From assembly GCF_019396345.1 (NCBI RefSeq), contig NZ_JAHKRM010000028.1, positions 7,498 through 71,497 on the forward strand: a stretch of 64,000 nucleotides of DNA, read 5' to 3'. Shown piece after piece: positions 1 to 64,000 of the stretch (position 1 is its first letter; each line of letters begins with the position of its first letter). The notes beneath the pieces are model-generated. The model ran no database searches. It was not told the origin of the DNA and was given only the letters and a program-made list of their open reading frames with translations. The translations under genes and the position numbers were made by a program. Source of the DNA: Nonomuraea guangzhouensis. Lineage in GTDB: Bacteria > Actinomycetota > Actinomycetes > Streptosporangiales > Streptosporangiaceae.

Positions 1-267
1 AAGCCCCGGTCTGGACGGGCCCCCGGTCCGGGACCGCAGCGTCAAGCCCCGGTCTGGACGGGCCCCCGGTCCGGGACCGCAGCGTCAAGCCCCGGTCTGG
101 ACGGGCCCCCGGTCCGGGACCGCAGCGTCAAGCCCCGGTCTGGACGGGCCCCCGGTCCGGGACCGCAGCGTCCGGCCCCCGATCTGGACGGGCCCCCGGT
201 CCGGGGCCGCAGCGTCAGGGCCCCCGGTCTGGGGCCGGGCCGTCAGGGCCTCGGTCCGGGGCCGGGG
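1..267. repeat. 43-bp tandem repeat array
   Basis: Four identical 43-bp units occupy 1-43, 44-86, 87-129 and 130-172. A diverged fifth copy lies at 173-216 and decayed partial copies run to about 267. Each unit joins a CCCCGGTCTGGACGGGC-type half to a CCCGGTCCGGGACCGC-type half, so it is internally dyad-rich. The array may continue to the left of the window. 43 is not a multiple of 3 and no coding function is apparent. It sits beyond the 3' end of the minus-strand oxidoreductase gene. Confidence 0.93.
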
Positions 268-279
268 TGAGACAACAGA

Positions 280-326
280 CCTGCCGCCCTCGGCGCCAGA
301 GGAGCGGTGCGGAGGGCGGCGGCAGG
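280..326 (-). terminator. hairpin after the LLM oxidoreductase gene
   Basis: CCTGCCGCCCTC (280-291) pairs with the 3' arm at 312-326, leaving a 3-nt bulge. It lies just past the minus-strand stop at 334. There is no U-tract, which is common for actinomycete terminators, so termination is inferred from position and stem strength. Confidence 0.5.
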
Positions 327-333
327 GGATGGG

Positions 334-1185
334 TCAGGGCAGGATGTCGGCCAGGCGGTGGATCTGGTCCGGGTCCGAGGCCCAGCAGTAGAGCATCACC
401 TCGTCGGCGCCGATGCCGGTGAACGCCGTGACCGCGTCCCGGATCCGGGCGGGCGTGGTGAGCAGGCCGTCCAGCATGTGCTCGGCGCGGCCGGTGAACG
501 CGTAATAGCCCCCCATCTCCTTCCGGGCCTCCGCGACCACCGCGTCCGGGCCGAGGGCGACGTTGACCTGGGCGACCAGCCGGGGACGGCCCTCGCGGCC
601 GGCGAGCGCCCAGCGGTGTTCCACGTCGCGGAAGGCCGTGTCCATCCACTCGGGCCCCAGGCCCCCGCCGAGGAAGCCGTCACCCCACCGGGCGACACGC
701 TCGAACACGGCCGGGACGAAGCCACCGAACAGCACCTCGGGACCGCCTGGCCGGGCGGGCGCGGGGCCGATCGGGCCGGCGCCGTCTCCGTACGGCTCGC
801 CGGACCAGGCGCGGCGCAGGAGGGCGAGTTGCGAGTCCAGGCGGCGCCCCCGCCGGTGGACGTCGGCGCCGGCCGCCAGGTAGTCGTCCTCGCGCCCGGC
901 CGTGCCGATGCCGAGCGTGAACCGGCCACCGGACAGGCGGTCGAGCGTGGCGGCCTGCTTGGCCAGGACGGCGGTGTTGTGGAGGGGCGCGATCAGTACC
1001 TCGGTCTGGACGCGGACGCGTGAGGTGGCGCCGGCCAGGACGGCGAGGGTGACCAGCGGCTCGGGGTTGTCGTAGACGAGCCGGTCGAGCAGGCCGAGCG
1101 CGCTGAAGGGGCCGGCGTCGGCGCGGCGGGCCCAGGTCAGCAGCTGCGCGGGGTCGTTGACGGGAAGGCCGAGACCTACGTTCAT
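334..1185 (-). CDS. LLM-class (luciferase-like) flavin/F420 oxidoreductase
   Basis: Predicted 283-residue TIM-barrel oxidoreductase of the luciferase-like monooxygenase superfamily. The protein opens MNVGLGLPVND and has the family-typical stretch DRLSGGRFTLGIGTAGREDD, where the cofactor pocket is formed. The frame stays open upstream, but the ATG at 1185 is preceded by AAGGAG at good spacing, so I start there. Members reduce or oxidise varied substrates with FMN or F420; the substrate cannot be read from sequence. It appears to be a single-gene unit, with its promoter in the 1186-1555 gap. Confidence 0.85.
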   Translation of the reverse strand: MNVGLGLPVNDPAQLLTWARRADAGPFSALGLLDRLVYDNPEPLVTLAVLAGATSRVRVQTEVLIAPLHNTAVLAKQAATLDRLSGGRFTLGIGTAGREDDYLAAGADVHRRGRRLDSQLALLRRAWSGEPYGDGAGPIGPAPARPGGPEVLFGGFVPAVFERVARWGDGFLGGGLGPEWMDTAFRDVEHRWALAGREGRPRLVAQVNVALGPDAVVAEARKEMGGYYAFTGRAEHMLDGLLTTPARIRDAVTAFTGIGADEVMLYCWASDPDQIHRLADILP

Positions 1186-1555
1186 CGGGAGAACACTCCT
1201 TCGGAAGGGCATGCGAACAGTCGCACCGCCCCTCCGGGTCCTCACACGCGATGTGCGGGCCTGCTTCCGCTCTGCGGCATGTCTCTGGGAAGCGTGATCT
1301 TCAGAGTACGGCCAGCGTACCGCATGCCCCCGCCCCACCAACCTTTTATCCCGCCATAGCGGATATTTACCCAGATGAGAGGATATTCCCGTATATGGAG
1401 CGCGTCGGCTGACAAAGCGCCGAAGCACTGGTGGCCCGGGGCTCCTGTTGCTAGCGTTCGTGCTCCGCGGTGATCATCCCCGCGGATGAAATACCGACCG
1501 GGCTCACCATGCCCTCAACGCCCGGCCCAACTCCCCAATCGAAAGGGACCTTTTC
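1186..1555. promoter_or_regulatory. divergent promoter region, LLM oxidoreductase / TM2 gene
   Basis: A 370-bp gap between divergent genes with no convincing ORF. It contains a dyad GTACG-N5-CGTAC (1306-1320), an AT-richer stretch around 1340-1395, and CCGCGG-N9-CCGCGG (1465-1485) about 70 bp before the TM2 start. The dyads could be operators or 5'-UTR hairpins. No sigma-factor box is strong enough to name. Confidence 0.4.
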
Positions 1556-1759
1556 ATGGCCAAGTCATGGATCGTCGCCGTCTTGCTCTGCTTCTTCCTC
1601 GGCGCGCTCGGCGTCCACCGCTTCTACGTCGGCAAGATCGGCACCGGCATCCTCCAGCTCATCACCCTCGGCGGTCTGGGTGTCTGGGTGCTGATCGACT
1701 TCATCATGATCCTCATCGGGAAGTTCACCGACAAGCAGGGTCAGCCGCTGGCCAAGTAG
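1556..1759 (+). CDS. TM2-domain small membrane protein
   Basis: A 67-residue protein that is essentially one TM2 domain: an N-terminal membrane helix (about residues 5-21), a charged turn with GVHRFYVGKIGTG, then a second helix (about 35-57) and a short cytoplasmic tail. GxHRFYxG is the family hallmark. The ATG at 1556 has AAAGGGACC upstream. TM2 proteins are widespread in bacteria but their role is largely unknown. It is monocistronic: a strong palindrome follows, and the next gene is convergent. Confidence 0.9.
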   Translation: MAKSWIVAVLLCFFLGALGVHRFYVGKIGTGILQLITLGGLGVWVLIDFIMILIGKFTDKQGQPLAK

Positions 1760-1766
1760 CGACGCG

Positions 1767-1802
1767 CGAAGGGGTACGGCGGACGTCCGCCGTACCCCTT
1801 CG
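1767..1802. terminator. bidirectional terminator between TM2 gene and thrS
   Basis: A perfect 36-bp palindrome whose 18-nt arms start CGAAGGGGTACGGC. It lies exactly between two convergent stop codons (1759 and 1814). The symmetry and position suit a shared, bidirectional terminator. It lacks a long T-run on either side. Confidence 0.8.
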
Positions 1803-1813
1803 ACAACCGAACG

Positions 1814-3778
1814 TCAGACCTGGACGCGGCGCTCCACGGCGTTGACGATCTCGGCGATCGCCTCCTCCACCGGAACGCCGTTCTTCTGCTCGCCGTTGCG
1901 ATAGCGGAACGAGACCGCCCCGTTGGCGATGTCGTCGTCGCCGGCCAGCAGCATGAAGGGCACCTTGGCCTTCTGCGCGTTGCGGATCTTCTTCTGCATC
2001 CGGTCGTCGGCCGTGTCGACCTCGACCCTGATGCCGCGCTCACGCAGCTTCTTGGCCACGTCCTGCAGGTAGGGGATGTGCGCGTCGGCGATCGGGATGC
2101 CGGCGACCTGCACGGGGGCCAGCCACGGAGGGAAGGCGCCCGCGTAGTGCTCGACCAGCACGGCGAAGAAGCGCTCGATCGTCCCGAACAGCGCCCGGTG
2201 GATCATGACGGGCTGCTTGCGGGTGCCGTCGGACGCCTGGTATTCGAGCTCGAACAGCTCCGGCAGGTTGAAGTCGAGCTGGATCGTCGACATCTGCCAG
2301 GTGCGGCCGATCGCGTCACGGATCTGCACGGAGATCTTCGGCCCGTAGAAGGCGGCGCCGCCCGGGTCGAGCACCAGCTCCAGCCGCTCGGACTCGGCGA
2401 CCTCGCGTAGCGTCTCGGTCGCCTCCTCCCACACCTCGTCGGAGCCGACGAACTTCTCCGGGTCCTTGGTGGACAGCTCCAGGTAGAAGTCGTCGAGCCC
2501 GTAGTCGCGCAGCAGGTCGAGGACGAAGCGCAGCAGCGAGGTCAGCTCATCGCGCATCTCCTCGCGGGTGCAGTAGATGTGCGCGTCGTCCTGCGTCATG
2601 CCGCGCACCCGGGTGAGGCCGTGGACGACGCCCGACTTCTCGTAGCGGTAGACCGTGCCGAACTCGAACAGCCGCAGCGGCAGCTCGCGGTAAGACCGCC
2701 CACGCGCCCGGAAGATCAGGTTGTGCATCGGGCAGTTCATCGGCTTGAGGTAGTAGCGGGCGCCCTCGAGCTCCATGGGCGGGAACATCCCGTCGCGGTA
2801 CCAGTCGAGGTGCCCCGAGACCTGGTAGAGGGTCTCCTTGGTGATGTGGGGCGTGTTGACGAACTCGTAGCCCGCCTCCTCGTGCCTGCGCCGCGAGTAG
2901 TCCTCCATCACCCGGCGGATCACGCCGCCCTTGGGGTGGAAGACCGCCAGGCCGGAGCCCAGCTCGTCGGGGAAGGAGAACAGGTCGAGATCGGCGCCGA
3001 GCTTGCGGTGGTCGCGCTTCTCGGCCTCCTCCAGCATCTTGAGGTAGTCGTCCTGCTTCTCGCGCGACTCCCACGCGGTGCCGTAGATGCGCTGCAGCTG
3101 CGGGTTCTTCTCGCTGCCGCGCCAGTAGGCGCCGCCGGAGCGCATCAGCTTGAAGGCCGGGATGGACCTGGTGGAGGGCACGTGCGGGCCGCGGCACAGG
3201 TCCTTCCAGCACAGCTCGCCGGTCTTCGGGTCGAGGTTGTCGTAGATGGTCAGCTGCCCGGCGCCGACCTCGACGCCGGCGTGCTCGTCGGAGTCGCCGC
3301 CCTTGAGCCCGATGAGCTCGAGTTTGTACGGCTCCGCGGCCAGCTCCTCGCGGGCCTCGTCGTCGGAGACGGCCCGGCGGGAGAACAGCTGCCCCTGCTT
3401 GACGATCTCGCGCATGCGCTTCTCGACGCGCTTGAGATCGTCGGGGTGGAAGGCCTGCTCGACGTCGAAGTCGTAGTAGAAGCCGTTCTCGACGGGCGGC
3501 CCGATGCCGAGCCTGGCCCCGGGGAACAGCTCCTGCACCGCCTGCGCCATGACGTGGGCGGTGGAGTGGCGGACGATGGCCCGGCCCTGGTCGCTGGAGA
3601 CCTCGATCGGCTCGACGACGTCGCCCTCGGCGACCTGGTGGGCCAGGTCGCGGGGCTCGCCGTTGACCCTGGCGGCGATGACGGTCCGGCCGTCGGCCTC
3701 CAGCGCGTCACCGGCCGTCGTGCCGGCCGCGACCACACGCTCGGCTCCGGCGAGGGTGATGCGTAGCTCGGCTGACAC
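1814..3778 (-). CDS. thrS: threonyl-tRNA synthetase
   Basis: Charges tRNA-Thr with threonine in the cytosol. The 654-residue length fits the family. Domains in order are the N-terminal TGS domain (about 1-65), the second editing domain (begins [17 protein letters not shown]), the class II catalytic core with the zinc-ligand motif KPMNCPMHN, motif 2 [16 protein letters not shown], and motif 3 followed by the anticodon-binding domain near the C-terminus. The GTG at 3778 is chosen because AAGGGAG lies just upstream and the TGS domain begins there; the frame is open much further upstream only by GC bias. The GH25 gene ends 41 bp upstream, so the two may be co-transcribed. I saw no T-box leader. 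Confidence 0.97.
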
Positions 3779-3819
3779 GGTGACTCCCTTGGATAGCACT
3801 GTCGTGGTGAACACCGATG

Positions 3820-4425
3820 CTATCGCGGGTGAAACCCCAGCCTTGTCAGGTCTTCCCGGCTTCCGTGGAAGACGTTGCGGTCGAGCGGACTGTTCGCATA
3901 CTGATGAATCGTCCAGTCCCGCCAGGGCGTGGGCACCAGCGGCTCCCCGCGCGGTTTCTCCGGGCTGGCGATCCACAGCGGATAGTCGCCGAGGCCCGCG
4001 CAGTTGCCCGCGCGGGCGAACGACTGGAACGTGTAGACGAACGGGCGCACGCCGCCGTGCCGCTCCACGTAGTGGCACCAGCGGCGGGCGTGGTGGGCGA
4101 CCTGCTCGGGCCGGAGCCCGTCGTTGTTCTCCAGGTCGAGCGCGACCAGGTCGCCACGGCGCAGCCCGCCCGCCGCCGTGATCGCGCGCAGGAAGTGGCG
4201 CGCGTGCTCGGCCGCGTCGCCCTTCGGGCGCGCGAAGTGGTAGGCGCCGCAGACGATCCAGCTCTCCCGCATGCCCTGCCAGTTACGGGCGAAGTACTGG
4301 TCGGTGTAGTCGCCGCCCTCGGTGGCCTTGGCGAAGGCGAAGCTGACCCCCGCTCCCGCGTGGTCGGTCCAGTCGACGGAGCCCTGCCAGTTGGACACGT
4401 CTATGCCATGCAGCTCGCGCTTCAC
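3820..4425 (-). CDS. GH25-family lysozyme-like protein
   Basis: A 201-residue protein resembling glycoside hydrolase family 25 (Chalaropsis-type muramidases). It has the opening [13 protein letters not shown], the core [13 protein letters not shown], and [10 protein letters not shown] carrying the Asp/Glu pair expected in the active site, then the C-terminal WTIHQYANS. There is no signal peptide or cell-wall-binding repeat, which is unusual for an enzyme acting on peptidoglycan, so export may be by another route. The start is GTG 4425 with only a weak ribosome site. It lies just upstream of thrS in the same direction. Confidence 0.85.
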
Positions 4426-4475
4426 CTTGCGGGAGTTTATTCGGATGCCTCCCGGTCCCTGGGCCGACGCGCCGA

Positions 4476-5369
4476 TCAGAGCAGCGTCTTGAGGAATGCC
4501 CTGGTACGTTCCCGCTTGGCAAACTCGGCGGCCACGAACTCCGTCACCCCGGTCTTGGCCAGCGCGTCGAGCTGGGCGCCCACGCTGTCCTCGTCGCCGA
4601 TGATCGCCACGTCGCCCGGACCGGCCGCGCCCTCCCGGTCGAGCATGGCCCGGTAGGAGGGCAACTGGCCGTAGATGGAGAAGACCTCGTTGGCGCGGGC
4701 CCTGGCGGCGTCGGCGTCGTCGGTGACGCAGATCGGCAGCGAGCAGACCACGCGCGGCGCGGGCCGTCCGGCCTCGCTCGCGGCGGCGGTGATGACGGGC
4801 GTGACGTGCTCGGCGACGGTCCTGGGGCCGGTCATCCAGAGCACGGTGCCGTCGGCGACGGTGCCGGCCAGCTTGAGCATGCGCGGGCCCAGGGCCGCGA
4901 TCAGCACCCGCACCCCGGCTCCGGGCGTGGTGAGCCGGGCGTGGCCCCTGAGGGTCTCGCCGTCGTAGTCGACCTGCTCGCCGCGGGTGGCCGGCATCAG
5001 GATGTTCAGGTACTCCTTCATGTGGCTGGCGGGCCGCTCGAAGCTGTAGCCGAACATGTTCTCGATGACGATCTGGTGCGACAGGCCGATGCCCAGCGAC
5101 AGCCGCCCGCGGACCGCCGCGTTGACCGTCATGGCCTGCTGGGCGAGCGCGAGAGGGTGGCGCGGGTAGGTCGGCACCACGGCGGTGCCGAGCTCGATAC
5201 CGGGCACCTGGCTGCCTGCCACGGCCAGCGCGGTGAGGGCGTCGAGGCCGAAGATGTGCGACAGCCAGGCGGAGGCGAAGCCGTCGTCGGCCGCCTGGGC
5301 GAGGGTGTCGCGCAGCCCGCCCAGCGGGTCCGGATCCTTGGATTCATTCAGGAGCAGCCCGATACGCAT
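4476..5369 (-). CDS. LLM-class F420-dependent oxidoreductase
   Basis: A 297-residue luciferase-like barrel protein starting MRIGLLLNES. It shows AVRGRLSLGIGLSHQ, the equivalent of the GRxxLGxG cofactor loop, and LAGTVADGTVLWMTGP, typical of F420-dependent actinobacterial members. The ATG at 5369 is supported by an upstream GGAG. It is only distantly similar to the 334-1185 gene, so this is not a recent duplicate. The pgm gene starts 76 bp away on the other strand, and the two share a short promoter region (5370-5445). Substrate unknown. Confidence 0.85.
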   Translation of the reverse strand: MRIGLLLNESKDPDPLGGLRDTLAQAADDGFASAWLSHIFGLDALTALAVAGSQVPGIELGTAVVPTYPRHPLALAQQAMTVNAAVRGRLSLGIGLSHQIVIENMFGYSFERPASHMKEYLNILMPATRGEQVDYDGETLRGHARLTTPGAGVRVLIAALGPRMLKLAGTVADGTVLWMTGPRTVAEHVTPVITAAASEAGRPAPRVVCSLPICVTDDADAARARANEVFSIYGQLPSYRAMLDREGAAGPGDVAIIGDEDSVGAQLDALAKTGVTEFVAAEFAKRERTRAFLKTLL

Positions 5370-5445
5370 GGCAACAGAACTCCATTCTAGTGACTGACGC
5401 GAGTCTAGCCGACGGTCTTCATACGGCCACTCGTAAAGTGGCCCC

Positions 5446-7083
5446 ATGAGCCACGAACGCGCCGGACAACCCGCCCAGCCCGCCGACCTGGTCGACGTCG
5501 CCAAGCTGGTCACCGCCTACTACGCCCTCCACCCCGATCCCGACGAGGTGGCGCAACGGGTGGCGTTCGGCACCTCCGGGCATCGTGGCTCGTCGCTGAA
5601 CACCGCGTTCAACGAGGATCACATCCTCGCGACCAGCCAGGCGATCTGCGAGTACCGCCACGCCCAGGGCACCGACGGGCCGCTGTTCCTCGGCATCGAC
5701 ACGCACGCGCTCTCGGAGCCGGCGAGGGTGTCGGCGCTGGAGGTGTTCGCGGCCAACGAGGTGCGGGTGCTCATCGACAGCCGTGACGGCTACACGCCGA
5801 CGCCCGCCGTCTCGCACGCGATCCTCACCCACAACCGGGGCCGGTCCACCGGGCTGGCGGACGGGGTGGTGATCACGCCGTCGCACAACCCGCCGGCCGA
5901 CGGCGGCTTCAAGTACAACCCGCCGCACGGCGGTCCGGCCGACACCGACGCCACGACCTGGATCCAGGACCGGGCCAACCGCCTGCTGGCCGGGGGCATG
6001 AAGAACATCCTCCGCGTCCCGTACCCGAAGGCGCTGCGGGCGGACACGACCGGGCGTTACGACTTCGTCGGCGCGTACGTCGGCGACCTGCCGTCGGTTC
6101 TCGACCTCGACGCGATCAGGTCGGCGGGGGTACGGATCGGCGCGGACCCGCTCGGCGGGGCCAGCGTGGCCTACTGGGGGGAGATCGCCGAGCGGCACCG
6201 GCTCGACCTGACCGTGGTCAACCCGCTGGTGGATCCGGCGTGGCGGTTCATGACGCTCGACTGGGACGGGAAGATCCGGATGGACTGCTCGTCTCCGTAC
6301 GCCATGGCCTCGCTGATCGCCAACCGCGACAAGTACCAGATCGCCACCGGCAACGACGCCGACGCCGACCGGCACGGCGTCGTCACGCCCGACGGCGGGC
6401 TGATGAACCCCAACCACTATCTGGCCGTGGCGATCTCCTACCTCTACGCGCACCGCGACGGCTGGCCCGCGGGCGCCGGGGTGGGCAAGACGATGGTCAG
6501 CAGCGGGATCATCGACCGTGTGGCGAACTCGCTCGGGCGGCGGCTGTACGAGGTCCCCGTGGGGTTCAAGTGGTTCGTGCCGGGGCTGCTGGACGGCTCG
6601 CTCGGGTTCGGCGGCGAGGAGAGCGCGGGGGCGTCGTTCCTGCGCCGCGACGGGTCGGTGTGGACGACGGACAAGGACGGCGTGATCATGGCGCTGCTGG
6701 CGTCGGAAATCCTCGCGGTCACGGGGCGCTCGCCGAGCGAGCACTACCGCGACCTCACCTCCCGGTACGGCGAGCCGGCGTACGCCCGGGTGGACGCGCC
6801 GGCGACGCGGGAGGAGAAGGCGGTGCTGGGCAAGCTGTCGGCCGACCAGGTCACGGCGACGTCGCTGGCCGGCGAGCCGATCACCTCGGTGCTGACGGCG
6901 GCGCCGGGCAACGGGGCGTCGCTGGGCGGGGTGAAGGTGTCGACGGAGAGCGCCTGGTTCGCGGCCCGGCCGTCGGGGACCGAGGACGTCTACAAGATCT
7001 ACGCCGAGTCCTTCAAGGGGCCCGGCCACCTGGCGGAGGTCCAGGAGGCGGCCCGCTCCCTGGTCTCCGCCACCCTGGGCTGA
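5446..7083 (+). CDS. pgm: phosphoglucomutase (alpha-D-glucose phosphate-specific)
   Basis: Interconverts glucose-1-phosphate and glucose-6-phosphate, linking glycolysis to glycogen, trehalose and cell-wall sugar nucleotides. The 545-residue length matches the bacterial Pgm type. The visible motifs are the phosphoserine loop VVITPSHNP with catalytic Ser146, the metal loop [11 protein letters not shown], the sugar-binding [12 protein letters not shown] and the phosphate-binding [15 protein letters not shown]. All catalytic elements are intact. The ATG at 5446 has only a weak ribosome site. It is a single-gene unit convergent with the next gene. Confidence 0.97.
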
Positions 7084-7098
7084 GGCCGTGGGGAGCTC

Positions 7099-7151
7099 GG
7101 GTCAGGTCAGCTCGCAGCCCGAGGGCTAGGGTCAGGTGAGTTCGCGGCCCG
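7099..7151. repeat. 30-bp-period direct repeat at the 3' end of the DUF2786 gene
   Basis: Two copies of a 23-bp sequence starting GGGTCAGGT lie at 7099-7121 and 7129-7151 and match at 20 of 23 positions. The right copy contains the DUF2786 stop codon and last codons, so the left copy looks like a duplicated gene end. CTCGGG (7096-7101) and CCCGAG (7118-7123) could also form a small hairpin between the convergent genes. Confidence 0.7.
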
Positions 7152-7815
7152 GCTGGGCGTCCACGCGGGTGCGGCCCAGGTCGGCGCGGCGGCCCGCTTC
7201 GACGCCTGCACGGTAGCCGGTGCCGCTGGTGCGTGGCACCGTGAGCCGGATGCGCGGGTAGTGCGCCGCCACCACCCGCTCCACCTCAGCCCGCCGGTCC
7301 GCCAGGACGAGCGCGGTGCTCGCGGTGGGCGCCTGCTCCTCGGCCCGCGTCTCGGCCTCGCGCAGCAGCCGGTACACCTCGTCGGTGAACCCGAGCAGCC
7401 ACGACCGCCGGTAGGCGCGCATCGCGGTGTCCGGCGGCCGTACCCTGGCCAGGCCCGTGGCCATCTGCAGCAGCAGCGAGGTGGCCAGCACGTCGGCCCG
7501 CTCCAGGTCGGCGGCGAAGCCGAAGACGTGCACCCGCTGGCCGCCGTCGCCGCGCCCGATGAGCAGGGGACGGCAGCGCAGGGCCTGCGCGACCAGGCTG
7601 ACCAGCCGCGCCTTCTCCCTGGCCCAGGGGTTGGGCAGGGTGACGATCCGGTCGCCCGGCGCCTGGCGGGTGTCGGCGGGGTCGAGGGAGTCGATGCCGT
7701 ACTTGGCCATGAGCGAGGCCGCCGCCGCCATGAACGTGGCCCGCTCGTGCTCGTTGTCGGTGCGTTCGGCCTTGGCCAGGAGCTTCCTGACCCGTTCGAG
7801 CGTGCGCTCCCTCAA
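7132..7815 (-). CDS. DUF2786-domain protein
   Basis: A 227-residue soluble protein. Residues about 3-40 form a DUF2786 domain (ERVRKLLAKAERTDNEHERA followed by MAKYGID). The rest is Arg/Ala-rich with no motif I recognise and ends GRELT. TTG 7815 is chosen because GGGGGAG precedes it and because the DUF2786 domain begins there; the longer frame runs through the neighbouring gene. It lies 20 bp after the stop of the membrane-protein gene in the same direction, so the two are probably one operon. DUF2786 has no established biochemical role. Confidence 0.8.
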   Translation of the reverse strand: MRERTLERVRKLLAKAERTDNEHERATFMAAAASLMAKYGIDSLDPADTRQAPGDRIVTLPNPWAREKARLVSLVAQALRCRPLLIGRGDGGQRVHVFGFAADLERADVLATSLLLQMATGLARVRPPDTAMRAYRRSWLLGFTDEVYRLLREAETRAEEQAPTASTALVLADRRAEVERVVAAHYPRIRLTVPRTSGTGYRAGVEAGRRADLGRTRVDAQPGRELT

Positions 7816-7835
7816 ACCGCTCCCCCGAACGTGCT

Positions 7836-9077
7836 CTAGAGCTTCGTGGTCAGCATCCGCCCGTCGTCGGCGATGGCCGGGAAGGCGCCGGTGTCCACGA
7901 TGCCATGCTGCTGGTACAGAGCCTCGATGAGCGCGTGCGCCTCGGGCTCCAGCTTCCACAGGGCACGATACTGGCGGGCGGCGGGCAGCGAGAGGCCGAT
8001 CTCCTGCGCGATGTCGACCGTACGCGGCACGATGCCCTTGGCGATCTGCCGGTCCCAGTAGTCGCGGGCGGAGCGCATCAGCGCGGCCCGCTGGGCGGTG
8101 TCGACGACCTGCGGCGTGGTGTCGAAGACCTGGATGTCCTCGTCGTCGTCCTGGACGAGCTCGACCAGCGCGGGCGGCAGGGCGGGGCGGGCGGGGACGG
8201 GGTGGTGGTCGGCCTCGGGCTCCCAGGGCACCCGCGGGTCGGCGTCGATGAGGGCGGAGGTGTTGTACAGGGCGGCGATCTGGGCGAGCAGCGCCTCCTG
8301 GCGGCCCTGGTCGACGGCCAGCCCGGTGTGCTCGACTGCCTGGTCCATGGCCTTGTCGAGCTTGGCCAGCGCGCCGCGCATCTTGCGCTCGGACGCGCCG
8401 CCGTCGCGCATCGACTTGGCCCGCTTGGCGGCCAGCGCGACGCGGGTGAGCCTGCGGTGCGCGTCGACCTCGCTCGCGGTGCGGTCGCTCACCTCGGCCA
8501 GGCCCACCCTGACCAGCAGCCGTTCGGGGGTGAGCCGCCAGTTGATGCGGCCCGTGCCCCTGATGCGGTGGCGCTCGATGGCCATGCCGCGCTCCCACAG
8601 CCAGGCGGCGACCAGCGGCGCGGCGAGCCGGAAGAGGGCCTCGGGCGCGCTACGCGCGTCCATGCTGGACAGTACGGCGGTCAGGCACGTCAGCGCCCAC
8701 ACCGCGATGCCGTCGATCCCGGCGGAGAAGTTCTCGCGCATGTTGCGGCGGGCGCGTACGGCCGAGGTGATGATCGCGACCTCGATGAACGCGAACAGCA
8801 GCAGCCGCAGCGGCCCGTCGAGGCCGAGCACGTCACCGGAGAAGCGCCACATGCCCTGGGCGGAGACACCGGTCGCGATGGACGCGGCCACGACGGTCAG
8901 GACGTCCTCGATGGGACGGGGGGCGATATAGCGCGAGACCAGCCAGGACACGGCCCGCCAGGTGACCCTGAGTATCAGGTAGGCGAGCACCAGACCGGCC
9001 AGGCCCAGCAGCGCGATGACCGCGGTGGCGAACGGCTTTTCGGCGACGAAGGCAGCAATTTCCTCGAATGTCGGCAT
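7836..9077 (-). CDS. multi-pass membrane protein with C-terminal helix-turn-helix-like region
   Basis: A 413-residue protein of unknown function. The N-terminal third has about four membrane helices (residues about 17-40, 58-75, 88-105 and 123-140). A basic, helical, probably coiled-coil cytoplasmic region follows (residues about 190-270). Near the C-terminus, TVDIAQEIGLSLPAARQYRA looks like a helix-turn-helix. The layout recalls actinomycete plasmid-transfer-associated membrane proteins (SpdB/DUF2637-like), but the similarity is architectural only and I do not claim homology. It is the first gene of a two-gene unit with the DUF2786 gene. The start ATG 9077 is reasonable but its ribosome site is weak. 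Confidence 0.65.
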   Translation of the reverse strand: MPTFEEIAAFVAEKPFATAVIALLGLAGLVLAYLILRVTWRAVSWLVSRYIAPRPIEDVLTVVAASIATGVSAQGMWRFSGDVLGLDGPLRLLLFAFIEVAIITSAVRARRNMRENFSAGIDGIAVWALTCLTAVLSSMDARSAPEALFRLAAPLVAAWLWERGMAIERHRIRGTGRINWRLTPERLLVRVGLAEVSDRTASEVDAHRRLTRVALAAKRAKSMRDGGASERKMRGALAKLDKAMDQAVEHTGLAVDQGRQEALLAQIAALYNTSALIDADPRVPWEPEADHHPVPARPALPPALVELVQDDDEDIQVFDTTPQVVDTAQRAALMRSARDYWDRQIAKGIVPRTVDIAQEIGLSLPAARQYRALWKLEPEAHALIEALYQQHGIVDTGAFPAIADDGRMLTTKL

Positions 9078-9132
9078 CAGTCACTATCCGTGAGGCTCAA
9101 ACTCCGCTTATAGCGAGATCATCGCAGAACAC

Positions 9133-9148
9133 GGCGTACCTGTACGCC
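9133..9148. promoter_or_regulatory. perfect 16-bp dyad in a divergent promoter region
   Basis: GGCGTAC-CT-GTACGCC lies between the minus-strand membrane-protein gene (starts 9077) and the plus-strand small proline-rich gene (starts 9275). The symmetry fits a dimeric regulator site. There is no direct evidence for a binding protein. Confidence 0.4.
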
Positions 9149-9274
9149 AAACGGCCTCTGCTGCCCCGCTATGCCCACGTTTACCACAATCCTCCCCCGG
9201 CACAGGAGATCTCGCGTTCCGGAAGGTGGTGACGCACAATGGAGCCGGTTGGCGAAGGAGGCCAAGGAGGCTTC

Positions 9275-9547
9275 GTGAGCAAGCGATCCCGCAGGCGCCG
9301 TGTTCTCACCAGTGGGGCTCCGAGCTGGCTGCCCGGCTTCGGCCCGGGCGAGCCGCACGGCCCGGACAACGACTTCCCGCGCGACGAACCGGGCGGGGGC
9401 GAAGGCGGGGTTCGCGAGCCGCGCCGGCCCAAACCCGCGCCGCCGTCCCTGACGGCGGAGGTCCCCCTGCCCGAGCCGCCCCTGTGGGCGCACGACCGTT
9501 CGGTCCCACCTCCGGACGAGGTCACCAGGATGCTGGCGCTCGACTGA
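9275..9547 (+). CDS. small proline-rich hypothetical protein
   Basis: A 90-residue protein of unknown function: a basic start (SKRSRRRR), then a Gly/Pro-rich low-complexity middle, ending VTRMLALD. The GTG at 9275 is chosen over the upstream ATG at 9239 because a near-ideal AAGGAGG lies 4 nt before it. No membrane segment or known domain. The strong ribosome site argues that it is a genuine gene. Confidence 0.6.
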   Translation: MSKRSRRRRVLTSGAPSWLPGFGPGEPHGPDNDFPRDEPGGGEGGVREPRRPKPAPPSLTAEVPLPEPPLWAHDRSVPPPDEVTRMLALD

Positions 9548-9589
9548 CCCTGGCCAGATCGCGTCCTGCCAGATGGGACCATCTATGTA

Positions 9590-9601
9590 GGGATTTATCC
9601 C
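9590..9601. promoter_or_regulatory. dyad upstream of the P450 gene
   Basis: GGGAT-TT-ATCCC lies 38 bp before the P450 start codon, in a 91-bp gap. It could be an operator overlapping the promoter. Function is inferred only from symmetry and position. Confidence 0.35.
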
Positions 9602-9638
9602 AACAAAGTGTGATGTATCCCCAGCAGGACGGATTTCG

Positions 9639-10811
9639 ATGTCAGACACAGACGACTTCCCCCTCGTCCAGTTCATGCGCGAGGGCTTCGATCCCGTCGC
9701 CGAGCTCGCCCGCATCCGTACGGAGCAGCCGGTGTTCCCGATGCGGATCCCGGGTGACCAGACGGTCTATCTGGTCACCCGGTACGAGGACGTGCGGAGC
9801 GTGCTGGCCGACCACGACCGGTTCAGCAACGACTTCGGCAACGTGATCGGCCTGGGCACCAGCCAGGAGGACCCGGGCGGCCTGGGCTTCCGGGATCCGC
9901 CCGAGCACACCAGGCTGCGCAAGTACCTGACGCCGGAGTTCACCATGCGCCGCCTGCGCCGGCTGGTGCCGCGCATCGAGGCCATGGTCGAGGAGTACCT
10001 GGACCGGATGGCGGCCAAGGGCTCGTCCGCCGATCTGGTGGAGTCGTTCGCGCTGCCGATCCCCTCTCTGGTCGTGTGCGAACTGCTGGGTGTGCCGTAC
10101 GAGGACCGGGCCGACTTCCTGAAGATCAGCACGAACCGCTTCGACCTCAGCGCGGGCCCCGAGGCGTCGCTGCAGGCGGTCAACGACGCGATGGCGTACC
10201 TGACGGACCTGGTCGCCCGCGAACGGCGGAACCCCGGCGACGGCCTGCTCGGGCAACTGCTGCGCGACCACGGCGACGACCTCGACGACCGGACGCTGGC
10301 CAGCATGGCCGACGGCCTGCTCACCGGCGGCCACGACACCAGCACGAGCATGCTCGCGCTCGGCACGCTCTGGCTGCTGGAGAACCCTGAGCAGGCCGCC
10401 CGGGTACGCGAGGACGACGACTACATCGAGCAGGTGGTCGAGGAGCTGCTGCGGTACATGACCGTGGTGCAGGTGGCCTTCCCCCGTTTCGCCCGCGAGG
10501 ACCTGGACCTGCTCGGCCACTCGATCAAGAAGGGCGAGATGGTGCTCTGCTCGCTCACGGCGGCCAACCGCGACCCCCACCTCGGCGAGGCGATCGAGCA
10601 GGTCCGGCCGGAGCGCGCGACGGCGGGCTCGCACCTGGCCTTCGGCCACGGCATCCATCGCTGCATCGGGGCGCCCCTGGCCCAGATGGAGATGCGCATC
10701 GCCTTCCCCGCGCTGCTGCGCCGCTTTCCGGGGCTCCGCGTGGCGGGTGAGGTGCCGTTCAGGAAGCTCGCCATCGTCTATGGCGTGGAGAAGCTACCCG
10801 TAGCGTGGTAG
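9639..10811 (+). CDS. cytochrome P450 (soluble, class I type)
   Basis: A heme-thiolate monooxygenase of 390 residues, typical for soluble actinomycete P450s. The I-helix is TGGHDTST with the canonical Asp233-Thr234 acid-alcohol pair. The K-helix ExxR is in EELLRYM, and the heme loop FGHGIHRCIGAPLAQ carries the proximal Cys342. A good ribosome site (AGGACGGA) precedes the ATG. No ferredoxin or reductase gene adjoins, so it must use partners encoded elsewhere. The HAD gene starts 19 bp downstream, suggesting co-transcription with no obvious shared pathway. Substrate unknown. Confidence 0.93.
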   Translation: MSDTDDFPLVQFMREGFDPVAELARIRTEQPVFPMRIPGDQTVYLVTRYEDVRSVLADHDRFSNDFGNVIGLGTSQEDPGGLGFRDPPEHTRLRKYLTPEFTMRRLRRLVPRIEAMVEEYLDRMAAKGSSADLVESFALPIPSLVVCELLGVPYEDRADFLKISTNRFDLSAGPEASLQAVNDAMAYLTDLVARERRNPGDGLLGQLLRDHGDDLDDRTLASMADGLLTGGHDTSTSMLALGTLWLLENPEQAARVREDDDYIEQVVEELLRYMTVVQVAFPRFAREDLDLLGHSIKKGEMVLCSLTAANRDPHLGEAIEQVRPERATAGSHLAFGHGIHRCIGAPLAQMEMRIAFPALLRRFPGLRVAGEVPFRKLAIVYGVEKLPVAW

Positions 10812-10830
10812 AGCGGTTACGTTCACAGGT

Positions 10831-11583
10831 GTGAACGAGCCTGTCATCGACCTGACCGCGATCAGCGCCGTCGTCTTCGACACCGACGGCGTGGTCACCG
10901 ACACCGCTCGGGGGCACGCGGCCGCCTGGAAGCATGTCTTCGACGCGTTCCTGCGCGGACGCTCGGCGCCTTTCGACATCCGTGACGACTACCTGCGGCA
11001 CGTCGACGGCCGTCCGCGGCTGGACGGCGTCCGTACGTTCCTGGCCTCGCGCGGCATCACGCTGCCGGAGGGCGCCCCCGACGACGAGGCGGGGGCGCCC
11101 ACCGTGCACGGGCTCGGCCTGGCCAAGGACCAGCTGTTCATGGCGCAGGTGGACAAGTACGGGGTGGCCGCCTTCCCCTCGACCGTGGCGCTGCTGCACG
11201 AGCTGCGCCGCAGGGGGGCGCGCACCGCGGCCGTCTCCGCCAGCCTGCACGGCCGCAAGCTGGTCGGCTCGGCGGGCGTGCTGCACCTGTTCGACCTGCT
11301 GGTCGACGGCAACGACGCGGCCCTGATGAACCTGCCGGGCAAGCCGGACCCCGCGCTGTTCCTGGAGGCGGTCCGCCGCCTGGCCCTGCCCGCGGCCAAG
11401 GCGGGCCTGATCGAGGCTGCGCTGCCGGGGATCCAGGCGGGCCGCAAGGGCGGCTTCGGGCTCGTCATCGCGGTCGACCGGCACGGCGAGAGCGCCGAGC
11501 TGAGCTCGCAGGGCGCCGACGTGGTGGTGAAGGACCTCGTGGAGCTGGGCGTGCGGGGCAGGGTCCTGCCCTTGACCTCCTAA
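10831..11583 (+). CDS. HAD-superfamily hydrolase (beta-phosphoglucomutase-like)
   Basis: A 250-residue HAD-fold protein. Motif I is VVFDTDGVVTDT with the nucleophile Asp17 and Asp19. Motif II is the Ser in AVSASLHGRK and motif III lies near GKPDPALF. Beta-phosphoglucomutase relatives normally have Glu-Asp in motif IV. Here the sequence is GLIEAALPGIQAG, with Ala196 where the metal-binding Asp is expected, so metal affinity or activity may be altered. The start is GTG 10831. It sits between the P450 and DUF4031 genes with gaps of 19 and 10 bp. A sugar-phosphate mutase or phosphatase role is an inference from family. Confidence 0.8.
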   Translation: MNEPVIDLTAISAVVFDTDGVVTDTARGHAAAWKHVFDAFLRGRSAPFDIRDDYLRHVDGRPRLDGVRTFLASRGITLPEGAPDDEAGAPTVHGLGLAKDQLFMAQVDKYGVAAFPSTVALLHELRRRGARTAAVSASLHGRKLVGSAGVLHLFDLLVDGNDAALMNLPGKPDPALFLEAVRRLALPAAKAGLIEAALPGIQAGRKGGFGLVIAVDRHGESAELSSQGADVVVKDLVELGVRGRVLPLTS

Positions 11584-11593
11584 CCTTGACGTC

Positions 11594-11857
11594 GTGACGG
11601 TGCTCATCGATCCCCCCGCCTGGCCGGGGCCGCGCGGCCTCATGTGGTCGCATCTGGTCAGCGACAGCTCCCTGGACGAACTCCACGCCTTCGCGGTACG
11701 CCTCGGCGTGCCGGAGCGGGCGTTCGACCGCGACCACTACGACGTGCCGGAGACCGTGCACGCCCGCGCCGTGGAGCTGGGGGCGGAAGCGGTGAGCTCG
11801 CGCGAGCTACTGCGCCGCCTCATCGCCGCCGGGCTGCGCCGCCGCAAGCGCCACTAG
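11594..11857 (+). CDS. DUF4031-family protein
   Basis: An 87-residue protein beginning MTVLIDPPAWPGPRGLMWSH, the typical DUF4031 opening, with conserved His/Asp positions and a basic C-terminus (LRRRKRH). Its function is unknown. The start is GTG 11594, 10 bp after the HAD gene, in the same apparent operon. Its last 51 bp overlap tail-to-tail with the HD-domain gene on the other strand. Confidence 0.8.
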   Translation: MTVLIDPPAWPGPRGLMWSHLVSDSSLDELHAFAVRLGVPERAFDRDHYDVPETVHARAVELGAEAVSSRELLRRLIAAGLRRRKRH

Positions 11858-12442
11858 CTCGGCGCTCATGTTGGCCCGCGCGCGCCGCTCCCACAGCTCG
11901 TGCGCCTCGTCCGTCCGATAGAGCCTGGGTACGGCCAGGAGCCTGCGCAGCACTGCGGCCCGGCCCTGGCGGAACAGCTCGTCGGGCACGTGCGCGTACT
12001 CCTGGCGGATCTGGGCCGTGTAGCGCTCGTAGCCGGGACCGCCCAGGACCGCGAGGTCGGCGTCGCACAGGACGGCGCCGTCGCGGTCGCCCTCGGCCAG
12101 CGTGTCGTGCGCGGCCGTCAGCCGTACCAGCCTGGCCACCTCGGCGACCCGTCCGGCGGGCACGCCGCAGCGGGGCAGCCGCGCCTGGGCCAGCTGGGCG
12201 CTGCGCTCCTCGTCCCAGCCCGGCCGCCCGTCGTAGACGGCATCGTGGAACCAGGCGGCCAGCCGCACCGCGACGGGATCGTCGGCGGCGCCCGCCAGCC
12301 GGTCGATCGCGCCGAGCACGGCGGCGAGGTGCTCGAGCGTGTGGTAGCGGCGGTGCGGCTCGGCCCACCGGGCGACCAGCTCGGCACCGATGGCCCTGGC
12401 CGCCGGCGAGTCCGCCACCAGGGTGAGCCAGTCGTCGCGCAT
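11807..12442 (-). CDS. HD-domain metal-dependent phosphohydrolase-like protein
   Basis: A 211-residue predicted HD-fold protein. RRYHTLEHL supplies the first His, WFHDAVYDG the His-Asp pair and LCDADLAVLGG the distal Asp ligand. This is the arrangement of the small COG4339-type predicted phosphohydrolases. The substrate is unknown; nucleotides are likely for the fold. The ATG at 12442 has a weak ribosome site. The C-terminal coding end is antisense to the end of the DUF4031 gene. Confidence 0.82.
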   Translation of the reverse strand: MRDDWLTLVADSPAARAIGAELVARWAEPHRRYHTLEHLAAVLGAIDRLAGAADDPVAVRLAAWFHDAVYDGRPGWDEERSAQLAQARLPRCGVPAGRVAEVARLVRLTAAHDTLAEGDRDGAVLCDADLAVLGGPGYERYTAQIRQEYAHVPDELFRQGRAAVLRRLLAVPRLYRTDEAHELWERRARANMSAELVALAAAQPGGDEAAQ

Positions 12443-12450
12443 GGGACCTA

Positions 12451-12497
12451 CGGTAGATCACCCCACGCGAGCACAGCCTGTGTACCAGGATCTACCG
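12451..12497. promoter_or_regulatory. 9-bp inverted repeat in a divergent promoter region
   Basis: CGGTAGATC (12451-12459) and its exact complement GATCTACCG (12489-12497) flank a 29-bp spacer. They occupy most of the 74-bp gap between the HD gene and the alpha-hydroxy-acid oxidase gene. This suggests paired operator half-sites or a cruciform controlling both genes. Confidence 0.45.
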
Positions 12498-12516
12498 CCT
12501 TGATAGCGTTCTGAGC

Positions 12517-13743
12517 ATGGAGCCGACGGCGAGGGATCCCCGGCGTCTGCCGCGCTGGCGGGAGTTGCGCGCCGTGCTGCCGCCCAGGCCGCGGCCGTTC
12601 CCGTCGGCAGAGCGGCGGCTGGCCGCGGCGGCCGATCTCGCGGACGTCCGGCGGCTGGCGTGGCGGCGGGCGCCGCGGGTGGTGTTCGACTACGTCGACG
12701 GCGCGGCCGAGGCGGAGCGGTCGCTGGCCAGGTCGGTGGCGGCGTTCGCGCGGGCCGAGCTGCGGCCGCGGGTGCTGCGGGACGTCTCCGAGGCGCCCAC
12801 GGCGGTGGAGGTGCTCGGCAGGCGGATCTCGATGCCGGTCGTGCTCGCGCCCACCGGGTTCACCCGGATGATGCATCGTGCCGGCGAGCGGGCCGTGGCC
12901 AGGGCGGCGGCCCGGGCGGGGGTGCCGTACACGCTGTCCACGATGGGGACCACGACGCCCGAGGACGTGACGGCGGCGGCGCCGGACGGGTGGAACTGGT
13001 TCCAGCTCTACGTCGTGCGCGATCGCGAGCGCAGCCGTGAGTCGCTCGACCGGGCCCGCGAGGCGGGCATGGAGGTGCTGGTCGTCACCGTGGACGTGCC
13101 GGTGGCGGGGGCGCGGCTGCGTGACGTGCGGCACGGCATGACGATGCCGCCCGTCCTGCGCTGGCGCGGCGTGCTGCAGGCGCTGGGCCGGCCGGCCTGG
13201 TGGTTCGACTTCCTCACCAGCGAGCCGCTCCGCTTCGCCACCGTCGACGGCGCGCCGGACGACCTGGCGGGGATCACGAACCTGATGTTCGATCCGACGG
13301 TGACGCTACGGGACCTGGAGTGGATCCGGTCGGTCTGGCCGGGCCCGCTGCTGGTCAAGGGCGTGCAGCGGGTGGACGACGCCAAGGACCTGGCGGCGGT
13401 GGGGGTGGACGGGCTGGTCGTCTCCAACCACGGCGGCCGGCAGCTGGACCGCGCTCCGACCCCGCTGGAGCTGCTGCCCGAGGTGGTGGCCGCGGTCGGT
13501 GACCGTACGGAGGTGTTCCTGGACGGCGGAGTGCGCAGCGGCGCGGACATCGCGATCGCGGTGGCGCTGGGCGCGCGGGCCTGTTTCGTCGGCCGGGCCT
13601 ACCTGTACGGGCTGATGGCGGGCGGTGAGGCGGGCGTGGACCGGGTGCTTGCCCTGCTCCGCGCCGAGCTGGTGCGCACGCTGCAACTGCTGGGCGTGGG
13701 CGGGGTGGCGGGGCTGGACCCCGACTGCGTACGCCTGCGGTAG
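12517..13743 (+). CDS. FMN-dependent alpha-hydroxy-acid oxidase/dehydrogenase (LldD-like)
   Basis: Oxidises a 2-hydroxy acid such as L-lactate to the 2-oxo acid using FMN. The 408-residue protein has an N-terminal segment of about 40 residues ahead of the barrel. It then has VFDYVDGAAEAE, PVVLAPTGFTRM (FMN binding), WFQLYV, LVVTVDVPVAGAR, and the catalytic loop VSNHGGRQLDRAP with His305 and Arg308. DGGVRSG closes the phosphate site. Length and features suit the LldD/lactate-oxidising group; the substrate is not fixed by sequence. A second family member lies at 41137-42174. The gene seems to stand alone. Confidence 0.88.
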   Translation: MEPTARDPRRLPRWRELRAVLPPRPRPFPSAERRLAAAADLADVRRLAWRRAPRVVFDYVDGAAEAERSLARSVAAFARAELRPRVLRDVSEAPTAVEVLGRRISMPVVLAPTGFTRMMHRAGERAVARAAARAGVPYTLSTMGTTTPEDVTAAAPDGWNWFQLYVVRDRERSRESLDRAREAGMEVLVVTVDVPVAGARLRDVRHGMTMPPVLRWRGVLQALGRPAWWFDFLTSEPLRFATVDGAPDDLAGITNLMFDPTVTLRDLEWIRSVWPGPLLVKGVQRVDDAKDLAAVGVDGLVVSNHGGRQLDRAPTPLELLPEVVAAVGDRTEVFLDGGVRSGADIAIAVALGARACFVGRAYLYGLMAGGEAGVDRVLALLRAELVRTLQLLGVGGVAGLDPDCVRLR

Positions 13744-13760
13744 CTTTATTTGATACTTAG
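13744..13760. promoter_or_regulatory. CTTTATT-N4-ACTTAG motif, copy 1
   Basis: The motif overlaps the ROK stop codon. The same spaced motif, 13 of 13 defined bases, recurs at 15034-15050 in front of the binding-protein gene. It is a candidate binding site for the ROK regulator encoded between the two copies. Confidence 0.4.
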
Positions 13761-14947
13761 GCAATAGTCGTGACGGATTGCCGGAACGCGGCCTCCCGGA
13801 AGAACGCCTCGATGACCAGCGTGGCGGCGCCCAGCGCCACGGCGTCCGCGCCGAGGCGGCCGAGCACGATCGAGTCGCCGCGGAACGGCTGGGCCAGCGT
13901 GTTGGCCTCGGTCGCGGCGCGGATCTCGTCGAGCAGCCGCCCGCCCAGCATCAGGCCCGCCCAGCCGCCGATCACGATGCGCTCCGGGTTGAACAGGTGG
14001 ACCAGGCTCGACAGGCCGGCCCCGAGCATCTCGACGGTCTCGCCGACCACCGGCGAGCCCGACGCCAGCACCCCGGCCAGCGCCGACTCCTCGTCGGCCG
14101 AGTCGGCGACGACGCCCGCCCGCTCCAGGATGGCCTCGGCCCCCACGTACGCCTCCAGGCAGCCGCGCGCGCCGCAGCGGCAGGGCCGCCCGCCCGCGAC
14201 GACCTTGAGGTGGCCGACCTCGCCGGCGGCCTTGCCCGCGCCCCGGTAGATGCTCCCGTCCGCGACGATCATGCCGCCCACGCCGGAGCCCATCAGCACC
14301 ATGATCGCGTCGCGGGTGCCGCGTCCCGAACCGAACCAGAGCTCGGCCTGGCCCATCGTCTTGGCGCCGTTGTCCACGTACAGCGGCAGCGAGGTGCCCG
14401 CCCGCAGCAGCGCGCCGAGCGGCACGGCCGCCCAGCCGAAAGCCTTGGCGAGCACCAGCGCGTCGGGGCCCGGCTCGACGATGCCCGGCACCCCGACGCC
14501 GACGCCGAGCACCTGGTCGGCGGGGATCCCGCCCTCGGCGATCACCGCGTCGACGCCGGTGAGGATGTGGCGGGCGACCAGCTCGGGGTCGTGCCTGGCC
14601 GAGCGCACCGCGTAGTGCGCCCTGGCGCGTTCCTTCATCTCCAGGTCGAACAGCTCGACCCGGACCTGGGTCTCCCCCACGTCCACGCCGATCGCGTAGC
14701 CGTAGACGGGGTTGACGCGGAGCAGCACGCGGGGGCGGCCGCCGTCGGAGTCGACCTGACCCGCCTCGACCACGACGTTGTCGGCGAGCAGGTCGCCGGT
14801 CATGGTGCTGACCGTCGCCGCGCTCAGCCCGGTCACGCCGCACAGGTCGTTGCGGCTGGCCGGGCCGCCGAAGTACAGCGCCCGCAGGAGCATCGCGCGG
14901 TTTCCCCTGCGGAGGTCTCGCACCGTCCTGCGCTGTGGCGTGCCCAT
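13757..14947 (-). CDS. ROK-family transcriptional regulator
   Basis: A 396-residue NagC/XylR-type regulator. An N-terminal winged helix-turn-helix (about residues 10-70, LSAATVSTMTGDLLADNVV) precedes a sugar-kinase-like domain with GYAIGVDVGE, GVGVPGIVEPG and GSGVGGMIVADG. The zinc motif GHLKV...CRCGARGCLE is complete, so it should bind metal and sugar. It is divergent from the sugar ABC operon, with a 140-bp gap, and is its most likely local repressor, released by the imported sugar. The ATG at 14947 fits the domain start. Confidence 0.93.
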   Translation of the reverse strand: MGTPQRRTVRDLRRGNRAMLLRALYFGGPASRNDLCGVTGLSAATVSTMTGDLLADNVVVEAGQVDSDGGRPRVLLRVNPVYGYAIGVDVGETQVRVELFDLEMKERARAHYAVRSARHDPELVARHILTGVDAVIAEGGIPADQVLGVGVGVPGIVEPGPDALVLAKAFGWAAVPLGALLRAGTSLPLYVDNGAKTMGQAELWFGSGRGTRDAIMVLMGSGVGGMIVADGSIYRGAGKAAGEVGHLKVVAGGRPCRCGARGCLEAYVGAEAILERAGVVADSADEESALAGVLASGSPVVGETVEMLGAGLSSLVHLFNPERIVIGGWAGLMLGGRLLDEIRAATEANTLAQPFRGDSIVLGRLGADAVALGAATLVIEAFFREAAFRQSVTTIA

Positions 14948-15006
14948 CGTCCCCGTCCTCTCCCGAGTGCTCCGTCATGTTAGTTCAAAGCGCGAAGCCT
15001 GGTGTT

Positions 15007-15050
15007 ACCGAAGTGTTTCTTCGGTGCTCCTGACTTTATTCACGACTTAG
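15007..15050. promoter_or_regulatory. operator region of the sugar ABC operon
   Basis: Within the ROK/ABC divergent gap, a perfect hairpin-capable dyad ACCGAAG-N5-CTTCGGT (15007-15025) is followed by copy 2 of CTTTATT-N4-ACTTAG (15034-15050). Copy 2 ends 37 bp before the binding-protein ATG and GAGGAG lies between. The placement suits a repressor site overlapping the promoter. Confidence 0.5.
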
Positions 15051-15087
15051 ATTATGGTCTGCCCATCCCCCCGATGAGGAGTAGACA

Positions 15088-16296
15088 ATGAGCCGAGGAG
15101 TCGTCCGAGGAGCCGCGGTGGCGGCACTCGTGGCCGGGCTCGCCGCCTGTGGCGGCGGCCAGGGGTCGGGCAATGAGAAGACGCTCACCTTCTGGATGTA
15201 CCAGGACCGCACACCGCAGGCCGGTCAGGTCATCGAGAAGGTCCGCAAGGACTTCGAGAAGGCCAACCCCGGCGTCACGGTCAAACTCGTCAAGATCCCC
15301 AAGGACGACTACAACACCAAGCTGGGCGGCGCCGTGGCCGGCAAGAGCGCGCCCGACGCCGGGATACTCGACCAGCCCCTGGTCTCCAAGTACGCGCTGG
15401 ACGGCACGATCAAGGAGGTGCCCGCCGGGCTGATCGACGAGAGCGCCTTCTACAAGGGCGCGCTCGACACCAACCGGGCCGGCGGCAAGCTCTACGGCCT
15501 GCCCGCCGACCAGACCTGCGTGGCGCTGTTCTACAACAAGAAGCTGGTCCCGGCGCCGCCCAAGACCTGGGACGAGATGAAGGCGACGGCCGCCCGGGTG
15601 CACCAGGCCGACGCGAACGTCGCCGGGATGAACGTGCCCAAGGGCGACGGCTACGGCGCGTGGATGTTCCCCGGCGTCGTGCACGGCGCGGGCGGCCAGA
15701 TGGTCGACGACGCGGGCAAGAAGGTGCTGTTCGACCAGCCGCCGGCGGTCGAGGCGCTGCAGCTCTGGGTGGACCTGCTGAAGTCGTCGCCGCGCAAGAT
15801 CACCGACTCGGACAAGCCCTTCGAGAACGGCCTGGCCGCCATGACGATCTCCGGGCCGTGGGACGTGCCGACGATCCACGAGCAGTTCCCCGACCTGGAC
15901 TTCGGCGTGGCGCCCCTGCCGTACAAGAGCGAGCCGGCGGGCAACATCGGCGGCGAGGACTCCGTGGTCTTCTCCACCAGCAAGAACGCCGACCTGGCCT
16001 GGAAGTGGCTGGCGTTCCTGACCGATGCCCAGAACAACGGCGCCATCGCCGACGCGTTCGGCGGCTTCCCGGTCAACCTCAAGGCGCAGGTCGTCGCCGC
16101 CGGGCCCGAGCAGGCGGCGTTCCTGGAGCAGCTCAAGGTGGCGCACGCCAGGCCGGCCGTGCCGCAGTGGATCCAGGTCAACGACGAGATCATCGCCCCG
16201 GCCCTGGAGTCGGCGCTGACCGGCAAGGCCACCGCCCAGCAGGCGCTGACGGACGCGGCGGGCAAGACCCGTTCCCTCCTGGGCTGGACCGGCTGA
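15088..16296 (+). CDS. sugar ABC transporter substrate-binding lipoprotein (family 1)
   Basis: Extracellular solute-binding protein of 402 residues, anchored by lipid. It has a signal peptide of about 20 residues with lipobox LAAC (Cys21). The mature part starts LTFWMYQDRTP, and PLVSKYALDG and GLAAMTISGPWDV are typical of family 1 (maltose/multiple-sugar type). GAGGAG precedes the ATG. It is the first gene of a four-gene operon with two permeases and a GH35-like enzyme. A galactose-containing oligosaccharide is the likely cargo. No ATPase is encoded here, so a shared MsiK-type ATPase is probably used. Confidence 0.93.
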   Translation: MSRGVVRGAAVAALVAGLAACGGGQGSGNEKTLTFWMYQDRTPQAGQVIEKVRKDFEKANPGVTVKLVKIPKDDYNTKLGGAVAGKSAPDAGILDQPLVSKYALDGTIKEVPAGLIDESAFYKGALDTNRAGGKLYGLPADQTCVALFYNKKLVPAPPKTWDEMKATAARVHQADANVAGMNVPKGDGYGAWMFPGVVHGAGGQMVDDAGKKVLFDQPPAVEALQLWVDLLKSSPRKITDSDKPFENGLAAMTISGPWDVPTIHEQFPDLDFGVAPLPYKSEPAGNIGGEDSVVFSTSKNADLAWKWLAFLTDAQNNGAIADAFGGFPVNLKAQVVAAGPEQAAFLEQLKVAHARPAVPQWIQVNDEIIAPALESALTGKATAQQALTDAAGKTRSLLGWTG

Positions 16297-16297
16297 G

Positions 16298-17254
16298 GTG
16301 ACGGCACCCGTACTGGAGGGCCGGAAGGAGGTGGCGGCCCATCCCAGGAGACGTCCGCGCGGCCGCTCGAACGACCGCCTGGTGGGGTGGCTCCTGGTCA
16401 CCCCCGCGGTCGTCTACTTCGTGGTCTTCCTGCTGTATCCGGCCCTGTCGGCGCTGTACTACAGCTTCACGGACTGGAACCTGCGCTCGGCGGCCTCCTG
16501 GGTGGGGCTCGCCAACTACGCGGACCTGATGTTCGACGACGTCAAGTACCCGCACTTCTGGAAGTCCGTGCGGGTCACCCTGCAGTACACGCTGATCGCC
16601 GTGCCGCTGACGATGGTGGCGGCGCTGGTGCAGGCGCTGCTGGTGAACGCGATCCGGCGCGGGGCGAACCTGTTCCGGCTGCTGCTGTTCCTGCCGGTGG
16701 TGACGGCCGAGGCGGCGGTGGGCGCGATCTGGCGCTGGCTGTACGACCCGCAGTACGGCCTGATCAACTCGGTGCTCGGCCTGGTCGGCATCCCCGGCCA
16801 GAACTGGCTGAACACCCCCGAGCTGGTCATCCCCGCCCTGGCGTTCATCTCCGCCTGGCAGTGCGGCATCTCGATGATCATCTACCTGGCGGGGCTGAAG
16901 GGCATTCCGGGCACCATCCGCGAGGCGGCGATCATCGACGGGGCGGGGCCGTGGCAGCGGTTCTGGCGGGTGATCGTGCCCATGCTCCGCCCGACCACGT
17001 TCTACCTGCTGGTGACGGGCGTGATCGCGGCTCTGCAGGTGTTCGGGCTGGTGTACGTGATCTTCTCGGGGAATGGGCGGAGCGTCACCGGCGGGCCCGA
17101 GCAGTCGGGGCTCAGCTACGTGCTCCACCTGTACCTGTTCGCCTTCCGGTACGACGCCATGGGCGCCGCCTGCGCGATGTCGTTCATCCTGCTCGCCTTC
17201 ATCATGATCATCACCGCTCTGCAGTTCAGGTTCGTCAAGCAGGAGGCGTCATGA
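16298..17254 (+). CDS. sugar ABC transporter permease 1 (MalF/UgpA-like)
   Basis: A 318-residue inner-membrane permease with six membrane segments after a basic cytoplasmic N-terminus (about 30 residues). The EAA loop is IREAAIIDGAGPWQRFWRVI, which contacts the ATPase. The start is GTG 16298, one base after the binding-protein stop, so translation is coupled. It pairs with the next gene to form the channel. Confidence 0.92.
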   Translation: MTAPVLEGRKEVAAHPRRRPRGRSNDRLVGWLLVTPAVVYFVVFLLYPALSALYYSFTDWNLRSAASWVGLANYADLMFDDVKYPHFWKSVRVTLQYTLIAVPLTMVAALVQALLVNAIRRGANLFRLLLFLPVVTAEAAVGAIWRWLYDPQYGLINSVLGLVGIPGQNWLNTPELVIPALAFISAWQCGISMIIYLAGLKGIPGTIREAAIIDGAGPWQRFWRVIVPMLRPTTFYLLVTGVIAALQVFGLVYVIFSGNGRSVTGGPEQSGLSYVLHLYLFAFRYDAMGAACAMSFILLAFIMIITALQFRFVKQEAS

Positions 17255-18093
17255 CCAGGGCCCGCAAGGCGTCGATCTATGTCGCCCTCGTGCTGCTGTC
17301 GGCCGTGTCGGTGGTGCCGTTCCTGTGGATGCTGGCCACCTCCGTCAAGCACGGCCACGACATCTACACCAAGGTGCCGAACCTGCTGCCCGTGGACCGC
17401 AAGACCGGCGAGTGGGCGGCGACGCTGGAGAACTACGACTACGTCCTGAACGTCGGCGGGCTCGGCCGGGCCTTCGTCAACAGCGTGTGGGTGTGCCTGA
17501 TCCTGGTGCCCGCCAAGCTGCTCATCGACGCGCTGGCCGCCTACTCCTTCGCCAGGATCCCGTTCCCGGGCCGCGACAAGCTGTTCGTGGTGCTGCTCGG
17601 CGGCATGATGGTGCCGACGATCACGCTGCTGGTGCCGCGTCTGCACGTCACCCAGGCGCTCGGCATGTTCGACTCCGGGTGGGGGCTCATCATGCCCAAC
17701 ATCGCCTCGGTGCTCGACATCTTCCTGCTGCGGCAGTTCTTCCTGTCGCTCCCGTCCGAGCTGGAGGAGGCGGCGCTGATCGACGGCGCGAGCCGGATGC
17801 AGATCTTCTGGCGGATCGTGCTGCCGCTGTCGAAGCCGGTGCTGGCCGTGGTGACGATCACCAGCTTCCTGTTCCACTGGAACGACCTGGTCTGGCCGCT
17901 GGTCGTGCTCAACGACCCGGACCTCTACACGCTGCCGCTGGCGTTGCAGCAGCTCGTGGCCAGCCCCGACGGCGGCCGGGCGTACTACATCATGGCGGGC
18001 GCCACGCTCGCCGTCATTCCGGTGATCGGGGTGCTGCTGGTCTTCCAGCGCCGCATCCTGCAGGGCATCGCCTTCACCGGGCTCAAGGCATGA
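17251..18093 (+). CDS. sugar ABC transporter permease 2 (MalG/UgpE-like)
   Basis: A 280-residue permease with six membrane helices. The EAA loop is ELEEAALIDGASRMQIFWRI, and the family ending GIAFTGLKA is present. ATG 17251 overlaps the previous stop (ATGA) and is preceded by AGGAGG. It forms a heterodimer with permease 1. The beta-galactosidase-like gene overlaps its stop in the same way. Confidence 0.93.
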   Translation: MTRARKASIYVALVLLSAVSVVPFLWMLATSVKHGHDIYTKVPNLLPVDRKTGEWAATLENYDYVLNVGGLGRAFVNSVWVCLILVPAKLLIDALAAYSFARIPFPGRDKLFVVLLGGMMVPTITLLVPRLHVTQALGMFDSGWGLIMPNIASVLDIFLLRQFFLSLPSELEEAALIDGASRMQIFWRIVLPLSKPVLAVVTITSFLFHWNDLVWPLVVLNDPDLYTLPLALQQLVASPDGGRAYYIMAGATLAVIPVIGVLLVFQRRILQGIAFTGLKA

Positions 18094-20099
18094 CTCAAGG
18101 CATGAGGAGCGTGAACGTGTCCATCGAGTTCCGCGACGGGGTCGCCGTGGTCGACGGCGAGCCGCGGGTGCTCGTCACCGCCGACTATCCCTACTACCGC
18201 GACGACCCCGCCGTCTGGGCGGAGCGGCTGCGGGCCGTACGCGACGAGCTGGGCATCGAGGTGATCACCTGTTACCTGCCCTGGCGCCACCACCAGCCCG
18301 GGCCGGACATGGCGCCCGACTTCACCGGCGCGACCCATCCCTCCAGGGACGTCATCGGCTTCCTGGCGCTCTGCCGGGATCTCGGGCTGAAGGTGGTGGC
18401 CAAGCCGGGCCCGTTCATCCACGCCGAGGTCACCTACGGCGGGCTGCCCGACTGGGTCTGCCCCGACGCGGACCCGGCGATCGAGGCGCTGCTCGACGCG
18501 TCGGGCGCCCCCTCCCGCTGGTCGGACTCCCCCGCTCACGTCCCCGGGCGCCCGCTGCCCGCGCCGCTGGGGGCCGCGTTCCTGGCCAGGGCCGGCGAGT
18601 GGCTGGCGGCGGTGGGCAAGGAGGTCCTGACCGGCGGCGGCCCGGTCGTCGCGCTGCAGATCGCGAACGAAGGCATCTACACCAACGGCGCGCTGCCGCT
18701 GACCGCCTACGACTACAGCCCGTCCGGGCTGGCCTTCTTCCGTGACCGGCTGCGTGCCTGGTACGGCACGCTCGATGCCTACAACCGCGCCCATCAGACG
18801 TCGTTCGGCGGGTGGGCGGAGATCGAGCCACCGCGCCCGGGAGGGTCCGGTACGCGGGCGAAGGCCGACTGGGGCCGCTGCCACGCCGAATACCTGGCGG
18901 CGGTCTACCGGGTCTCGGTGCGGGCCGTCGGCTCGGAGCTGCCCGTGGTGGTCAACCTCAACCCGCCGACCGTCGCGGAGCTGGACGACTGGCTGGCCCG
19001 CGTCCGCCCCGAGCTGTGGGACGGCATCTCCTACGGCTTCACCAACTGGATGGGCGTCGTCTCGGCCGACCCCGACGCGCAGGCCCGTTACGTGATCGCG
19101 GCCAAGCGCGCCCCCGGCCCCAACATGGAGGAGAACTGGGGCTTCTCCCAGCTCTACGACCCCGCCTACGTCGACGCGGCGACGAGCTTCCACCAGAGCC
19201 TGCTCGCCCTGGCCGCCGGAGCCACCGGCGTCAACCTCTACACCGGCGTGTCCACCTCCGGCTGGCTGCCCGACCTGGACTCCGCCCACACCGGCAGCTA
19301 CCCCGACTGCGCGCCGATCGCGGCGGACGGCTCGGCCTCGGAGAAGGCACCCGTGGTCCACGCGCTGGCGGGCTTCTTCACGCGCCACGGTGCCGAGTTC
19401 CTGGAGTGCGTCCCGGTGGCGTCGGAGGCTTTCGGGCTGTACCTGCCCTATGCCGGGATCGCCGCCCTGTCGGGCGCCGACGGCCCGCGGTGCGGCCGGT
19501 CGCTGCGTCTCTTCCACGACCGGATGCGGGCGCGGTGCCGCGACTACGCGCTGCTCGACCTGGAGACGGTCACGCCGGACCGGCTGGCCGCCTTCGCGAC
19601 GGTGACCGTGCCCGGCGGGCCCTTCATGCACCGTCACGTGCAGCGGCTGCTGGCCGGCCACCTCGCCCGCGGCGGCCGGGTGCTGGTGGACGGCCCGGTG
19701 CCCACCCTCGACGAGAACCTGGAGCCCTGTTCGCTCTTCCGCCCCTCCGAGCCGCTGCCCGCCACCCCCGGCCCGCTGTCCATCCTGAACGGCCGGGCGG
19801 ACGCGTTCCTGCGCAGCCACCCTGACCGGGACGTCCACTACCTCACCGTGCTCGTCCAGGATGACAACGACGGCCCGGTCGGCGTGCGGACCCCGCTCGG
19901 GGACGTCGAGGTCGTGGCCGCGCGGGGCGGCGCGGCGGTGCTCCGCCTGGCCGATGGCGAGCTCGGCGACCTGCTGGTGAAGGGCGTCAACGGGTGGCTG
20001 GACTCGGCGGTGGCGGCGCGCGCCACTTTCGCTGGACATACGGTCGCCGCGCCACACCCCGCTGACCTGGTACGGATCGCGGGGCGCCTCCTGAATTAG
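18090..20099 (+). CDS. GH35-like beta-galactosidase, cytoplasmic
   Basis: A 669-residue glycoside hydrolase. The N-terminal barrel resembles GH35: VITCYLPWRHHQP, KVVAKPGPFIHAEVTYGGLP, and VVALQIANEG with the probable acid/base Glu194. MEENWG carries the likely nucleophile (Glu347 or Glu348). The C-terminal 250 residues look like the beta-galactosidase trimerisation and accessory domains. There is no signal peptide, so it should act on sugar already imported by the upstream transporter. ATG 18090 overlaps the permease stop; ATG 18102 is also possible. The GH35 call rests on motif resemblance. Confidence 0.85.
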   Translation: MTQGMRSVNVSIEFRDGVAVVDGEPRVLVTADYPYYRDDPAVWAERLRAVRDELGIEVITCYLPWRHHQPGPDMAPDFTGATHPSRDVIGFLALCRDLGLKVVAKPGPFIHAEVTYGGLPDWVCPDADPAIEALLDASGAPSRWSDSPAHVPGRPLPAPLGAAFLARAGEWLAAVGKEVLTGGGPVVALQIANEGIYTNGALPLTAYDYSPSGLAFFRDRLRAWYGTLDAYNRAHQTSFGGWAEIEPPRPGGSGTRAKADWGRCHAEYLAAVYRVSVRAVGSELPVVVNLNPPTVAELDDWLARVRPELWDGISYGFTNWMGVVSADPDAQARYVIAAKRAPGPNMEENWGFSQLYDPAYVDAATSFHQSLLALAAGATGVNLYTGVSTSGWLPDLDSAHTGSYPDCAPIAADGSASEKAPVVHALAGFFTRHGAEFLECVPVASEAFGLYLPYAGIAALSGADGPRCGRSLRLFHDRMRARCRDYALLDLETVTPDRLAAFATVTVPGGPFMHRHVQRLLAGHLARGGRVLVDGPVPTLDENLEPCSLFRPSEPLPATPGPLSILNGRADAFLRSHPDRDVHYLTVLVQDDNDGPVGVRTPLGDVEVVAARGGAAVLRLADGELGDLLVKGVNGWLDSAVAARATFAGHTVAAPHPADLVRIAGRLLN

Positions 20100-20257
20100 A
20101 CCATTTCCCGGTTTACGGTCTGGTTACGGTCGATGAATTCCTCGCCGCAACCCTTTGCAGTCAACCCAGCAGACACCTATGGTTCAGTGCAATGCCACAC
20201 ATTACTGATGAACCAATGGTGGCTGGGCGTCAAGGGGATCTTCAGAAAGAAGGCGAT
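20100..20257. promoter_or_regulatory. promoter/leader of the peptide-import operon
   Basis: It contains a direct repeat GGTTTACGGTC (20110-20120) / GGTTACGGTC (20122-20131) and a dyad TGGTTCA (20180-20186) / TGAACCA (20209-20215). An inner AATG/CATT pair (20191-20194 and 20200-20203) makes a possible 36-nt hairpin. AAGAAGG precedes the binding-protein start. The dyad is the best candidate operator or leader hairpin. Confidence 0.5.
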
Positions 20258-21940
20258 ATGAGGAGATCGGCTGCGCTTTCGGGCGTCGCGGTGACCGCCG
20301 TACTGGCGCTCGCGGCCTGTGGAGGAGGCGGCGGCGCCGCGACCACCCCGGGGTCCGGGTCATCAGCGAAGGCGGCCGCCACAGGTGGCACCGTGCATTT
20401 CCTGACCAAGGCGGACTTCTCCCACCTGGATCCCGCGCGCGGCTGGGACGGCGGCGTCAACAACTTCTTCCGGCTCATCTACCGGGGCCTGACCACATTC
20501 GGCGCGGGCCCCGGCGCGGAGAGCACGAAGATCGTGCCCGATCTCGCCACCGACACGGGCAAGCCGTCCGACGGCGCCAAGACCTGGACCTTCACCCTCA
20601 AGGACGGCCTGTTCTTCGAGGACGGCACGCCGATCAACAGCGAGGCGGTGAAGTTCGGCGCCTCGCGCGGCTTCGACCCCGAGGCCGGGATCGGCTCGCC
20701 GTACGCCAAGCTGCTCCTGGACGCGCCCAAGGACTACAAGGGGCCGTACCTGTCCGGTGACCTCGACACGATCGAGACCCCGGACGCCAAGACCATCGTC
20801 TTCCACCTCAAGAAGCCGTTCGCCGACTTCCCCAGCGCGCTGGCCATGGCCAACTTCACCCCCTTCCCCAAGGGGACCGGCGCGGCGGCCGCGTTCGACA
20901 CCAAGCCGATCGCGTCGGGGCCGTACAAGCTGGCGAGCTACCAGCGCGGCTCCTCACTCAAGCTGGTGCGCAACCCGCAGTGGAAGGCCGCCACCGACAC
21001 CGTCAGGGCGGCCAAACCGGACGCCTGGGAGTGGACGTTCGGGCTGGACCCGGCCACCATCGACGAGCGCATGCTGGCCGGGCAGGGCACCGACGCCGAC
21101 GCCGTCGGGGGCACGATCCAGGCGGCGACCGTGGCGCGGGTGCAAGCTCCGCAGCTCAAGGCGCGCACGCTGAGCGGGCTCAACGGCTGCACCACCTACA
21201 TGGGCCTGAACACCACCAAGAAGCCGCTGGACGACGTACGGGTGCGCCAGGCGATCAACTACGCCATCAACAAGGACACCGTGGTGGCCGGGATGGGCGG
21301 TACGAGCCTGGCGGCCAAGGGCACCTCCATCCAGCCGCCGACGGTCGCCGGCCGGGTGGACTACGACCCCTATCCCACCGACGTCGAAGCCGCCCGCAAG
21401 CTGCTCGCCGAGGCGGGCCAGGCCAACGGCTTCAGCCTCACCCTCGACACCCGGCCGGACGCGAAGATGTCGGCGGTCGCCGTGGCCATTCAGGAGGCCC
21501 TCAAGGCCGTGAAGATCGACGTGAAGATCAACAACATCGACACCTCGACCTACTACGAGGTGATCGGCACGCCCGCGCAGCAGCACGACGCGGCCGTCAC
21601 CGGCTGGTGCCCCGACTGGGCCTCCGGCGCGACGTTCCTGCCGCCGCTGTTCGACGGCCGGAACATCACCGACAAGGGCAACGCGAACCTCGCCCAGATC
21701 AACGACAAGGCGATCAACGCCCGCATCGACGAGATCGCCGCGATGCCCGACGTCACGGCAGCGAACTCCGCCTACGGCGAGCTGGACAAGCAGATCATGA
21801 AGCTGGCGCCGATCGTGCCCCTGGCCTACGAGAAGTACGTCATCGTCTCGGGCGCCAACATCGCCGGCGCGTACCAGTCCGCCGCGTTCTCCGGCGGCAT
21901 CGATCTGGTCTCCGTCGGACTGGCCAAGCCGACCAAGTAG
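20258..21940 (+). CDS. peptide ABC transporter substrate-binding lipoprotein (family 5)
   Basis: A 560-residue DppA/OppA-type binding protein. The signal peptide ends in lipobox LAAC (Cys21), followed by a Gly/Ala linker, then GTVHFLTKADFSHLDPARGW, and YKLASYQRG and DVRVRQAINYAINKDTV typical of the family. The ATG at 20258 is preferred over the frame's earlier ATG (20192) because it has AAGAAGG and begins the signal peptide. It leads a seven-gene operon whose last two genes encode proline-directed peptidases, so proline-containing peptides are the likely cargo (inference). Confidence 0.93.
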   Translation: MRRSAALSGVAVTAVLALAACGGGGGAATTPGSGSSAKAAATGGTVHFLTKADFSHLDPARGWDGGVNNFFRLIYRGLTTFGAGPGAESTKIVPDLATDTGKPSDGAKTWTFTLKDGLFFEDGTPINSEAVKFGASRGFDPEAGIGSPYAKLLLDAPKDYKGPYLSGDLDTIETPDAKTIVFHLKKPFADFPSALAMANFTPFPKGTGAAAAFDTKPIASGPYKLASYQRGSSLKLVRNPQWKAATDTVRAAKPDAWEWTFGLDPATIDERMLAGQGTDADAVGGTIQAATVARVQAPQLKARTLSGLNGCTTYMGLNTTKKPLDDVRVRQAINYAINKDTVVAGMGGTSLAAKGTSIQPPTVAGRVDYDPYPTDVEAARKLLAEAGQANGFSLTLDTRPDAKMSAVAVAIQEALKAVKIDVKINNIDTSTYYEVIGTPAQQHDAAVTGWCPDWASGATFLPPLFDGRNITDKGNANLAQINDKAINARIDEIAAMPDVTAANSAYGELDKQIMKLAPIVPLAYEKYVIVSGANIAGAYQSAAFSGGIDLVSVGLAKPTK

Positions 21941-21946
21941 CCGACC

Positions 21947-22882
21947 ATGACCACCACCACTCTCCCCCCGGCGGGCGCCCCCGTGGCGCCCGCCACCTCG
22001 GGCCGGCGGGTCGCGGGCGCGCTGCTGCACGACTGGGCCGCCGTGCTCTCCAGCGCGTTCCTCGCGCTGATCCTGCTGATGGCGATCTGCGCGCCGCTGA
22101 TCTCCGCGATCACCGGTCACGGGCCGAACGACTTCGACAGCGCCGCCATCGACACCAACCTCGGCGGGCTGCCGCGCGGCTCGCTGGGCGGGATCAGCGC
22201 CGGCCACCCGCTCGGCGTCGAGCCGCAGAACGGCCGCGACATCCTGGCCCGCATCGCGTACGGCGCGCGCGTCTCGCTGCTGATCGCGGCCGCGGCCACC
22301 GTGCTCACCACCCTGCTCGGGGTGGTGCTCGGCATGCTGGCCGGCTTCTACCAGGGCTGGGTCGACCAGGTGATCTGCCGGATCATGGACTTCCTGATGG
22401 CCTTCCCCGCCCTGATCTTCATGATCGCGATCCTGTCCTCGCAGCCGTCGGGGAACCGGCCGGTGCTGCTGGTCCTGGTGATCAGCGTCTTCGGCTGGCC
22501 CTACCTGGCCCGGGTGGTGCGCGGACAGACGCTGACGCTGGTCAACAGGGAGTTCGTCGAGGCCGCCCGGGCCTCGGGCGCCTCCACGGGAGCCCTGGTG
22601 TTCAAGGAGATCCTGCCGAACCTGCGCAGCTCGCTGATCGTGATGACGACGCTGTCGGTGCCCGGCTACGTCGGCACGGAGGCGGGTCTGTCGTTCCTGG
22701 GCGTCGGCGTGACCCCGCCGACGCCGTCATGGGGGCAGATGATCTTCAGTTCGGTCGGCTGGTACGCCGTGGACCCGATGTACTTCGCGATCCCCGGCGC
22801 CTTCCTGTTCTGCACCGTGCTGTCCCTGACCGTGCTCGGCGACCGCCTGCGTGCCGCCTTCGACGCCGGGGAGGCCTCCTGA
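21947..22882 (+). CDS. peptide ABC transporter permease (DppC-like)
   Basis: A 311-residue permease. The N-terminal cytoplasmic tail is rich in Thr/Pro/Ala, followed by six membrane helices. It has the DppC-type GVEPQNGRDILARIAYGARVS and an EAA loop at VEAARASGASTGALVFKEIL. The gene starts 6 bp after the binding-protein stop and its own stop overlaps the next ATG (TGATG). The C order comes before B, the reverse of E. coli dpp. Confidence 0.92.
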   Translation: MTTTTLPPAGAPVAPATSGRRVAGALLHDWAAVLSSAFLALILLMAICAPLISAITGHGPNDFDSAAIDTNLGGLPRGSLGGISAGHPLGVEPQNGRDILARIAYGARVSLLIAAAATVLTTLLGVVLGMLAGFYQGWVDQVICRIMDFLMAFPALIFMIAILSSQPSGNRPVLLVLVISVFGWPYLARVVRGQTLTLVNREFVEAARASGASTGALVFKEILPNLRSSLIVMTTLSVPGYVGTEAGLSFLGVGVTPPTPSWGQMIFSSVGWYAVDPMYFAIPGAFLFCTVLSLTVLGDRLRAAFDAGEAS

Positions 22883-23877
22883 TGGCCCGTTATCTGGCCG
22901 GGCGGTTCGCCGGGGTCGTGCTGATCCTGTTCCTGATCTGCCTGTTCACCTTCGTCATCTTCTTCACGCTGCAGCCGGATCCGGCGGTGATGATCTGCGG
23001 GAAGACGTGTACGCCCGAGCGGATCGACCAGATCCGCAACGTGCTCGGGCTCGACCGGCCGTTCTTCGCCCAGTTCTGGACGTTCCTGATAGGCATCTTC
23101 GCCGGGCGGGACTACGGCTCGGGAGCCAACCTCGTCCACTGCGCGGCCCCGTGCCTGGGCTACAGCTTCCAGACCAGTCAGTCGGTCTGGGAGATGGTCG
23201 TGGACCGGCTGCCGGTCAGCGCCACCGTCGCGATCGGCGCCGCGGTGCTCTGGCTGCTGGTCGGCATCGTGGCCGGGCTGGTCAGCGCGGTCAAGGAGGG
23301 CACCTGGTGGGACCGCACCGCGATGGGGCTGGCGCTCGGCGGGTCGAGCATCCCCAACTACGTGCTGGCGCTGGCGCTGCAGTACGTGCTGGTGGTGTGG
23401 CTGCAGATCCTGCCCTTCCCGTCGGCGGTCGCCTTCTCCGACGGCCCGGTGCTGTGGTTCCAGTCGTATCTGATGCCGTGGGTCGTGCTGGCCACCGGCT
23501 ACGCCTGTCTGTACGCCCGGCTGACCAGGGCCAACGTGATCGACACGCTGGCCGAGAACTTCATGCGCACCGCGCGGGCCAAGGGGCTGTCCCCCGCGCT
23601 CACCCTGCGGCGGCACGCGCTGCGGCCGGCGCTCACCCCGATCGCCACCATCTTCGGCATGGACTTCGCGGCCCTGCTGGGCGGCGCCCTCATCACCGAG
23701 ACGGTCTTCGGCCTCAACGGGGTCGGCAAGATGGCCGCCGACTCGATCGCCAAGAACGACCAGCCGGTGATCATGGCGGTGACGCTGCTCGCCGCGTTCT
23801 TCGTGGTGGTGGGCAATGTGGTGGTGGACATCGTTTACACCAGGTTGGACCCGAGAGTGAGGATCACCGCGAAATGA
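22882..23877 (+). CDS. peptide ABC transporter permease (DppB-like)
   Basis: A 331-residue permease. The first helix begins MARYLAGRFAGVVL. The extracytoplasmic segment before the core contains four Cys (MICGKTC and HCAAPC), which could form disulfides. The EAA loop is ENFMRTARAKGLSPALTLRR, and the family ending IVYTRLDPRVRI is present. ATG 22882 shares a base with the upstream stop. Confidence 0.92.
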   Translation: MARYLAGRFAGVVLILFLICLFTFVIFFTLQPDPAVMICGKTCTPERIDQIRNVLGLDRPFFAQFWTFLIGIFAGRDYGSGANLVHCAAPCLGYSFQTSQSVWEMVVDRLPVSATVAIGAAVLWLLVGIVAGLVSAVKEGTWWDRTAMGLALGGSSIPNYVLALALQYVLVVWLQILPFPSAVAFSDGPVLWFQSYLMPWVVLATGYACLYARLTRANVIDTLAENFMRTARAKGLSPALTLRRHALRPALTPIATIFGMDFAALLGGALITETVFGLNGVGKMAADSIAKNDQPVIMAVTLLAAFFVVVGNVVVDIVYTRLDPRVRITAK

Positions 23878-24695
23878 GCGACCTGCTTGTCGTGGAGGAC
23901 CTCACCATCACCTTCCCCACCACGCGGGGACCGGTGGACGTGGTCAAGGACGTCTCCTTCACCGTCGGGAGCGACGAGACCGTCGGCATCGTCGGCGAGT
24001 CCGGTTCCGGCAAGTCGATGACCAGCCTCGCGATCATGGGGCTGCTGCCCCGGGGGGCCGTGACCCGGGGCAGCATCCGGCTGGACGGCACCGAGCTGCT
24101 CGGCCGGGCCGACAAGGACATGCGCCGGATCAGGGGTGACCGGGTCTCGATGGTCTTCCAGGACCCCCTGTCGTCGCTGAACCCGTACTACACCGTGGGC
24201 CTGCAGATCGAGGAGGTCTACCGGGCCCATCGGGGGCGCTCGCGCAAGGCGGCGCGCAAGGTCGCGATCGAGGCGCTGGAGCAGGTGGGCCTGCCCGATC
24301 CGGAGCGGCGGGTGGACTACTTCCCGCACCAGTTCTCCGGCGGGCAGCGGCAGCGCGTCATGATCGCGATGGCGCTGGTCTGCTCCCCCGCCCTGCTCAT
24401 CGCCGACGAGCCGACCACCGCGCTCGACGTGACCGTGCAGGCGCAGATCCTGCGCCTGCTCGCCGACCTGCGGCGGCGCAGCGGCACGGGGATGGTGTTC
24501 ATCACGCACGATCTCGCGGTGATCAGCTCGATCGCCACCCGCGTCCTGGTGATGCGCCGGGGCGAGCAGGTCGAGTACGGCACCGCCGAGCAGGTCTTCG
24601 CCGAGCCGCGGGACGCGTACACGCGCATGCTGCTGGAGAGCGTCCCCCGCATCGACGACTCCCCCATCGACCCCATCGACGAGGTGATGTCATGA
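23874..24695 (+). CDS. peptide ABC transporter ATPase (DppD-like)
   Basis: A 273-residue ATPase. Walker A is GESGSGKSMT, the Q-loop FQDPLSSLNP, the signature FSGGQRQR, Walker B LLIADEPTTALD and the H-loop ITHDLAVI. It has the shortened C-terminal OppD tail without the full Cys cluster. ATG 23874 overlaps the previous stop (ATGA). It pairs with the next gene's product to drive import. Confidence 0.94.
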   Translation: MSDLLVVEDLTITFPTTRGPVDVVKDVSFTVGSDETVGIVGESGSGKSMTSLAIMGLLPRGAVTRGSIRLDGTELLGRADKDMRRIRGDRVSMVFQDPLSSLNPYYTVGLQIEEVYRAHRGRSRKAARKVAIEALEQVGLPDPERRVDYFPHQFSGGQRQRVMIAMALVCSPALLIADEPTTALDVTVQAQILRLLADLRRRSGTGMVFITHDLAVISSIATRVLVMRRGEQVEYGTAEQVFAEPRDAYTRMLLESVPRIDDSPIDPIDEVMS

Positions 24696-25516
24696 GTGAG
24701 CCCTTGTTGTCGGCGAGCGAGCTGACCAAGCGGTTCGTCACCCGCGGGCCGCTGGGCCGCAGGAGCGAGTTCACCGCGGTCGACCGGGTCAGCTTCGACG
24801 TCCGGCTCGGCGAGACGCTGGCCGTGGTGGGCGAGTCGGGCAGCGGCAAGTCGACCACCGCCCGTATGGTGGCCCGGCTGATGGAGCCGAGCGCGGGCAC
24901 CCTGACGTTCGAGGGTGAGGACGTCACCACCGCCAAGGGGCCCGCGCTGGCCCGCTATCGGGCCAATGTGCAGGTCGTCTTCCAGGACCCGTACTCCTCG
25001 CTCAACCCCCGCCACACGGTCGAGCGCATCCTGATGGCGCCGCTGGTGTACCAGGGGATCCCGCCGACCGGCGGGAAGCGGGCGCACGCCCGGGAGCTGA
25101 TGGAGCGGGTCGGGCTCGACCCGGACCACTCCCAGCGCTACCCCGCGCAGTTCTCCGGCGGTCAGGCCCAGCGGATCGGCATCGCCCGCGCGCTGGCCGT
25201 GAACCCCAAGCTGGTCATCTGCGACGAGGCGGTGTCCGCCCTGGACGTCTCCGTGCAGGCCCAGGTCATCGAGCTGCTGCGGCGGCTGCAGGCGGAGAGC
25301 GGCTTCAGCTATGTCTTCATCGCCCACGACCTGGCGGTCGTCCGGCAGATCGCGCACCGGGTGGCGGTCATGAGCGAGGGCAGGATCGTCGAGCAGGGCC
25401 CGGTCGCCCAGGTCTTCGGCGACCCCCAGGATCCGTACACCCGCACGCTGCTGGCCGCCATCCCCCGCATCAATCCCGAATGGGACCGCAGGCGCCGTGA
25501 AGGGAGCCTCCGTTGA
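24692..25516 (+). CDS. peptide ABC transporter ATPase (DppF-like)
   Basis: A 274-residue ATPase with Walker A GESGSGKSTTA, Q-loop FQDPYSSLNPRHTV, signature FSGGQAQRIGIARAL, Walker B LVICDEAVSALD and H-loop IAHDLAVV. Its ATG overlaps the stop of the DppD-like gene. Its stop overlaps the TTG start of the peptidase gene, so transporter and peptidase are translationally coupled. Confidence 0.94.
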   Translation: MSEPLLSASELTKRFVTRGPLGRRSEFTAVDRVSFDVRLGETLAVVGESGSGKSTTARMVARLMEPSAGTLTFEGEDVTTAKGPALARYRANVQVVFQDPYSSLNPRHTVERILMAPLVYQGIPPTGGKRAHARELMERVGLDPDHSQRYPAQFSGGQAQRIGIARALAVNPKLVICDEAVSALDVSVQAQVIELLRRLQAESGFSYVFIAHDLAVVRQIAHRVAVMSEGRIVEQGPVAQVFGDPQDPYTRTLLAAIPRINPEWDRRRREGSLR

Positions 25517-26793
25517 CCACGTACACGATCCCCGGGATGCGGGTACGCGACCACGTCGTGCCGGTGCCGCTCGACTGGTCGGACCCCGGCGGGGACACGA
25601 TCACGGTGTTCGCCCGGGAGCTGGCCGATCCGGTGCGGGCCGCCGAGGACCTGCCGTGCCTGCTGTACCTGCAGGGCGGTCCCGGCGGCAAGGGCCCGCG
25701 CCCGATCGGCACGAACGGCTGGCTCGGCCAGGCGCTCAAGACGCACCGGGTGATCCTGCTCGACCAGCGCGGCACCGGCCGCAGCTCCAGGATCGACGGG
25801 CGGGTGATCAGCGCGTTCGAGAGCGCGTCGGAGGCCGCCCTGTATCTCGCCCATTTCCGGGCCGACTCGATCGTGGCCGACGCCGAGCACCTGCGGACGA
25901 CCGTCTTCGGCGGCCGTCGCTGGGAGACGCTGGGCCAGAGTTACGGCGGGTTCATCACGCTGACGTACCTGTCGCGGGCGCCGCAGGGGCTGAGCGCCTG
26001 CTACGTCACCGGCGGCCTGCCCGCCCTGGAGCCGGACGCCGCCGAGGTCTACCGGCGCACCTATCCCCGGGTCGCGGCCAAGAACGCCGAGTTCTACCGC
26101 CGCTACCCGCACCACCGCGAGACCGTGGCCCGCCTGGCCGACCGGCTGTCGGCCGGGGACGTCCTGCTGCCGGACGGCGACGTGCTCACGGTGCGGCGGC
26201 TGCAGTCGCTCGGCATCGACTTCGGCATGAAGCCGGGGTACGAGCGCATGCACTGGCTGATCGACGAGGCGCTCGACGGCGAGCACGTGACGGAGACCTT
26301 CCTGCACCAGGTGCTGGCCCGCTCCTCCTACAGCGACAACCCGCTGTTCGCCGCGCTCCAGGAGAGCATCTACGGCTCGGGGGGCGCCACCGGCTGGGCC
26401 GCCGAGCGCGAGCGCGCCCGCCACCCCGCCTTCGCGGAGTCGGCCAGACCTCTGCTGTTCACCGGGGAGATGATGTACCCCTGGATGTTCGAGGAGATCC
26501 GCGCGCTGCGCCCGTTCCGCGCGGCCGTGGAGCTGCTGGCCTCGCGGACGGACTGGCCGCCGCTCTATGACCCGCTACGACTGGCCGCCAGCGAGGTGCC
26601 GCTGGCCGCCGCCGTCTACTACGACGACATGTACGTGGATTCCGGCCTGCAACTGGACACCGCCGCCCGGATCGGCAACGCCCAGGCGTGGGTCACCAAC
26701 GAGTACGAACACGACGGCCTGGGCGAGGACCGCGTCTTCGCCAGGCTGACCGGACTGGTGCGGGACCTCGGAGGAGGCATCACAGGTGACTGA
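25513..26793 (+). CDS. alpha/beta-hydrolase, proline iminopeptidase-like (S33)
   Basis: A 426-residue peptidase-like hydrolase. The oxyanion loop is YLQGGPGGKGPRP, LLDQRGTGRS is diagnostic of S33 enzymes, and GQSYGGF carries nucleophile Ser143. A late EYEHDGLGE supplies the probable catalytic His. No signal peptide, so it is cytoplasmic. The start is TTG 25513, overlapping the ATPase stop, with AAGGGAG upstream. It would release N-terminal proline from imported peptides, complementing the next gene. Family assignment is secure; exact specificity is inferred. Confidence 0.9.
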   Translation: MTTYTIPGMRVRDHVVPVPLDWSDPGGDTITVFARELADPVRAAEDLPCLLYLQGGPGGKGPRPIGTNGWLGQALKTHRVILLDQRGTGRSSRIDGRVISAFESASEAALYLAHFRADSIVADAEHLRTTVFGGRRWETLGQSYGGFITLTYLSRAPQGLSACYVTGGLPALEPDAAEVYRRTYPRVAAKNAEFYRRYPHHRETVARLADRLSAGDVLLPDGDVLTVRRLQSLGIDFGMKPGYERMHWLIDEALDGEHVTETFLHQVLARSSYSDNPLFAALQESIYGSGGATGWAAERERARHPAFAESARPLLFTGEMMYPWMFEEIRALRPFRAAVELLASRTDWPPLYDPLRLAASEVPLAAAVYYDDMYVDSGLQLDTAARIGNAQAWVTNEYEHDGLGEDRVFARLTGLVRDLGGGITGD

Positions 26794-28111
26794 CGACCAC
26801 AAGCCGCCGAGACTTATCGACATCCCGGCGTTCACCGACTACATCGGCAAGGGCTGGGAGATCCCCGACCGCACCCCGCCCGTCGTCCCCGGTGCCGCCG
26901 AGGCCGCCGCCGCCCATCGGTTACGGCTGGCCGCCGCGCTCCCCGGCCGGACCGTCGTGGTGGCCGCGGGCCGGGCCCCGGTACGCAGCAACGACACCTC
27001 CTACGACTTCCGCCCGGGCAGCGACTTCTACTGGCTCACCGGCTGCGTGGCGGAGGAGGCCGTGGCGGTGGTCAGGGACGGCGACGCGGTCGTGTACCTG
27101 CCCGTCCCCGCCTATCCGGGCGAGACGGGGTTCTTCGCCGACGCCGCCCGCGGCGAGCTGTGGGTGGGCGCGGCCCCCGGTCTGGGCGAGTGGTCGGCGG
27201 CGCTGGGCGTCCAGGTCAGGCCGCTGACGGACTTCGACGGCACGGTCTCCACCGATGAGGACGTCGCCAGGACGCTGGCCGAGCTGCGCATGATCAAGGA
27301 CGACTGGGAGATCGGCCAGCTCCGCGAGGCCGTGGACCGGACGGTCGAGGGCTTCGCCGCCGTGCTCGCCGAGATCCCGGCCGCGATCGCCGGGGCGGGC
27401 GAGCGCTGGCTGCAGGGCACGTTCGACCGGTACGCCAGGGCGTACGGCAACGGCCCCGGCTACGCGACGATCGTGGGCAGCGGCCCGCACGCCCCGACCC
27501 TGCACTGGGTGCGCTGCGACGGCCCGGTGCTGCCGGACGCACTGCTGCTGCTGGACATGGGCGTGGAGGTACGCAGCCACTACACCGCGGACGTCACCCG
27601 CACCTTCCCCGCCTCCGGCACCTTCTCCCCCGCCCAGCGCCAGGTGCACGACCTGGTCGAACGGGCGCACCGGGCGGCACTCGCGCGGACCACCCCCGGC
27701 CACCGGTTCACCGACTTCCACCACGCCGCCATGGAGGTCATCGCGCACGGGCTGGACGACTGGGGCCTGCTGCCCGTCTCGGTGGACGAGGCGCTGTCGG
27801 AGCACGGCCAGCACCACCGCCGCTACCTGATCTGCGGCATCGGCCATCATCTCGGGCTGGATGTGCACGACTGCGCCAAGGCCGCCCCCGAGGCCTACCA
27901 AGGGGCGCTCATCGAGCCGGGCATGGTGTTCACCGTCGAGCCCGGCCTGTACTTCCACGCCCACGATCAGACCGTGCCGCCCGAGCTGCGCGGGATCGGC
28001 GTGCGCATCGAGGACGACCTTCTGGCCACGGCGGACGGCATCGAGGTGCTCTCCGCCGCGCTGCCCCTCTCCGCGAGTGGCCTGGAGAACTGGCCAAAAA
28101 ACGGCGAATGA
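26786..28111 (+). CDS. Xaa-Pro aminopeptidase (aminopeptidase P, M24B)
   Basis: A 441-residue metallopeptidase that removes the N-terminal residue before proline. The N-terminal creatinase-like domain (about 1-170) has RSNDTSYDFRPGSDFYWLTG, the AMP_N hallmark. The M24 domain keeps the metal ligands: Asp257 in LLLLDMG, Asp269 in TADVTRTF, His354 in GIGHHLGLDVHD, and the Glu residues of FTVEPGLY and VRIEDD. The start is GTG 26786, overlapping the upstream gene by 8 bp, and GAGGAGG lies about 10 bp upstream. Last gene of the import-and-digest operon. Confidence 0.95.
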   Translation: MTDDHKPPRLIDIPAFTDYIGKGWEIPDRTPPVVPGAAEAAAAHRLRLAAALPGRTVVVAAGRAPVRSNDTSYDFRPGSDFYWLTGCVAEEAVAVVRDGDAVVYLPVPAYPGETGFFADAARGELWVGAAPGLGEWSAALGVQVRPLTDFDGTVSTDEDVARTLAELRMIKDDWEIGQLREAVDRTVEGFAAVLAEIPAAIAGAGERWLQGTFDRYARAYGNGPGYATIVGSGPHAPTLHWVRCDGPVLPDALLLLDMGVEVRSHYTADVTRTFPASGTFSPAQRQVHDLVERAHRAALARTTPGHRFTDFHHAAMEVIAHGLDDWGLLPVSVDEALSEHGQHHRRYLICGIGHHLGLDVHDCAKAAPEAYQGALIEPGMVFTVEPGLYFHAHDQTVPPELRGIGVRIEDDLLATADGIEVLSAALPLSASGLENWPKNGE

Positions 28112-28199
28112 TACGAAACCACAGACCCTCCGGAGTCTGATCGTGTACCTTCCATCGTTTGCACGGCAGTGATCACATTCCGGCAGTAGGGGTTAAAGC

Positions 28200-31100
28200 A
28201 TGTCTTCGTGGCCCGAGCGGCTCGAAACGGCGATCGGCATGTGGCGGCAGGGGGACCTGGACGGCGCGGCGGCGGTGGTCCGGGAGGTCGTGGTCGCCGG
28301 CGACGCGACCGTCGCCCCCGAGGCCTCGCATCTGCTCGGCCGCCTCCTGCAGGACAGAGGTGATCTGGAAGGCGCGGGGGCGGCGCACCGTTCGGTGATC
28401 GCCTCGGGGCACCCGGTGTTCGCGCAGCGCTCCGCGATCTCCCTCGGCCTCCTGCTGGTCGACGCCGAGCAGTGGGCGCTGGCCTGCCGGCCGCTGCGGC
28501 TCGCCGCCACGGGTGCCGACGCCGACCTCTCGGTGATGGCCGAGGTCGCCCTCGTACGCGTGCTGCAGCGGCTCGGCGACCTGGACGGCGCCGCGGAGGC
28601 GCTGGCGCGGGTCAGGCGCGGCGACCACCCCGGGCTCGCCGAGCTCACGGAGGGCCTGGAGGACACGCGGTGGCCGGACGACGGCGGCGAGCGGGAACGC
28701 CAGGCCTGGGACGCGTTCGAGGCCATCACCGGGCTGCTCGACGAGGACGACGGCTCGAACGACGAGATCATCCTGACCGGCCTGAACCACATGCTCGCCC
28801 AGGGGATGCCCGAGCTCTGCTCCCAGGCGGCGTTCCGGCTGTACTCGATCTACGCCGACCGGTCGGAGTTCGAGGACTGCCGCCGCGTCATGGAGCACGC
28901 GATCGCGGTCGGCGACCCGGCCGAGCGCGGCCTGGCCGAGAAGCTGCTCGGCGCGGTCCTGTTCGACCTGGGCGAGCTCGTCGAGGCCCGGGACGCCTAC
29001 CGGCGCGCGGCCGAGGATCACCGGCCGGAGATCCGGCTCGACGCGCTCATCCAGGAGTCGAAGTTCACCCGTGAGCTCGGCGACGAGGAAGGCGCCCGGG
29101 CCGTCCTGTGGCGGGTGGTCGAGTCGGGCCACCCGCGGTTCGCCCTGGAGGCGCGGGCCTGCCTGGGCCAGGTGTACTCCGAGGCCGGGGAGGTGGACGA
29201 GGCGGTCGCCTGCTGGCGGGTGGTGCTCGGCGGCGACTCGGACTTCCACCAGGGCGCCGTGGCCTGCCTGGGCCTGCTGCTGCACGGGCTGGACGCGGAC
29301 GACCCGCGGCGGGCGGAGGTCGTCGCGCTGCTCGGGCAGGCGGCCGAGCTCGACGACTCCGACGTGGCCTTCCAGGCGCGGATGACGCTCGCGTACGCCG
29401 AGGGCGCCGTACGCGGCCCGGACGAGGCACTGGAGCAGGCCGTCGACGACTGCGACGCCGCGCTGGAGCTGATCCGCGCGGACGACCTCGCCCAGGCCCG
29501 CGCGCTGCTGCGCGGGGTGGTCGACGCCGACATCCCGGTCCAGTCCGCGCGTGCCTGCGCCATGCTGGCCACCCTGGAGTACGGCGAGGGGGACGTGGAG
29601 CAGGCGTACGAGCTGCTCGAGTACGTCGCGGACGGCGACGACTACGTCAACGGCTTCGCCGCCGCCGTGAACCGGCACCTCATCGCCGAGATCGGCGCCC
29701 CGCATCCGGCGCTCACCGCTGAGAGCGGCGGCGGGGCGCCGCATCCGATGCTCGCCGCCCTGGTCGGCTACCAGCGGCTCGGCCGCGAGGCCGGGATCGC
29801 GGCCTATCAGGAGTGCGCCGGGCATCCGGACCCGGCCGTGTCCGCGCTGGCCAAGAGCATGCTCGCGCAGGTGTACGTGTCGCTCGGGGTGCCGCGTTCG
29901 CAGGGGATCGAGCTGCTCGACGAGGCCGCCACGGCCGGCGATCCGCTGGCGCTCTCGCACGCGGCCGTCATCTCCTCGATCATCCGTGACGGCGACGAGG
30001 ACGAAGAGGTCGTCGAGCTGCTGCGCCGCGCCCACGCGCACGGCCATCCGGCGCTGGCGCCGTGGGTGGCCCACGCGCTCGGCACCGCGCTCGAAGGCCA
30101 GGACGACGCCGACGGCGCCTTGGCCGCCTACGAGGCCGTCCGCGAGCATCCGGGCCTGGGCGCCGAGGCCGAGGCGAAGCTGCTGCACATCCTGGAGACC
30201 CGTCGCGACCTGCCCGGCGTGGCGGCCGTACACGAGCGGATCATGGCCCGCGGCGACCGGCTCCGGGCGCCGCGCAGCGCCTGGCTGCTCGGGTTCACCC
30301 GGGTCCGCATGGACGACTTCGAGGCCGCGCGCCAGGCGTTCGACCAGGTCGACACGGACCATCCGGAGCTCGCCGAGGACGGCGTGTTCGCGCGCGGGCT
30401 GCTCGGCCACGACTTCACGGGCGCCTCGGCCGTGCTGGCCGCCATCGGGGAGCGCGGTGACGACCACCGCTCGTTCATGAACACCTGGCTCGCGCTGGAG
30501 AGCGCCCATGCCTGGCAGCGCGCCGGGGACGGGACAGCCGCCGACGCCGCGCTGTCCCTGGCGATCGCCTGCGGCCACCCGGAGCGCGTCCAGGAGGCCG
30601 CGCTGTACCTCGGCGCGCTGCGCAACGACGGGGGCGACCTCGCCGGCGCCGCCGAGGCGTGGGCCGTCGCCGCCGACGGGGACAACGAGCACAACGCGAT
30701 ACTGGGCGCGAAGAGCCTCGGTGAGGCGCTGGCCTCGCTCGGCGACCTGGCCGGGGCCGCGACGGCCTACCGGCGGGCCCTGGACGCGCTGGACCCGGAC
30801 GACGACGACTACGTCCGGCTCCTGGACGTCCTGACCGGGATACTCGTGGCCGCGGGCCGGGTGTCCGAGGCCCGGGACCTCCAGGTGTCCGCGACCGGCG
30901 ACGGGCCGCACGTGCACCTGGTGATCGGCGCCGCGCTCGAAGAGGCCGGCGACCTCGACGCGGCCGGCGCCCAGTACGGGCAGGCGATCGACTCGGGGGC
31001 TGACACCGAGGTCGCCGCCACGGCGGGTGTCATGCTGGCCAGGCTGCTCGGCCGCCGGGGCGAGGCGGGACGGGCCGCCGAGGCCGCCGCACGGGCCATC

Positions 31101-34100
31101 GCCTCCTTCGAAGGGCTCGCCGCGGCGGGTGACGCGTCCTCCGGGGAGAACATCCCGCTCATCGCGTACGAACTCGGCGGCTACCTGGCCGAAGCCGGAG
31201 ACCCCGAAGGAGCGCGCACGGCGTACGAGCGGGCCGCCACCGCCGACGACCCCTCCATCCGGCTGCCCGCCAAGGAGCGCCTCGGCACCGCGAGCCCGGA
31301 CGAACTGGCCATGCTCCGCCTGCACGAGAACGACCGGGCGGGCGCGCTGGAGCTCTTCACCCAGGTGTACGGCTCACCGGAGATCGCCGAGCTGCACATC
31401 ACCCTGTACGAAGGCAACCTCACAGAGGTCCGGCCCCTGCTGGAGCGCGCGCCGACCGCCCACCGGGAAGAGGCCGTCGACCTCGTCCTGCGCGCCGCGC
31501 TGAAGCGGCTGCGCGCCGACGCGGACGGCGCACGCGAGCTGTACGAGCTGGTGCTGGAGTTCGGCACGCCCGAGCAGGTGGCCATCGCCTGCGACAACTT
31601 CGGCCTCGCCTACGACCTGGCCGGAGACACCGACGCCGCCGCCGACACGCTCACGCTGGGCGCGGCCGTCGATCATCCGGCCGCCCTGAGCTGCCTGCGC
31701 CGCCTGCTCGGCGTCCTGGCGCTGCAAGGCGACGTCGACGCCCTGGAGGCGGCCGCGCGGCGCGCGGTCGGCAGCGGTGACCGCGAGACGGTCACCCTGG
31801 GCGTCTGGACGCTGGGCGACGTGGCCAAGGCCCGCGGCGACCTCGCGGGGGCGGCGGCGGGCTACCGCGAGGCCATCGAGGGCGCCGACCCGGACACCGT
31901 CCCCTACATCCGAGTCGAACTCGGCCAGACACTCCACCAGCTCGGCGACACGACGGCCGCGCACCGCGAGATGGAAGCGGTGCTGACCTGCGACAACCCC
32001 GGCCAGGTGCTGCTCGCGGGCATGCACCTGGGCACCTGGCTGGCCGAGGACGGGCGGCTCGCGGGCGCCGCCGAGGCGTTCGGCGCCGCCGCGGCCGCCG
32101 GGCTCCGCCATCCGGCTCCGGATGAGCACGCCCGCCAGGGCCACGGGATGGCCCTGAACAACCTGGCCGCCGTCGCCTACGAGGCCGCCGAGGCGGGCGA
32201 CCACACCGTGGCCGTCCGCGCACTGCACCTGGGGGCCGCGGGCGGGGCGCACGAGGACGCCGTGGAGCTGGCCAAGGAGCACGCGTCGGCCGCCGCCGAG
32301 CGAGGCGACCTGGACGCCGTCCGCACGTACTACAAGGGCGCCGCCGCCTTCCCCCCGGACGGCGACCCGCGCCTGCTGATCAAGCTCGCCGAACTCCTCA
32401 CCGAGCACGGCTCCCCGGCCGAGGCCCGCACGCTGCTGGAGCCGCTCACCACCGCGGACGACCCGCGCGTACGGCTGGCGGCGACCACGCACCTGCTGCC
32501 CCTGCTCAAGGAGATGGGCGAGGAGTACCTGGCCCTGGAACTCGCCGCCCGCGCCGCCGGCCACCCGTCCCCCGAGCCCGCACCAGAGACCGGACAGCCC
32601 CAGGACCCAGAGGATTCCGCACCCGAAGCCCCCCTGATCACCACCTACCCCGAACCGGACATCGTCGTCCCCGCCGGGCTGCCCGGCAGCACGGAAGCGG
32701 ATGAAGGAGACGAAAGGGACGAGCTGTTCTCCATCCTGGAGGCGTACGGCGACGAGGAAGGCCCGAGCACCCTCGACTCCATGCGCTGGCTGATGCGTAA
32801 CCAGTCCGGCACCCCCACCGCGGGCGCCGCGGGACGGCAGATCATCCGGGCCGCCCGCGAGAGCGTCGAGGACGACCCCGCCGAGGCGCGCGCGATGCTG
32901 GAGCTGGTCGTCGAGTACGGCGATCCGGAAGAGGTGGCCACCGCCTACGACGACCTCGGCGACATCGCCTGGTATCACGACGACGACATGGAAGCCGCCG
33001 TCGCCGCCTACCGGAAGGGCTCCGAGGTCGATCACCCGGCCGCGCTGATCCCGCTGCGCAGCCTGATGCTGGCGCAGTTGCAGGTGAAGGACTTCGACGG
33101 CGTCGCGGCGACCGCCCAGACCGCGGTGACCAGCGGCGACACGGAGACGATGGCCGCCGGCTACTGGATGTGGGGCGACGCGCGCCGGCACCGCGGCGAC
33201 ACCGACGCCGCCGTACGGCTGTACCGGCAGGCGATCAACCTGGGGTCCGCGGAGCTCACCCCGCGCATCCGCGTCGACCTGGCCCGTACGCTGCGCGACC
33301 GCGGTGAGGCCGAGACGGCCCGCGCCGAGCTCGGCGGCGCGGCCGACAGCGGCGACCCGGACGTACGCGCGCAGGCGGGCAACCTGCTCGGCAAGTGGGC
33401 GTTCGAGGACGGCGACCTGGCGGCCTCGGCCGAGGCGTTCGGCCGGGTGGCCGCCATCGAGGTGCGCCCGGACGACCCCGACCTGCTGTCGGAGCTGGTC
33501 GAGATGGCCGCCGACAACGTGATCGTGGTCGCCAACCGGGCCTTCACCGAGGGCGACCACCAGGTGGCGGTCCGCGCACTGGCACTGGCCGCCCGCGCGG
33601 GCGAGGCGCAGGAGGCGCTCAAGGTGGCCGGGAGGCGCGCCACCGAGCTGGGCGAGGCGGGCGACCGGGCGAACGCGGTGCTGTACATCGAGAGCGCGGT
33701 CGGCTTCCTGCCCGATCCCGACCCCGATCTGGAGATCCAGCTGGCCGACCTGTACGCCGCCGCCGGCGAGGTCGCCGAGGCGCGGGCCAGGTACGAGCGG
33801 CTGGTCGACCACCCCGACGCCCACGTACGGCTGGTCGCCGGCGGCCGGCTGGTCCCGCTGCTGCGCGTGGCGGGAGACACCGCCGGCTTGGCGGACGTCA
33901 CCCAGCGCTTGACGGACGACTCCGCCGAAGCCGACCTGGACCCGGGCGCGCAGGCCCTGCTGACGAGCGTGCTGGGCCTGATGCAGAACGAGCACGGCGA
34001 CAGTGAGGGCGCGCTGCGCACGTTGCGCCAGGCCGCGGAGAGTGGCGAGCCCGCCGCCCTGGTCACGCTGGGGCAGGCGCTGGTGGACGCGGGTGAGGTG

Positions 34101-34643
34101 GCGGAGGCCCGCGAGGTGCTGGGCCGCGTCTCCGAGGCCGACAGCAGGCTCGGCCGCCGCGCTCTGGTCCTGCTCGGCCAGACCTATCACGACGAGGACG
34201 CGGGCCGGGCCCGCGAGCTGTACCTGCGCGTCGTGGAGCTGGCGGGTGAGGCCGGCGGCATGGCGACGGTGGTCGCCAAGATGTACCTGGGGTCGCTGGC
34301 CAAGCGGGAGCGTGACTGGCCCGAGGCGCTGCGCTGGTACCAGCAGGTGATCGACTCGGGCGACGAGAACCAGGCGCCCCTGGCGGCCGCGCACCTGGGC
34401 GAGCTGGCGTACTGGCTGGGCGACCGCGGCGCGGCGGTGCGCTACTACGAGCTCACCCTGGCCACCGATACGCGCCAGCCCGACCTGGTGGGCGAGGCCG
34501 CGTACCGGCTGGGCGAGATCAAGCACGGCGACGGCGACCTGGACCTGGCCAGGAAGCACCTGCGGCGGGCGGTCGAATCGGGCGACGAAGGCTTCGCCGC
34601 CAAGGCCCGGACCCTGCTCGCCAAGCTCGGCGAGGGAGCCTGA
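28200..34643 (+). CDS. giant tetratricopeptide-repeat protein (2147 aa)
   Basis: A very large, apparently cytoplasmic scaffold with no signal peptide or membrane segment. It is built almost entirely of degenerate TPR-type helical repeats with recurring GD.AGA and (G/D)(D/H)P turns. Examples are GDLDGAAEALARVRRGDHP and DVDALEAAARRAVGSGD. Residues about 1090-1450 and 1543-1900 are clearly related to each other, each carrying elements such as YGDPEEVA/FGTPEQVA, VDHPAAL and GDTDAAV/GDTDAAA. They are separated by a Pro/Glu/Asp-rich linker (about 1455-1540). The ATG has AGGGG upstream. It seems monocistronic, in an 88-bp gap after the peptide operon and convergent with recQ (10 bp apart). No enzymatic domain is visible and the partners are unknown. 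Confidence 0.9.
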   Translation: MSSWPERLETAIGMWRQGDLDGAAAVVREVVVAGDATVAPEASHLLGRLLQDRGDLEGAGAAHRSVIASGHPVFAQRSAISLGLLLVDAEQWALACRPLRLAATGADADLSVMAEVALVRVLQRLGDLDGAAEALARVRRGDHPGLAELTEGLEDTRWPDDGGERERQAWDAFEAITGLLDEDDGSNDEIILTGLNHMLAQGMPELCSQAAFRLYSIYADRSEFEDCRRVMEHAIAVGDPAERGLAEKLLGAVLFDLGELVEARDAYRRAAEDHRPEIRLDALIQESKFTRELGDEEGARAVLWRVVESGHPRFALEARACLGQVYSEAGEVDEAVACWRVVLGGDSDFHQGAVACLGLLLHGLDADDPRRAEVVALLGQAAELDDSDVAFQARMTLAYAEGAVRGPDEALEQAVDDCDAALELIRADDLAQARALLRGVVDADIPVQSARACAMLATLEYGEGDVEQAYELLEYVADGDDYVNGFAAAVNRHLIAEIGAPHPALTAESGGGAPHPMLAALVGYQRLGREAGIAAYQECAGHPDPAVSALAKSMLAQVYVSLGVPRSQGIELLDEAATAGDPLALSHAAVISSIIRDGDEDEEVVELLRRAHAHGHPALAPWVAHALGTALEGQDDADGALAAYEAVREHPGLGAEAEAKLLHILETRRDLPGVAAVHERIMARGDRLRAPRSAWLLGFTRVRMDDFEAARQAFDQVDTDHPELAEDGVFARGLLGHDFTGASAVLAAIGERGDDHRSFMNTWLALESAHAWQRAGDGTAADAALSLAIACGHPERVQEAALYLGALRNDGGDLAGAAEAWAVAADGDNEHNAILGAKSLGEALASLGDLAGAATAYRRALDALDPDDDDYVRLLDVLTGILVAAGRVSEARDLQVSATGDGPHVHLVIGAALEEAGDLDAAGAQYGQAIDSGADTEVAATAGVMLARLLGRRGEAGRAAEAAARAIASFEGLAAAGDASSGENIPLIAYELGGYLAEAGDPEGARTAYERAATADDPSIRLPAKERLGTASPDELAMLRLHENDRAGALELFTQVYGSPEIAELHITLYEGNLTEVRPLLERAPTAHREEAVDLVLRAALKRLRADADGARELYELVLEFGTPEQVAIACDNFGLAYDLAGDTDAAADTLTLGAAVDHPAALSCLRRLLGVLALQGDVDALEAAARRAVGSGDRETVTLGVWTLGDVAKARGDLAGAAAGYREAIEGADPDTVPYIRVELGQTLHQLGDTTAAHREMEAVLTCDNPGQVLLAGMHLGTWLAEDGRLAGAAEAFGAAAAAGLRHPAPDEHARQGHGMALNNLAAVAYEAAEAGDHTVAVRALHLGAAGGAHEDAVELAKEHASAAAERGDLDAVRTYYKGAAAFPPDGDPRLLIKLAELLTEHGSPAEARTLLEPLTTADDPRVRLAATTHLLPLLKEMGEEYLALELAARAAGHPSPEPAPETGQPQDPEDSAPEAPLITTYPEPDIVVPAGLPGSTEADEGDERDELFSILEAYGDEEGPSTLDSMRWLMRNQSGTPTAGAAGRQIIRAARESVEDDPAEARAMLELVVEYGDPEEVATAYDDLGDIAWYHDDDMEAAVAAYRKGSEVDHPAALIPLRSLMLAQLQVKDFDGVAATAQTAVTSGDTETMAAGYWMWGDARRHRGDTDAAVRLYRQAINLGSAELTPRIRVDLARTLRDRGEAETARAELGGAADSGDPDVRAQAGNLLGKWAFEDGDLAASAEAFGRVAAIEVRPDDPDLLSELVEMAADNVIVVANRAFTEGDHQVAVRALALAARAGEAQEALKVAGRRATELGEAGDRANAVLYIESAVGFLPDPDPDLEIQLADLYAAAGEVAEARARYERLVDHPDAHVRLVAGGRLVPLLRVAGDTAGLADVTQRLTDDSAEADLDPGAQALLTSVLGLMQNEHGDSEGALRTLRQAAESGEPAALVTLGQALVDAGEVAEAREVLGRVSEADSRLGRRALVLLGQTYHDEDAGRARELYLRVVELAGEAGGMATVVAKMYLGSLAKRERDWPEALRWYQQVIDSGDENQAPLAAAHLGELAYWLGDRGAAVRYYELTLATDTRQPDLVGEAAYRLGEIKHGDGDLDLARKHLRRAVESGDEGFAAKARTLLAKLGEGA

Positions 34644-34653
34644 CGCACAGGGC

Positions 34654-36291
34654 TCAGGCGAGGCGCAGGACGTTCTCCACCGCGGCCAGGGAGAGCGTCT
34701 TGTAGCCCACCGAGTCGAACAGGACCGTGATCCGGTCCGGCTCGCGGCGCATGACCGTCCCGCGCCCCCACGCCTTGTGCTCGACCTTCGCGTGCAGCGG
34801 GAACGGCCCGTCCCCGGTCGCGATGGGCTCCGCGCCGTCCTGGCAGGTGTCGCAGGTGCCGCAGGCCGCGTCGTACGGCTCGCCGAAGTACTCCAGCAGG
34901 AAGCGGCGGCGGCACCCGGTCGTCTCCGCGTAGCCGCGCATCATGTCGATCCGCGAGTCGTCGACGCGGTGGCGGATGTCGTCGAGCTCGACCGCCCGCG
35001 CGGCGGCCTGCTCCGGCGGCGGCCCGCCGCGCGCGTAGCGCAGGTCGCCGGAGTCGGTGACCGTCACCGCCTCGGCCTGTTCCAGCAGGTTGACCAGGCT
35101 CGTCAGCTGCGAGGCGCTCACCTGCAGCAGGGCGCGCAGCTCGGTGGCGGGCACGGTGCCGCCGTGCTCCTTCACCAGGGTCGCCACCCGAAGTAACGCC
35201 TCCGCGTCGGCCCGGCCGCTGGCGAAGAAGCGGCGCAGGCCGAGATCCTCCGAGCGGTAGAACAGCACGGCCGAGGCGGGCTTGCCGTCCCGGCCGGCCC
35301 GGCCGATCTCCTGGTAGTAGGCGTCGGGCGACTCGGGCGGCGCCGCGTGCAGCACGTAGCGGACATCGGGCCGGTCGATGCCCATCCCGAACGCCGACGT
35401 GGCCACCACGGTGTCCACCTCGCCCGCCGTAAAGAGCCCGTGGACGCGGGTCCGCTCGGCCGTCCGCATCCCGGCGTGGTACGGCTCGGCGTGGCGGCCC
35501 AGCCCGGTCAGCAGCGCGGCGTACTCCTCGGCCTCGCGCCGGGTGGCGACGTAGACCAGGCCGAGCCCGCCGAGGGACGCGGCGTGCTCGGCCAGGGCCT
35601 GGCTCTTGTCGTCGTCGGTGACGAACCGGCGCACCTCCAGCCGGATGTTGGGCCGGTCGAACCCCCGCACGATCTGCACCGGGTCCTTCAGGCCGAGGGA
35701 GCGGACGATCTCCTCGCGGACGTTCGGCGCCGCCGTGGCGGTCAGCGCCACCACCGGCGGGTGCCCCAGGCGCTCGATGGCCTTGCCCAGCCGCAGGTAG
35801 TCGGGGCGGAAGTCATGTCCCCACGAGGAGACGCAGTGCGCCTCGTCGACCGCGATGAGCGACGGCTTCGCCTGGGCCAGTTGGGCGACGACGTCGGGCT
35901 TGGCGAGCTGCTCGGGAGACAGGAACACGAACTCCGCCTCCCCCGCCGTGACCTTCTCCAGCCCCGCCTTGACCGAGGAGGTGGAGTTGACCGCCACGGC
36001 CCCGCCCGCGTCGGCCTTCTGCAGGCCCAGCACCTGGTCCCGCTGCAGCGCGATGAGCGGCGAGACGACCACGGTCGGGCCGTCGCGCAGCTGCGCGGGC
36101 ACCTGGTAGACCGCCGACTTGCCGGCGCCGGTCGGCATGACCAGCAGCACGTCACGCCCGTCGAGCAGGTGTTCCATCGCCTCCTGCTGGCCCGGCCGCA
36201 GGTCCTGCCAGTCGAACGTCTGCCGGGCCGTCGCCCGCAGCCGCCGTCCTCGCCGCCCGAACCTGCTGTTGAGCCTCGCCAGTAATCCCAT
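34654..36291 (-). CDS. recQ: RecQ-family ATP-dependent DNA helicase
   Basis: A 545-residue superfamily 2 helicase, 3'-5' in characterised members, for DNA repair and recombination. Motif 0 is the Gln in LRPGQQEAM, Walker A MPTGAGKSAVYQ, the DEAH box VDEAHCVSSWGHDFRPDY with the RecQ aromatic loop, and motif VI QEIGRAGRDGKPA. The zinc cluster lies in C..(17)..CGTCDTC. The C-terminus is a short basic module (HKAWGRGTVMRREPDRITVL) instead of HRDC. Start ATG 36291 has AGGAGGGG upstream. The usual full-length RecQ is about 600 residues, so this is the short actinobacterial form. Confidence 0.95.
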   Translation of the reverse strand: MGLLARLNSRFGRRGRRLRATARQTFDWQDLRPGQQEAMEHLLDGRDVLLVMPTGAGKSAVYQVPAQLRDGPTVVVSPLIALQRDQVLGLQKADAGGAVAVNSTSSVKAGLEKVTAGEAEFVFLSPEQLAKPDVVAQLAQAKPSLIAVDEAHCVSSWGHDFRPDYLRLGKAIERLGHPPVVALTATAAPNVREEIVRSLGLKDPVQIVRGFDRPNIRLEVRRFVTDDDKSQALAEHAASLGGLGLVYVATRREAEEYAALLTGLGRHAEPYHAGMRTAERTRVHGLFTAGEVDTVVATSAFGMGIDRPDVRYVLHAAPPESPDAYYQEIGRAGRDGKPASAVLFYRSEDLGLRRFFASGRADAEALLRVATLVKEHGGTVPATELRALLQVSASQLTSLVNLLEQAEAVTVTDSGDLRYARGGPPPEQAAARAVELDDIRHRVDDSRIDMMRGYAETTGCRRRFLLEYFGEPYDAACGTCDTCQDGAEPIATGDGPFPLHAKVEHKAWGRGTVMRREPDRITVLFDSVGYKTLSLAAVENVLRLA

Positions 36292-36342
36292 GCACCCCTC
36301 CTGGTTGTGCGCGGCCCGTACCCGCGGGCGCGCCCGCCGAAC

Positions 36343-36759
36343 TCAGCGCGGCGCCCATTCGGGCAGCCAGCCGGGCCGGTGGCGGTAACCGTACGCGAGG
36401 AGCCGGAGAACGTCGCAGGCCGGGCCCCTGTCACAGATCTCGCCATGGCCGTGCTCGGCGAGTAGCCGCAGCTCGGCCGCGCAGCGGGCCATCACGTCAC
36501 GGGGATCGTGGCGGGCGATGTGCACGGCGTCCCTCATGGACGGGCCGTCACCGGCGTCGCCGGTGATGCAGACCGCGCCGCGGAAGGCCGACGGGTCACC
36601 GAAGCCGACGAACTCCTGCCCGTTGGTCATCGTGACGAAGTCCTCGCCGTCGTACCACTCCCTGACGGGGTCGTAGGACCACGGGCCGGGAGTCGCCGCC
36701 CCGGCCGTCGCGCTGTCGGCCTCGATCGTGGCGCGGAGCCAGGACAGCAGATCGGTCAA
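36343..36759 (-). CDS. DUF6221-like protein
   Basis: A 138-residue soluble protein. LTDLLSWLRATIEAD opens it and HIARHDPRDVMARCAAELRL is the stretch I associate with actinomycete DUF6221 proteins, often phage- or element-linked. Cys residues recur near the end (CDRGPACDVL). TTG 36759 is chosen because it overlaps the upstream stop in a TTGA arrangement, implying coupled translation with the YchJ-like gene. Function unknown. Confidence 0.6.
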   Translation of the reverse strand: MTDLLSWLRATIEADSATAGAATPGPWSYDPVREWYDGEDFVTMTNGQEFVGFGDPSAFRGAVCITGDAGDGPSMRDAVHIARHDPRDVMARCAAELRLLAEHGHGEICDRGPACDVLRLLAYGYRHRPGWLPEWAPR

Positions 36760-37166
36760 CGCTCGGCCCCGGCGTAGGTCCAGCCACCCTCGTGCCGGAC
36801 GAAGCGGCTGTGCTCTTCCATGCTTCCCGGCTCGCCGTCGTCGGTGTAGTGGGCACGGAAGCGGACGGTGCCCTCGGTGTGGAAGACGCTGCCCCCGGTG
36901 GTCCCGAGGATCTCCAGGCGGGTCCAGCGCGTCGCCCGGTCCAGGTCTAGGCGCGGCGGGCGGGCCGCCGGATGCCAGGTGCGCAGGAGATATCCGGCAT
37001 CGCCGACGCTGAAGGCGCTGAACCGTGACCGCATGAGCGCCTCGGCCGTGGGCGCGGCGGCCAGGCCGCGGTGCAACCGCCCGCAGCACTCCTGGTAGGT
37101 CGCCGGCAGCCCGCACGGGCACGGGGCGGAGGCAGGTTTCGCGTCACGTCGGGGCACGCCTCTCAT
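36756..37166 (-). CDS. YchJ-like SEC-C motif protein (UPF0225)
   Basis: A 136-residue protein. An N-terminal SEC-C zinc motif (CPCGLPATYQECCGRLH) is followed by an NTF2-like fold with ALMRSRFSAF, YLLRTWHP and SRFVRHEGGW. These features define the YchJ/UPF0225 family, whose role is not established. The ATG at 37166 is the likely start. Its stop overlaps the DUF6221 start. Confidence 0.88.
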   Translation of the reverse strand: MRGVPRRDAKPASAPCPCGLPATYQECCGRLHRGLAAAPTAEALMRSRFSAFSVGDAGYLLRTWHPAARPPRLDLDRATRWTRLEILGTTGGSVFHTEGTVRFRAHYTDDGEPGSMEEHSRFVRHEGGWTYAGAER

Positions 37167-37187
37167 TCTGCCTGCTGCCGAGGACCT

Positions 37188-37877
37188 TCAGCGCCCGCGG
37201 AATATCAGCTGGAACTGCCGGCGCGGCCACTTGCGGCGGAACGCCACCCGCTCGTTGACCTGAGGAAAGGGCTCGTCCGGTACGGGGACCCCGAGGAACG
37301 CGCACAGCGGCCCCCAGCCCTCCCGTACGTCGAAGACCAGCAGCCGCCCGGCCGGGATCGCCGCCCGCACCTCGGCGACGTGCCGTTCGAAGACCTCCAC
37401 GACGTACGCGGGGTCGTCGATGCGGCCGTCGAAGATCCGGTCCATGACGGTCGCCCTGGCCATGCGCGGGTAGAGGGCGAAGTCCGGCACCCGGCGCGCC
37501 ACCAGCCACCGGATGATCCGGCGACGCACCGGCAACGGGCGGCGTTCGGCCAGGGCGCTGGCGAAGATGGTGTCGCTGACGCTGTCGTACCACCGCTGCG
37601 GGTCACGGACGGTGAGGATGACCTTCGCCTCGGGATAGTGCTCGGCCAGCTCCCGCCAGTAGGAGGCGGCGGGCCAGTCCACCGCCGACTGGAAGCCGGC
37701 GAACATCTCGTCCCAGTCGCGGGCGCGGCCCTCGCCGACGTCGAGCCACTGGCGGACCCGGAACGGCTCCGCGATGACCACGGACATGTGGTAGCAGGGG
37801 CCGTACCCCAGCATGTCCAGCGCCACCCTCAGCGACGCCGTGCCCGTCCTGCCGAAACCCGCACCGATCACCTTCAC
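37188..37877 (-). CDS. sulfotransferase-family protein
   Basis: A 229-residue P-loop enzyme of the sulfotransferase superfamily. The PAPS 5'-phosphosulfate loop is GAGFGRTGTASLRVALDMLG, and the 3'-phosphate region VILTVRDPQRWYDSVSDT carries the conserved Arg and Ser. The C-terminus VNERVAFRR fits the same family. GTG 37877 is chosen because GGGAG precedes it and the P-loop follows at once. It is divergent from the ligase cluster with a 112-bp shared upstream region, so it may act on that cluster's product; this link is inference only. Confidence 0.85.
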   Translation of the reverse strand: MKVIGAGFGRTGTASLRVALDMLGYGPCYHMSVVIAEPFRVRQWLDVGEGRARDWDEMFAGFQSAVDWPAASYWRELAEHYPEAKVILTVRDPQRWYDSVSDTIFASALAERRPLPVRRRIIRWLVARRVPDFALYPRMARATVMDRIFDGRIDDPAYVVEVFERHVAEVRAAIPAGRLLVFDVREGWGPLCAFLGVPVPDEPFPQVNERVAFRRKWPRRQFQLIFRGR

Positions 37878-37989
37878 ATCGCGCTCCCGTCTCTGATCGG
37901 TCTCTGATGTGCGCTGCCTAACGTCTCGGTGGGACGACAAGCCGGTTATATGACCAATAAACGATCACTGCAAGGGTGAGGAGCCGATC

Positions 37990-39498
37990 ATGTTGTTCCC
38001 GCATCCCCTTCTCGACGCGCTGCGGGACTCGCCCGGGAGCCCGGCCTTCGAGCACGGTCCCCGGACCGTGTCGCGCGGTGAGCTGCTGGACCTGATCCGG
38101 CGGCTGGCGGGCGCGCTCGCCCAGGCCGGGCTGGGGCCCGGGCGGGGCGTCGCCGTCCGGACCGGTGTCTCACCGGAGGCGTTCGCCGCGCAGCTGGCCG
38201 CGCACGCGCTCGGCTGCCGCGTCGTGGGCGTCCGCCCCGGGTACCCGGCCGGGCAGCTCGCCCACGTGCTCGGCATGCAGGTCGACGCCCTCCTGGTCGA
38301 CGGGTCGACCGCGACGCCCGGACTGCTCACGGCCGCCGGGCCGCTTCCCGTGCTCCCGTTGGAGGAACTGCTGGCCCGCCCCGACGACGGCCGGCCCCTC
38401 ATCGTCACGGCCCGTCCGGACGACGTGGCCGCCCTGACCTTCACCAGCGGCAGCACCGGGCGGCCCAAGGGCTGCGCGATCACCTACCGCGCGCTGAGCG
38501 AGCATTGGGCGTGGCAGCCCCGCCGCTGGGGCCCGGTCGCGGCCGAACTCGCCGCCGCCTTCGAGCGCTACCTGCTGTTCGGCACCCTGGCCAGCATGGT
38601 CGTCCTGGAGTTCCTGGCGCCGTGCCTGCTGGGCGGCGGCACGGCGGTGATCCCCGAGGACGACGGGCGGCCCGTCTTCCCGTACGCGATCGAGCGCTAC
38701 CGGATCACCGGCTCCATCATCACCGTGCCCCGGCTGTACCAGATGCTCGGCCTGCTGCGCGATGAGGCGGTGGACGTCGGCAGCCTGCGCGCGCTGATGG
38801 TCTCCGGGTCGCCGATCAGCCCGTCCCGGCTGGCCGCCGCGGCGCAGCGGCTCGGTCCGGTGATCTACCAGGGGTACGGCCAGACCGAGGCGGGCAACAT
38901 CGCGATGCTCACGCCCGGCGACATCGCCCACGGCCCGGCCCGCCTGCTGGCCTCGGTCGGCCGGCCGCATCCGGGGGTCGAGATCAGCGTCTGGGACGAG
39001 GAGGACCGGGAGGTGGCCACGGGCGGGACCGGCGAGATCCACGTACGCAGCCCGTACCTGATGTCCGGCTACTGGGGTCAGCCGGAGGAGACCCGCGACA
39101 CGCTGCGCGACGGCTGGCTGCGCACCCGCGACCTCGGCCACCTGGACGAGGAGGGCTACCTGTACCTGGTCGGCCGGACCCGTGATGTGATCATGGTCAA
39201 CGCGATGGTGGTGTACGCGGGGCCGATCGAGCGGGTGCTGACCGGTCATCCCGACGTGGAGGAGGCGTACGTGGCCGGGGCGCCGGACGAGCTGACCGGG
39301 GAGGCCGTCCACGCCTTCGTGGTGCCGGCCGCCGGGCGCGACCCGGACCGCGACGCGCTGACCGCCCTGGTCCGCGCCGAACTCGGTGACGACAGCGTCC
39401 CCCGGACGATCACGGTGGTGTCCGCCGTCCCGGTCGCCGCGAGCGGCAAACCGGACAAGCGCGCCCTGCTGGACCGGCACGGCGGGCGGATGTTCTGA
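37990..39498 (+). CDS. AMP-forming acyl/aryl ligase (ANL superfamily)
   Basis: A 502-residue adenylating enzyme that activates a carboxylic acid as acyl-AMP and probably passes it to CoA or an amine. The motifs are P-loop LTFTSGSTGRPKGC (about residue 150), YGQTEAG, DGWLRTRDLG, GRTRDVIMVNAMVVY and the C-terminal catalytic Lys in VAASGKPDKRALL. GAGGAG precedes the ATG. No carrier or condensation domain follows, so it is stand-alone. It is the first gene of a compact five-gene run with three redox enzymes and an antiporter. The substrate is not inferable with confidence. Confidence 0.9.
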   Translation: MLFPHPLLDALRDSPGSPAFEHGPRTVSRGELLDLIRRLAGALAQAGLGPGRGVAVRTGVSPEAFAAQLAAHALGCRVVGVRPGYPAGQLAHVLGMQVDALLVDGSTATPGLLTAAGPLPVLPLEELLARPDDGRPLIVTARPDDVAALTFTSGSTGRPKGCAITYRALSEHWAWQPRRWGPVAAELAAAFERYLLFGTLASMVVLEFLAPCLLGGGTAVIPEDDGRPVFPYAIERYRITGSIITVPRLYQMLGLLRDEAVDVGSLRALMVSGSPISPSRLAAAAQRLGPVIYQGYGQTEAGNIAMLTPGDIAHGPARLLASVGRPHPGVEISVWDEEDREVATGGTGEIHVRSPYLMSGYWGQPEETRDTLRDGWLRTRDLGHLDEEGYLYLVGRTRDVIMVNAMVVYAGPIERVLTGHPDVEEAYVAGAPDELTGEAVHAFVVPAAGRDPDRDALTALVRAELGDDSVPRTITVVSAVPVAASGKPDKRALLDRHGGRMF

Positions 39499-39568
39499 GC
39501 ATTTTCTGAGAATTGCCAGCCAACACTGCTGTTGTCCGTTCAACCACATCGCTGTGACGGAGGCATCC

Positions 39569-41137
39569 GTGCCGGACAACGCCCTCGACTATCTGGTGAT
39601 CGGCGCCGGCCCGGCCGGGCTGCAGCTGGGATATTTCCTGGAAAAGGCGGGGCGGTCGTACCTGATCCTCGAAGCCGGTCCCACGCCGGGCATGTTCTTC
39701 CGGACCTTCCCCCGCCATCGCACGCTCATCTCGATCAACAAGAAATACACCGGGACCTCCGACCCGGAGCTCAACCTCCGGATGGACTGGAACTCCCTGC
39801 TGTCGGACGACCAGGACCTGCTCTTCACCCGCTACAGCGACCGGTACTTCCCCGCCGCCGACGACATGGTCCGCTACCTCGCCGACTTCGCCGCCGCCTG
39901 GGGCCTGCGGATCGTCTACGACGCCCGCGCCGCCCACATCACCCGCGCGCCCGGCGAGGGCCCCTTCCAGGTGACCGACGAGCGCGGCCGGACGTACGAG
40001 GCGAAGCGCCTGATCGTCGCGACGGGCGTCAGCCGACCCAACATCCCGGAGATTCCGGGCATCGAGACGGCCGAGCCCTACGGCACCGCCGCCACCGACC
40101 CGTCCGGCTTCGTCAACCAGCGGGTGCTGGTCATCGGCAAGGGCAACTCGGCCTTCGAGACGGCCGACAACCTGGTCGAGACCGCCGCGGTGATCCACGT
40201 CGCGGGGCCGAACTCCGTACGGATGGCGTGGCGCACCCACTTCGTCGGGCATCTGCGCGCGGTCAACAACAACTTCCTCGACACCTACCAGCTCAAGTCC
40301 CAGAACGCGGTGCTGGACGGGTCGGTCAAGCGGATCGAGCAGCAGGCCGACGGCTCGTACCTGGTGACGGTGAGCTTCGCCCGCGCCGACGAGGTCACCA
40401 AGGACATCCCGTACGACCGGGTGATCGTCTGCACCGGTTTCCGGTTCGACGCCTCGATCTTCGATGACGGGTGCCGGCCGGAGCTGATGATCCAGGACAG
40501 GTTCCCGGCGCTCACCCCCGCCTACGAGTCGGTCAGCGTGCCCGGCCTCCACTTCGCCGGGACGCTGACGCAGTCCCGCGACTTCAAGCGCGGCACCAGC
40601 GGCTTCATCCACGGCTTCCGCTACGGCACGCGCTCGCTGCACCGCATCCTGGAGAACAGGTACCACGGCGTCCCGTGGCCGGCCCGCGAGCTCGCGGCCA
40701 CCCCGGAGGCCATGGCGGCGGCGGTGCTCGAACGGGTCAACCGCTCCTCGGCGCTGTGGCAGCAGTTCGGCCTGATGGCCGACGTCATCGTCCCCGACGG
40801 CCGGGGCGGGGCGCGCTACCTGGAGGAGCTGCCGGTCGATCTGGAGGGCCCGCCGATCGGTGACGGCGGCCACTACGCGATCACGCTGGAGTACGGCCCC
40901 GAACACGACAAGGTGGACCCCTTCGACATCGCGGTCGGCCGGATCCGGCAGAGCGACTCCGCGCGCGCCCACGAGGGCCACTACCTGCACCCGGTGGTAC
41001 GGCACCATCGGCCCGGCACGCCGCCCGCCGTCCACCACATCACCGAGAACCTGGAGAACGAGTGGACCTCCCCCGAGGTGCACCTCGAGCCGCTCCGGGC
41101 CTTCTTCGCCCGCCAGGCCGCCTCGGTACCGGCGTGA
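39569..41137 (+). CDS. FAD/NAD(P)-dependent oxidoreductase, flavin-monooxygenase-like
   Basis: A 522-residue two-dinucleotide-binding protein. The FAD loop VIGAGPAGLQLGYFLEKAG is at the N-terminus, the NAD(P) loop VLVIGKGNSAFETADNL near residue 187, and the ATG-type stretches LIVATGVSRPN and VIVCTGFRFD complete the fold. A C-terminal extension of about 140 residues rich in His/Pro is unassigned. The layout resembles FOXRED2-type and flavin monooxygenase proteins. GTG 39569 is chosen because GGAGG lies 5 nt upstream. The next gene overlaps its stop (TGATG). Confidence 0.85.
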   Translation: MPDNALDYLVIGAGPAGLQLGYFLEKAGRSYLILEAGPTPGMFFRTFPRHRTLISINKKYTGTSDPELNLRMDWNSLLSDDQDLLFTRYSDRYFPAADDMVRYLADFAAAWGLRIVYDARAAHITRAPGEGPFQVTDERGRTYEAKRLIVATGVSRPNIPEIPGIETAEPYGTAATDPSGFVNQRVLVIGKGNSAFETADNLVETAAVIHVAGPNSVRMAWRTHFVGHLRAVNNNFLDTYQLKSQNAVLDGSVKRIEQQADGSYLVTVSFARADEVTKDIPYDRVIVCTGFRFDASIFDDGCRPELMIQDRFPALTPAYESVSVPGLHFAGTLTQSRDFKRGTSGFIHGFRYGTRSLHRILENRYHGVPWPARELAATPEAMAAAVLERVNRSSALWQQFGLMADVIVPDGRGGARYLEELPVDLEGPPIGDGGHYAITLEYGPEHDKVDPFDIAVGRIRQSDSARAHEGHYLHPVVRHHRPGTPPAVHHITENLENEWTSPEVHLEPLRAFFARQAASVPA

Positions 41138-42174
41138 TGGAATCCCTGGGCGAGTTCGAGGCCGCGGCCCGCTCTCGCCTCGATCCCGCCTATTACGACT
41201 ACTTCGCCGGCGGGGCCGGTGACGAGGTCACGCTGCGGGCCAACGAGGCGGCCTTCGACCGGCTCGCACTGCTGCCGCGGGTGCTGCGCGGCGCCGGGAA
41301 GCTGCAGCTCGACGTCACCCTGCTGGGCAGCCACGCGGCCATGCCCGTGCTGGTGGCGCCGACCGCCTTCCACCGGCTCGCCGACCCCGAGGGCGAACGG
41401 GCCACGGCGCGCGCGGCCAGGACCGCCGAGACGATCATGATCGTCAGCATGGCGTCCACGGTCGCCGTCGAGGACGTGGCCGCGGCGGCGCCCGGGGCCG
41501 AGCTCTGGTTCCAGCTCTACATCCAGCCGGACCCGGCCTTCACCGAGACGCTCGTCCGGCGGGCCGAGGCGGCCGGTTGCAAGGCGCTGGTCGTCACGGT
41601 GGACTCCCCCACCCTGGGGGCGCGGGCCCGGGACCGGCGCAACGGCTTCCACGACCTGCCCGAGGGCATGTACTGCGAGAACCTGCGCGACGGCGCGCGG
41701 GTGCGGCCGATCGTCATGTCACCGGAGCTCTCCTGGGCACACATCGACCAGCTCAGGGACATGACGGCGCTGCCGATCGCGCTCAAGGGCGTCGCGCACC
41801 CCGCCGACGCGCGCCTGGCGCTCGACCACGGCGTCGCGGCGCTGCTGGTCTCCAACCACGGCGGGCGGCAGCTCGACACGGTCCCGGCGGCCATCGACCT
41901 GCTGCCGGACATCGTGAGCGCCGTCGGCGGAGCCATCCCCGTGCTGCTGGACGGCGGTGTCCGGCGGGGCACCGACGTGCTGAAGGCGCTGGCGCTCGGC
42001 GCCGCGGCGGTCGCGGTCGGCCGTCCGGTGATCTGGGGCCTGGCGGCGGACGGCGAGCGGGGCGCGGGCCGCGTGCTCAGCCTGCTGCGCTCGGAGGTGG
42101 AGCGGGCGCTCACGCTGTGCGGCTGCGCGTCGATCGACGAGCTCGAACCGGGGATGGTGCGACGCGCATGCTGA
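41137..42174 (+). CDS. FMN-dependent alpha-hydroxy-acid oxidase
   Basis: A 345-residue FMN barrel enzyme. DYFAGGAGDEVTLRANEAAF opens the family domain, PVLVAPTAFHRLA binds FMN, and LVVTVDSPTLGARARDRRNG and the active-site VSNHGGRQLDTVP with His241 and Arg244 are intact. This is a shorter, bacterial-oxidase or hydroxymandelate-oxidase-like form, distinct from the LldD-like protein at 12517. ATG 41137 overlaps the upstream stop. In this cluster it would oxidise a 2-hydroxy acid made or activated by neighbours. Confidence 0.9.
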   Translation: MESLGEFEAAARSRLDPAYYDYFAGGAGDEVTLRANEAAFDRLALLPRVLRGAGKLQLDVTLLGSHAAMPVLVAPTAFHRLADPEGERATARAARTAETIMIVSMASTVAVEDVAAAAPGAELWFQLYIQPDPAFTETLVRRAEAAGCKALVVTVDSPTLGARARDRRNGFHDLPEGMYCENLRDGARVRPIVMSPELSWAHIDQLRDMTALPIALKGVAHPADARLALDHGVAALLVSNHGGRQLDTVPAAIDLLPDIVSAVGGAIPVLLDGGVRRGTDVLKALALGAAAVAVGRPVIWGLAADGERGAGRVLSLLRSEVERALTLCGCASIDELEPGMVRRAC

Positions 42175-43529
42175 CCCTGGTGGCCGGGGCCCTGGCCGTC
42201 ATCGCCGTGCTGAGCCTGCCGTGGTGGCTGCCCGGCCGGGTCGTGGCGCTGCGGGTACGCGTCTTCAACCGGGTCAACGGGGACGAGGGCATCCCCGTGC
42301 CCGGCGACCTGGTCGGCGTCGAGCGGTTCAGGGAGGTCTACTCCCATCCGGCGGCCGGTGGCCGGAGCAAGGGCGCCGCCCTGTCGGACCTGTTCTGGTA
42401 CTGGCTGGCGCCCGGCCCCGAGCTGCACCAGGAGCATCTGGAGGCGGGGGAACGGTATGACGCCGTCGCCCGGGCCACGCGCGGCATCCTGTCCCTGCCG
42501 CGTACGGAGGCTGAGGAGCTGACCCGCCGCTGCGTCGCGCGGACGCTGAGGGACGCGCGCGGGCTGGTCCGGCTGCGCGATCTGATGATGCCGCTCTGGG
42601 CGGAGTTCTCCTACGAGCTCGTCTTCGGCAGGCGGTGCCCGTGGGCGGCCCGCGACCTGATCATCGGCAACGCGAACGACGTCGTCACCGCGCTCAAGGG
42701 CTGCGGGCTGCGGCACATGGACCGGCGCGACCGGCTCACCGCGTATCTGATGGACCAGTTGCCGCGGGTGCGGCGCCCGCTGCCCGAGGGCTTGTCGGCC
42801 AGGGAGCAGGCGCTGTACCTGCAAGGGGCCTTCTTCAACACCGCGGTCGTCCAGTTGTCGGAGGCCATGGCCCACCTGCTGATGGTCCTCGCCCAGCACC
42901 CGGACGTACAGGCCAGGGCACTGACGAGCGGCCCCCGCTACCTCGACCAGGTGATCTCGGAGACGCTGCGGCTCTACCCGCTCTTCGGCGTCGCCCACCG
43001 CGTCACCACCGGCGACATCCCGCTCGACGAGCAGACGGCGATCCCGGCCGGCTCGGTGCTGTGCTTCAACTACCCGGAGTTCCACCGCGCGGGCTTCACC
43101 GACCCCGGCCGCTTCGACCCGGGCCGATTCGACCATGAACGCAGCCATCCCGACCACGCCTCGGCCCGGGAGCTCAACCACATCCCGTTCGGCGTCGCGG
43201 CCAACCGGCCCTGCCCGGCCTGGCGGCTGGCGCCGATCGCCATGCGGGTCGCGGCGGAGGAGATCCTGCGCCTGTACGCCCTGGACTCCACCGCCGCCCA
43301 CACCCGGTCCCTGCCCAACCGGGGCCCGTGCCTGCTCACCCCCCGGTACGCCCCCAGGAGCGCCACCCACCGGGCGCTGCTGCTGTTCGTGCGGTTCCGT
43401 GACCGGTGGGAGGACGTCTGGCGCAGCCTCGTCCAGCTCGTCCTCGGCAGCTACATGGTCTGGGACGCGCGCCGGCAGCGGCTGTGTGAGCGCTATTTCG
43501 CGGAGGACGGCCAGCCGGTCTCCCATTGA
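42168..43529 (+). CDS. membrane-anchored, non-canonical cytochrome P450
   Basis: A 453-residue P450-fold protein. The heme loop FGVAANRPCPAWRLAP carries Cys349, and ExxR is in ISETLRLYPLF. Two features are odd. The N-terminus begins with a hydrophobic helix (MLTLVAGALAVIAVLSLPWW), like a microsomal anchor, which is rare in bacteria. The I-helix position of AGxDT/E-T reads TAVVQL (about residues 225-230), so the proton-relay acid-alcohol pair is missing. Oxygen activation may be altered, or peroxide-dependent. ATG 42168 overlaps the upstream gene by 7 bp, which supports coupling. Confidence 0.88.
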   Translation: MLTLVAGALAVIAVLSLPWWLPGRVVALRVRVFNRVNGDEGIPVPGDLVGVERFREVYSHPAAGGRSKGAALSDLFWYWLAPGPELHQEHLEAGERYDAVARATRGILSLPRTEAEELTRRCVARTLRDARGLVRLRDLMMPLWAEFSYELVFGRRCPWAARDLIIGNANDVVTALKGCGLRHMDRRDRLTAYLMDQLPRVRRPLPEGLSAREQALYLQGAFFNTAVVQLSEAMAHLLMVLAQHPDVQARALTSGPRYLDQVISETLRLYPLFGVAHRVTTGDIPLDEQTAIPAGSVLCFNYPEFHRAGFTDPGRFDPGRFDHERSHPDHASARELNHIPFGVAANRPCPAWRLAPIAMRVAAEEILRLYALDSTAAHTRSLPNRGPCLLTPRYAPRSATHRALLLFVRFRDRWEDVWRSLVQLVLGSYMVWDARRQRLCERYFAEDGQPVSH

Positions 43530-43557
43530 TCGTCCGGATAACGAGCGGAGAAATGGA

Positions 43558-44880
43558 ATGCCCACGATGGCCCTGGTCGCCGCCGGTGACCCGAACCTCG
43601 AACTGATCCTCAAGGTGCTGCCCGCCCTGGTCGTCATCCTGCTGGTCGCCGGCGTCTGCGGCCGGCTGGCGCTGATGGTGATGCAGCCGCGGGTGCTCGG
43701 CGAGATGGTGGCCGGCGTCCTGCTCGGCCCCACGCTGTTCGGCTGGCTGTTCCCGGAGGCCCAGGCCGCCCTGTTCCCCAAGGAGGTCAGACCGGTCCTG
43801 TACGTGCTGAGCACCATCGGCCTGACCTTGTACATGTTCCTGGTCGGCGCCGGGCTGGACCACAGCGCGCGGTCACCGGGCGAGGTCCGCCGGGGTTCGG
43901 TCCTGGCCGCCTCGGGCATCCTCCCCTCCCTGGTCCTGGGCGCCGGCAGCGGCCTGGTCCTGTACGACCTGCTCTCCCGCCCGGACATCAGCCGGTGGGA
44001 GTTCGCCCTGTTCGTCGGCGGCGCGCTGTCGCTGACCGCCTTCCCCATGCTGGCCAGAATCCTGTACGAGCGGAAGCTGGAGAACTCCCCGCTCGGCCGG
44101 CTCACGCTGATCGCGGCCTCCATCGACGACGCCTTGGCCTGGTGCATCCTCGCCGTGCTGTCGGCGATCCACCTCGGCACCGGCTCCGGTGGCGCCCTGC
44201 GCACCATCGGCCTGTCCGCGCTGTTCGCGGTGGTGATGCTGGCAGTGGTCCGCCCGCTGCTGCGGCCCCTGGGCGCGAGCTTCGTGCGCACCGGTCAGCT
44301 CGGCCCCGGCGCCATGTACGTCGTCATCCTCGTGCCGCTCACCGCCGGCTGGCTCACCGACTGGATCGGCGTGTACGCCGTCTTCGGCGGCTTCCTCGCC
44401 GGGCTGACCATGCCCCGCGATCCGGCCTTCCGCAAGGTGCTGCACGGCCGCATGATGGACGTCGTCTCGACGCTGCTGCTGCCGGTCTTCTTCACGTTCT
44501 CGGGGCTGAACACCCATCTCAACGGCATCGCCGGTGGCACCATGCTGCTGGCGTTCGCGCTGATCCTGGCGGCGGGCTTCAGCGGGAAGTACTTCGGCTG
44601 CGCGCTGGCGATGAGGGGGATGGGGTTCGGCTGGCGCGAGTCGTACGCGGTGGGCGCGCTCATGAACGCGCGGGGGCTGATGATCCTCATCTTCATCAAC
44701 ATCGGCCTGGCACAGGGCATGATCACGCAGGAGCTGTTCGCCATGCTGGTGCTCGTGGCCGTGCTCACGACCGCGGGGGCCCTGCCGCTGTACAAGCTGG
44801 CGCTGCCGGAACGCCTCGAACAGGCCAGGAGAACCGAACCCGAAGAGCCACGCCCCTTGAAGGAGGCGACGTCGGCCTGA
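43558..44880 (+). CDS. cation/proton antiporter (CPA2/KefB-type)
   Basis: A 440-residue membrane protein with about 12 helices. VLGEMVAGVLLGPTLFGW and FLVGAGLDHS are CPA2 hallmarks, and the ion-site helix IAASIDDALAWCILAVL has the paired Asp. There is no C-terminal TrkA-N domain. The ATG at 43558 has GGAG upstream and lies 28 bp after the P450 stop, so it is probably the last gene of that operon. It may export protons or cations, or serve self-protection; transport specificity is not readable. Confidence 0.88.
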   Translation: MPTMALVAAGDPNLELILKVLPALVVILLVAGVCGRLALMVMQPRVLGEMVAGVLLGPTLFGWLFPEAQAALFPKEVRPVLYVLSTIGLTLYMFLVGAGLDHSARSPGEVRRGSVLAASGILPSLVLGAGSGLVLYDLLSRPDISRWEFALFVGGALSLTAFPMLARILYERKLENSPLGRLTLIAASIDDALAWCILAVLSAIHLGTGSGGALRTIGLSALFAVVMLAVVRPLLRPLGASFVRTGQLGPGAMYVVILVPLTAGWLTDWIGVYAVFGGFLAGLTMPRDPAFRKVLHGRMMDVVSTLLLPVFFTFSGLNTHLNGIAGGTMLLAFALILAAGFSGKYFGCALAMRGMGFGWRESYAVGALMNARGLMILIFINIGLAQGMITQELFAMLVLVAVLTTAGALPLYKLALPERLEQARRTEPEEPRPLKEATSA

Positions 44881-44884
44881 TCTT

Positions 44885-44898
44885 CATTTCACGAAATG
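44885..44898. promoter_or_regulatory. dyad upstream of the two-component genes
   Basis: CATTTC-AC-GAAATG lies 4 bp after the antiporter stop and 55 bp before the response-regulator start. It is a candidate operator, possibly autoregulatory; no T-run makes it a poor terminator. Confidence 0.4.
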
Positions 44899-44952
44899 TC
44901 AATGCCTGTCGGGACCCTGGTAATTCTGCGGCAGTGATGCCACGGTGGGTCC

Positions 44953-45642
44953 GTGGCTGCGACATCGGGAACAGCCGGCTCACCCTCCCGTCGGCTGTTA
45001 CTCGTCGAAGATGACCGCGAGCTCGGGGGCATGTTGGTAGACCTGTTCACCGACGAGGGATACACGGTCGACCTGGCCTTGGAGGGGCAGCGCGGCCTGC
45101 ACCTGGGACTGAGCCGCGCTTACGACGCCATGATCCTCGACCGGGGCCTGCCGGTGGTCGACGGCATCGACCTGCTGCGGCGGCTGCGCCGGCAGGCCGT
45201 CACCGTGCCGGTGCTCCTGCTGACCGCCTTCGGCACGGTCGCCGACCGGGTCGCCGGGCTGGACGCGGGCGCCGAGGACTACCTGGTCAAGCCGTTCGAG
45301 ATCGACGAGCTGCTGGCCAGGGTGCGCGCGCTGCACCGCAGGAACCTGGACCAGGCCGGGCTGCTGCCCGTCGGCGCGGGCCGGCTGGATCCGGCGGCCC
45401 ACACCGTACGGCTGCCGACCGGCGAGGAGGTCACGCTGTCCGGCCAGGAGTGCCGGCTGCTGCACGCGCTGGCGATCCGGCCGCGGCAGGTGCACACGCG
45501 GGCCTCGCTGCGGCAGCGGGTGTTCGACGGCGCCAGCACCGACGCGATCGTGGACACCTACGTCTACTATCTGCGCGGCAAGCTGGGACCGGGCATCGTC
45601 AGCACCGTACGGGGTGTGGGCTACCGCCTGGGTGAGCTGTGA
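44953..45642 (+). CDS. response regulator, OmpR/PhoB type
   Basis: A 229-residue two-domain regulator. The receiver carries the acidic pocket (VEDD), the phosphoacceptor Asp63 in DAMILDRGLPVVDG, LLLTAF with the conserved Thr, and Lys113 in DYLVKPFE. The C-terminal winged helix ends DTYVYYLRGKLGPGIVSTVR and GVGYRLG. GTG 44953 is used but the true start could be slightly downstream. Its stop overlaps the kinase start, a standard cognate pair. Confidence 0.94.
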   Translation: MAATSGTAGSPSRRLLLVEDDRELGGMLVDLFTDEGYTVDLALEGQRGLHLGLSRAYDAMILDRGLPVVDGIDLLRRLRRQAVTVPVLLLTAFGTVADRVAGLDAGAEDYLVKPFEIDELLARVRALHRRNLDQAGLLPVGAGRLDPAAHTVRLPTGEEVTLSGQECRLLHALAIRPRQVHTRASLRQRVFDGASTDAIVDTYVYYLRGKLGPGIVSTVRGVGYRLGEL

Positions 45643-46919
45643 GGGGGCGGGAGGCGGCCGATCCGGAGCGACGGCTGCTGATCGGGGCCCGCCGCCGGAT
45701 CACCGTACAGGTGGCGGGCGCGATCTCCTTGGTGCTCGCCCTGTTCGCAGCGGTGGTCTACGGCGTCACCGTGAACGACCAGCACGACTCCGCGCGGCGT
45801 GACCTGGCCGCCGCGACGCGGAACGGCTCCGTCACCCACCCTCCCCCCTGCGTCTGGCTGTTCGAGCTGCGCGACGGCACCGTACAGAGCTCTCCGGGGG
45901 CACCGGAGGCGCTCCCCCTGGACAGCGCGCTGTACCTGGCCGCCGGCAGCCCGCCGCAGGTCGGCCAGGTCGAGCTGGCCGGGCAGAGCTATCTCGTCCG
46001 CACCGAGCGGCACGGTGACGTGGCGGTCCAGGCGGTGATGGACCTTCGCTACCAGGCCGCCGAACGTCATCGGCTGCTCCGCACGCTCGGCGCCGCCGAA
46101 CTCGCCGGGCTGCTGGCCGCGCTGCTGATCGGCCAGGTCCTCGCCCGCCGGGCGATCGCGCCGCTGGGCGAGGCCCTGGCCCGCCAGCGCAGGTTCGCCG
46201 CCGACGTCAGCCACGAGCTGCGCACCCCGCTGACCCGCCTGCACACCCGCGCCCAGCTCGTCGCCCGCCAGCTGCGGCGCGGAACCGACCAGATCCTGGT
46301 CATCGACGAGGTCGACCAGCTGGTCACCGGCACCCGGCAACTGGGCGAGGTGGTCGAGGACCTGCTGGTGTCGGCCCAGTTCAAGCAGCTGCGCCGGCCG
46401 TTCGTCCCGGTCGACCTGGCCGCGCTGGCCGAGGAGCAGGCCGTCGCCGAGGCGGCGCGCGCCGCGGCGCACGGCGTGACGATCGAAGTACGCCGCCAGG
46501 GGCTCGACGAGCCCATCGTGCGCGGGGCCCAGTCCGCGCTGCGCCGGGTGATCGCCGCGCTGCTCGACAACGCGCTCGGCCATACGAGCATGGGGGGTCA
46601 TATCTGGGTGACGGTCTCCGGCGGCTCGGAGGTGGTGGAGCTCAAGGTGCGGGACGACGGCGTGGGCCTGGATCCGCACGACTCCGAGCGGCTGTTCACC
46701 CGGTTCGTGGGCCGGGGCTTCGGGCTGGGGCTGGCCCTCGTACGGGAAGTGGTGGACGGGCACGGCGGGACGATCACGGCGGACGGGCGGCCGGGCGCCG
46801 GAGCGGTGTTCACCGTCCGCCTCCCGGCGGACCCCGCCGCCCCGCACCACCCGCCGCCCAGAAGCGAGCCTGCCAACCGCTCTGACCGCTCTGACCGCGA
46901 GCCTGAGCGGCGATTTTGA
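45639..46919 (+). CDS. sensor histidine kinase
   Basis: A 426-residue membrane kinase. A first helix (about 22-44), a short extracytoplasmic loop with one Cys, a second helix (about 148-168), then the H-box FAADVSHELRTPLTRL with phosphorylated His192. The ATPase has N-box LLDNALGH, G1 DDGVGL and G2 GRGFGLGLALV. The C-terminal tail is Arg/Ser-rich. GTG 45639 overlaps the regulator stop. It lies directly downstream of the antiporter, which may be a target; the sensory signal is unknown. Confidence 0.94.
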   Translation: MRGREAADPERRLLIGARRRITVQVAGAISLVLALFAAVVYGVTVNDQHDSARRDLAAATRNGSVTHPPPCVWLFELRDGTVQSSPGAPEALPLDSALYLAAGSPPQVGQVELAGQSYLVRTERHGDVAVQAVMDLRYQAAERHRLLRTLGAAELAGLLAALLIGQVLARRAIAPLGEALARQRRFAADVSHELRTPLTRLHTRAQLVARQLRRGTDQILVIDEVDQLVTGTRQLGEVVEDLLVSAQFKQLRRPFVPVDLAALAEEQAVAEAARAAAHGVTIEVRRQGLDEPIVRGAQSALRRVIAALLDNALGHTSMGGHIWVTVSGGSEVVELKVRDDGVGLDPHDSERLFTRFVGRGFGLGLALVREVVDGHGGTITADGRPGAGAVFTVRLPADPAAPHHPPPRSEPANRSDRSDREPERRF

Positions 46920-47016
46920 TCCCCGATATTCCGACTCACGAATATTCCGGATCGTATTGACCGCGAGGAATCCTCGACTTGACTTCCGAGCGAGCAGTCG
47001 GCTACAGGAGGTCACC
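46920..47016. other. spacer before the decayed DUF6879 locus
   Basis: It contains a 16-bp-period direct repeat ATATTCCG (46926-46933 and 46942-46949) and CGAGG-AAT-CCTCG. AGGAGG lies just before ATG 47017, a fossil of a real start. No gene is present. Confidence 0.5.
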
Positions 47017-47480
47017 ATGAACCTGGTCAAGATCGCGGGCGGGATGACTGCCCGACCGTCTTCGCGATGCCCGACAGCGGCATGGTGGCCGTTCAGGGCT
47101 ACACCGCTTCGACGGCTTCCAGACCTCGGCCTGGCGGTTGGAGACTCGCGCGGTGTACTCCATGCCGGGCGAGCAGGAGGAGTTCACCTCCTTCCTGGCC
47201 ACGGGACGGCTGCACATCCCAGATGACGACGCGTGGCTGACCCGGGTGCGTGGCTTCAGGACTTCAGGATTGCGGACCTCACCGACATTTCCATCCAGGA
47301 ATCCCGGATTTCGATTTCTGGATGTTCGACGAAAAGCATGTGGTTCTCATGGAGTATGACCCGAACGGCATCCAGACACGACGCGAACTACTGGACCGTC
47401 CAGACATCGCCCGTTTCATCGGATACCGGGATATAGCCATGGGCCACTCGGTACCTTTCGCTGAATATACGGGTAACGTC
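47017..47480 (+). pseudogene. decayed small-protein/DUF6879 gene pair
   Basis: Fragments in three frames form recognisable protein pieces. ATG 47017 starts MNLVKIAGG; a one-base loss near 47041-47046 moves the continuation DDCPTVFAMPDSGMVAVQGY to another frame. Then come SAWRLETRAVYSMPGEQEEF and DDDAWLTRVR, and after further shifts DFDFWMFDEKHVVLMEYDP and AMGHSVPFAEYTG. The latter pieces match the DUF6879 pattern. Frameshifts plus the missing centre (the part between WLTRVR and FWMFD is much too short) indicate a dead locus. Such pairs usually accompany XRE-type regulators; none is seen here. Confidence 0.75.
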
Positions 47481-47636
47481 CTGCCCTCCGCAGTCGACGT
47501 CGAGCGCATCCTGCCGGTGGCGGCTATCAGGCCTGGCTTGACCACGTCTGGCCCGCCGCTGGATGCGCTGCTGGGGACCGCGGGCGTGGGGAGACCACGA
47601 TCCGCCACCCGCATCGGTGCGGAGCATCCGCGACCG
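47481..47636. other. decayed spacer
   Basis: No intact gene. Open stretches here (for example LTTSGPPLDALLGTAGVG) have no recognisable family. It may be the tail of the decayed locus. Confidence 0.4.
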
Positions 47637-48110
47637 TCAACCGACACGTTCGGCGGCGGGTTCCGATCGGGAGGCCGGCGGGTGGGCGAGGGAGTCGACA
47701 AGGCGAGTCAGCAGGTCCTTGAGCAGGTCCTGTTCGCCGCTCGCGGTGAGCAGCCGGCTCATGCCGGCCTCCACCTGCCTGCTGAGCTGCCGGTGGAGTC
47801 CGCGGCCACGCGGAGTGAGGTAGGCGCGAATGCGGCGCCGGTCGATGTCGTCGACCCGGCGATAGACCAGACCGTCGTCGGCGAGCTGGTCCATGAGCTT
47901 GGTCAGGGTGCCCGGCGGGAGGAAGGCGTGCTCGGCGACCTCGGTCATGTGGTGGCCGGTGCCGTCGGCGAGCAGGGTGATCACCCGCCAGGCGTCCAGC
48001 GAGCAGCCCTCGGCGTTGAGGATGGCGGCGAGGCGCCGGCCGAGAAGCCGTTCGGCCTGCGTCAGCAGATGGATCAGATCCGGCGGCTGACGCGTACCCG
48101 GAACAGCCAT
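47637..48110 (-). CDS. MarR-family transcriptional regulator
   Basis: A 157-residue winged-helix regulator: LIHLLTQAERLLGRRLAAIL, CSLDAWRVITLLADG, then the recognition region LPPGTLTKLMDQLADDGLV, the wing DDIDRRRIRAYLT and the dimerisation C-terminus. ATG 48110 has a perfect AAGGAGG upstream. It is divergent from the AmiC-like gene; with no other regulator nearby it may control that gene and the transporter. Confidence 0.93.
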   Translation of the reverse strand: MAVPGTRQPPDLIHLLTQAERLLGRRLAAILNAEGCSLDAWRVITLLADGTGHHMTEVAEHAFLPPGTLTKLMDQLADDGLVYRRVDDIDRRRIRAYLTPRGRGLHRQLSRQVEAGMSRLLTASGEQDLLKDLLTRLVDSLAHPPASRSEPAAERVG

Positions 48111-48207
48111 GACCCTCCTTGATCGGGGAAGTTTTCTCATGCTACAGACCGGTTGCAGCTTCCGGAATGGTGTGGAATTCATGCCCTTGACCAGGAAGCA
48201 TGGCGTC
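48111..48207. promoter_or_regulatory. divergent promoter region, MarR / AmiC-like gene
   Basis: An imperfect dyad CTACAG-N5-TTGCAG lies at 48142-48158. MarR sites are typically imperfect inverted repeats between divergent genes, so this is a possible operator, at low confidence. Confidence 0.35.
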
Positions 48208-49332
48208 ATGCCCCGGTTTGACAGGCAGGTCCCCGGACCGCCGGACCCGTCGCCGCGTGGTCTCGCCGATGTGGTCGACCTCAGCGGCGAGACGGTGAAC
48301 GTGGCGCTGGTGGTACCGATGCGGGGCCCCTCCGGGATGTTCGGGCCGGCCTGCGAGCTGTGCGCGGAGTTGGCCGCTGACGAGGTGAACCGGGCAGGGG
48401 GCGTGCTGGGGCGCGAGCTCCGTCTGGTGCCGGTCGACGGCGGCGCCCCGCCGGATCGGGTGGCGGCCGAGGTGGAGGCGCTGGTGTCGCTGGGCGCGGT
48501 GCAGGGGGTCACCGGCTGGCATATCTCCTCGGTACGCCAGGCCGTCGCGCCGCGCGTCGCCCACCGGGTGCCGTACGTCTACACGGCGCTGTACGAAGGC
48601 GGCGAGCGTACCGACGGCGTGTTCATGACCAGCGAGACCCCGCTCGACCAGTTGTACCCGGCCATGCGGCTGCTGGGACGGGAACGGGGGCTGCGGCGCT
48701 GGTTCGTGGTGGGCAACGACTACGTCTGGCCACGCGGTACCGCGCGGGCCGCCCACCGGTACGCGGCGGAGTGCGGGGCGGTCATCTGCGGCGAGTCCTA
48801 CCTGCCGCTGGGCACCCACGATTTCGGCGAGGTGCTGCGGCACATCGAGCGGAGCGAGGGCGACGCGGTGCTGATGCTGCTGGTCGGCAGTGACGCGGTG
48901 CGTTTCAACCGGGCGTTCGCCCGCAGCGGGCTGGACCAGCGGTGCCTGCGGCTGAGCACGCTGATGGACGAGAGCATGCTGCTGGCCAGCGGCTCCTCGG
49001 CGACCAGCGGGCTGTACAGCACCGCGGGCTTCTTCGCCTCCCTGGCGACTTCGGAGAATCTGGATTTCCATGGACGGTACGCGCGCAGTTTCGGGGTGGA
49101 CGCGCCGCCGCTGGGCAGTCTCGGCGAGTCCTGCTACGAAGGAGTGCTTCTGCTGTCGGCGCTCATCGAGCGGGCCGGAACCCTGGATGTGCGGACAATC
49201 GTGGGCCACGCCGACGCGGTCTCCTACGAAGGTCCGCGCGGATTGCTGCGAATGCGGCGCCGGCACGTGCGCCAGCGCATCTACCTGGCCGAGGCACAAG
49301 GGCTGGAGTTCGACGTGGTGGCCCAGTTATAA
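48208..49332 (+). CDS. UrtA/AmiC-like ligand-binding protein without signal peptide
   Basis: A 374-residue type I periplasmic-binding fold protein (Peripla_BP_5/AmiC group). NVALVVPMRGPSGMFGPACE opens it, and VVGNDYVWPRGTARAAHRYA closely parallels [20 protein letters not shown] of the UrtA encoded at 49722. No signal peptide or lipobox is present from any plausible start, so it should be cytosolic. AmiC from the amidase operon is the known precedent, a sensor of short amides. Start options are ATG 48208 (AGGAAG upstream), 48181 and 48109; I use 48208. It lies immediately upstream of the urt operon's leader, hence a ligand-sensing role is inferred. Confidence 0.75.
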   Translation: MPRFDRQVPGPPDPSPRGLADVVDLSGETVNVALVVPMRGPSGMFGPACELCAELAADEVNRAGGVLGRELRLVPVDGGAPPDRVAAEVEALVSLGAVQGVTGWHISSVRQAVAPRVAHRVPYVYTALYEGGERTDGVFMTSETPLDQLYPAMRLLGRERGLRRWFVVGNDYVWPRGTARAAHRYAAECGAVICGESYLPLGTHDFGEVLRHIERSEGDAVLMLLVGSDAVRFNRAFARSGLDQRCLRLSTLMDESMLLASGSSATSGLYSTAGFFASLATSENLDFHGRYARSFGVDAPPLGSLGESCYEGVLLLSALIERAGTLDVRTIVGHADAVSYEGPRGLLRMRRRHVRQRIYLAEAQGLEFDVVAQL

Positions 49333-49368
49333 GCGGGCTTGACAGCGTACACGCCACACCCCAAGATA

Positions 49369-49524
49369 CTTCCTACAGGAAGGATCTGCGAGAGACTCGC
49401 AGGTCGGATGGCTGCGAGTGCCATGCGACGAGCCCGGGCGGGCGCTTTCGACCCAGCCCGCGCAGCCGCCGTTAGACCATTCTTTGAAAAAGTCGGCGCA
49501 CATGATTTGTGCGTCGGCTTTTTT
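49369..49524 (+). ncRNA. structured leader/attenuator candidate upstream of urtA
   Basis: Three consecutive hairpins precede a strong terminator. H1 is CTTCC-TACA-GGAAG (49369-49382). H2 is CTGCGAG-AGA-CTCGCAG (49386-49402). H3 is a long stem GGCTGCG (49410-49416) with CGCAGCC (49461-49467), enclosing CGGGC/GCCCG and GGG/CCC pairs. A 5' leader that can be terminated or read through is plausible. It could instead be only the 3' end of the preceding gene. I do not match it to a known riboswitch class: guanidine-I signature boxes are absent, and the loops do not fit the dual-hexaloop ANTAR pattern. Confidence 0.5.
49487..49524 (+). terminator. intrinsic terminator
   Basis: A 16-bp stem (49487-49502 with 49508-49523), with two G-T wobbles and a 5-nt loop, ends in a six-T run. 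This is a classical U-tract terminator, unusual for such GC-rich DNA. It lies 155 bp after the AmiC-like stop and about 200 bp before urtA. Confidence 0.9.
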
Positions 49525-49721
49525 GTTTCGGATAGACGCCCTGTTAAATCAGCTCGAAACAGCCACTTAAGGACCGCGAAACGTCCTCGTAATGGTGTTC
49601 ATTGACGCTGACTATGCCAATCGATCGCATGCATTTTTAGCGAAACGGCGACTCAGCAATGCGTGGCTTCGTCATCGAATTCCACGGTTCACGCTCCCTG
49701 AGTGGAGCGGAGGAGGTTTCC
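49525..49721. promoter_or_regulatory. urtA upstream region
   Basis: AT-richer than its neighbours (around 49560-49650), probably holding the promoter. CGCTCC-N6-GGAGCG (49692-49709) is a hairpin immediately before the GGAGGAGG ribosome site and could influence its access. Confidence 0.45.
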
Positions 49722-50969
49722 ATGTACCGGGTTCGCGGACGCCGCGCGGCGGCGGGTGCGGCAATTCTCGCCGCCGCACTGACGCTTGGCGCGTGTGGCA
49801 GCAGGACCGACCAGACCCCCACTGCCCCGGCTGCGGCCGACACTTCGGGCTCGACCGTCAAGGTCGGACTGCTCAACTCGCTGTCCGGCACCATGGCCAT
49901 CAGCGAGGTGACCGTCAAGAACTCCCTCATGCTCGCTGTGGACGAGATCAACGCCGCCGGCGGTGTGCTCGGCAAGAAGATCGAGCCGATCAGCGAGGAC
50001 GGCGCCTCGGACTGGCCCACCTTCGCCGAGAAGTCGCAGAAGCTCATCAGCCAGGACCACGTGGCCGCGGTGTTCGGGTGCTGGACCTCGGCCAGCCGCA
50101 AGGCCGTCAAGCCGGTGTACGAGAAGAACCAGGCGCTGCTGTTCTACCCCGTCCAGTACGAGGGCCTGGAGCAGTCGCCGTACATCTACTACACCGGCGC
50201 GACCACCAACCAGCAGATCGTGCCCGCGCTGGACTACCTGAAGGCCCAGGGCAAGACCTCGCTCTACCTGGTGGGCAGCGACTACGTCTTCCCGCGCACC
50301 GCCAACAAGATCATCAAGGCGTACGCCGCGGCCAACGGCATGAAGGTGCTCGGCGAGGACTACGCGCCGCTGGGCTCCACCGAATTTTCCACCATCACCA
50401 ACAAGGTGAAGGCCGCGGGTGCCAGCGCGGTGTTCAACACCCTCAACGGTGACAGCAACGTGGCCTTCTTCAAGGAGTACAAGTCCGCCGGCCTGACCGC
50501 CGACAAGATGCCGGTGCTCTCGGTGTCCATCGCCGAGGAAGAGGTCAAGAGCATCGGCACCCAGTACCTGGCCGACCAGTTGACGGCGTGGAACTACTAC
50601 CAGACCACTCCGGGCGCGGCCAACGAGAAGTTCGTCAAGGCCTACAAGGCCAAGTACGGCGCGGACAAGCCGACCAGCGACCCGATGGAGGCCGCCTACG
50701 TGTCGGTCTACCTGTGGAAGGCGATGGTGGAGAAGGCCGGCTCCTTCGAGGTCGCGAAGGTCAAGGCGGCCAGCGCCGGGGGCGGCATCACCTTCGACGC
50801 GCCGGAGGGCAAGGTCACGGTCGACGGCCCGACGCAGCACGTCTACAAGACCGCCCGCATCGGCAAGATCGGCTCTGACGGCCTGATCACGGAGGTGTGG
50901 AACTCCGGCGAGCCGGTCAAGCCCGATCCGTTCCTGAAGGGCTACAGCTGGGCCGGCAGCCTGACCTGA
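49722..50969 (+). CDS. urtA: urea/amide ABC transporter substrate-binding lipoprotein
   Basis: A 415-residue binding protein. Lipobox LGAC gives Cys25, and a Thr/Ala linker follows. [20 protein letters not shown] and [20 protein letters not shown] are close to UrtA, as are [19 protein letters not shown] and the ending [12 protein letters not shown]. UrtA proteins bind urea; close relatives bind short amides. ATG 49722 follows GGAGGAGG. It heads a five-gene operon with two permeases and two ATPases. A stem-loop after it likely keeps its level above the rest. Confidence 0.93.
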
Positions 50970-50980
50970 CGGCCGACCAC

Positions 50981-51014
50981 CGCGGGTGAGCCGGACCGAT
51001 CCGGCTCACCCGCG
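50981..51014 (+). terminator. intercistronic stem-loop between urtA and urtB
   Basis: A perfect 15-bp stem CGCGGGTGAGCCGGA with a 4-nt loop (50996-50999) and no T-run. It follows the urtA stop by 12 bp. Such elements often act as partial terminators or mRNA stabilisers that raise binding-protein levels over channel levels. Confidence 0.7.
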
Positions 51015-51050
51015 CACAGCCCGCCCCCTCACGATCCGGAGGTTCGACCT

Positions 51051-51950
51051 GTGACGCTGGTCTTCAGCCAACTGTTCACCGGCATCAGCATCGGCGCGGT
51101 GCTGCTGCTCATCGCTCTGGGCCTGTCGCTCACCTTCGGCCAGATGAACGTCATCAACATGGCCCACGGGGAGTTCATCATGGCCGGCGCGTACACCGTG
51201 TACGTCCTGCAACAGATCATCACCAACGCCGGAGCGTCGTTGCTGGTCGCCCTGCCGGTGGCGTTCCTCGTCGCCGGAGCGATGGGCGTCGTGCTGGAAT
51301 TCCTGCTCATTCGCCGGCTCTACACCCGGCCGCTGGACACTCTGCTGGTCACCTGGGGTGTCTCACTCATACTGCAGCAGCTGGCCAGGGACATCTTCGG
51401 CGCCCCCAACGTGCAGACGCGCGCACCGGAGCTCCTCAGCGGCAGCACGAAGATCTTCTCGACGGGTGCCGGCGATCTGGTGCTGTCCAACAGCCGCCTG
51501 TTCATCCTCGCCCTGGCCTTGCTGGCCGTCGCCGCGCTGACCCTGCTGCTGCGCATGACCCCCCTGGGCCGTCGCATCCGCGCCGTCGTGCAGAACCGCG
51601 ATCTGGCCGCGGCGTCGGGGATACCCACCGGCCGGGTGGACCGGTTGACCTTCTTCATCGGCTCCGGGCTCGCCGGCATCGCCGGGGTCGCGCTGACTCT
51701 GGTCGGCCCGATCGGACCGACGATGGGCACCAACATCATCATCGACGCCTTCCTCGTCGTCGTGGTCGGCGGCATCGGGCAGCTGAAGGGCACGGTGGTC
51801 GTGGCCTTCGCTCTCGGCCTGATGCAGTCGCTGGTGGAGTACTCCACCACTCTCAGCGTGGCCAAGGTGCTGGTGTTCCTCACCATCGTGGCGTTCCTGC
51901 AATGGCGGCCACGAGGCCTGTTCACCCTGCGTACCCGGAGCCTGGCATGA
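51051..51950 (+). CDS. urtB: urea/amide ABC transporter permease
   Basis: A 299-residue permease of the branched-chain amino acid/urea type (LivH-like): about eight helices, LALGLSLTFGQMNVINMAHG at the start, and the family loop AAASGIPTGRVDRLTFFIGS. GTG 51051 has GGAGG 8 nt upstream. It pairs with UrtC, and its stop overlaps the next start (ATGA). Confidence 0.92.
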   Translation: MTLVFSQLFTGISIGAVLLLIALGLSLTFGQMNVINMAHGEFIMAGAYTVYVLQQIITNAGASLLVALPVAFLVAGAMGVVLEFLLIRRLYTRPLDTLLVTWGVSLILQQLARDIFGAPNVQTRAPELLSGSTKIFSTGAGDLVLSNSRLFILALALLAVAALTLLLRMTPLGRRIRAVVQNRDLAAASGIPTGRVDRLTFFIGSGLAGIAGVALTLVGPIGPTMGTNIIIDAFLVVVVGGIGQLKGTVVVAFALGLMQSLVEYSTTLSVAKVLVFLTIVAFLQWRPRGLFTLRTRSLA

Positions 51951-53161
51951 GCGCCGACGGCTTGGCACGCTGGGGCGGCCGGTTCGCCGCGGGCTCTCCG
52001 ACTCGTACGGGGGCCGGATTCGCCCTCGCCGCCGTCGCGCTCTTCGCGGTGGCACCGCTGGTCCTGGGCGACTTCCGGCTGAGCCTGCTGGCCAAGTACC
52101 TCTGCATGGCGATCGTGGCCGTCGGCATCGGCCTGGTCTGGGGCCGGGGCGGGATGCTCGCCCTGGGCCAGGGCGTGTTCTTCGGCCTCGGCGGATACGC
52201 GATGGCGATGCACCTCAAGCTCGCCGACGCCGGTCCCGGGAATCTGCCCGACTTCATGCAGCTCTACGGCCAGGTGGAGCGCCTGCCCTGGTGGTGGGAA
52301 CCGTTCGCCAGCCCGTTCTTCGCGATGGCGGCCGTCGTGCTGCTGCCCATGTTCCTGGCGTTCCTGCTCGGCTCGCTGGTCTTCCGCCGGCGCGTTCGCG
52401 GCGCCTACTTCGCGATCCTGTCCCAGGCACTGGCCGCCGCCATGGCGATCTTCCTGATCGGTGAGCAGGGAACCACCGGGGGCACCAACGGCTTGACCGA
52501 CATCCAGGGCTTCTTCGGCTACAACCTCGACGACCCGCTCAACCAGCGCATGGTCTACTTCATCATCGCCGGCTGCCTGCTGCTGATGCTGGCCGCGGCG
52601 CGGCAGCTGATGCACAGCCGCTATGGCGAGCTGCTGGTCGCGACCCGCGATGCCGAGGAACGGGTCCGCTTCCTCGGCTACGACCCCGCCAAGGTCAAGC
52701 TGGTGGCCTATGTCGTGGCCGCGGGCATGGCGGGCCTGGCCGGCGCCTTGTTCGTGCCCGCGGTAGGTATCATCTCCCCCGCGCTGATCGGCGTCGTGCC
52801 CTCCATCGAGTTCGTCGTCGGAGTGGCCGTCGGCGGCCGGGCGACCCTGCTCGGACCGGTTCTCGGCGCGATCGGCGTGGCATGGGCGAAGACCGCGTTG
52901 TCGGAGCAGTTCCCGGCCGCGTGGACGTATTTCGAAGGGTTGCTGTTCGTGCTCCTGATCGCCTTCCTACCGGGTGGCCTGGCATCCGTGGCCGGCCTCA
53001 TCCGGCGCCGCCGTGCCTCCGGCGGCACCGCCCGGAGGGCTACACCCGCCGACGGCCCCGTCCGGAGGGCGGCACCAGCAGGCGAAACCGCACCACCCAT
53101 CGGCGTCCCTGCCCCTGCCCCTGCCCCTGCCCCTGCGGACACGAGAGAGGTCACCCAGTGA
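51947..53161 (+). CDS. urtC: urea/amide ABC transporter permease with low-complexity tail
   Basis: A 404-residue LivM-type permease with about ten helices. The core includes VGIGLVWGRGGMLALGQGVF and EERVRFLGYDPAKVKLVAYV. After residue about 355 the protein continues as a charged, then Ala/Pro-rich tail ending in a run of (Pro-Ala) dipeptides, not needed for the permease fold and coded by a perfect hexanucleotide repeat. ATG 51947 overlaps the urtB stop; its stop overlaps urtD. Confidence 0.92.
   Translation: MSADGLARWGGRFAAGSPTRTGAGFALAAVALFAVAPLVLGDFRLSLLAKYLCMAIVAVGIGLVWGRGGMLALGQGVFFGLGGYAMAMHLKLADAGPGNLPDFMQLYGQVERLPWWWEPFASPFFAMAAVVLLPMFLAFLLGSLVFRRRVRGAYFAILSQALAAAMAIFLIGEQGTTGGTNGLTDIQGFFGYNLDDPLNQRMVYFIIAGCLLLMLAAARQLMHSRYGELLVATRDAEERVRFLGYDPAKVKLVAYVVAAGMAGLAGALFVPAVGIISPALIGVVPSIEFVVGVAVGGRATLLGPVLGAIGVAWAKTALSEQFPAAWTYFEGLLFVLLIAFLPGGLASVAGLIRRRRASGGTARRATPADGPVRRAAPAGETAPPIGVPAPAPAPAPADTREVTQ
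53110..53136 (+). repeat. hexanucleotide repeat in urtC
   Basis: Four perfect copies of TGCCCC (53110-53133) plus TGC encode (Pro-Ala)n at the end of UrtC. The unit is 6 bp, so copy-number change keeps the frame and would vary only the tail length. Confidence 0.85.
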
Positions 53162-53928
53162 GCACCGAAAGCGCCGCCGGGTTGCGGATCCGTGACCTGA
53201 GAGTGGTCTTCGACGGCTTCGCCGCCGTGGACGGCGTGGACATCGACGTCCCACCCGGCGACGTGCGTTTCATCATCGGACCCAACGGCGCCGGGAAGAC
53301 CACCCTCGTGGACGCGGTCACCGGCCTGGTGAAGGCCTCCGGCTCGGCCTCGTTCGGCGGTCAGGAGCTGCTCGGCCGGAAGGTCCACCACATCAACCGG
53401 CTGGGCATCGGGCGTACCTTCCAGACCGCGACCGTGTTCGAGGAGCTCACCGTGCTGCAGAACCTCGACATCGCCGCGGGAACCGGCCGCGGCCCGCTGA
53501 CCATGCTGCGCAGGCGCAAGAGCGTGCCGGAGGGCGTGGCCCAGGCGATGGAGGCGATCGGGCTGGCCACGGCGCGGAACAAGCTCGCCGGCACCCTCGC
53601 CCATGGCCAGAAGCAGTGGCTGGAGATCGGCATGCTGCTGGTGCAGGACGCCAAGCTGCTGCTGCTCGACGAACCGGTGGCCGGCATGAGCCACGATGAA
53701 CGCGAGACCACCGGCGAACTCCTCGGGCTGCTCAGCAAGGAGCGCACCGTCGTGGTCATCGAGCACGACATGGACTTCCTGCGGCGCTTCGCCCGTACTG
53801 TCACCGTCATGCACGCGGGCCGGAAGCTGAGCGAGGGCAGCGTCGCCCAGGTGCAGGCGGACCCGAAGGTGCAGGAGGTCTACCTGGGACACGCCGGCGC
53901 GAGCGCCGCGGCCGTAGGGGAGGCGTGA
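53158..53928 (+). CDS. urtD: urea/amide ABC transporter ATPase
   Basis: A 256-residue LivG/UrtD-type ATPase. Walker A is GPNGAGKTT, the Q-loop lies near GRTFQTATVF, the signature LAHGQKQWLEIGM takes the UrtD variant form (HGQ instead of SGGQ), Walker B is LLLLDEPVAGM and the H-loop VIEHDMDF. GTG 53158 overlaps the urtC stop (GTGA) and has GAGAGG upstream. Confidence 0.93.
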   Translation: MSTESAAGLRIRDLRVVFDGFAAVDGVDIDVPPGDVRFIIGPNGAGKTTLVDAVTGLVKASGSASFGGQELLGRKVHHINRLGIGRTFQTATVFEELTVLQNLDIAAGTGRGPLTMLRRRKSVPEGVAQAMEAIGLATARNKLAGTLAHGQKQWLEIGMLLVQDAKLLLLDEPVAGMSHDERETTGELLGLLSKERTVVVIEHDMDFLRRFARTVTVMHAGRKLSEGSVAQVQADPKVQEVYLGHAGASAAAVGEA

Positions 53929-54620
53929 TGCTGGAGTTCGACGGGATCGACCTGGGATACGGCCGGAGCATCGTTCTACGCGACTTGTCCCTGGCCGTTC
54001 AGGACGACGGGGTGACCGCGGTGCTGGGCCACAACGGCGCCGGCAAGAGCACGCTGCTACGGGCGGCCATCGGCCTGCTCAAACCCCGTACGGGCACGAT
54101 CCGGCTGGGCGGGGAGGACATCACCGGGCTGGCCCCGCACCAGCGGGTGGCCCGGGGAATGGCCTACGTCCCGCAGGGACAGCAGTGCTTCCCACACCTG
54201 ACCACCGCGGAGAACCTCCAGCTCATCGCCGATGGCCGCCGTAACGGGAAGGCCGCCACAGCGCAGGCACTGGACCTGTTCCCCGCACTGGCCGGCCTGA
54301 TGAACCGCCGCGCGGGCCTGCTCTCCGGCGGCCAGCGCCAGCAGCTGGCCATAGCCCGGGCACTGATCACCGAGCCGAGGCTCCTGCTGCTGGACGAGCC
54401 GACCGAGGGCATCCAGCCGTCGGTCGTCATCGAGATCGAACAGACGATCCTGGCGCTGGCCGGACGTAGCGGGATGTCGGTGTTGCTGGTCGAACAGCAC
54501 GTGGGCTTCGCGGTGAAGGCGGCACAGCGGTACTACGTCCTGGAAGCCGGGCGGGTGACGTCGTCGGGCCGGGGCGGTGAGGAGGCCGAATCTGCCGTCC
54601 GCCAGGCGCTGACCGTGTGA
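53928..54620 (+). CDS. urtE: urea/amide ABC transporter ATPase
   Basis: A 230-residue LivF/UrtE-type ATPase: Walker A GHNGAGKST, signature LLSGGQRQQLAIARAL, Walker B LLLLDEPTEGIQPSV, and the EIEQTI stretch following it typical of UrtE. ATG 53928 shares one base with the urtD stop and follows GGAGG; a GTG just before (53925) is an alternative. Last gene of the operon; a small hairpin CCGATG-N5-CATCGG (54672-54688) lies 51 bp downstream. Confidence 0.93.
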   Translation: MLEFDGIDLGYGRSIVLRDLSLAVQDDGVTAVLGHNGAGKSTLLRAAIGLLKPRTGTIRLGGEDITGLAPHQRVARGMAYVPQGQQCFPHLTTAENLQLIADGRRNGKAATAQALDLFPALAGLMNRRAGLLSGGQRQQLAIARALITEPRLLLLDEPTEGIQPSVVIEIEQTILALAGRSGMSVLLVEQHVGFAVKAAQRYYVLEAGRVTSSGRGGEEAESAVRQALTV

Positions 54621-54830
54621 GGAGCGATTCCCACCCCGATACGAGCAGGTCCTGTTCGGGGGCCGCTGTCTCCGATGAACTCCATCGGGGCCTTCTGCCC
54701 GCAACCGCCTTGAGGGTCCGGAGGGGACGGCGGGCACGGGGCTGAGGTCAACTCGTTCCGCATCCCTCTGGCACGCGGACAAGGCCGAGCAGATCAGCGC
54801 CGGCAGCAGTAGAGTCAGCGTCCGTTTCAT
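54621..54830 (-). pseudogene. possible lipoprotein gene fragment
   Basis: ATG 54830 starts MKRTLTLLLPALICSALSAC, a convincing lipoprotein signal with lipobox LSAC and AAGG upstream. The frame then has no stop until it runs antisense through urtE. A second frame carries GGCGQKAPMEFIGDSGPRTG, suggesting a frameshift. This is best read as a disrupted or recently fused small lipoprotein gene; low confidence. Confidence 0.3.
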
Positions 54831-55080
54831 CCTTGCCCGCTCCCCTCACTGGGCAGTAAGCCGAAAGCGCGCCTTGCGCGGTGGGAGTACGGAACGCGTC
54901 CAGCGGCGGGTTCGATCCGATGCCGAAGAGGTCTTCGGCATCGTGCACGGACAGCGCGCCTCATCTTCGGCGTGACTGTGCGTTGTGGATCTGGAGTCCA
55001 GCCGGGCGTGGAGGCCGACTGCCGGGGCGCGTCAACCACCACAGCGAGCAATTTCGCCGCATGGGTGACGCACGATCATT
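54831..55080. other. gene-poor spacer with a 26-bp palindrome
   Basis: No gene is supported. CGATGCCGAAGA-GG-TCTTCGGCATCG (54918-54943) is a perfect palindrome apart from the 2-nt centre. CTGGA-G-TCCAG follows near 54990. Possible terminator, binding site or remnant of an element. Confidence 0.6.
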
Positions 55081-55114
55081 AAAAACGCCCCATCTCCCTG
55101 GTGGAAGATGGGGC
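55081..55114 (-). terminator. terminator of the tRNA-Val gene
   Basis: On the minus strand a 12-bp stem (GCCCCATCTTCC arm, one wobble) with loop ACCA is followed by five Ts. It starts 12 nt after the encoded tRNA CCA end. Confidence 0.88.
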
Positions 55115-55125
55115 CGCTGACGTGC

Positions 55126-55200
55126 TGGTGGGCGATACTGGGATCGAACCAGTGACCTCTTCGGTGTGAACGAAGCGCTCTCCCGCTGAGCTAATCGCCC
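55126..55200 (-). tRNA. tRNA-Val (anticodon CAC), CCA encoded
   Basis: The acceptor GGGCGAT/ATCGCCC pairs perfectly. The D-arm GCTCAGCGGGAGAGC, anticodon arm CTTCG-TTCACAC-CGAAG and T-arm ACTGG-TTCGATC-CCAGT are intact. CAC reads GUG valine codons. The CCA end is encoded (55126-55128 on this strand). Transcribed toward the terminator at 55081. Confidence 0.95.
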
Positions 55201-55625
55201 GCCCTGCGGCCCCTTGCGGCGCCGACGGGAAAACCATACCGCACTCCGGGACTGGTCGCGAAGCGGCGGGAGGCGCGGGTGGTGATTCGGGGAAAGGGTG
55301 CGGTTGCCCATCGGTGCGGCGGCTCGTTGGCATACCATCGTCGTGTTCCGGTAGGTGCCGATCGTGATCTTTTCTCAAGGAACGTTCTTGGTGGGCTCGC
55401 CGGAACAGGCTCCACGAAGCGCAAAACCCTTGTAAATACGACCCGATTGATGCCGTTTAGCCAGGTAGATGCCTAAATGTCCAGCTGTGATGTGCGTTAC
55501 AGAAGGGCCTAGGAGCGGAATCTTTCCTACAGGTTTCTTCGTTCCGCGTGATAGCTCAGGACGAAGTCCGTCAGAGCAGTGATAGCCCCGAAGAGGGGAC
55601 CTTCGACGAAAAGGTTTGGCTGACG
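55201..55625. promoter_or_regulatory. region between tRNA-Val and ssgB
   Basis: A 425-bp gap with no gene seen. It must hold the promoters of the divergent tRNA-Val and ssgB. GAACGTTC (55380-55387) and GCGGAA/TTCCGC (55515-55520 and 55542-55547) are small dyads. AT-richer patches appear at 55365-55460. No named sigma box is clear. Confidence 0.45.
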
Positions 55626-56042
55626 ATGAACAGCACCACCGTCTCCGCCGAGCTTGGCCTTCGGCTTGTGGTCCCCGACCGTACTACCGTCCCCCTGCTC
55701 GCCGGACTGAGTTACACAGCCGACGACCCGTACGCCATCCGCATGGCCTTCCACGTAGGGAACGACGAACCGGTCGAGTGGATCTTTGCCCGAGAGTTGC
55801 TGACGGTCGGCATCGTGCGACGCGTCGGCGACGGCGACGTGCAGGTCTGGCCCGCACGCGCCGACGGCGAGCGCACCCTGCACATCAGCTTGACGTCGCC
55901 GTTCGGGCAGGCACTGTTCGAAGTGCCGCTGGCGCCGTTGACCGAGTTCCTCCACCGCACCTACGAGAAGGTGCCGGCCGGCCGCGAGACCGACTTCATG
56001 GACCTGGACGCGGAGCTCACGAACATGCTCTGGCCTTCTTAA
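55626..56042 (+). CDS. ssgB: sporulation-specific cell division protein SsgB
   Basis: A 138-residue SsgA-like protein, matching the length of SsgB. The run MNSTTVSAELGLRLVVPD, then DDPYAIRMAFHVG and WIFARELLTVGI are typical, with LTEFLHRTYEKVPAGRE at the end. In Streptomyces SsgB recruits FtsZ to sporulation septa. The ATG at 55626 gives the family start; AAAAGG is rather far upstream. Single gene, probably developmentally controlled. Confidence 0.95.
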   Translation: MNSTTVSAELGLRLVVPDRTTVPLLAGLSYTADDPYAIRMAFHVGNDEPVEWIFARELLTVGIVRRVGDGDVQVWPARADGERTLHISLTSPFGQALFEVPLAPLTEFLHRTYEKVPAGRETDFMDLDAELTNMLWPS

Positions 56043-56244
56043 AACCCCTTTTTGATCTTTTACGGCTCAGCACGGTGGGCCCCACCCGCCGTACGGGGTT
56101 GAGGTCTGTCCAGGGGCACGCTCCTCCGGTGGAGGTGGTTGCGCGCCGTGACGTGCGCGTTCTTGGCCCCGATCCGGGGATTGGGCCGGCGTTTGTGATC
56201 TAGGGCGCGCCCCGCGCTGCTCGGCCGCGTACTCGAGCTTCGCC
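56043..56244. other. spacer after ssgB
   Basis: No gene is recognised; a T-run after the ssgB stop could aid termination. Short open frames here have no support. Confidence 0.4.
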
Positions 56245-56826
56245 TTGCCACAGATCGGCTACCACCGGCTCGGCTCGCCGGCGGTGTGCGTCAGCCTTGA
56301 CCTGGCGCGGCCCTGCCTGAACGGGGTCTCGCTCGATCGGAGCGGCTCCGACCACCTGACCACCGTCGAATACCGGAAAGGCGGCTCCGGAGGGAAGATC
56401 CTCCGCTGGCCCCTCGATGCGGCCACTGCCCTGCTCAAGACCGGCTCCGACGGGCTCGTACGCCCCACCGAAGGATGGACCAGTCCGGTCTGGGACCTCC
56501 AAGGCGGCGTGTTCACCGGCAACGACGGCATCCTCGTCGGGTTGTGCCCCGAGGGCTCGCCCTCCGTCACCTACATGCCAGGTGGGACGGCGAGCGTTTA
56601 CGGAGAGTTCAGGAAGTCATGCCTGCACCGCGTCACGGTCTCCGCCGACCGCGGCACGCTCGACGTCCACTACCTGACGACCGCTCCCGGCAACGCGCAG
56701 AACATCTCGTACTGGCCCGCGAGCGGGGAGGCGTGGCTGGTCAACGAATTCCGCGGAGACTACGACGGCGTGTACGCGAGCGATCGCCTGGTGCTGGCGT
56801 TGAGCTGCCCGAACCTCAACTGCTGA
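56245..56826 (+). CDS. hypothetical protein, 5' end uncertain
   Basis: About 193 residues of beta-rich protein with Cys residues (including SCPNLNC at the end), containing LTTVEYRKGGSGGKILRWPL and YMPGGTASVYGEFRKSC. I do not recognise a family. The composition suits a secreted protein but no signal peptide is present. The TTG start has no ribosome site and the frame stays open upstream, so the gene may be 5'-truncated. A paired-Cys extracellular function is only a guess. Confidence 0.5.
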   Translation: MPQIGYHRLGSPAVCVSLDLARPCLNGVSLDRSGSDHLTTVEYRKGGSGGKILRWPLDAATALLKTGSDGLVRPTEGWTSPVWDLQGGVFTGNDGILVGLCPEGSPSVTYMPGGTASVYGEFRKSCLHRVTVSADRGTLDVHYLTTAPGNAQNISYWPASGEAWLVNEFRGDYDGVYASDRLVLALSCPNLNC

Positions 56827-56881
56827 CGCCAAGCGGTCCGCGTCGTAGGGGGTATGTCGGGTTTCTGGACGTTTGCTGGGA

Positions 56882-57541
56882 TTATTGGGGTATCGCGGTC
56901 AGGGCCGCTTTCATTCTCGTAATCTCGATGTTCTGGCCCGAGTAGACGTCTTTCGCCACGCGGCGCATCTGCTGGTCCGTGCCGTTGGAGCGTTCTTCGG
57001 CGGCCATCTTCAGGGCGCCGCCGTGGTGTCTGATCATGAGCTGCAGGAACAGCCGGTCGAAGGCGGCCGCGCGGGCCGTGCGCAGGGCGTTCATCTCCTC
57101 CAGGGTGGCCATGCCGTAGCCCTCGGGGCCGTGGGCGTGGTCGGCGGGGACCGGGCGGCCGAGGGAGGCGAGCCAGGAGGACATGGCGATGATCTCGGGA
57201 CGCTGGGCGCTGGCGATCTGGTCGGCGAAGCGGCGTACGGACGGCGTGGTCGTACGGTCCTTGACCAGGCCGGTCATCTCCAGAGCCTGCCGGTGGTGCG
57301 GGATCATGCCTTCGGCGAAGCGGACGTCGGCGGCGGCCGGGGCGGGCGGCGGCTGGCCGAGGCGTTCGCCGGGCGTGGCCGTGCGCGCGGGGGTGCCCGG
57401 GCCCTGTGGGACGATCACCGGAGCGTCGGTGCCGATCGCGGACGGCTGTTCCGGCTCCCCGGCGCACGCCGACAGCGCGGGCAGCACGAGTGCCGTCGCG
57501 ACTGTGACGATGAGCGCACGCGACCGGGACATCACTGACAT
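56882..57541 (-). CDS. DUF305-domain lipoprotein
   Basis: A 219-residue secreted lipoprotein: signal peptide to lipobox LSAC (Cys26), a Pro/Ala linker, then a DUF305 four-helix domain with the paired-His motifs FAEGMIPHHRQALEM and LMIRHHGGALKMA. The His pairs could bind metal; DUF305 proteins are often linked to copper handling. ATG 57541 has GGAAG 5 nt upstream, better than 57550 or 57532. It is divergent from the LVIVD gene, with only 37 bp between starts. Confidence 0.88.
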   Translation of the reverse strand: MSVMSRSRALIVTVATALVLPALSACAGEPEQPSAIGTDAPVIVPQGPGTPARTATPGERLGQPPPAPAAADVRFAEGMIPHHRQALEMTGLVKDRTTTPSVRRFADQIASAQRPEIIAMSSWLASLGRPVPADHAHGPEGYGMATLEEMNALRTARAAAFDRLFLQLMIRHHGGALKMAAEERSNGTDQQMRRVAKDVYSGQNIEITRMKAALTAIPQ

Positions 57542-57578
57542 AGCTTCCATACTGAGCCACGAACGAGAGGGATAGCGC

Positions 57579-58943
57579 GTGATCTTCGGAAAGGTACGGG
57601 GGGCGGTGGTGTGCGCGGCGGTGTTGCTGGTGGCCGCGTGCAGCGCCGGGCCGCAGGCGGGTCCGCGAGGGGAGGATCCCTCCGGAGACGCGGGCGAGCC
57701 CGTCAACACCTCCCAGCCGACCGGTGACGCGAAGACGAGCCCGAACGTCAAGAAGGTCGCGCACATGCCCCGTACGGCGCCGCTCGACGGCGCCATGGAC
57801 TGGAACACCGACCTGGCCTTCCAGGGCGACTACGCGTACGTGGGCAACTTCGGCGGGTTCTCGATCTACGACATCAGCGACCCGGCCAAGCCGAAGACGG
57901 TCAGCCAGGTCGACTGCCCGGCGGAGCAGAACGACGTCTCGATCTACGGCGACCTGCTGATCCTGTCGATCGACGAGCCGCGCAGCGACGAGAGCTGCGC
58001 CTCCACGACGAAGAGCCAGCGCTGGGAGGGGCTGCGGATCTTCGACGTCAGCGACAAGAAGAACCCGAAGTATGTCTCGGCCGTCGCGACCGACTGCGGG
58101 TCGCACACGCACACGATGATCCCCGACGGGGAGACGCTGTACGTGTACGTGTCGTCGCCCGGCCCCGAGCCGGAGTCGGAGACCTGCCCACCGCCGCACG
58201 AACTACTCCAGGTGGTGGAGATCCCCACCAAGGACCCCAAGTCCGCCAAGGTCGTGGCGAGGCCGAACTTCTTCCCGGACCGTGCGGAGACGGGTGCCGG
58301 ATGCCACGACATCACGGCGTACCCGGAGAAGAAGCTGGCGGCGGCCGCCTGCTTCGGCGACGGCGTGCTGCTCGACATCTCCGACCCGGTCAACCCCAAG
58401 GTGCTGCAGCAGATCCGCGACGAGGAGAACTTCCAGCTCTGGCACTCGGCGACGTTCAACAACGACGCGACCAAGGTGGTGTTCGGCGACGAGCTGGGCG
58501 GCGGCTCCGCGCCGACCTGCGACCGGGACACGCCGCGGACCAAGGGCGCGGACGCGATCTACGACCTCGTGAACGGCAGGCTGGAGCGGCGCGGCTACTT
58601 CAAGATCCCGCGTGAGCAGGAGGAGAACGAGAACTGCGTCGCCCACAACGGCTCGCTCCTCCCGGTGCCGGGCAAGGACATCATGGTCCAGTCGTGGTAC
58701 CAGGGTGGCGTGTCGATCTGGGACTTCACCGACTCCGCCAACGCCAAGGAGATCGGCTACTTCGACCCGGTGCCGTACGACGGGGTCGCGGGCTCCTGGT
58801 CGGCCTACTACTACAACGGCTACATCTACTCCAGCGACATCCGCGGCGGCCTGGACGTCATCGAGATCGACGACCCGCTGACCGACCCGGCCAAGCAGGT
58901 CAAGATGGATGACTTCAACGTGCAGACCCAGAAGTCCTACTGA
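57579..58943 (+). CDS. LVIVD-repeat beta-propeller-like lipoprotein
   Basis: A 454-residue exported protein: lipobox VAAC (Cys21), acidic linker, then LVIVD-type repeats such as GGFSIYDISDPAKPKTVSQV, GLRIFDVSDKKNPKYVSAV, GVLLDISDPVNPKVLQQI and GVSIWDFTDSANAKEIGYF. Such repeats build a beta-propeller on the cell surface; function unknown. GTG 57579 has GAGAGGG upstream. Paired with the DUF305 gene in the divergent arrangement I associate with this lipoprotein type. Its stop overlaps the kinase stop by 7 bp on the other strand. Confidence 0.88.
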   Translation: MIFGKVRGAVVCAAVLLVAACSAGPQAGPRGEDPSGDAGEPVNTSQPTGDAKTSPNVKKVAHMPRTAPLDGAMDWNTDLAFQGDYAYVGNFGGFSIYDISDPAKPKTVSQVDCPAEQNDVSIYGDLLILSIDEPRSDESCASTTKSQRWEGLRIFDVSDKKNPKYVSAVATDCGSHTHTMIPDGETLYVYVSSPGPEPESETCPPPHELLQVVEIPTKDPKSAKVVARPNFFPDRAETGAGCHDITAYPEKKLAAAACFGDGVLLDISDPVNPKVLQQIRDEENFQLWHSATFNNDATKVVFGDELGGGSAPTCDRDTPRTKGADAIYDLVNGRLERRGYFKIPREQEENENCVAHNGSLLPVPGKDIMVQSWYQGGVSIWDFTDSANAKEIGYFDPVPYDGVAGSWSAYYYNGYIYSSDIRGGLDVIEIDDPLTDPAKQVKMDDFNVQTQKSY

Positions 58944-60637
58944 GGTGCCGTGATGCTCCCCGCCCGCCAGCCGGCGTAGGTGGTGGCGAAGGAGGAGGCC
59001 ACCCGGCCGGTCTCGTTGACCGCGCGCCAGGACAGGTCGAAGAAGATCGGCCTGTCGCGCGCGTCCAGCTTCAGCCTCCAGGTGAGCTGGGTGTGGGCGA
59101 GCTCGTCGGCGGTCCACCCGCCGGTGATCTCCGAGATCTTGTCCTGGACGACCCGCGGCCCCTTGGTGGTCACCAGGGACCCGGAGTACGACCGCGCCTC
59201 CCCGCTGATCCGCGGCGTCACGCTGACCACGTCGAGCAGGACGCCGATCCCGGCGGTCACGGGGAGCATCTCGGCGAAGTAGAGCGCGTCCGAGGTCTCC
59301 TTCCCGGTCACCCGCTTGCCGTCGAGGTAGACCTTCGGCTGGTCGGCGCCCTCGATGACGATCACCTGCCGGGTGTCGCCGGCCGACTCGACCCGCATGT
59401 TGAAGTCCGTGGTCATGTCGTCGGTCGCGTCGAAGACCAGCCGGCCGCGGGCCGCGCCGTAGAAGGCGCTCTGGCTCAGGCCGCCCTCGTAGGTGAAGTC
59501 GGCCAGCGGCGTCACGATGATCGCCGCCTCCATGGCCGCGACCAGCTCCGCGGGCTTGGCGGGAGGCGCGCTGACCGCAGGCTCGGGCGTGCCGGACGTG
59601 CTCGGCACCGGCGAGCCGGTGGCGGCGGCCGTGGTGATGTTCGCCCGCCCGGCCGTGCGCGCCCAGAGCAGCGCCCCGGTGACCACCAGACCCGTCGCCG
59701 CGAGGCCCGCCCCGGTCAGCACGTTCCTGCGCGCCATCAGCACACGGGTGGCGGTGATCGTCGGCGCCTGTGACTCCACCGCGCCGACAGCCGCCGGCAC
59801 ACCCTGCTCCAGCACTTCGGTCGCCGCGAGCGCACCCTGCTCCAGCCCTGTGCCTCGGTCTTCGCCGAGCAGCTCCAGCAGGACGTCGCGCGCCGTGGGA
59901 CGGTCGCCGGGGGCCTTGGCCAGGCAGCGCGCCACGATCCCGCGCAGCGGCTCCGGCAGGTCGCCCAGGCCGGGCTCGGCCTGCAGGATCCGGTAGGCGA
60001 CCGCGGCGATCGTGTCGTCGCCGAACGGCGGCCGTCCCGTGGCCGCGTACGCCATCGTGGAGCCCCAGGCGAACACGTCGCCGGCCGCCCCGACCGGCCC
60101 GTCGCCGAACTGCTCGGGCGCCATGTAGGGCGGCGTCCCGGCCATGCTCTTGGTCGCGGTGAGATCGGCGAGCCGGGCGATGCCGAAGTCGATGACCCGC
60201 GGCCCGTCCTTGGCCATCAGCACGTTGCCCGGCTTGAAGTCACGGTGCACCACGCCCGCCCGGTGGATGGCGGTCAGCGCGGTGGCCGTGCTGATGGCCA
60301 GCCGGATGAGGTCCGCGCCACGCAGCGGCGCGACCTCGGCCAGGGACGGGCCCTCGATGTACTCGCTCACGACGTAGGGCGGGTCGTTGCCGAGATCGGC
60401 GGTGATCACCCGAGCCGTGCAGAATTCGGCGACCTGCCTGGCGGCGGCGAGCTCCCGCTGGGCCGTACGGTCGATGCCGCCCGCCCGGCCGCCCGCCATC
60501 GCCTTGATCGCCACCTGCTCACCATCGGGACCCGTGCCGAGGTAGACGACGCCCTGACCACCCTGGCCGAGACGGCCGGTGATCAGGTAGTCGCCGAGCC
60601 GCGGCGGATCGCCCGGCCGGAGCGCACCGGCATCCAC
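58937..60637 (-). CDS. receptor-like Ser/Thr protein kinase
   Basis: A 566-residue membrane kinase. The cytoplasmic kinase domain has GQGGQGVVYLG, Lys45 (VAIK), HRDFKPGN with Asp133, DFGIA with Asp150, and the APE-like PPYMAPEQFG. One membrane helix (about 310-332) follows, then a Ser/Thr/Pro-rich linker and an extracellular domain of about 190 residues that resembles the LppX/LprG lipid-binding fold in pattern (inference). GTG 60637 follows the pabC stop by 4 bp, so it is coupled to the folate genes. Its ligand is unknown. Confidence 0.9.
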   Translation of the reverse strand: MDAGALRPGDPPRLGDYLITGRLGQGGQGVVYLGTGPDGEQVAIKAMAGGRAGGIDRTAQRELAAARQVAEFCTARVITADLGNDPPYVVSEYIEGPSLAEVAPLRGADLIRLAISTATALTAIHRAGVVHRDFKPGNVLMAKDGPRVIDFGIARLADLTATKSMAGTPPYMAPEQFGDGPVGAAGDVFAWGSTMAYAATGRPPFGDDTIAAVAYRILQAEPGLGDLPEPLRGIVARCLAKAPGDRPTARDVLLELLGEDRGTGLEQGALAATEVLEQGVPAAVGAVESQAPTITATRVLMARRNVLTGAGLAATGLVVTGALLWARTAGRANITTAAATGSPVPSTSGTPEPAVSAPPAKPAELVAAMEAAIIVTPLADFTYEGGLSQSAFYGAARGRLVFDATDDMTTDFNMRVESAGDTRQVIVIEGADQPKVYLDGKRVTGKETSDALYFAEMLPVTAGIGVLLDVVSVTPRISGEARSYSGSLVTTKGPRVVQDKISEITGGWTADELAHTQLTWRLKLDARDRPIFFDLSWRAVNETGRVASSFATTYAGWRAGSITAPQ

Positions 60638-60641
60638 CTGA

Positions 60642-61472
60642 TCAGGGGTTGAGGTCGGCGGCGGCGTGCTCGGCGAAGATCCGCATCGCCTTCGCGGTGA
60701 TCGGCCCCGGCGCCACCGGCAGCTCGGTCTCGTCGACCAGCTTGATCGGCTGGATGTCGCGGGTGGTGGAGGTGAGGAACGCCTCCTCGGCGGTGTAGAG
60801 CGCCGACATCGGTACGTCGGTCTCCTCGCCGCCGCACCATTCGAGCACCAGCGCCCTGGTGACGCCGGCCAGGCAGCCGGACTCGAGCGTCGGGGTCAGC
60901 AGCCGGCCGTCGCGGACGATGAAGATGTTGGAGCCGGTGCCCTCGCACAGGTTGCCCGCGAGGTTGCCGAAGATGGCCTCGCCGCCGCCGCGCGCCTTGG
61001 CGTAGGCCAGGGCCTTGGCGTTGTCGCCGTAGGAGATGCTCTTGACGCCGGACAGGGCGCCGAGCTCGTTGCGCGGCCACGGGACGACGGTGACGTTCGC
61101 GGTGCCGGGGAACGGCTTCTGCTCGTCGACGATCACGACCGACGTGGTGCCCTGGTCACCGCGGTCGGAGCCGAGAGGGCCCGGGCCGCTGGTGTAGGTG
61201 ACGCGGATGCGGCCGAGCGCCCAGGTGGGGGCGGCGGCCAGGCACTTGCCGATGCCGTCGGCGATGGCCTCGAGGTCGGGCGCGGGCAGGTCCATGCGCT
61301 GCGCCGACAGCGCGAGCCGGTCGAGGTGCCTGGTGAGGGCGAACGACTCGCCGTGCACGATCTTGATGGTCTCGAAGACTCCGTCGCCGACCATCAGCCC
61401 GTGGTCGAACACCGAGACGGTCGCGGCCGCGGGGTCGAGCAGCTCCCCGTTGACCCAGACAGGGATAGTCAT
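60642..61472 (-). CDS. pabC: aminodeoxychorismate lyase-type class IV PLP enzyme
   Basis: A 276-residue fold-type IV enzyme. VFDHGLMVGDGVFETIK is family-typical, the PLP Lys is in GVKSISYGDN, and EGTGSNIFIV with LESGCLAGVTR complete the site. Paired with pabB it would make 4-aminobenzoate for folate; a branched-chain aminotransferase role is less likely given the neighbour. ATG 61472 has AGGAGG. Its start overlaps the pabB stop (ATGA). Confidence 0.9.
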   Translation of the reverse strand: MTIPVWVNGELLDPAAATVSVFDHGLMVGDGVFETIKIVHGESFALTRHLDRLALSAQRMDLPAPDLEAIADGIGKCLAAAPTWALGRIRVTYTSGPGPLGSDRGDQGTTSVVIVDEQKPFPGTANVTVVPWPRNELGALSGVKSISYGDNAKALAYAKARGGGEAIFGNLAGNLCEGTGSNIFIVRDGRLLTPTLESGCLAGVTRALVLEWCGGEETDVPMSALYTAEEAFLTSTTRDIQPIKLVDETELPVAPGPITAKAMRIFAEHAAADLNP

Positions 61473-62482
61473 CTATTTCCTCCTGAGGATGCCAGTGCGA
61501 TGAGCCTGGACGCCTTCAGCTCGGTCTCGAGCCATTCACGCCGGGGATCGCTGCCCCAGGTTATGCCCGCGCCCGTGCCGAAGCGGATCTCGCCGCCGGA
61601 GATCCAGAATGTCCGGATGCCCACGGCCAGCGCCGCCCTGCGACGGTCGGCGTCGACCCAGCCCACTGCTCCACAGTATGGCCCGCGCGGCTCCGGTTCG
61701 AGCTCATTGATGATCCGCGACGCGGACGATTTGGGGGCGCCGGTCACCGAGCCGGGCGGGAACGTCGCCGCGAACAGCTCCGGCCAGCCCGCCCCCGGCG
61801 CGAGCCTGGCCCGTACGGTCGACACGAGGTGGACCAGCCCGGGATGCTCCTCGACGGCGCAGAGCGACGGCACCTCGACGGAGCCGACGGCGGCGACCCG
61901 GCCGAGGTCGTTGCGGACCAGGTCGACGATCATGACGTTCTCGGCGTAGTCCTTCTCCAGCAGGTCGTCGGCGGTCACGCCGGTGCCCTTGATCGGCCTG
62001 GACTCGACCAGGTCCCCGTCACGCGACAGGTACAGCTCGGGCGAGGCCGACACCACGCTCAGCCCGGGCACCTGGACGACGGCCGCGTAGGGGGCCGGGT
62101 TGCCGACGGCCAGGCGGGCGGCCAGGGCCAGCGGGTCGGCGTCGTGGGGCACCGGCGCGGTCAGGACGCGGCAGAGGTTCGCCTGGTAGACCTCGCCCTG
62201 CTCGATGTAGTCGCGGATGGCCTGGACACCGCGCTCGTAGGCGGCCTGATCGAGGGAGCTGTGCCACTGGTCGGAGGCGGGGCCGTGCCACGCGGTCCTG
62301 GGTGTGGGCAGGGGTGCCTGGCGTACGTGGTCGAACCGGGCGCACGTCACCTTGCCCTCGTAGCCGACCACGACCGCCCACCAGCCGTCGCCGTCGAGGG
62401 CGGCGAGGTCGGTCGTCAGGTCGCGCAGGCCGGTGGCGAGGAGGTCGCCTACGCGGGCGTAGCCGTCGTACACACCTGCCAT
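61469..62482 (-). CDS. pabB: aminodeoxychorismate synthase component I
   Basis: A 337-residue chorismate-binding enzyme that aminates chorismate. QGEVYQANLCRVL, the signature FPPGSVTGAPKSSASRIINE and the closing GTGAGITWGSDPRREW are all present. It lacks an N-terminal glutaminase, so a separate PabA is required. ATG 62482 has GGGAG upstream; the frame is open further only through the overlap with the LysR gene end (62449-62482). Confidence 0.92.
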   Translation of the reverse strand: MAGVYDGYARVGDLLATGLRDLTTDLAALDGDGWWAVVVGYEGKVTCARFDHVRQAPLPTPRTAWHGPASDQWHSSLDQAAYERGVQAIRDYIEQGEVYQANLCRVLTAPVPHDADPLALAARLAVGNPAPYAAVVQVPGLSVVSASPELYLSRDGDLVESRPIKGTGVTADDLLEKDYAENVMIVDLVRNDLGRVAAVGSVEVPSLCAVEEHPGLVHLVSTVRARLAPGAGWPELFAATFPPGSVTGAPKSSASRIINELEPEPRGPYCGAVGWVDADRRRAALAVGIRTFWISGGEIRFGTGAGITWGSDPRREWLETELKASRLIALASSGGNR

Positions 62483-63366
62483 TCTCCCAGCAATCGGACG
62501 AACTCCTGCGCGGCGGCCAGAGGCGCCTCGGGCAGGGCCGCGTAGACCTTCCGCGCGGGGGCCAGCCCGCGCAGGGGCCGCAACACCAGATTCGCCGGTA
62601 CGGCCCGCGCCGCCAGCTCCGGCACCAGCGTCACCCCGAGCCCGGCGGCGACGAAGCCGAACTTCCCCGTCCATTCCGCCACCCGCAGCCCGCTACGCGG
62701 CGTGAACCCGGCGGCGGCGCAGGCGGTGACCAGCAGCGTCGGCTGCCCGCGCGGCGCGGCCTCGATCCACGTCTCGTCGGCCAGGTCGCGCAGGTCCACG
62801 TCGGGCTCCGCGGCCAGCCGGTGCGACTGCGGCAGCGCCACCAGCAGCCGGTCCTCGCGCAGCGGCACGATCCGGTCGCATTCGGCGGTCAGTCCCGCGG
62901 GGTAGTCGCTGATCACCGCGACGTCCAGCGCTCCGGCCCGCAGCCGCTCGATCAGCCGGTTCGTCAGCCCCTCGACCAGCCGCAGGCCGACGTTCGGCCG
63001 CCGCTCGGCGAACCGTTTGAGGGTCATGGGCACGAGATCGACGTTGGCCGTGGCGAACGCGCCGACCCGCAGCGTGCCGCCACTGCCGCCGTGGATCGCG
63101 GCCAGTTCCTCACTCGCGCGTTCGAGCCGGTCGAGCACGGCGATGGCGTGCCGGTGCAGCGAGACTCCGGCCGGTGTCAGGCGTACGCCCCTGGCCAGCC
63201 GCTCGAACAACGGCCCTCCGGTGGCCCGCTCAAGGGCGGCGACGCGCCGGGAGACCGCCGACTGGGTGTATCCGAGCAGCTCAGCGGCTGCGGTGAAGGA
63301 GCCGCTCCTGGCCACCTCGTCGAAGAGGATGAGCGCGCCGGTGTCGAAGGCATTCATGTCTGTCAT
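62449..63366 (-). CDS. LysR-family transcriptional regulator
   Basis: A 305-residue regulator: helix-turn-helix SGSFTAAAELLGYTQSAVSRRVAAL near residues 20-45, then the effector domain with LRVGAFATANVDLVP and GFVAAGLGVTLVPELAA. It is divergent from the beta-hydroxyacid dehydrogenase gene with a 57-bp gap and probably regulates it. ATG 63366 or 63357 is the start; neither has a strong ribosome site. Its 3' end overlaps pabB by 34 bp. Confidence 0.92.
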   Translation of the reverse strand: MTDMNAFDTGALILFDEVARSGSFTAAAELLGYTQSAVSRRVAALERATGGPLFERLARGVRLTPAGVSLHRHAIAVLDRLERASEELAAIHGGSGGTLRVGAFATANVDLVPMTLKRFAERRPNVGLRLVEGLTNRLIERLRAGALDVAVISDYPAGLTAECDRIVPLREDRLLVALPQSHRLAAEPDVDLRDLADETWIEAAPRGQPTLLVTACAAAGFTPRSGLRVAEWTGKFGFVAAGLGVTLVPELAARAVPANLVLRPLRGLAPARKVYAALPEAPLAAAQEFVRLLGEWQVCTTATPA

Positions 63367-63423
63367 GGCTGGTATGCAATCTAGTCGCTGGCGGAATGTC
63401 TCGCATCTCGCTTAACTGGGCGG
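63367..63423. promoter_or_regulatory. LysR/dehydrogenase divergent promoter region
   Basis: ATGCAAT (63374-63380) and ATTGCAT (63427-63433, just inside the dehydrogenase gene) form an inverted repeat, a possible LysR recognition pair. The gap is too small for further calls. Confidence 0.35.
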
Positions 63424-64000
63424 GTGATTGCATTTATCGGACAGGGACGCATGGGCGTCCCGATGGCCCGGCGGCTCATCGAGGCCGAGCACACGATCGG
63501 GCACAAGGTGACGACATGGCGGCGCGGGACCGGGGTCACGGTCGCCGAGGCGGTGGCCGGCGCGGAGCTGGTCATCACGATGCTGCGCGACCCGGCCGCC
63601 GTGCGCGAGGTGCTGACGGCCGCGCTGCCGGGGCTGCGGCCCGACGCGACGGTGGTGGAGATGTCCACGATCGGCCCGGACGCGATCGGGGAGCTGCGCG
63701 CGCTGCTGCCCGCCTCCGTCAGGCTCGTGGACGCGCCCGTGCTGGGCAGCGTCGCGCCGGCGGCCGACGGCACGCTGACCGTGCTGGCGGGCGGCGACCT
63801 GGCGGGCCTGGGTGACGTGCTGTCGGTGTTCGGCACGGTACGCGAGTGCGGGCCGCTGGGGGCGGGCGCGGCGATGAAGATCGCCGTCATGAGCGCGCTC
63901 GTGCCGGCCCAGGTGCTGATCGCGGAGACGTACGCGTACGGCGAGGCGCACGGGGTGGACCGCGACGCGCTGGCCGACGTGCTGTCGGGCACTCCCCTGG
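63424..64000 (+). CDS. beta-hydroxyacid dehydrogenase (3-hydroxyisobutyrate type), cut by window end
   Basis: Partial gene, 192 codons visible. VIAFIGQGRMGVPMARRLIE is the NAD(P)-binding Rossmann start, then VEMSTIGPDAIGEL, VDAPVLGSVAPAADGTL and the catalytic Lys in GAAMKIAVMSALV. This is the 3-hydroxyisobutyrate/tartronate-semialdehyde dehydrogenase fold. The loop after strand 2 is short. GTG 63424 is used; its ribosome site is weak. The C-terminal domain lies outside the window. Probably under control of the divergent LysR gene. Confidence 0.88.
   Translation, partial: MIAFIGQGRMGVPMARRLIEAEHTIGHKVTTWRRGTGVTVAEAVAGAELVITMLRDPAAVREVLTAALPGLRPDATVVEMSTIGPDAIGELRALLPASVRLVDAPVLGSVAPAADGTLTVLAGGDLAGLGDVLSVFGTVRECGPLGAGAAMKIAVMSALVPAQVLIAETYAYGEAHGVDRDALADVLSGTPL

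Follow-up and report, generated by a model that had tools for sequence, protein, structure and literature searches.

A Conserved Carrier-Free Gene Cluster with an FAD-FMN-P450 Core in Nonomuraea guangzhouensis

Do the closely packed ligase, redox and transporter genes of the soil actinomycete Nonomuraea guangzhouensis form one pathway and, if so, is it one that has been described? They lie in a 64,000 nt stretch of contig NZ_JAHKRM010000028.1 (the window), for which a sequence-only reading had proposed an undescribed small-molecule pathway, without carrier proteins, that activates a carboxylic acid and oxidises it repeatedly. We consider it probable that the genes constitute a carrier-free, two-component-regulated specialised-metabolite cluster, which is probably co-transcribed. 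The proposal of an undescribed pathway holds insofar as the set is carrier-free and co-conserved, and a literature search of CC-licensed PubMed Central, on the gene set and on natural pairs of a P450 and a hydroxy-acid oxidase, retrieved no matching cluster. The repeated oxidation is not supported by the comparison of genomes, as the set is modular and the FMN oxidase is absent from four of 81 otherwise intact clusters.

Gene Order and Extent

The unit comprises eight genes (37188–46919). The first, for a sulfotransferase (ST), is on the minus strand and is followed on the plus strand by genes for an adenylate-forming ligase (LIG), an FAD flavoprotein (FAD), an FMN-dependent alpha-hydroxy-acid oxidase (FMN), a P450, a cation:proton antiporter (ANTI), a response regulator (RR) and a sensor histidine kinase (HK), in that order. 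The six families from ST to ANTI had all been named from the sequence and were recovered by Pfam, including the sulfotransferase facing the ligase-redox set (Sulfotransfer_4) and the antiporter, which begins 28 bp after the P450 gene (Na_H_Exchanger). The interval had been closed at 44880, which is too short; the RR (44953–45642) and HK (45639–46919) genes are conserved with the cluster, and the unit reaches 46919 because this two-component system belongs to it. The LIG, FAD, FMN and P450 genes had also been described as nearly fused. This is accurate for FAD/FMN and FMN/P450, the only enzyme genes that overlap (1 nt at 41137 and 7 nt at 42168–42174), but not for the ligase gene, which stops at 39498 and is separated by 70 bp from the preferred FAD start, GTG 39569 (longer starts are possible).

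Gaps inside the unit are 70, 28 and 72 bp, together with a divergent ST/LIG intergenic region of 112 bp (37878–37989, no strand assigned), a natural place for promoters. Such small gaps leave little space for a RiPP precursor. A sigma-70 consensus scan of 37000–47300 returned no promoter sites, and the four terminator-like sites all fall within the FAD gene, but both results are uninformative at this G+C content. Matches to the carrier protein family PF00550 (E 0.001) number 91 in the host genome and none on the window's contig, and Pfam detected no carrier, PKS or NRPS domain in the eight cluster proteins, in agreement with the sequence-only reading.

Conservation across Genomes

Co-occurrence was counted at 81 loci, consisting of the best 80 of 367 P450 relatives plus the window, a set biased to close relatives. 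Core genes were located by tblastn (E 1e-20) within 6 kb of the P450 gene, while neighbouring genes were called by a G+C heuristic, with annotation covering part of them. FMN was found near the P450 at 76 loci, FAD at 70 and both at 66, followed by RR (64), HK (62), LIG (59), ANTI (58) and ST (44), counts that are lowered because a contig end leaves less than 6 kb on one side in 14 of the 80. The complete eight-gene order is present at 29 of the 81 loci, and the FMN and P450 genes overlap in 59 of 68 measured adjacent pairs. Pairwise identities of the P450 track those of FAD, FMN, LIG, ANTI, RR and HK (Spearman 0.79–0.85) and of ST (0.75); the correlations of ST with ANTI, RR and HK are weaker (0.45–0.53).

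The cluster core occurs in many actinomycete genera and in single representatives of a few other phyla, and the FAD-FMN-P450 core is also found in Paraburkholderia, Acidobacteriota and Melainabacteria. In the tree, phylum labels cluster no more than shuffled labels do. An even sample of Actinomycetota contained the P450 in 6 of 396 genomes, the host genome among them, and within the genus its occurrence is strain-variable, a full-length copy being present in 24 of 54 genomes. With the full order retained at 29 loci and with co-conservation across genera and the core present in a few other phyla, the answer to whether these genes are co-conserved in other genomes is a strong yes.

Beyond the core, the content of the loci varies. 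ST, LIG and ANTI are each absent near many cores; the left flank is variable, with RecQ and YchJ orthologues adjoining the cluster at three of 81 loci; an MFS transporter follows the P450 gene at six; and DUF6282 or CoA-transferase III genes adjoin the core in some lineages. Among annotated neighbours, no further family is common to more than a minority of loci. Since FMN is gone from four otherwise intact clusters, and ST, LIG and ANTI from the surroundings of many cores, the set is modular and does not represent one fixed route, and the minimal set may do something simpler.

The P450 and the FMN Oxidase

The P450 gene (42168–43529, plus strand; p450 Pfam, E 1.3e-17) specifies an atypical member of its family, with a hydrophobic N-terminal helix, an extra C-terminal helix and the heme loop FGVAANRPCPA, which contains Cys349. 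Its model (pTM 0.88) has the P450 fold (Z 31.6, rmsd 2.9 Å over 339 aligned residues), and this fold, the proximal Cys349 and the ExxR motif place it in the P450 superfamily. ExxR is present in all 81 P450s and in 107 of 110 in an enlarged set in which some loci are present twice. The P450 heme-loop consensus is FxxGx[HR]xCxG, which occurs in none of the 81; instead, all 81 carry [FY]GxxxNRxCPA, as do all 110 of the enlarged set, some loci being counted twice. Three alignments of proteins picked by eye for spread, the window included, covered 21 of 29 P450s (A1), 51 of 78 proteins (A2) and 42 of 68 (A3).

The FMN oxidase (41137–42174, plus strand; 345 aa; FMN_dh, E 1.4e-124) is a more conventional protein. 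Its top PDB match is a tandem lactate oxidase chain, 7f22 (392 bits in total, 196 per domain), ahead of HAO3 (309), HAO1 (303), glycolate oxidase (302) and 4-hydroxymandelate oxidase (262). At what we take to be the catalytic positions, by analogy with glycolate oxidase, Asp156, Lys217, His241 and Arg244 are invariant (76/76), which identifies it as a member of the alpha-hydroxy-acid oxidases, while Tyr128 (69/76) and Tyr20 (67/76) are frequent and the Arg163 site is variable (Arg in 55/76). Identity with mycofactocin MftD was rejected, because the score of 240 bits falls short of the cut-off of 471. Because four sister clusters are without it, the enzyme is not always required. A whole-genome search (E 1e-40) of six genomes of the FMN-less type (four being the same strains) detected no FMN homologue in three, and in the other three the homologues found elsewhere are only 49–52% identical. 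The cluster of Nonomuraea gerenzanensis, matched in a plasmid collection on a stretch without annotation, is also of the FMN-less kind.

These two proteins invite the question of where the P450 obtains its oxidant. It could be a peroxygenase, the FMN oxidase generating its H2O2 from an alpha-hydroxy acid that the P450 itself forms, an arrangement suited to two genes that adjoin and mostly overlap. To our knowledge, cascades of a P450 and an alpha-hydroxyacid oxidase have so far been man-made only. An engineered one with internal H2O2 recycling is presented in the part of PMC5768024 available to us. The heme loop is changed close to the cysteine, and the residue preceding the I-helix Thr (stretch QGAFFNTAVVQ) is Asn in 72 of the 81 P450s, Thr in seven and another residue in two, but never Asp or Glu. 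No cluster-borne redox partner was found, because a ferredoxin motif scan within 7 kb gave only six matches in six loci, all of which visual inspection put down to out-of-frame noise, although a divergent ferredoxin could escape such a scan. On the other hand, CYP152 peroxygenases carry Arg-Pro in place of the I-helix acid-alcohol pair, according to the available part of PMC5818669, and none of the 81 P450s has an Arg in this stretch, so that membership of CYP152 was rejected. Foldseek lists CYP152 chains among the top matches, but the fold does not decide this question because they score level with CYP3A4. The I-helix Thr is also retained, the four FMN-less clusters keep their P450, and the FAD enzyme or a reductase elsewhere in the genome could supply electrons. 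Taken together, we consider a peroxide-fed pair unlikely.

The FAD Flavoprotein

The FAD gene (39569–41137, plus strand; Pyr_redox_3, E 4.7e-47) specifies a flavoprotein that binds FAD and NAD(P), measures about 522 aa and is extended at its C-terminus. Its model (pTM 0.79, mean pLDDT 75; poor at residues 215–246 and 338–348) is predicted to adopt the FMO/disulfide-reductase fold over residues 3–366 (Z 23.6, rmsd 3.3 Å, 313 aligned), with the best matches spanning about residues 3–369 and little beyond. FxGxxxH is the motif of flavin-containing and Baeyer-Villiger monooxygenases; it is present in one of 70 FAD homologues and the Baeyer-Villiger fingerprint in none, placing the enzyme outside both groups.

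The layout, with fold matches confined to the first part of the chain, presumably resembles that of animal ERFAD/FOXRED2. The FAD enzyme might then be an ERFAD-type halogenase or a new oxygenase, and the product a halogenated aryl or pyrrole amide similar to sponge oroidin. The oroidin pathway uses a CoA ligase, P450s and the ERFAD-like brominase OroF (available part of PMC12833800), to which the ligase, P450 and presumed ERFAD-like enzyme of the cluster run parallel. According to the same partial source, however, OroF activity belongs to one branch of the animal family and the reaction of ERFAD itself is uncharacterised. We give this reading little credence.

Ligase, Sulfotransferase, Antiporter and Two-Component System

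LIG (37990–39498, plus strand; AMP-binding Pfam, E 6.3e-62) belongs to the ANL superfamily. Its PDB matches are 6sq8 (275 bits), 6h1b (272), 8pyy (243) and FadD8 (199), so that among solved structures it is closest in sequence to the McbA/ShABS amide bond synthetases. The C-terminal catalytic Lys is kept in 86 of 88 aligned rows, the other two being gapped. In McbA, D201 is the catalytic Asp, and 4-chlorobenzoyl-CoA ligase has His207 at this site (PMC10804368). In LIG the residue is Ser202, and 58 of 59 ligases have Ser and one Pro, so neither the McbA-type Asp nor the His of CoA ligases is present. For want of the catalytic Asp, we did not file LIG as an amide bond synthetase; among annotated neighbour genes, no amine-forming gene is conserved next to LIG.

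The sulfotransferase gene (37188–37877, minus strand; Sulfotransfer_4, E 1.1e-64) has a preferred start at GTG 37877 over TTG 37940, and the nearest solved chains of its product are 9kf1 (221 bits) and SgdX2 (8y9p, 206 bits). RTGT, which we take to be the phosphosulfate-binding loop motif, is found in 43 of 44 homologues, in keeping with a PAPS sulfotransferase. ANTI (43558–44880, plus strand; Na_H_Exchanger, E 2.8e-43) is a CPA2 antiporter that matches TIGR00932 with an E value of 6.8e-32, under the curated cut-off. RR is an OmpR-type regulator (Response_reg and Trans_reg_C) and HK carries HATPase_c and HisKA domains; both are on the plus strand, and their genes overlap by 4 nt.

A Linked Tyrosine-Ammonia-Lyase-Like Gene

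A second locus of the host genome groups a tyrosine-ammonia-lyase-like gene with paralogues of FAD and the ligase. Among solved structures the lyase is closest to 2o6y, whose His-Leu pair it retains. A lyase gene adjoins the core at six other loci, and direct search placed it near three of the 81 P450 loci. It is found in eight of 54 genomes of the genus, all among the 24 with a full-length P450 (hypergeometric 7e-4, uncorrected for relatedness), and it was not found in the remaining 16 genomes with the cluster. Since the lyase shares a locus with FAD and LIG paralogues, and lies beside the core at six others, p-coumarate derived from tyrosine is a plausible building block.

Proposed Pathway and Alternatives

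In the specialised-metabolite pathway that we infer, LIG would adenylate a small acid, probably an aryl carboxylic acid, and hand it to an amine, an alcohol or CoA. Some genomes, at least, might obtain this acid or a second building block from tyrosine via the lyase. The oxidative core would consist of the FAD flavoprotein, the FMN oxidase and the P450, which is probably membrane-anchored; the P450 or the FAD enzyme would most likely hydroxylate the acid, and the FMN oxidase may convert an alpha-hydroxy acid to the alpha-keto acid with release of H2O2. In lineages that carry ST, a hydroxyl would be sulfonated. ANTI (an MFS protein in some lineages) probably serves in export of the product or tolerance of the producer to it.

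Acid ligases and alpha-hydroxy-acid oxidases also occur in degradation routes, and the genes might be an operon that breaks down or detoxifies an aromatic or hydroxy acid. A two-component system and a transporter would suit substrate sensing and export, and the DUF6282 or CoA-transferase III neighbours of some lineages point the same way. However, the sulfotransferase at more than half of the loci suits product tailoring, and occurrence within the genus is strain-variable. Nor does a ring-cleavage or beta-oxidation set accompany the core among annotated neighbours, since no additional family extends beyond a minority of loci. We judge a catabolic role improbable. That unrelated neighbours have come together by chance would account for the modular presence of ST, LIG and ANTI and for the varying flanks, but is scarcely credible given the retained order, short overlaps, correlated divergence and occurrence beyond the phylum.

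A more far-reaching version of the specialised-metabolite reading would be a new carrier-free class spread over four phyla. Its P450 subfamily, distinguished by the rebuilt heme loop, would be fed H2O2 by the overlapping FMN oxidase, while an ERFAD-like flavoprotein would carry out another oxygenation or a halogenation; Ser-type ANL coupling (with p-coumarate in some lineages) and a sulfotransferase finish would come after. This is a long shot, but if true it would be the natural counterpart of the engineered cascade and would provide a function for a bacterial ERFAD-like enzyme. Automated detection is difficult for gene clusters that lack the hallmarks of PKS, NRPS or RiPP pathways, and the compact FAD-FMN-P450 core offers a search handle. 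Three of the enzymes are off-consensus (the P450 heme loop, the Ser-type ligase and the unassigned C-terminal part of the FAD enzyme). One solved product would help assign the entire family and would open the oxidant supply of the P450 to direct testing.

Comparison with Known Systems

The oroidin (oro) bundle is likewise carrier-free, with a ligase, P450s and an ERFAD-like flavoprotein (a likeness presumed for the cluster enzyme), but its genes are animal, its building blocks are lysine and proline, and the available part of PMC12833800 makes no mention of an FMN alpha-hydroxy-acid oxidase, antiporter or sulfotransferase. McbA and ShABS, of the marinacarboline type, share with LIG the ANL superfamily (275 and 243 bits) and the C-terminal Lys; their Asp201 is Ser here, and LIG is linked to the FAD-FMN-P450 core. 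SgdX2, the second-closest solved relative of ST, is from the sungeidine pathway, which makes an enediyne-type polyketide, whereas the contig of the cluster is without a carrier protein. Pathways to p-coumarate products of the bagremycin and saccharomicin type combine a tyrosine ammonia-lyase with an amide-synthetase-like ligase and have no assembly line; we know of no FAD-FMN-P450 core or antiporter pairing in them, and here the lyase in most cases either lies at a second locus or went undetected. Finally, the cascade of a CYP152 enzyme and an alpha-hydroxyacid oxidase, as given in the available part of PMC5768024, unites the same two enzyme classes and has an altered heme-loop region, whereas the pair described here lacks the I-helix Arg-Pro and is a natural one, known from its genes.

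Gene organization and setting

The cluster is carried by a 13.7 Mb genome and, in the preferred gene models, begins with a minus-strand sulfotransferase gene (ST, 37188–37877). It continues on the plus strand with genes for an ANL ligase (LIG, 37990–39498), a flavoprotein (FAD, 39569–41137), an FMN alpha-hydroxy-acid oxidase (FMN, 41137–42174), a P450 (42168–43529), a CPA2 antiporter (ANTI, 43558–44880), a response regulator (RR, 44953–45642) and a histidine kinase (HK, 45639–46919). The genes named in the sequence-only reading are real, and their families were confirmed by Pfam. Its description of ligase and redox genes nearly fused by overlaps holds for FAD/FMN (1 nt) and FMN/P450 (7 nt), but LIG is free of overlap and separated from FAD by a 70-bp gap. 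RR and HK overlap by 4 nt. Elsewhere in the window, 28200–34643 encodes a 2147-aa protein in which numerous TPR-like repeats are matched throughout, just upstream of a RecQ-family helicase. Genes of an ABC importer of the branched-chain type, together with two periplasmic-binding proteins (Peripla_BP_5/6), occupy 48109–53928.

Conservation and limits of the cluster

The cluster is well conserved. P450 matches occur in 30 of 98 genomes around the window genome, and a full-length P450 in 24 of 54 same-genus genomes. A scan of named genomes gave 367 P450 relatives, and the best 80 were analyzed with the window (81 loci). Within 6 kb of these P450 genes were FMN (76 loci), FAD (70; both in 66), RR (64), HK (62), LIG (59), ANTI (58) and ST (44), with a contig end less than 6 kb from the P450 in 14 of the 80 loci behind the counts. 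The exact eight-gene order is found in 29 of the 81, and the same order minus ST in 11 more. In 59 of the 68 pairs measured, the FMN and P450 genes overlap, usually by 7 nt, and identities of the cluster genes co-vary across loci, most poorly for ST against ANTI, RR and HK. Since orthologues of the flanking RecQ and YchJ genes adjoin the cluster in only 3/81 loci, ST was taken as the left edge; genes beyond HK vary from genus to genus. The cluster is carrier-free and most likely biosynthetic. It had been proposed as possibly undescribed, and no description was found in the CC-licensed PubMed Central literature searched.

Variant forms

Among the same 81 loci (best 80 of 367, plus the window), the smallest recurring set is FAD-FMN-P450 (e.g., L146 and L137). 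Five loci (L126, L131, L134, L135 and L141) show the order FMN-ST-P450-LIG and have no antiporter, while in six (L118, L121, L142, L145, L147 and L153) an MFS transporter gene lies 3' of the P450. A DUF6282 gene, possibly specifying an extra pathway step, adjoins the core in five (L140, by Pfam; L122, L124, L142 and L145, as tblastn homologues). It lies downstream of the P450 and in Actinomadura and Actinoallomurus accompanies the FMN-P450 core. Four clusters (L079, L105, L113 and L120) are without FMN, which argues against a strict pathway. Whole-genome searches (E 1e-40) of six genomes with FMN-less clusters detected no FMN relative in three, and only relatives of 49–52% identity, sited elsewhere, in the other three. 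In Herbidospora (L127, L129 and L138) a sulfotransferase gene lies on each side of the cluster, two in all, and LIG is only 56–58% identical to that of the window, against 74–76% for FAD.

A second locus and a probable tyrosine ammonia-lyase

Contig C84 of the same genome (locus L070, 6657–11195) holds paralogues of LIG and FAD next to a gene for an aromatic amino acid lyase, and is likely to be linked to the cluster pathway. The Pfam family of the lyase was established on homologues in L075 and L154. The lyase is present in 8/54 same-genus genomes, and every one of the eight has the full-length P450 as well (chance of coincidence 7e-4, uncorrected for relatedness). It adjoins a FAD-FMN-P450-ANTI core in Saccharothrix and Lentzea (L154, L155 and L156) and in three genomes belonging to two further families (L164, L165 and L166); five of these six loci have extra FAD and ligase genes, and L156 has one of each. 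Among solved structures the lyase comes closest to 2o6y (247 bits), which we take to be the Rhodobacter sphaeroides tyrosine ammonia-lyase, and it retains a His-Leu pair that is Phe-Leu in the 2o78 chain, presumably the H89F variant of that enzyme. From this linkage, likeness and residue pair, it is reasonable to propose that part of the cluster family draws on p-coumarate made from tyrosine. The route is not general, because the lyase is near only 3/81 P450 loci (best 80 of 367, plus the window) and went undetected in 16 of the 24 same-genus genomes with the cluster.

Distribution and P450 phylogeny

An even sample of Actinomycetota had the P450 in 6 of 396 genomes, the window genome among them. 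Within an otherwise actinomycete tree, Paraburkholderia and Acidobacteriota copies group together, and a Melainabacteria copy groups with an Amycolatopsis bin. These placements fit horizontal transfer but do not prove it, since metagenome-type assemblies are the source of the copies from Acidobacteriota, Melainabacteria and Amycolatopsis, the tree has some long branches, and clustering by phylum label does not exceed that of shuffled labels.

The enzymes and their relation to known systems

The P450 was modeled confidently (pTM 0.88) with a P450 fold, a predicted hydrophobic helix at the N terminus and, at the C terminus, a long additional helix (400–437). All 81 members (best 80 of 367, plus the window) carry [FY]GxxxNRxCPA as their heme loop, which exceeds the textbook consensus by one residue. 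None of them matches that consensus, and none has Asp or Glu just before the I-helix Thr. Variants in a second cluster form (L064, L067 and L068) do not match the usual K-helix ExxR. Membership of CYP152 was ruled out: those peroxygenases are described in excerpts of PMC5818669 as having Arg-Pro in place of the I-helix pair, and this is absent from the cluster family. The conserved, overlapping FMN-P450 pair is of interest as a candidate peroxide system because a P450 peroxygenase and an alpha-hydroxyacid oxidase have been engineered into a cascade that recycles H2O2 internally, according to excerpts of PMC5768024.

In FMN the four catalytic residues are invariant and two Tyr are mostly kept. 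A tandem lactate-oxidase chain ranks first among PDB matches by the sum of two domains (196 bits each), and hydroxyacid oxidases 1-3 together with glycolate oxidase lead the single-domain matches. FAD matches FMOs weakly in sequence, and its model, of middling confidence, suggests an FMO/disulfide-reductase fold over about residues 3–369. We presume a strong resemblance to animal ERFAD/FOXRED2. Such a likeness matters because the ERFAD-like OroF is, in excerpts of PMC12833800, a brominase of the sponge oroidin bundle.

LIG may form an amide, ester or thioester. Its closest solved chains are 6sq8/6h1b (which we take to be McbA) and 8ppp/8pyx/8pyy (presumably ShABS), followed by FadD8. Asp201 of McbA occupies the site of His207 in 4-chlorobenzoyl-CoA ligase, according to excerpts of PMC10804368 and PMC6282839. 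LIG thus lies near to these ligases in sequence but with the key residue of neither the McbA nor the 4-chlorobenzoyl-CoA ligase type, since 58 of 59 cluster ligases have Ser at this position. Overall, the cluster brings together known enzyme families in new forms and is not a new kind of system.
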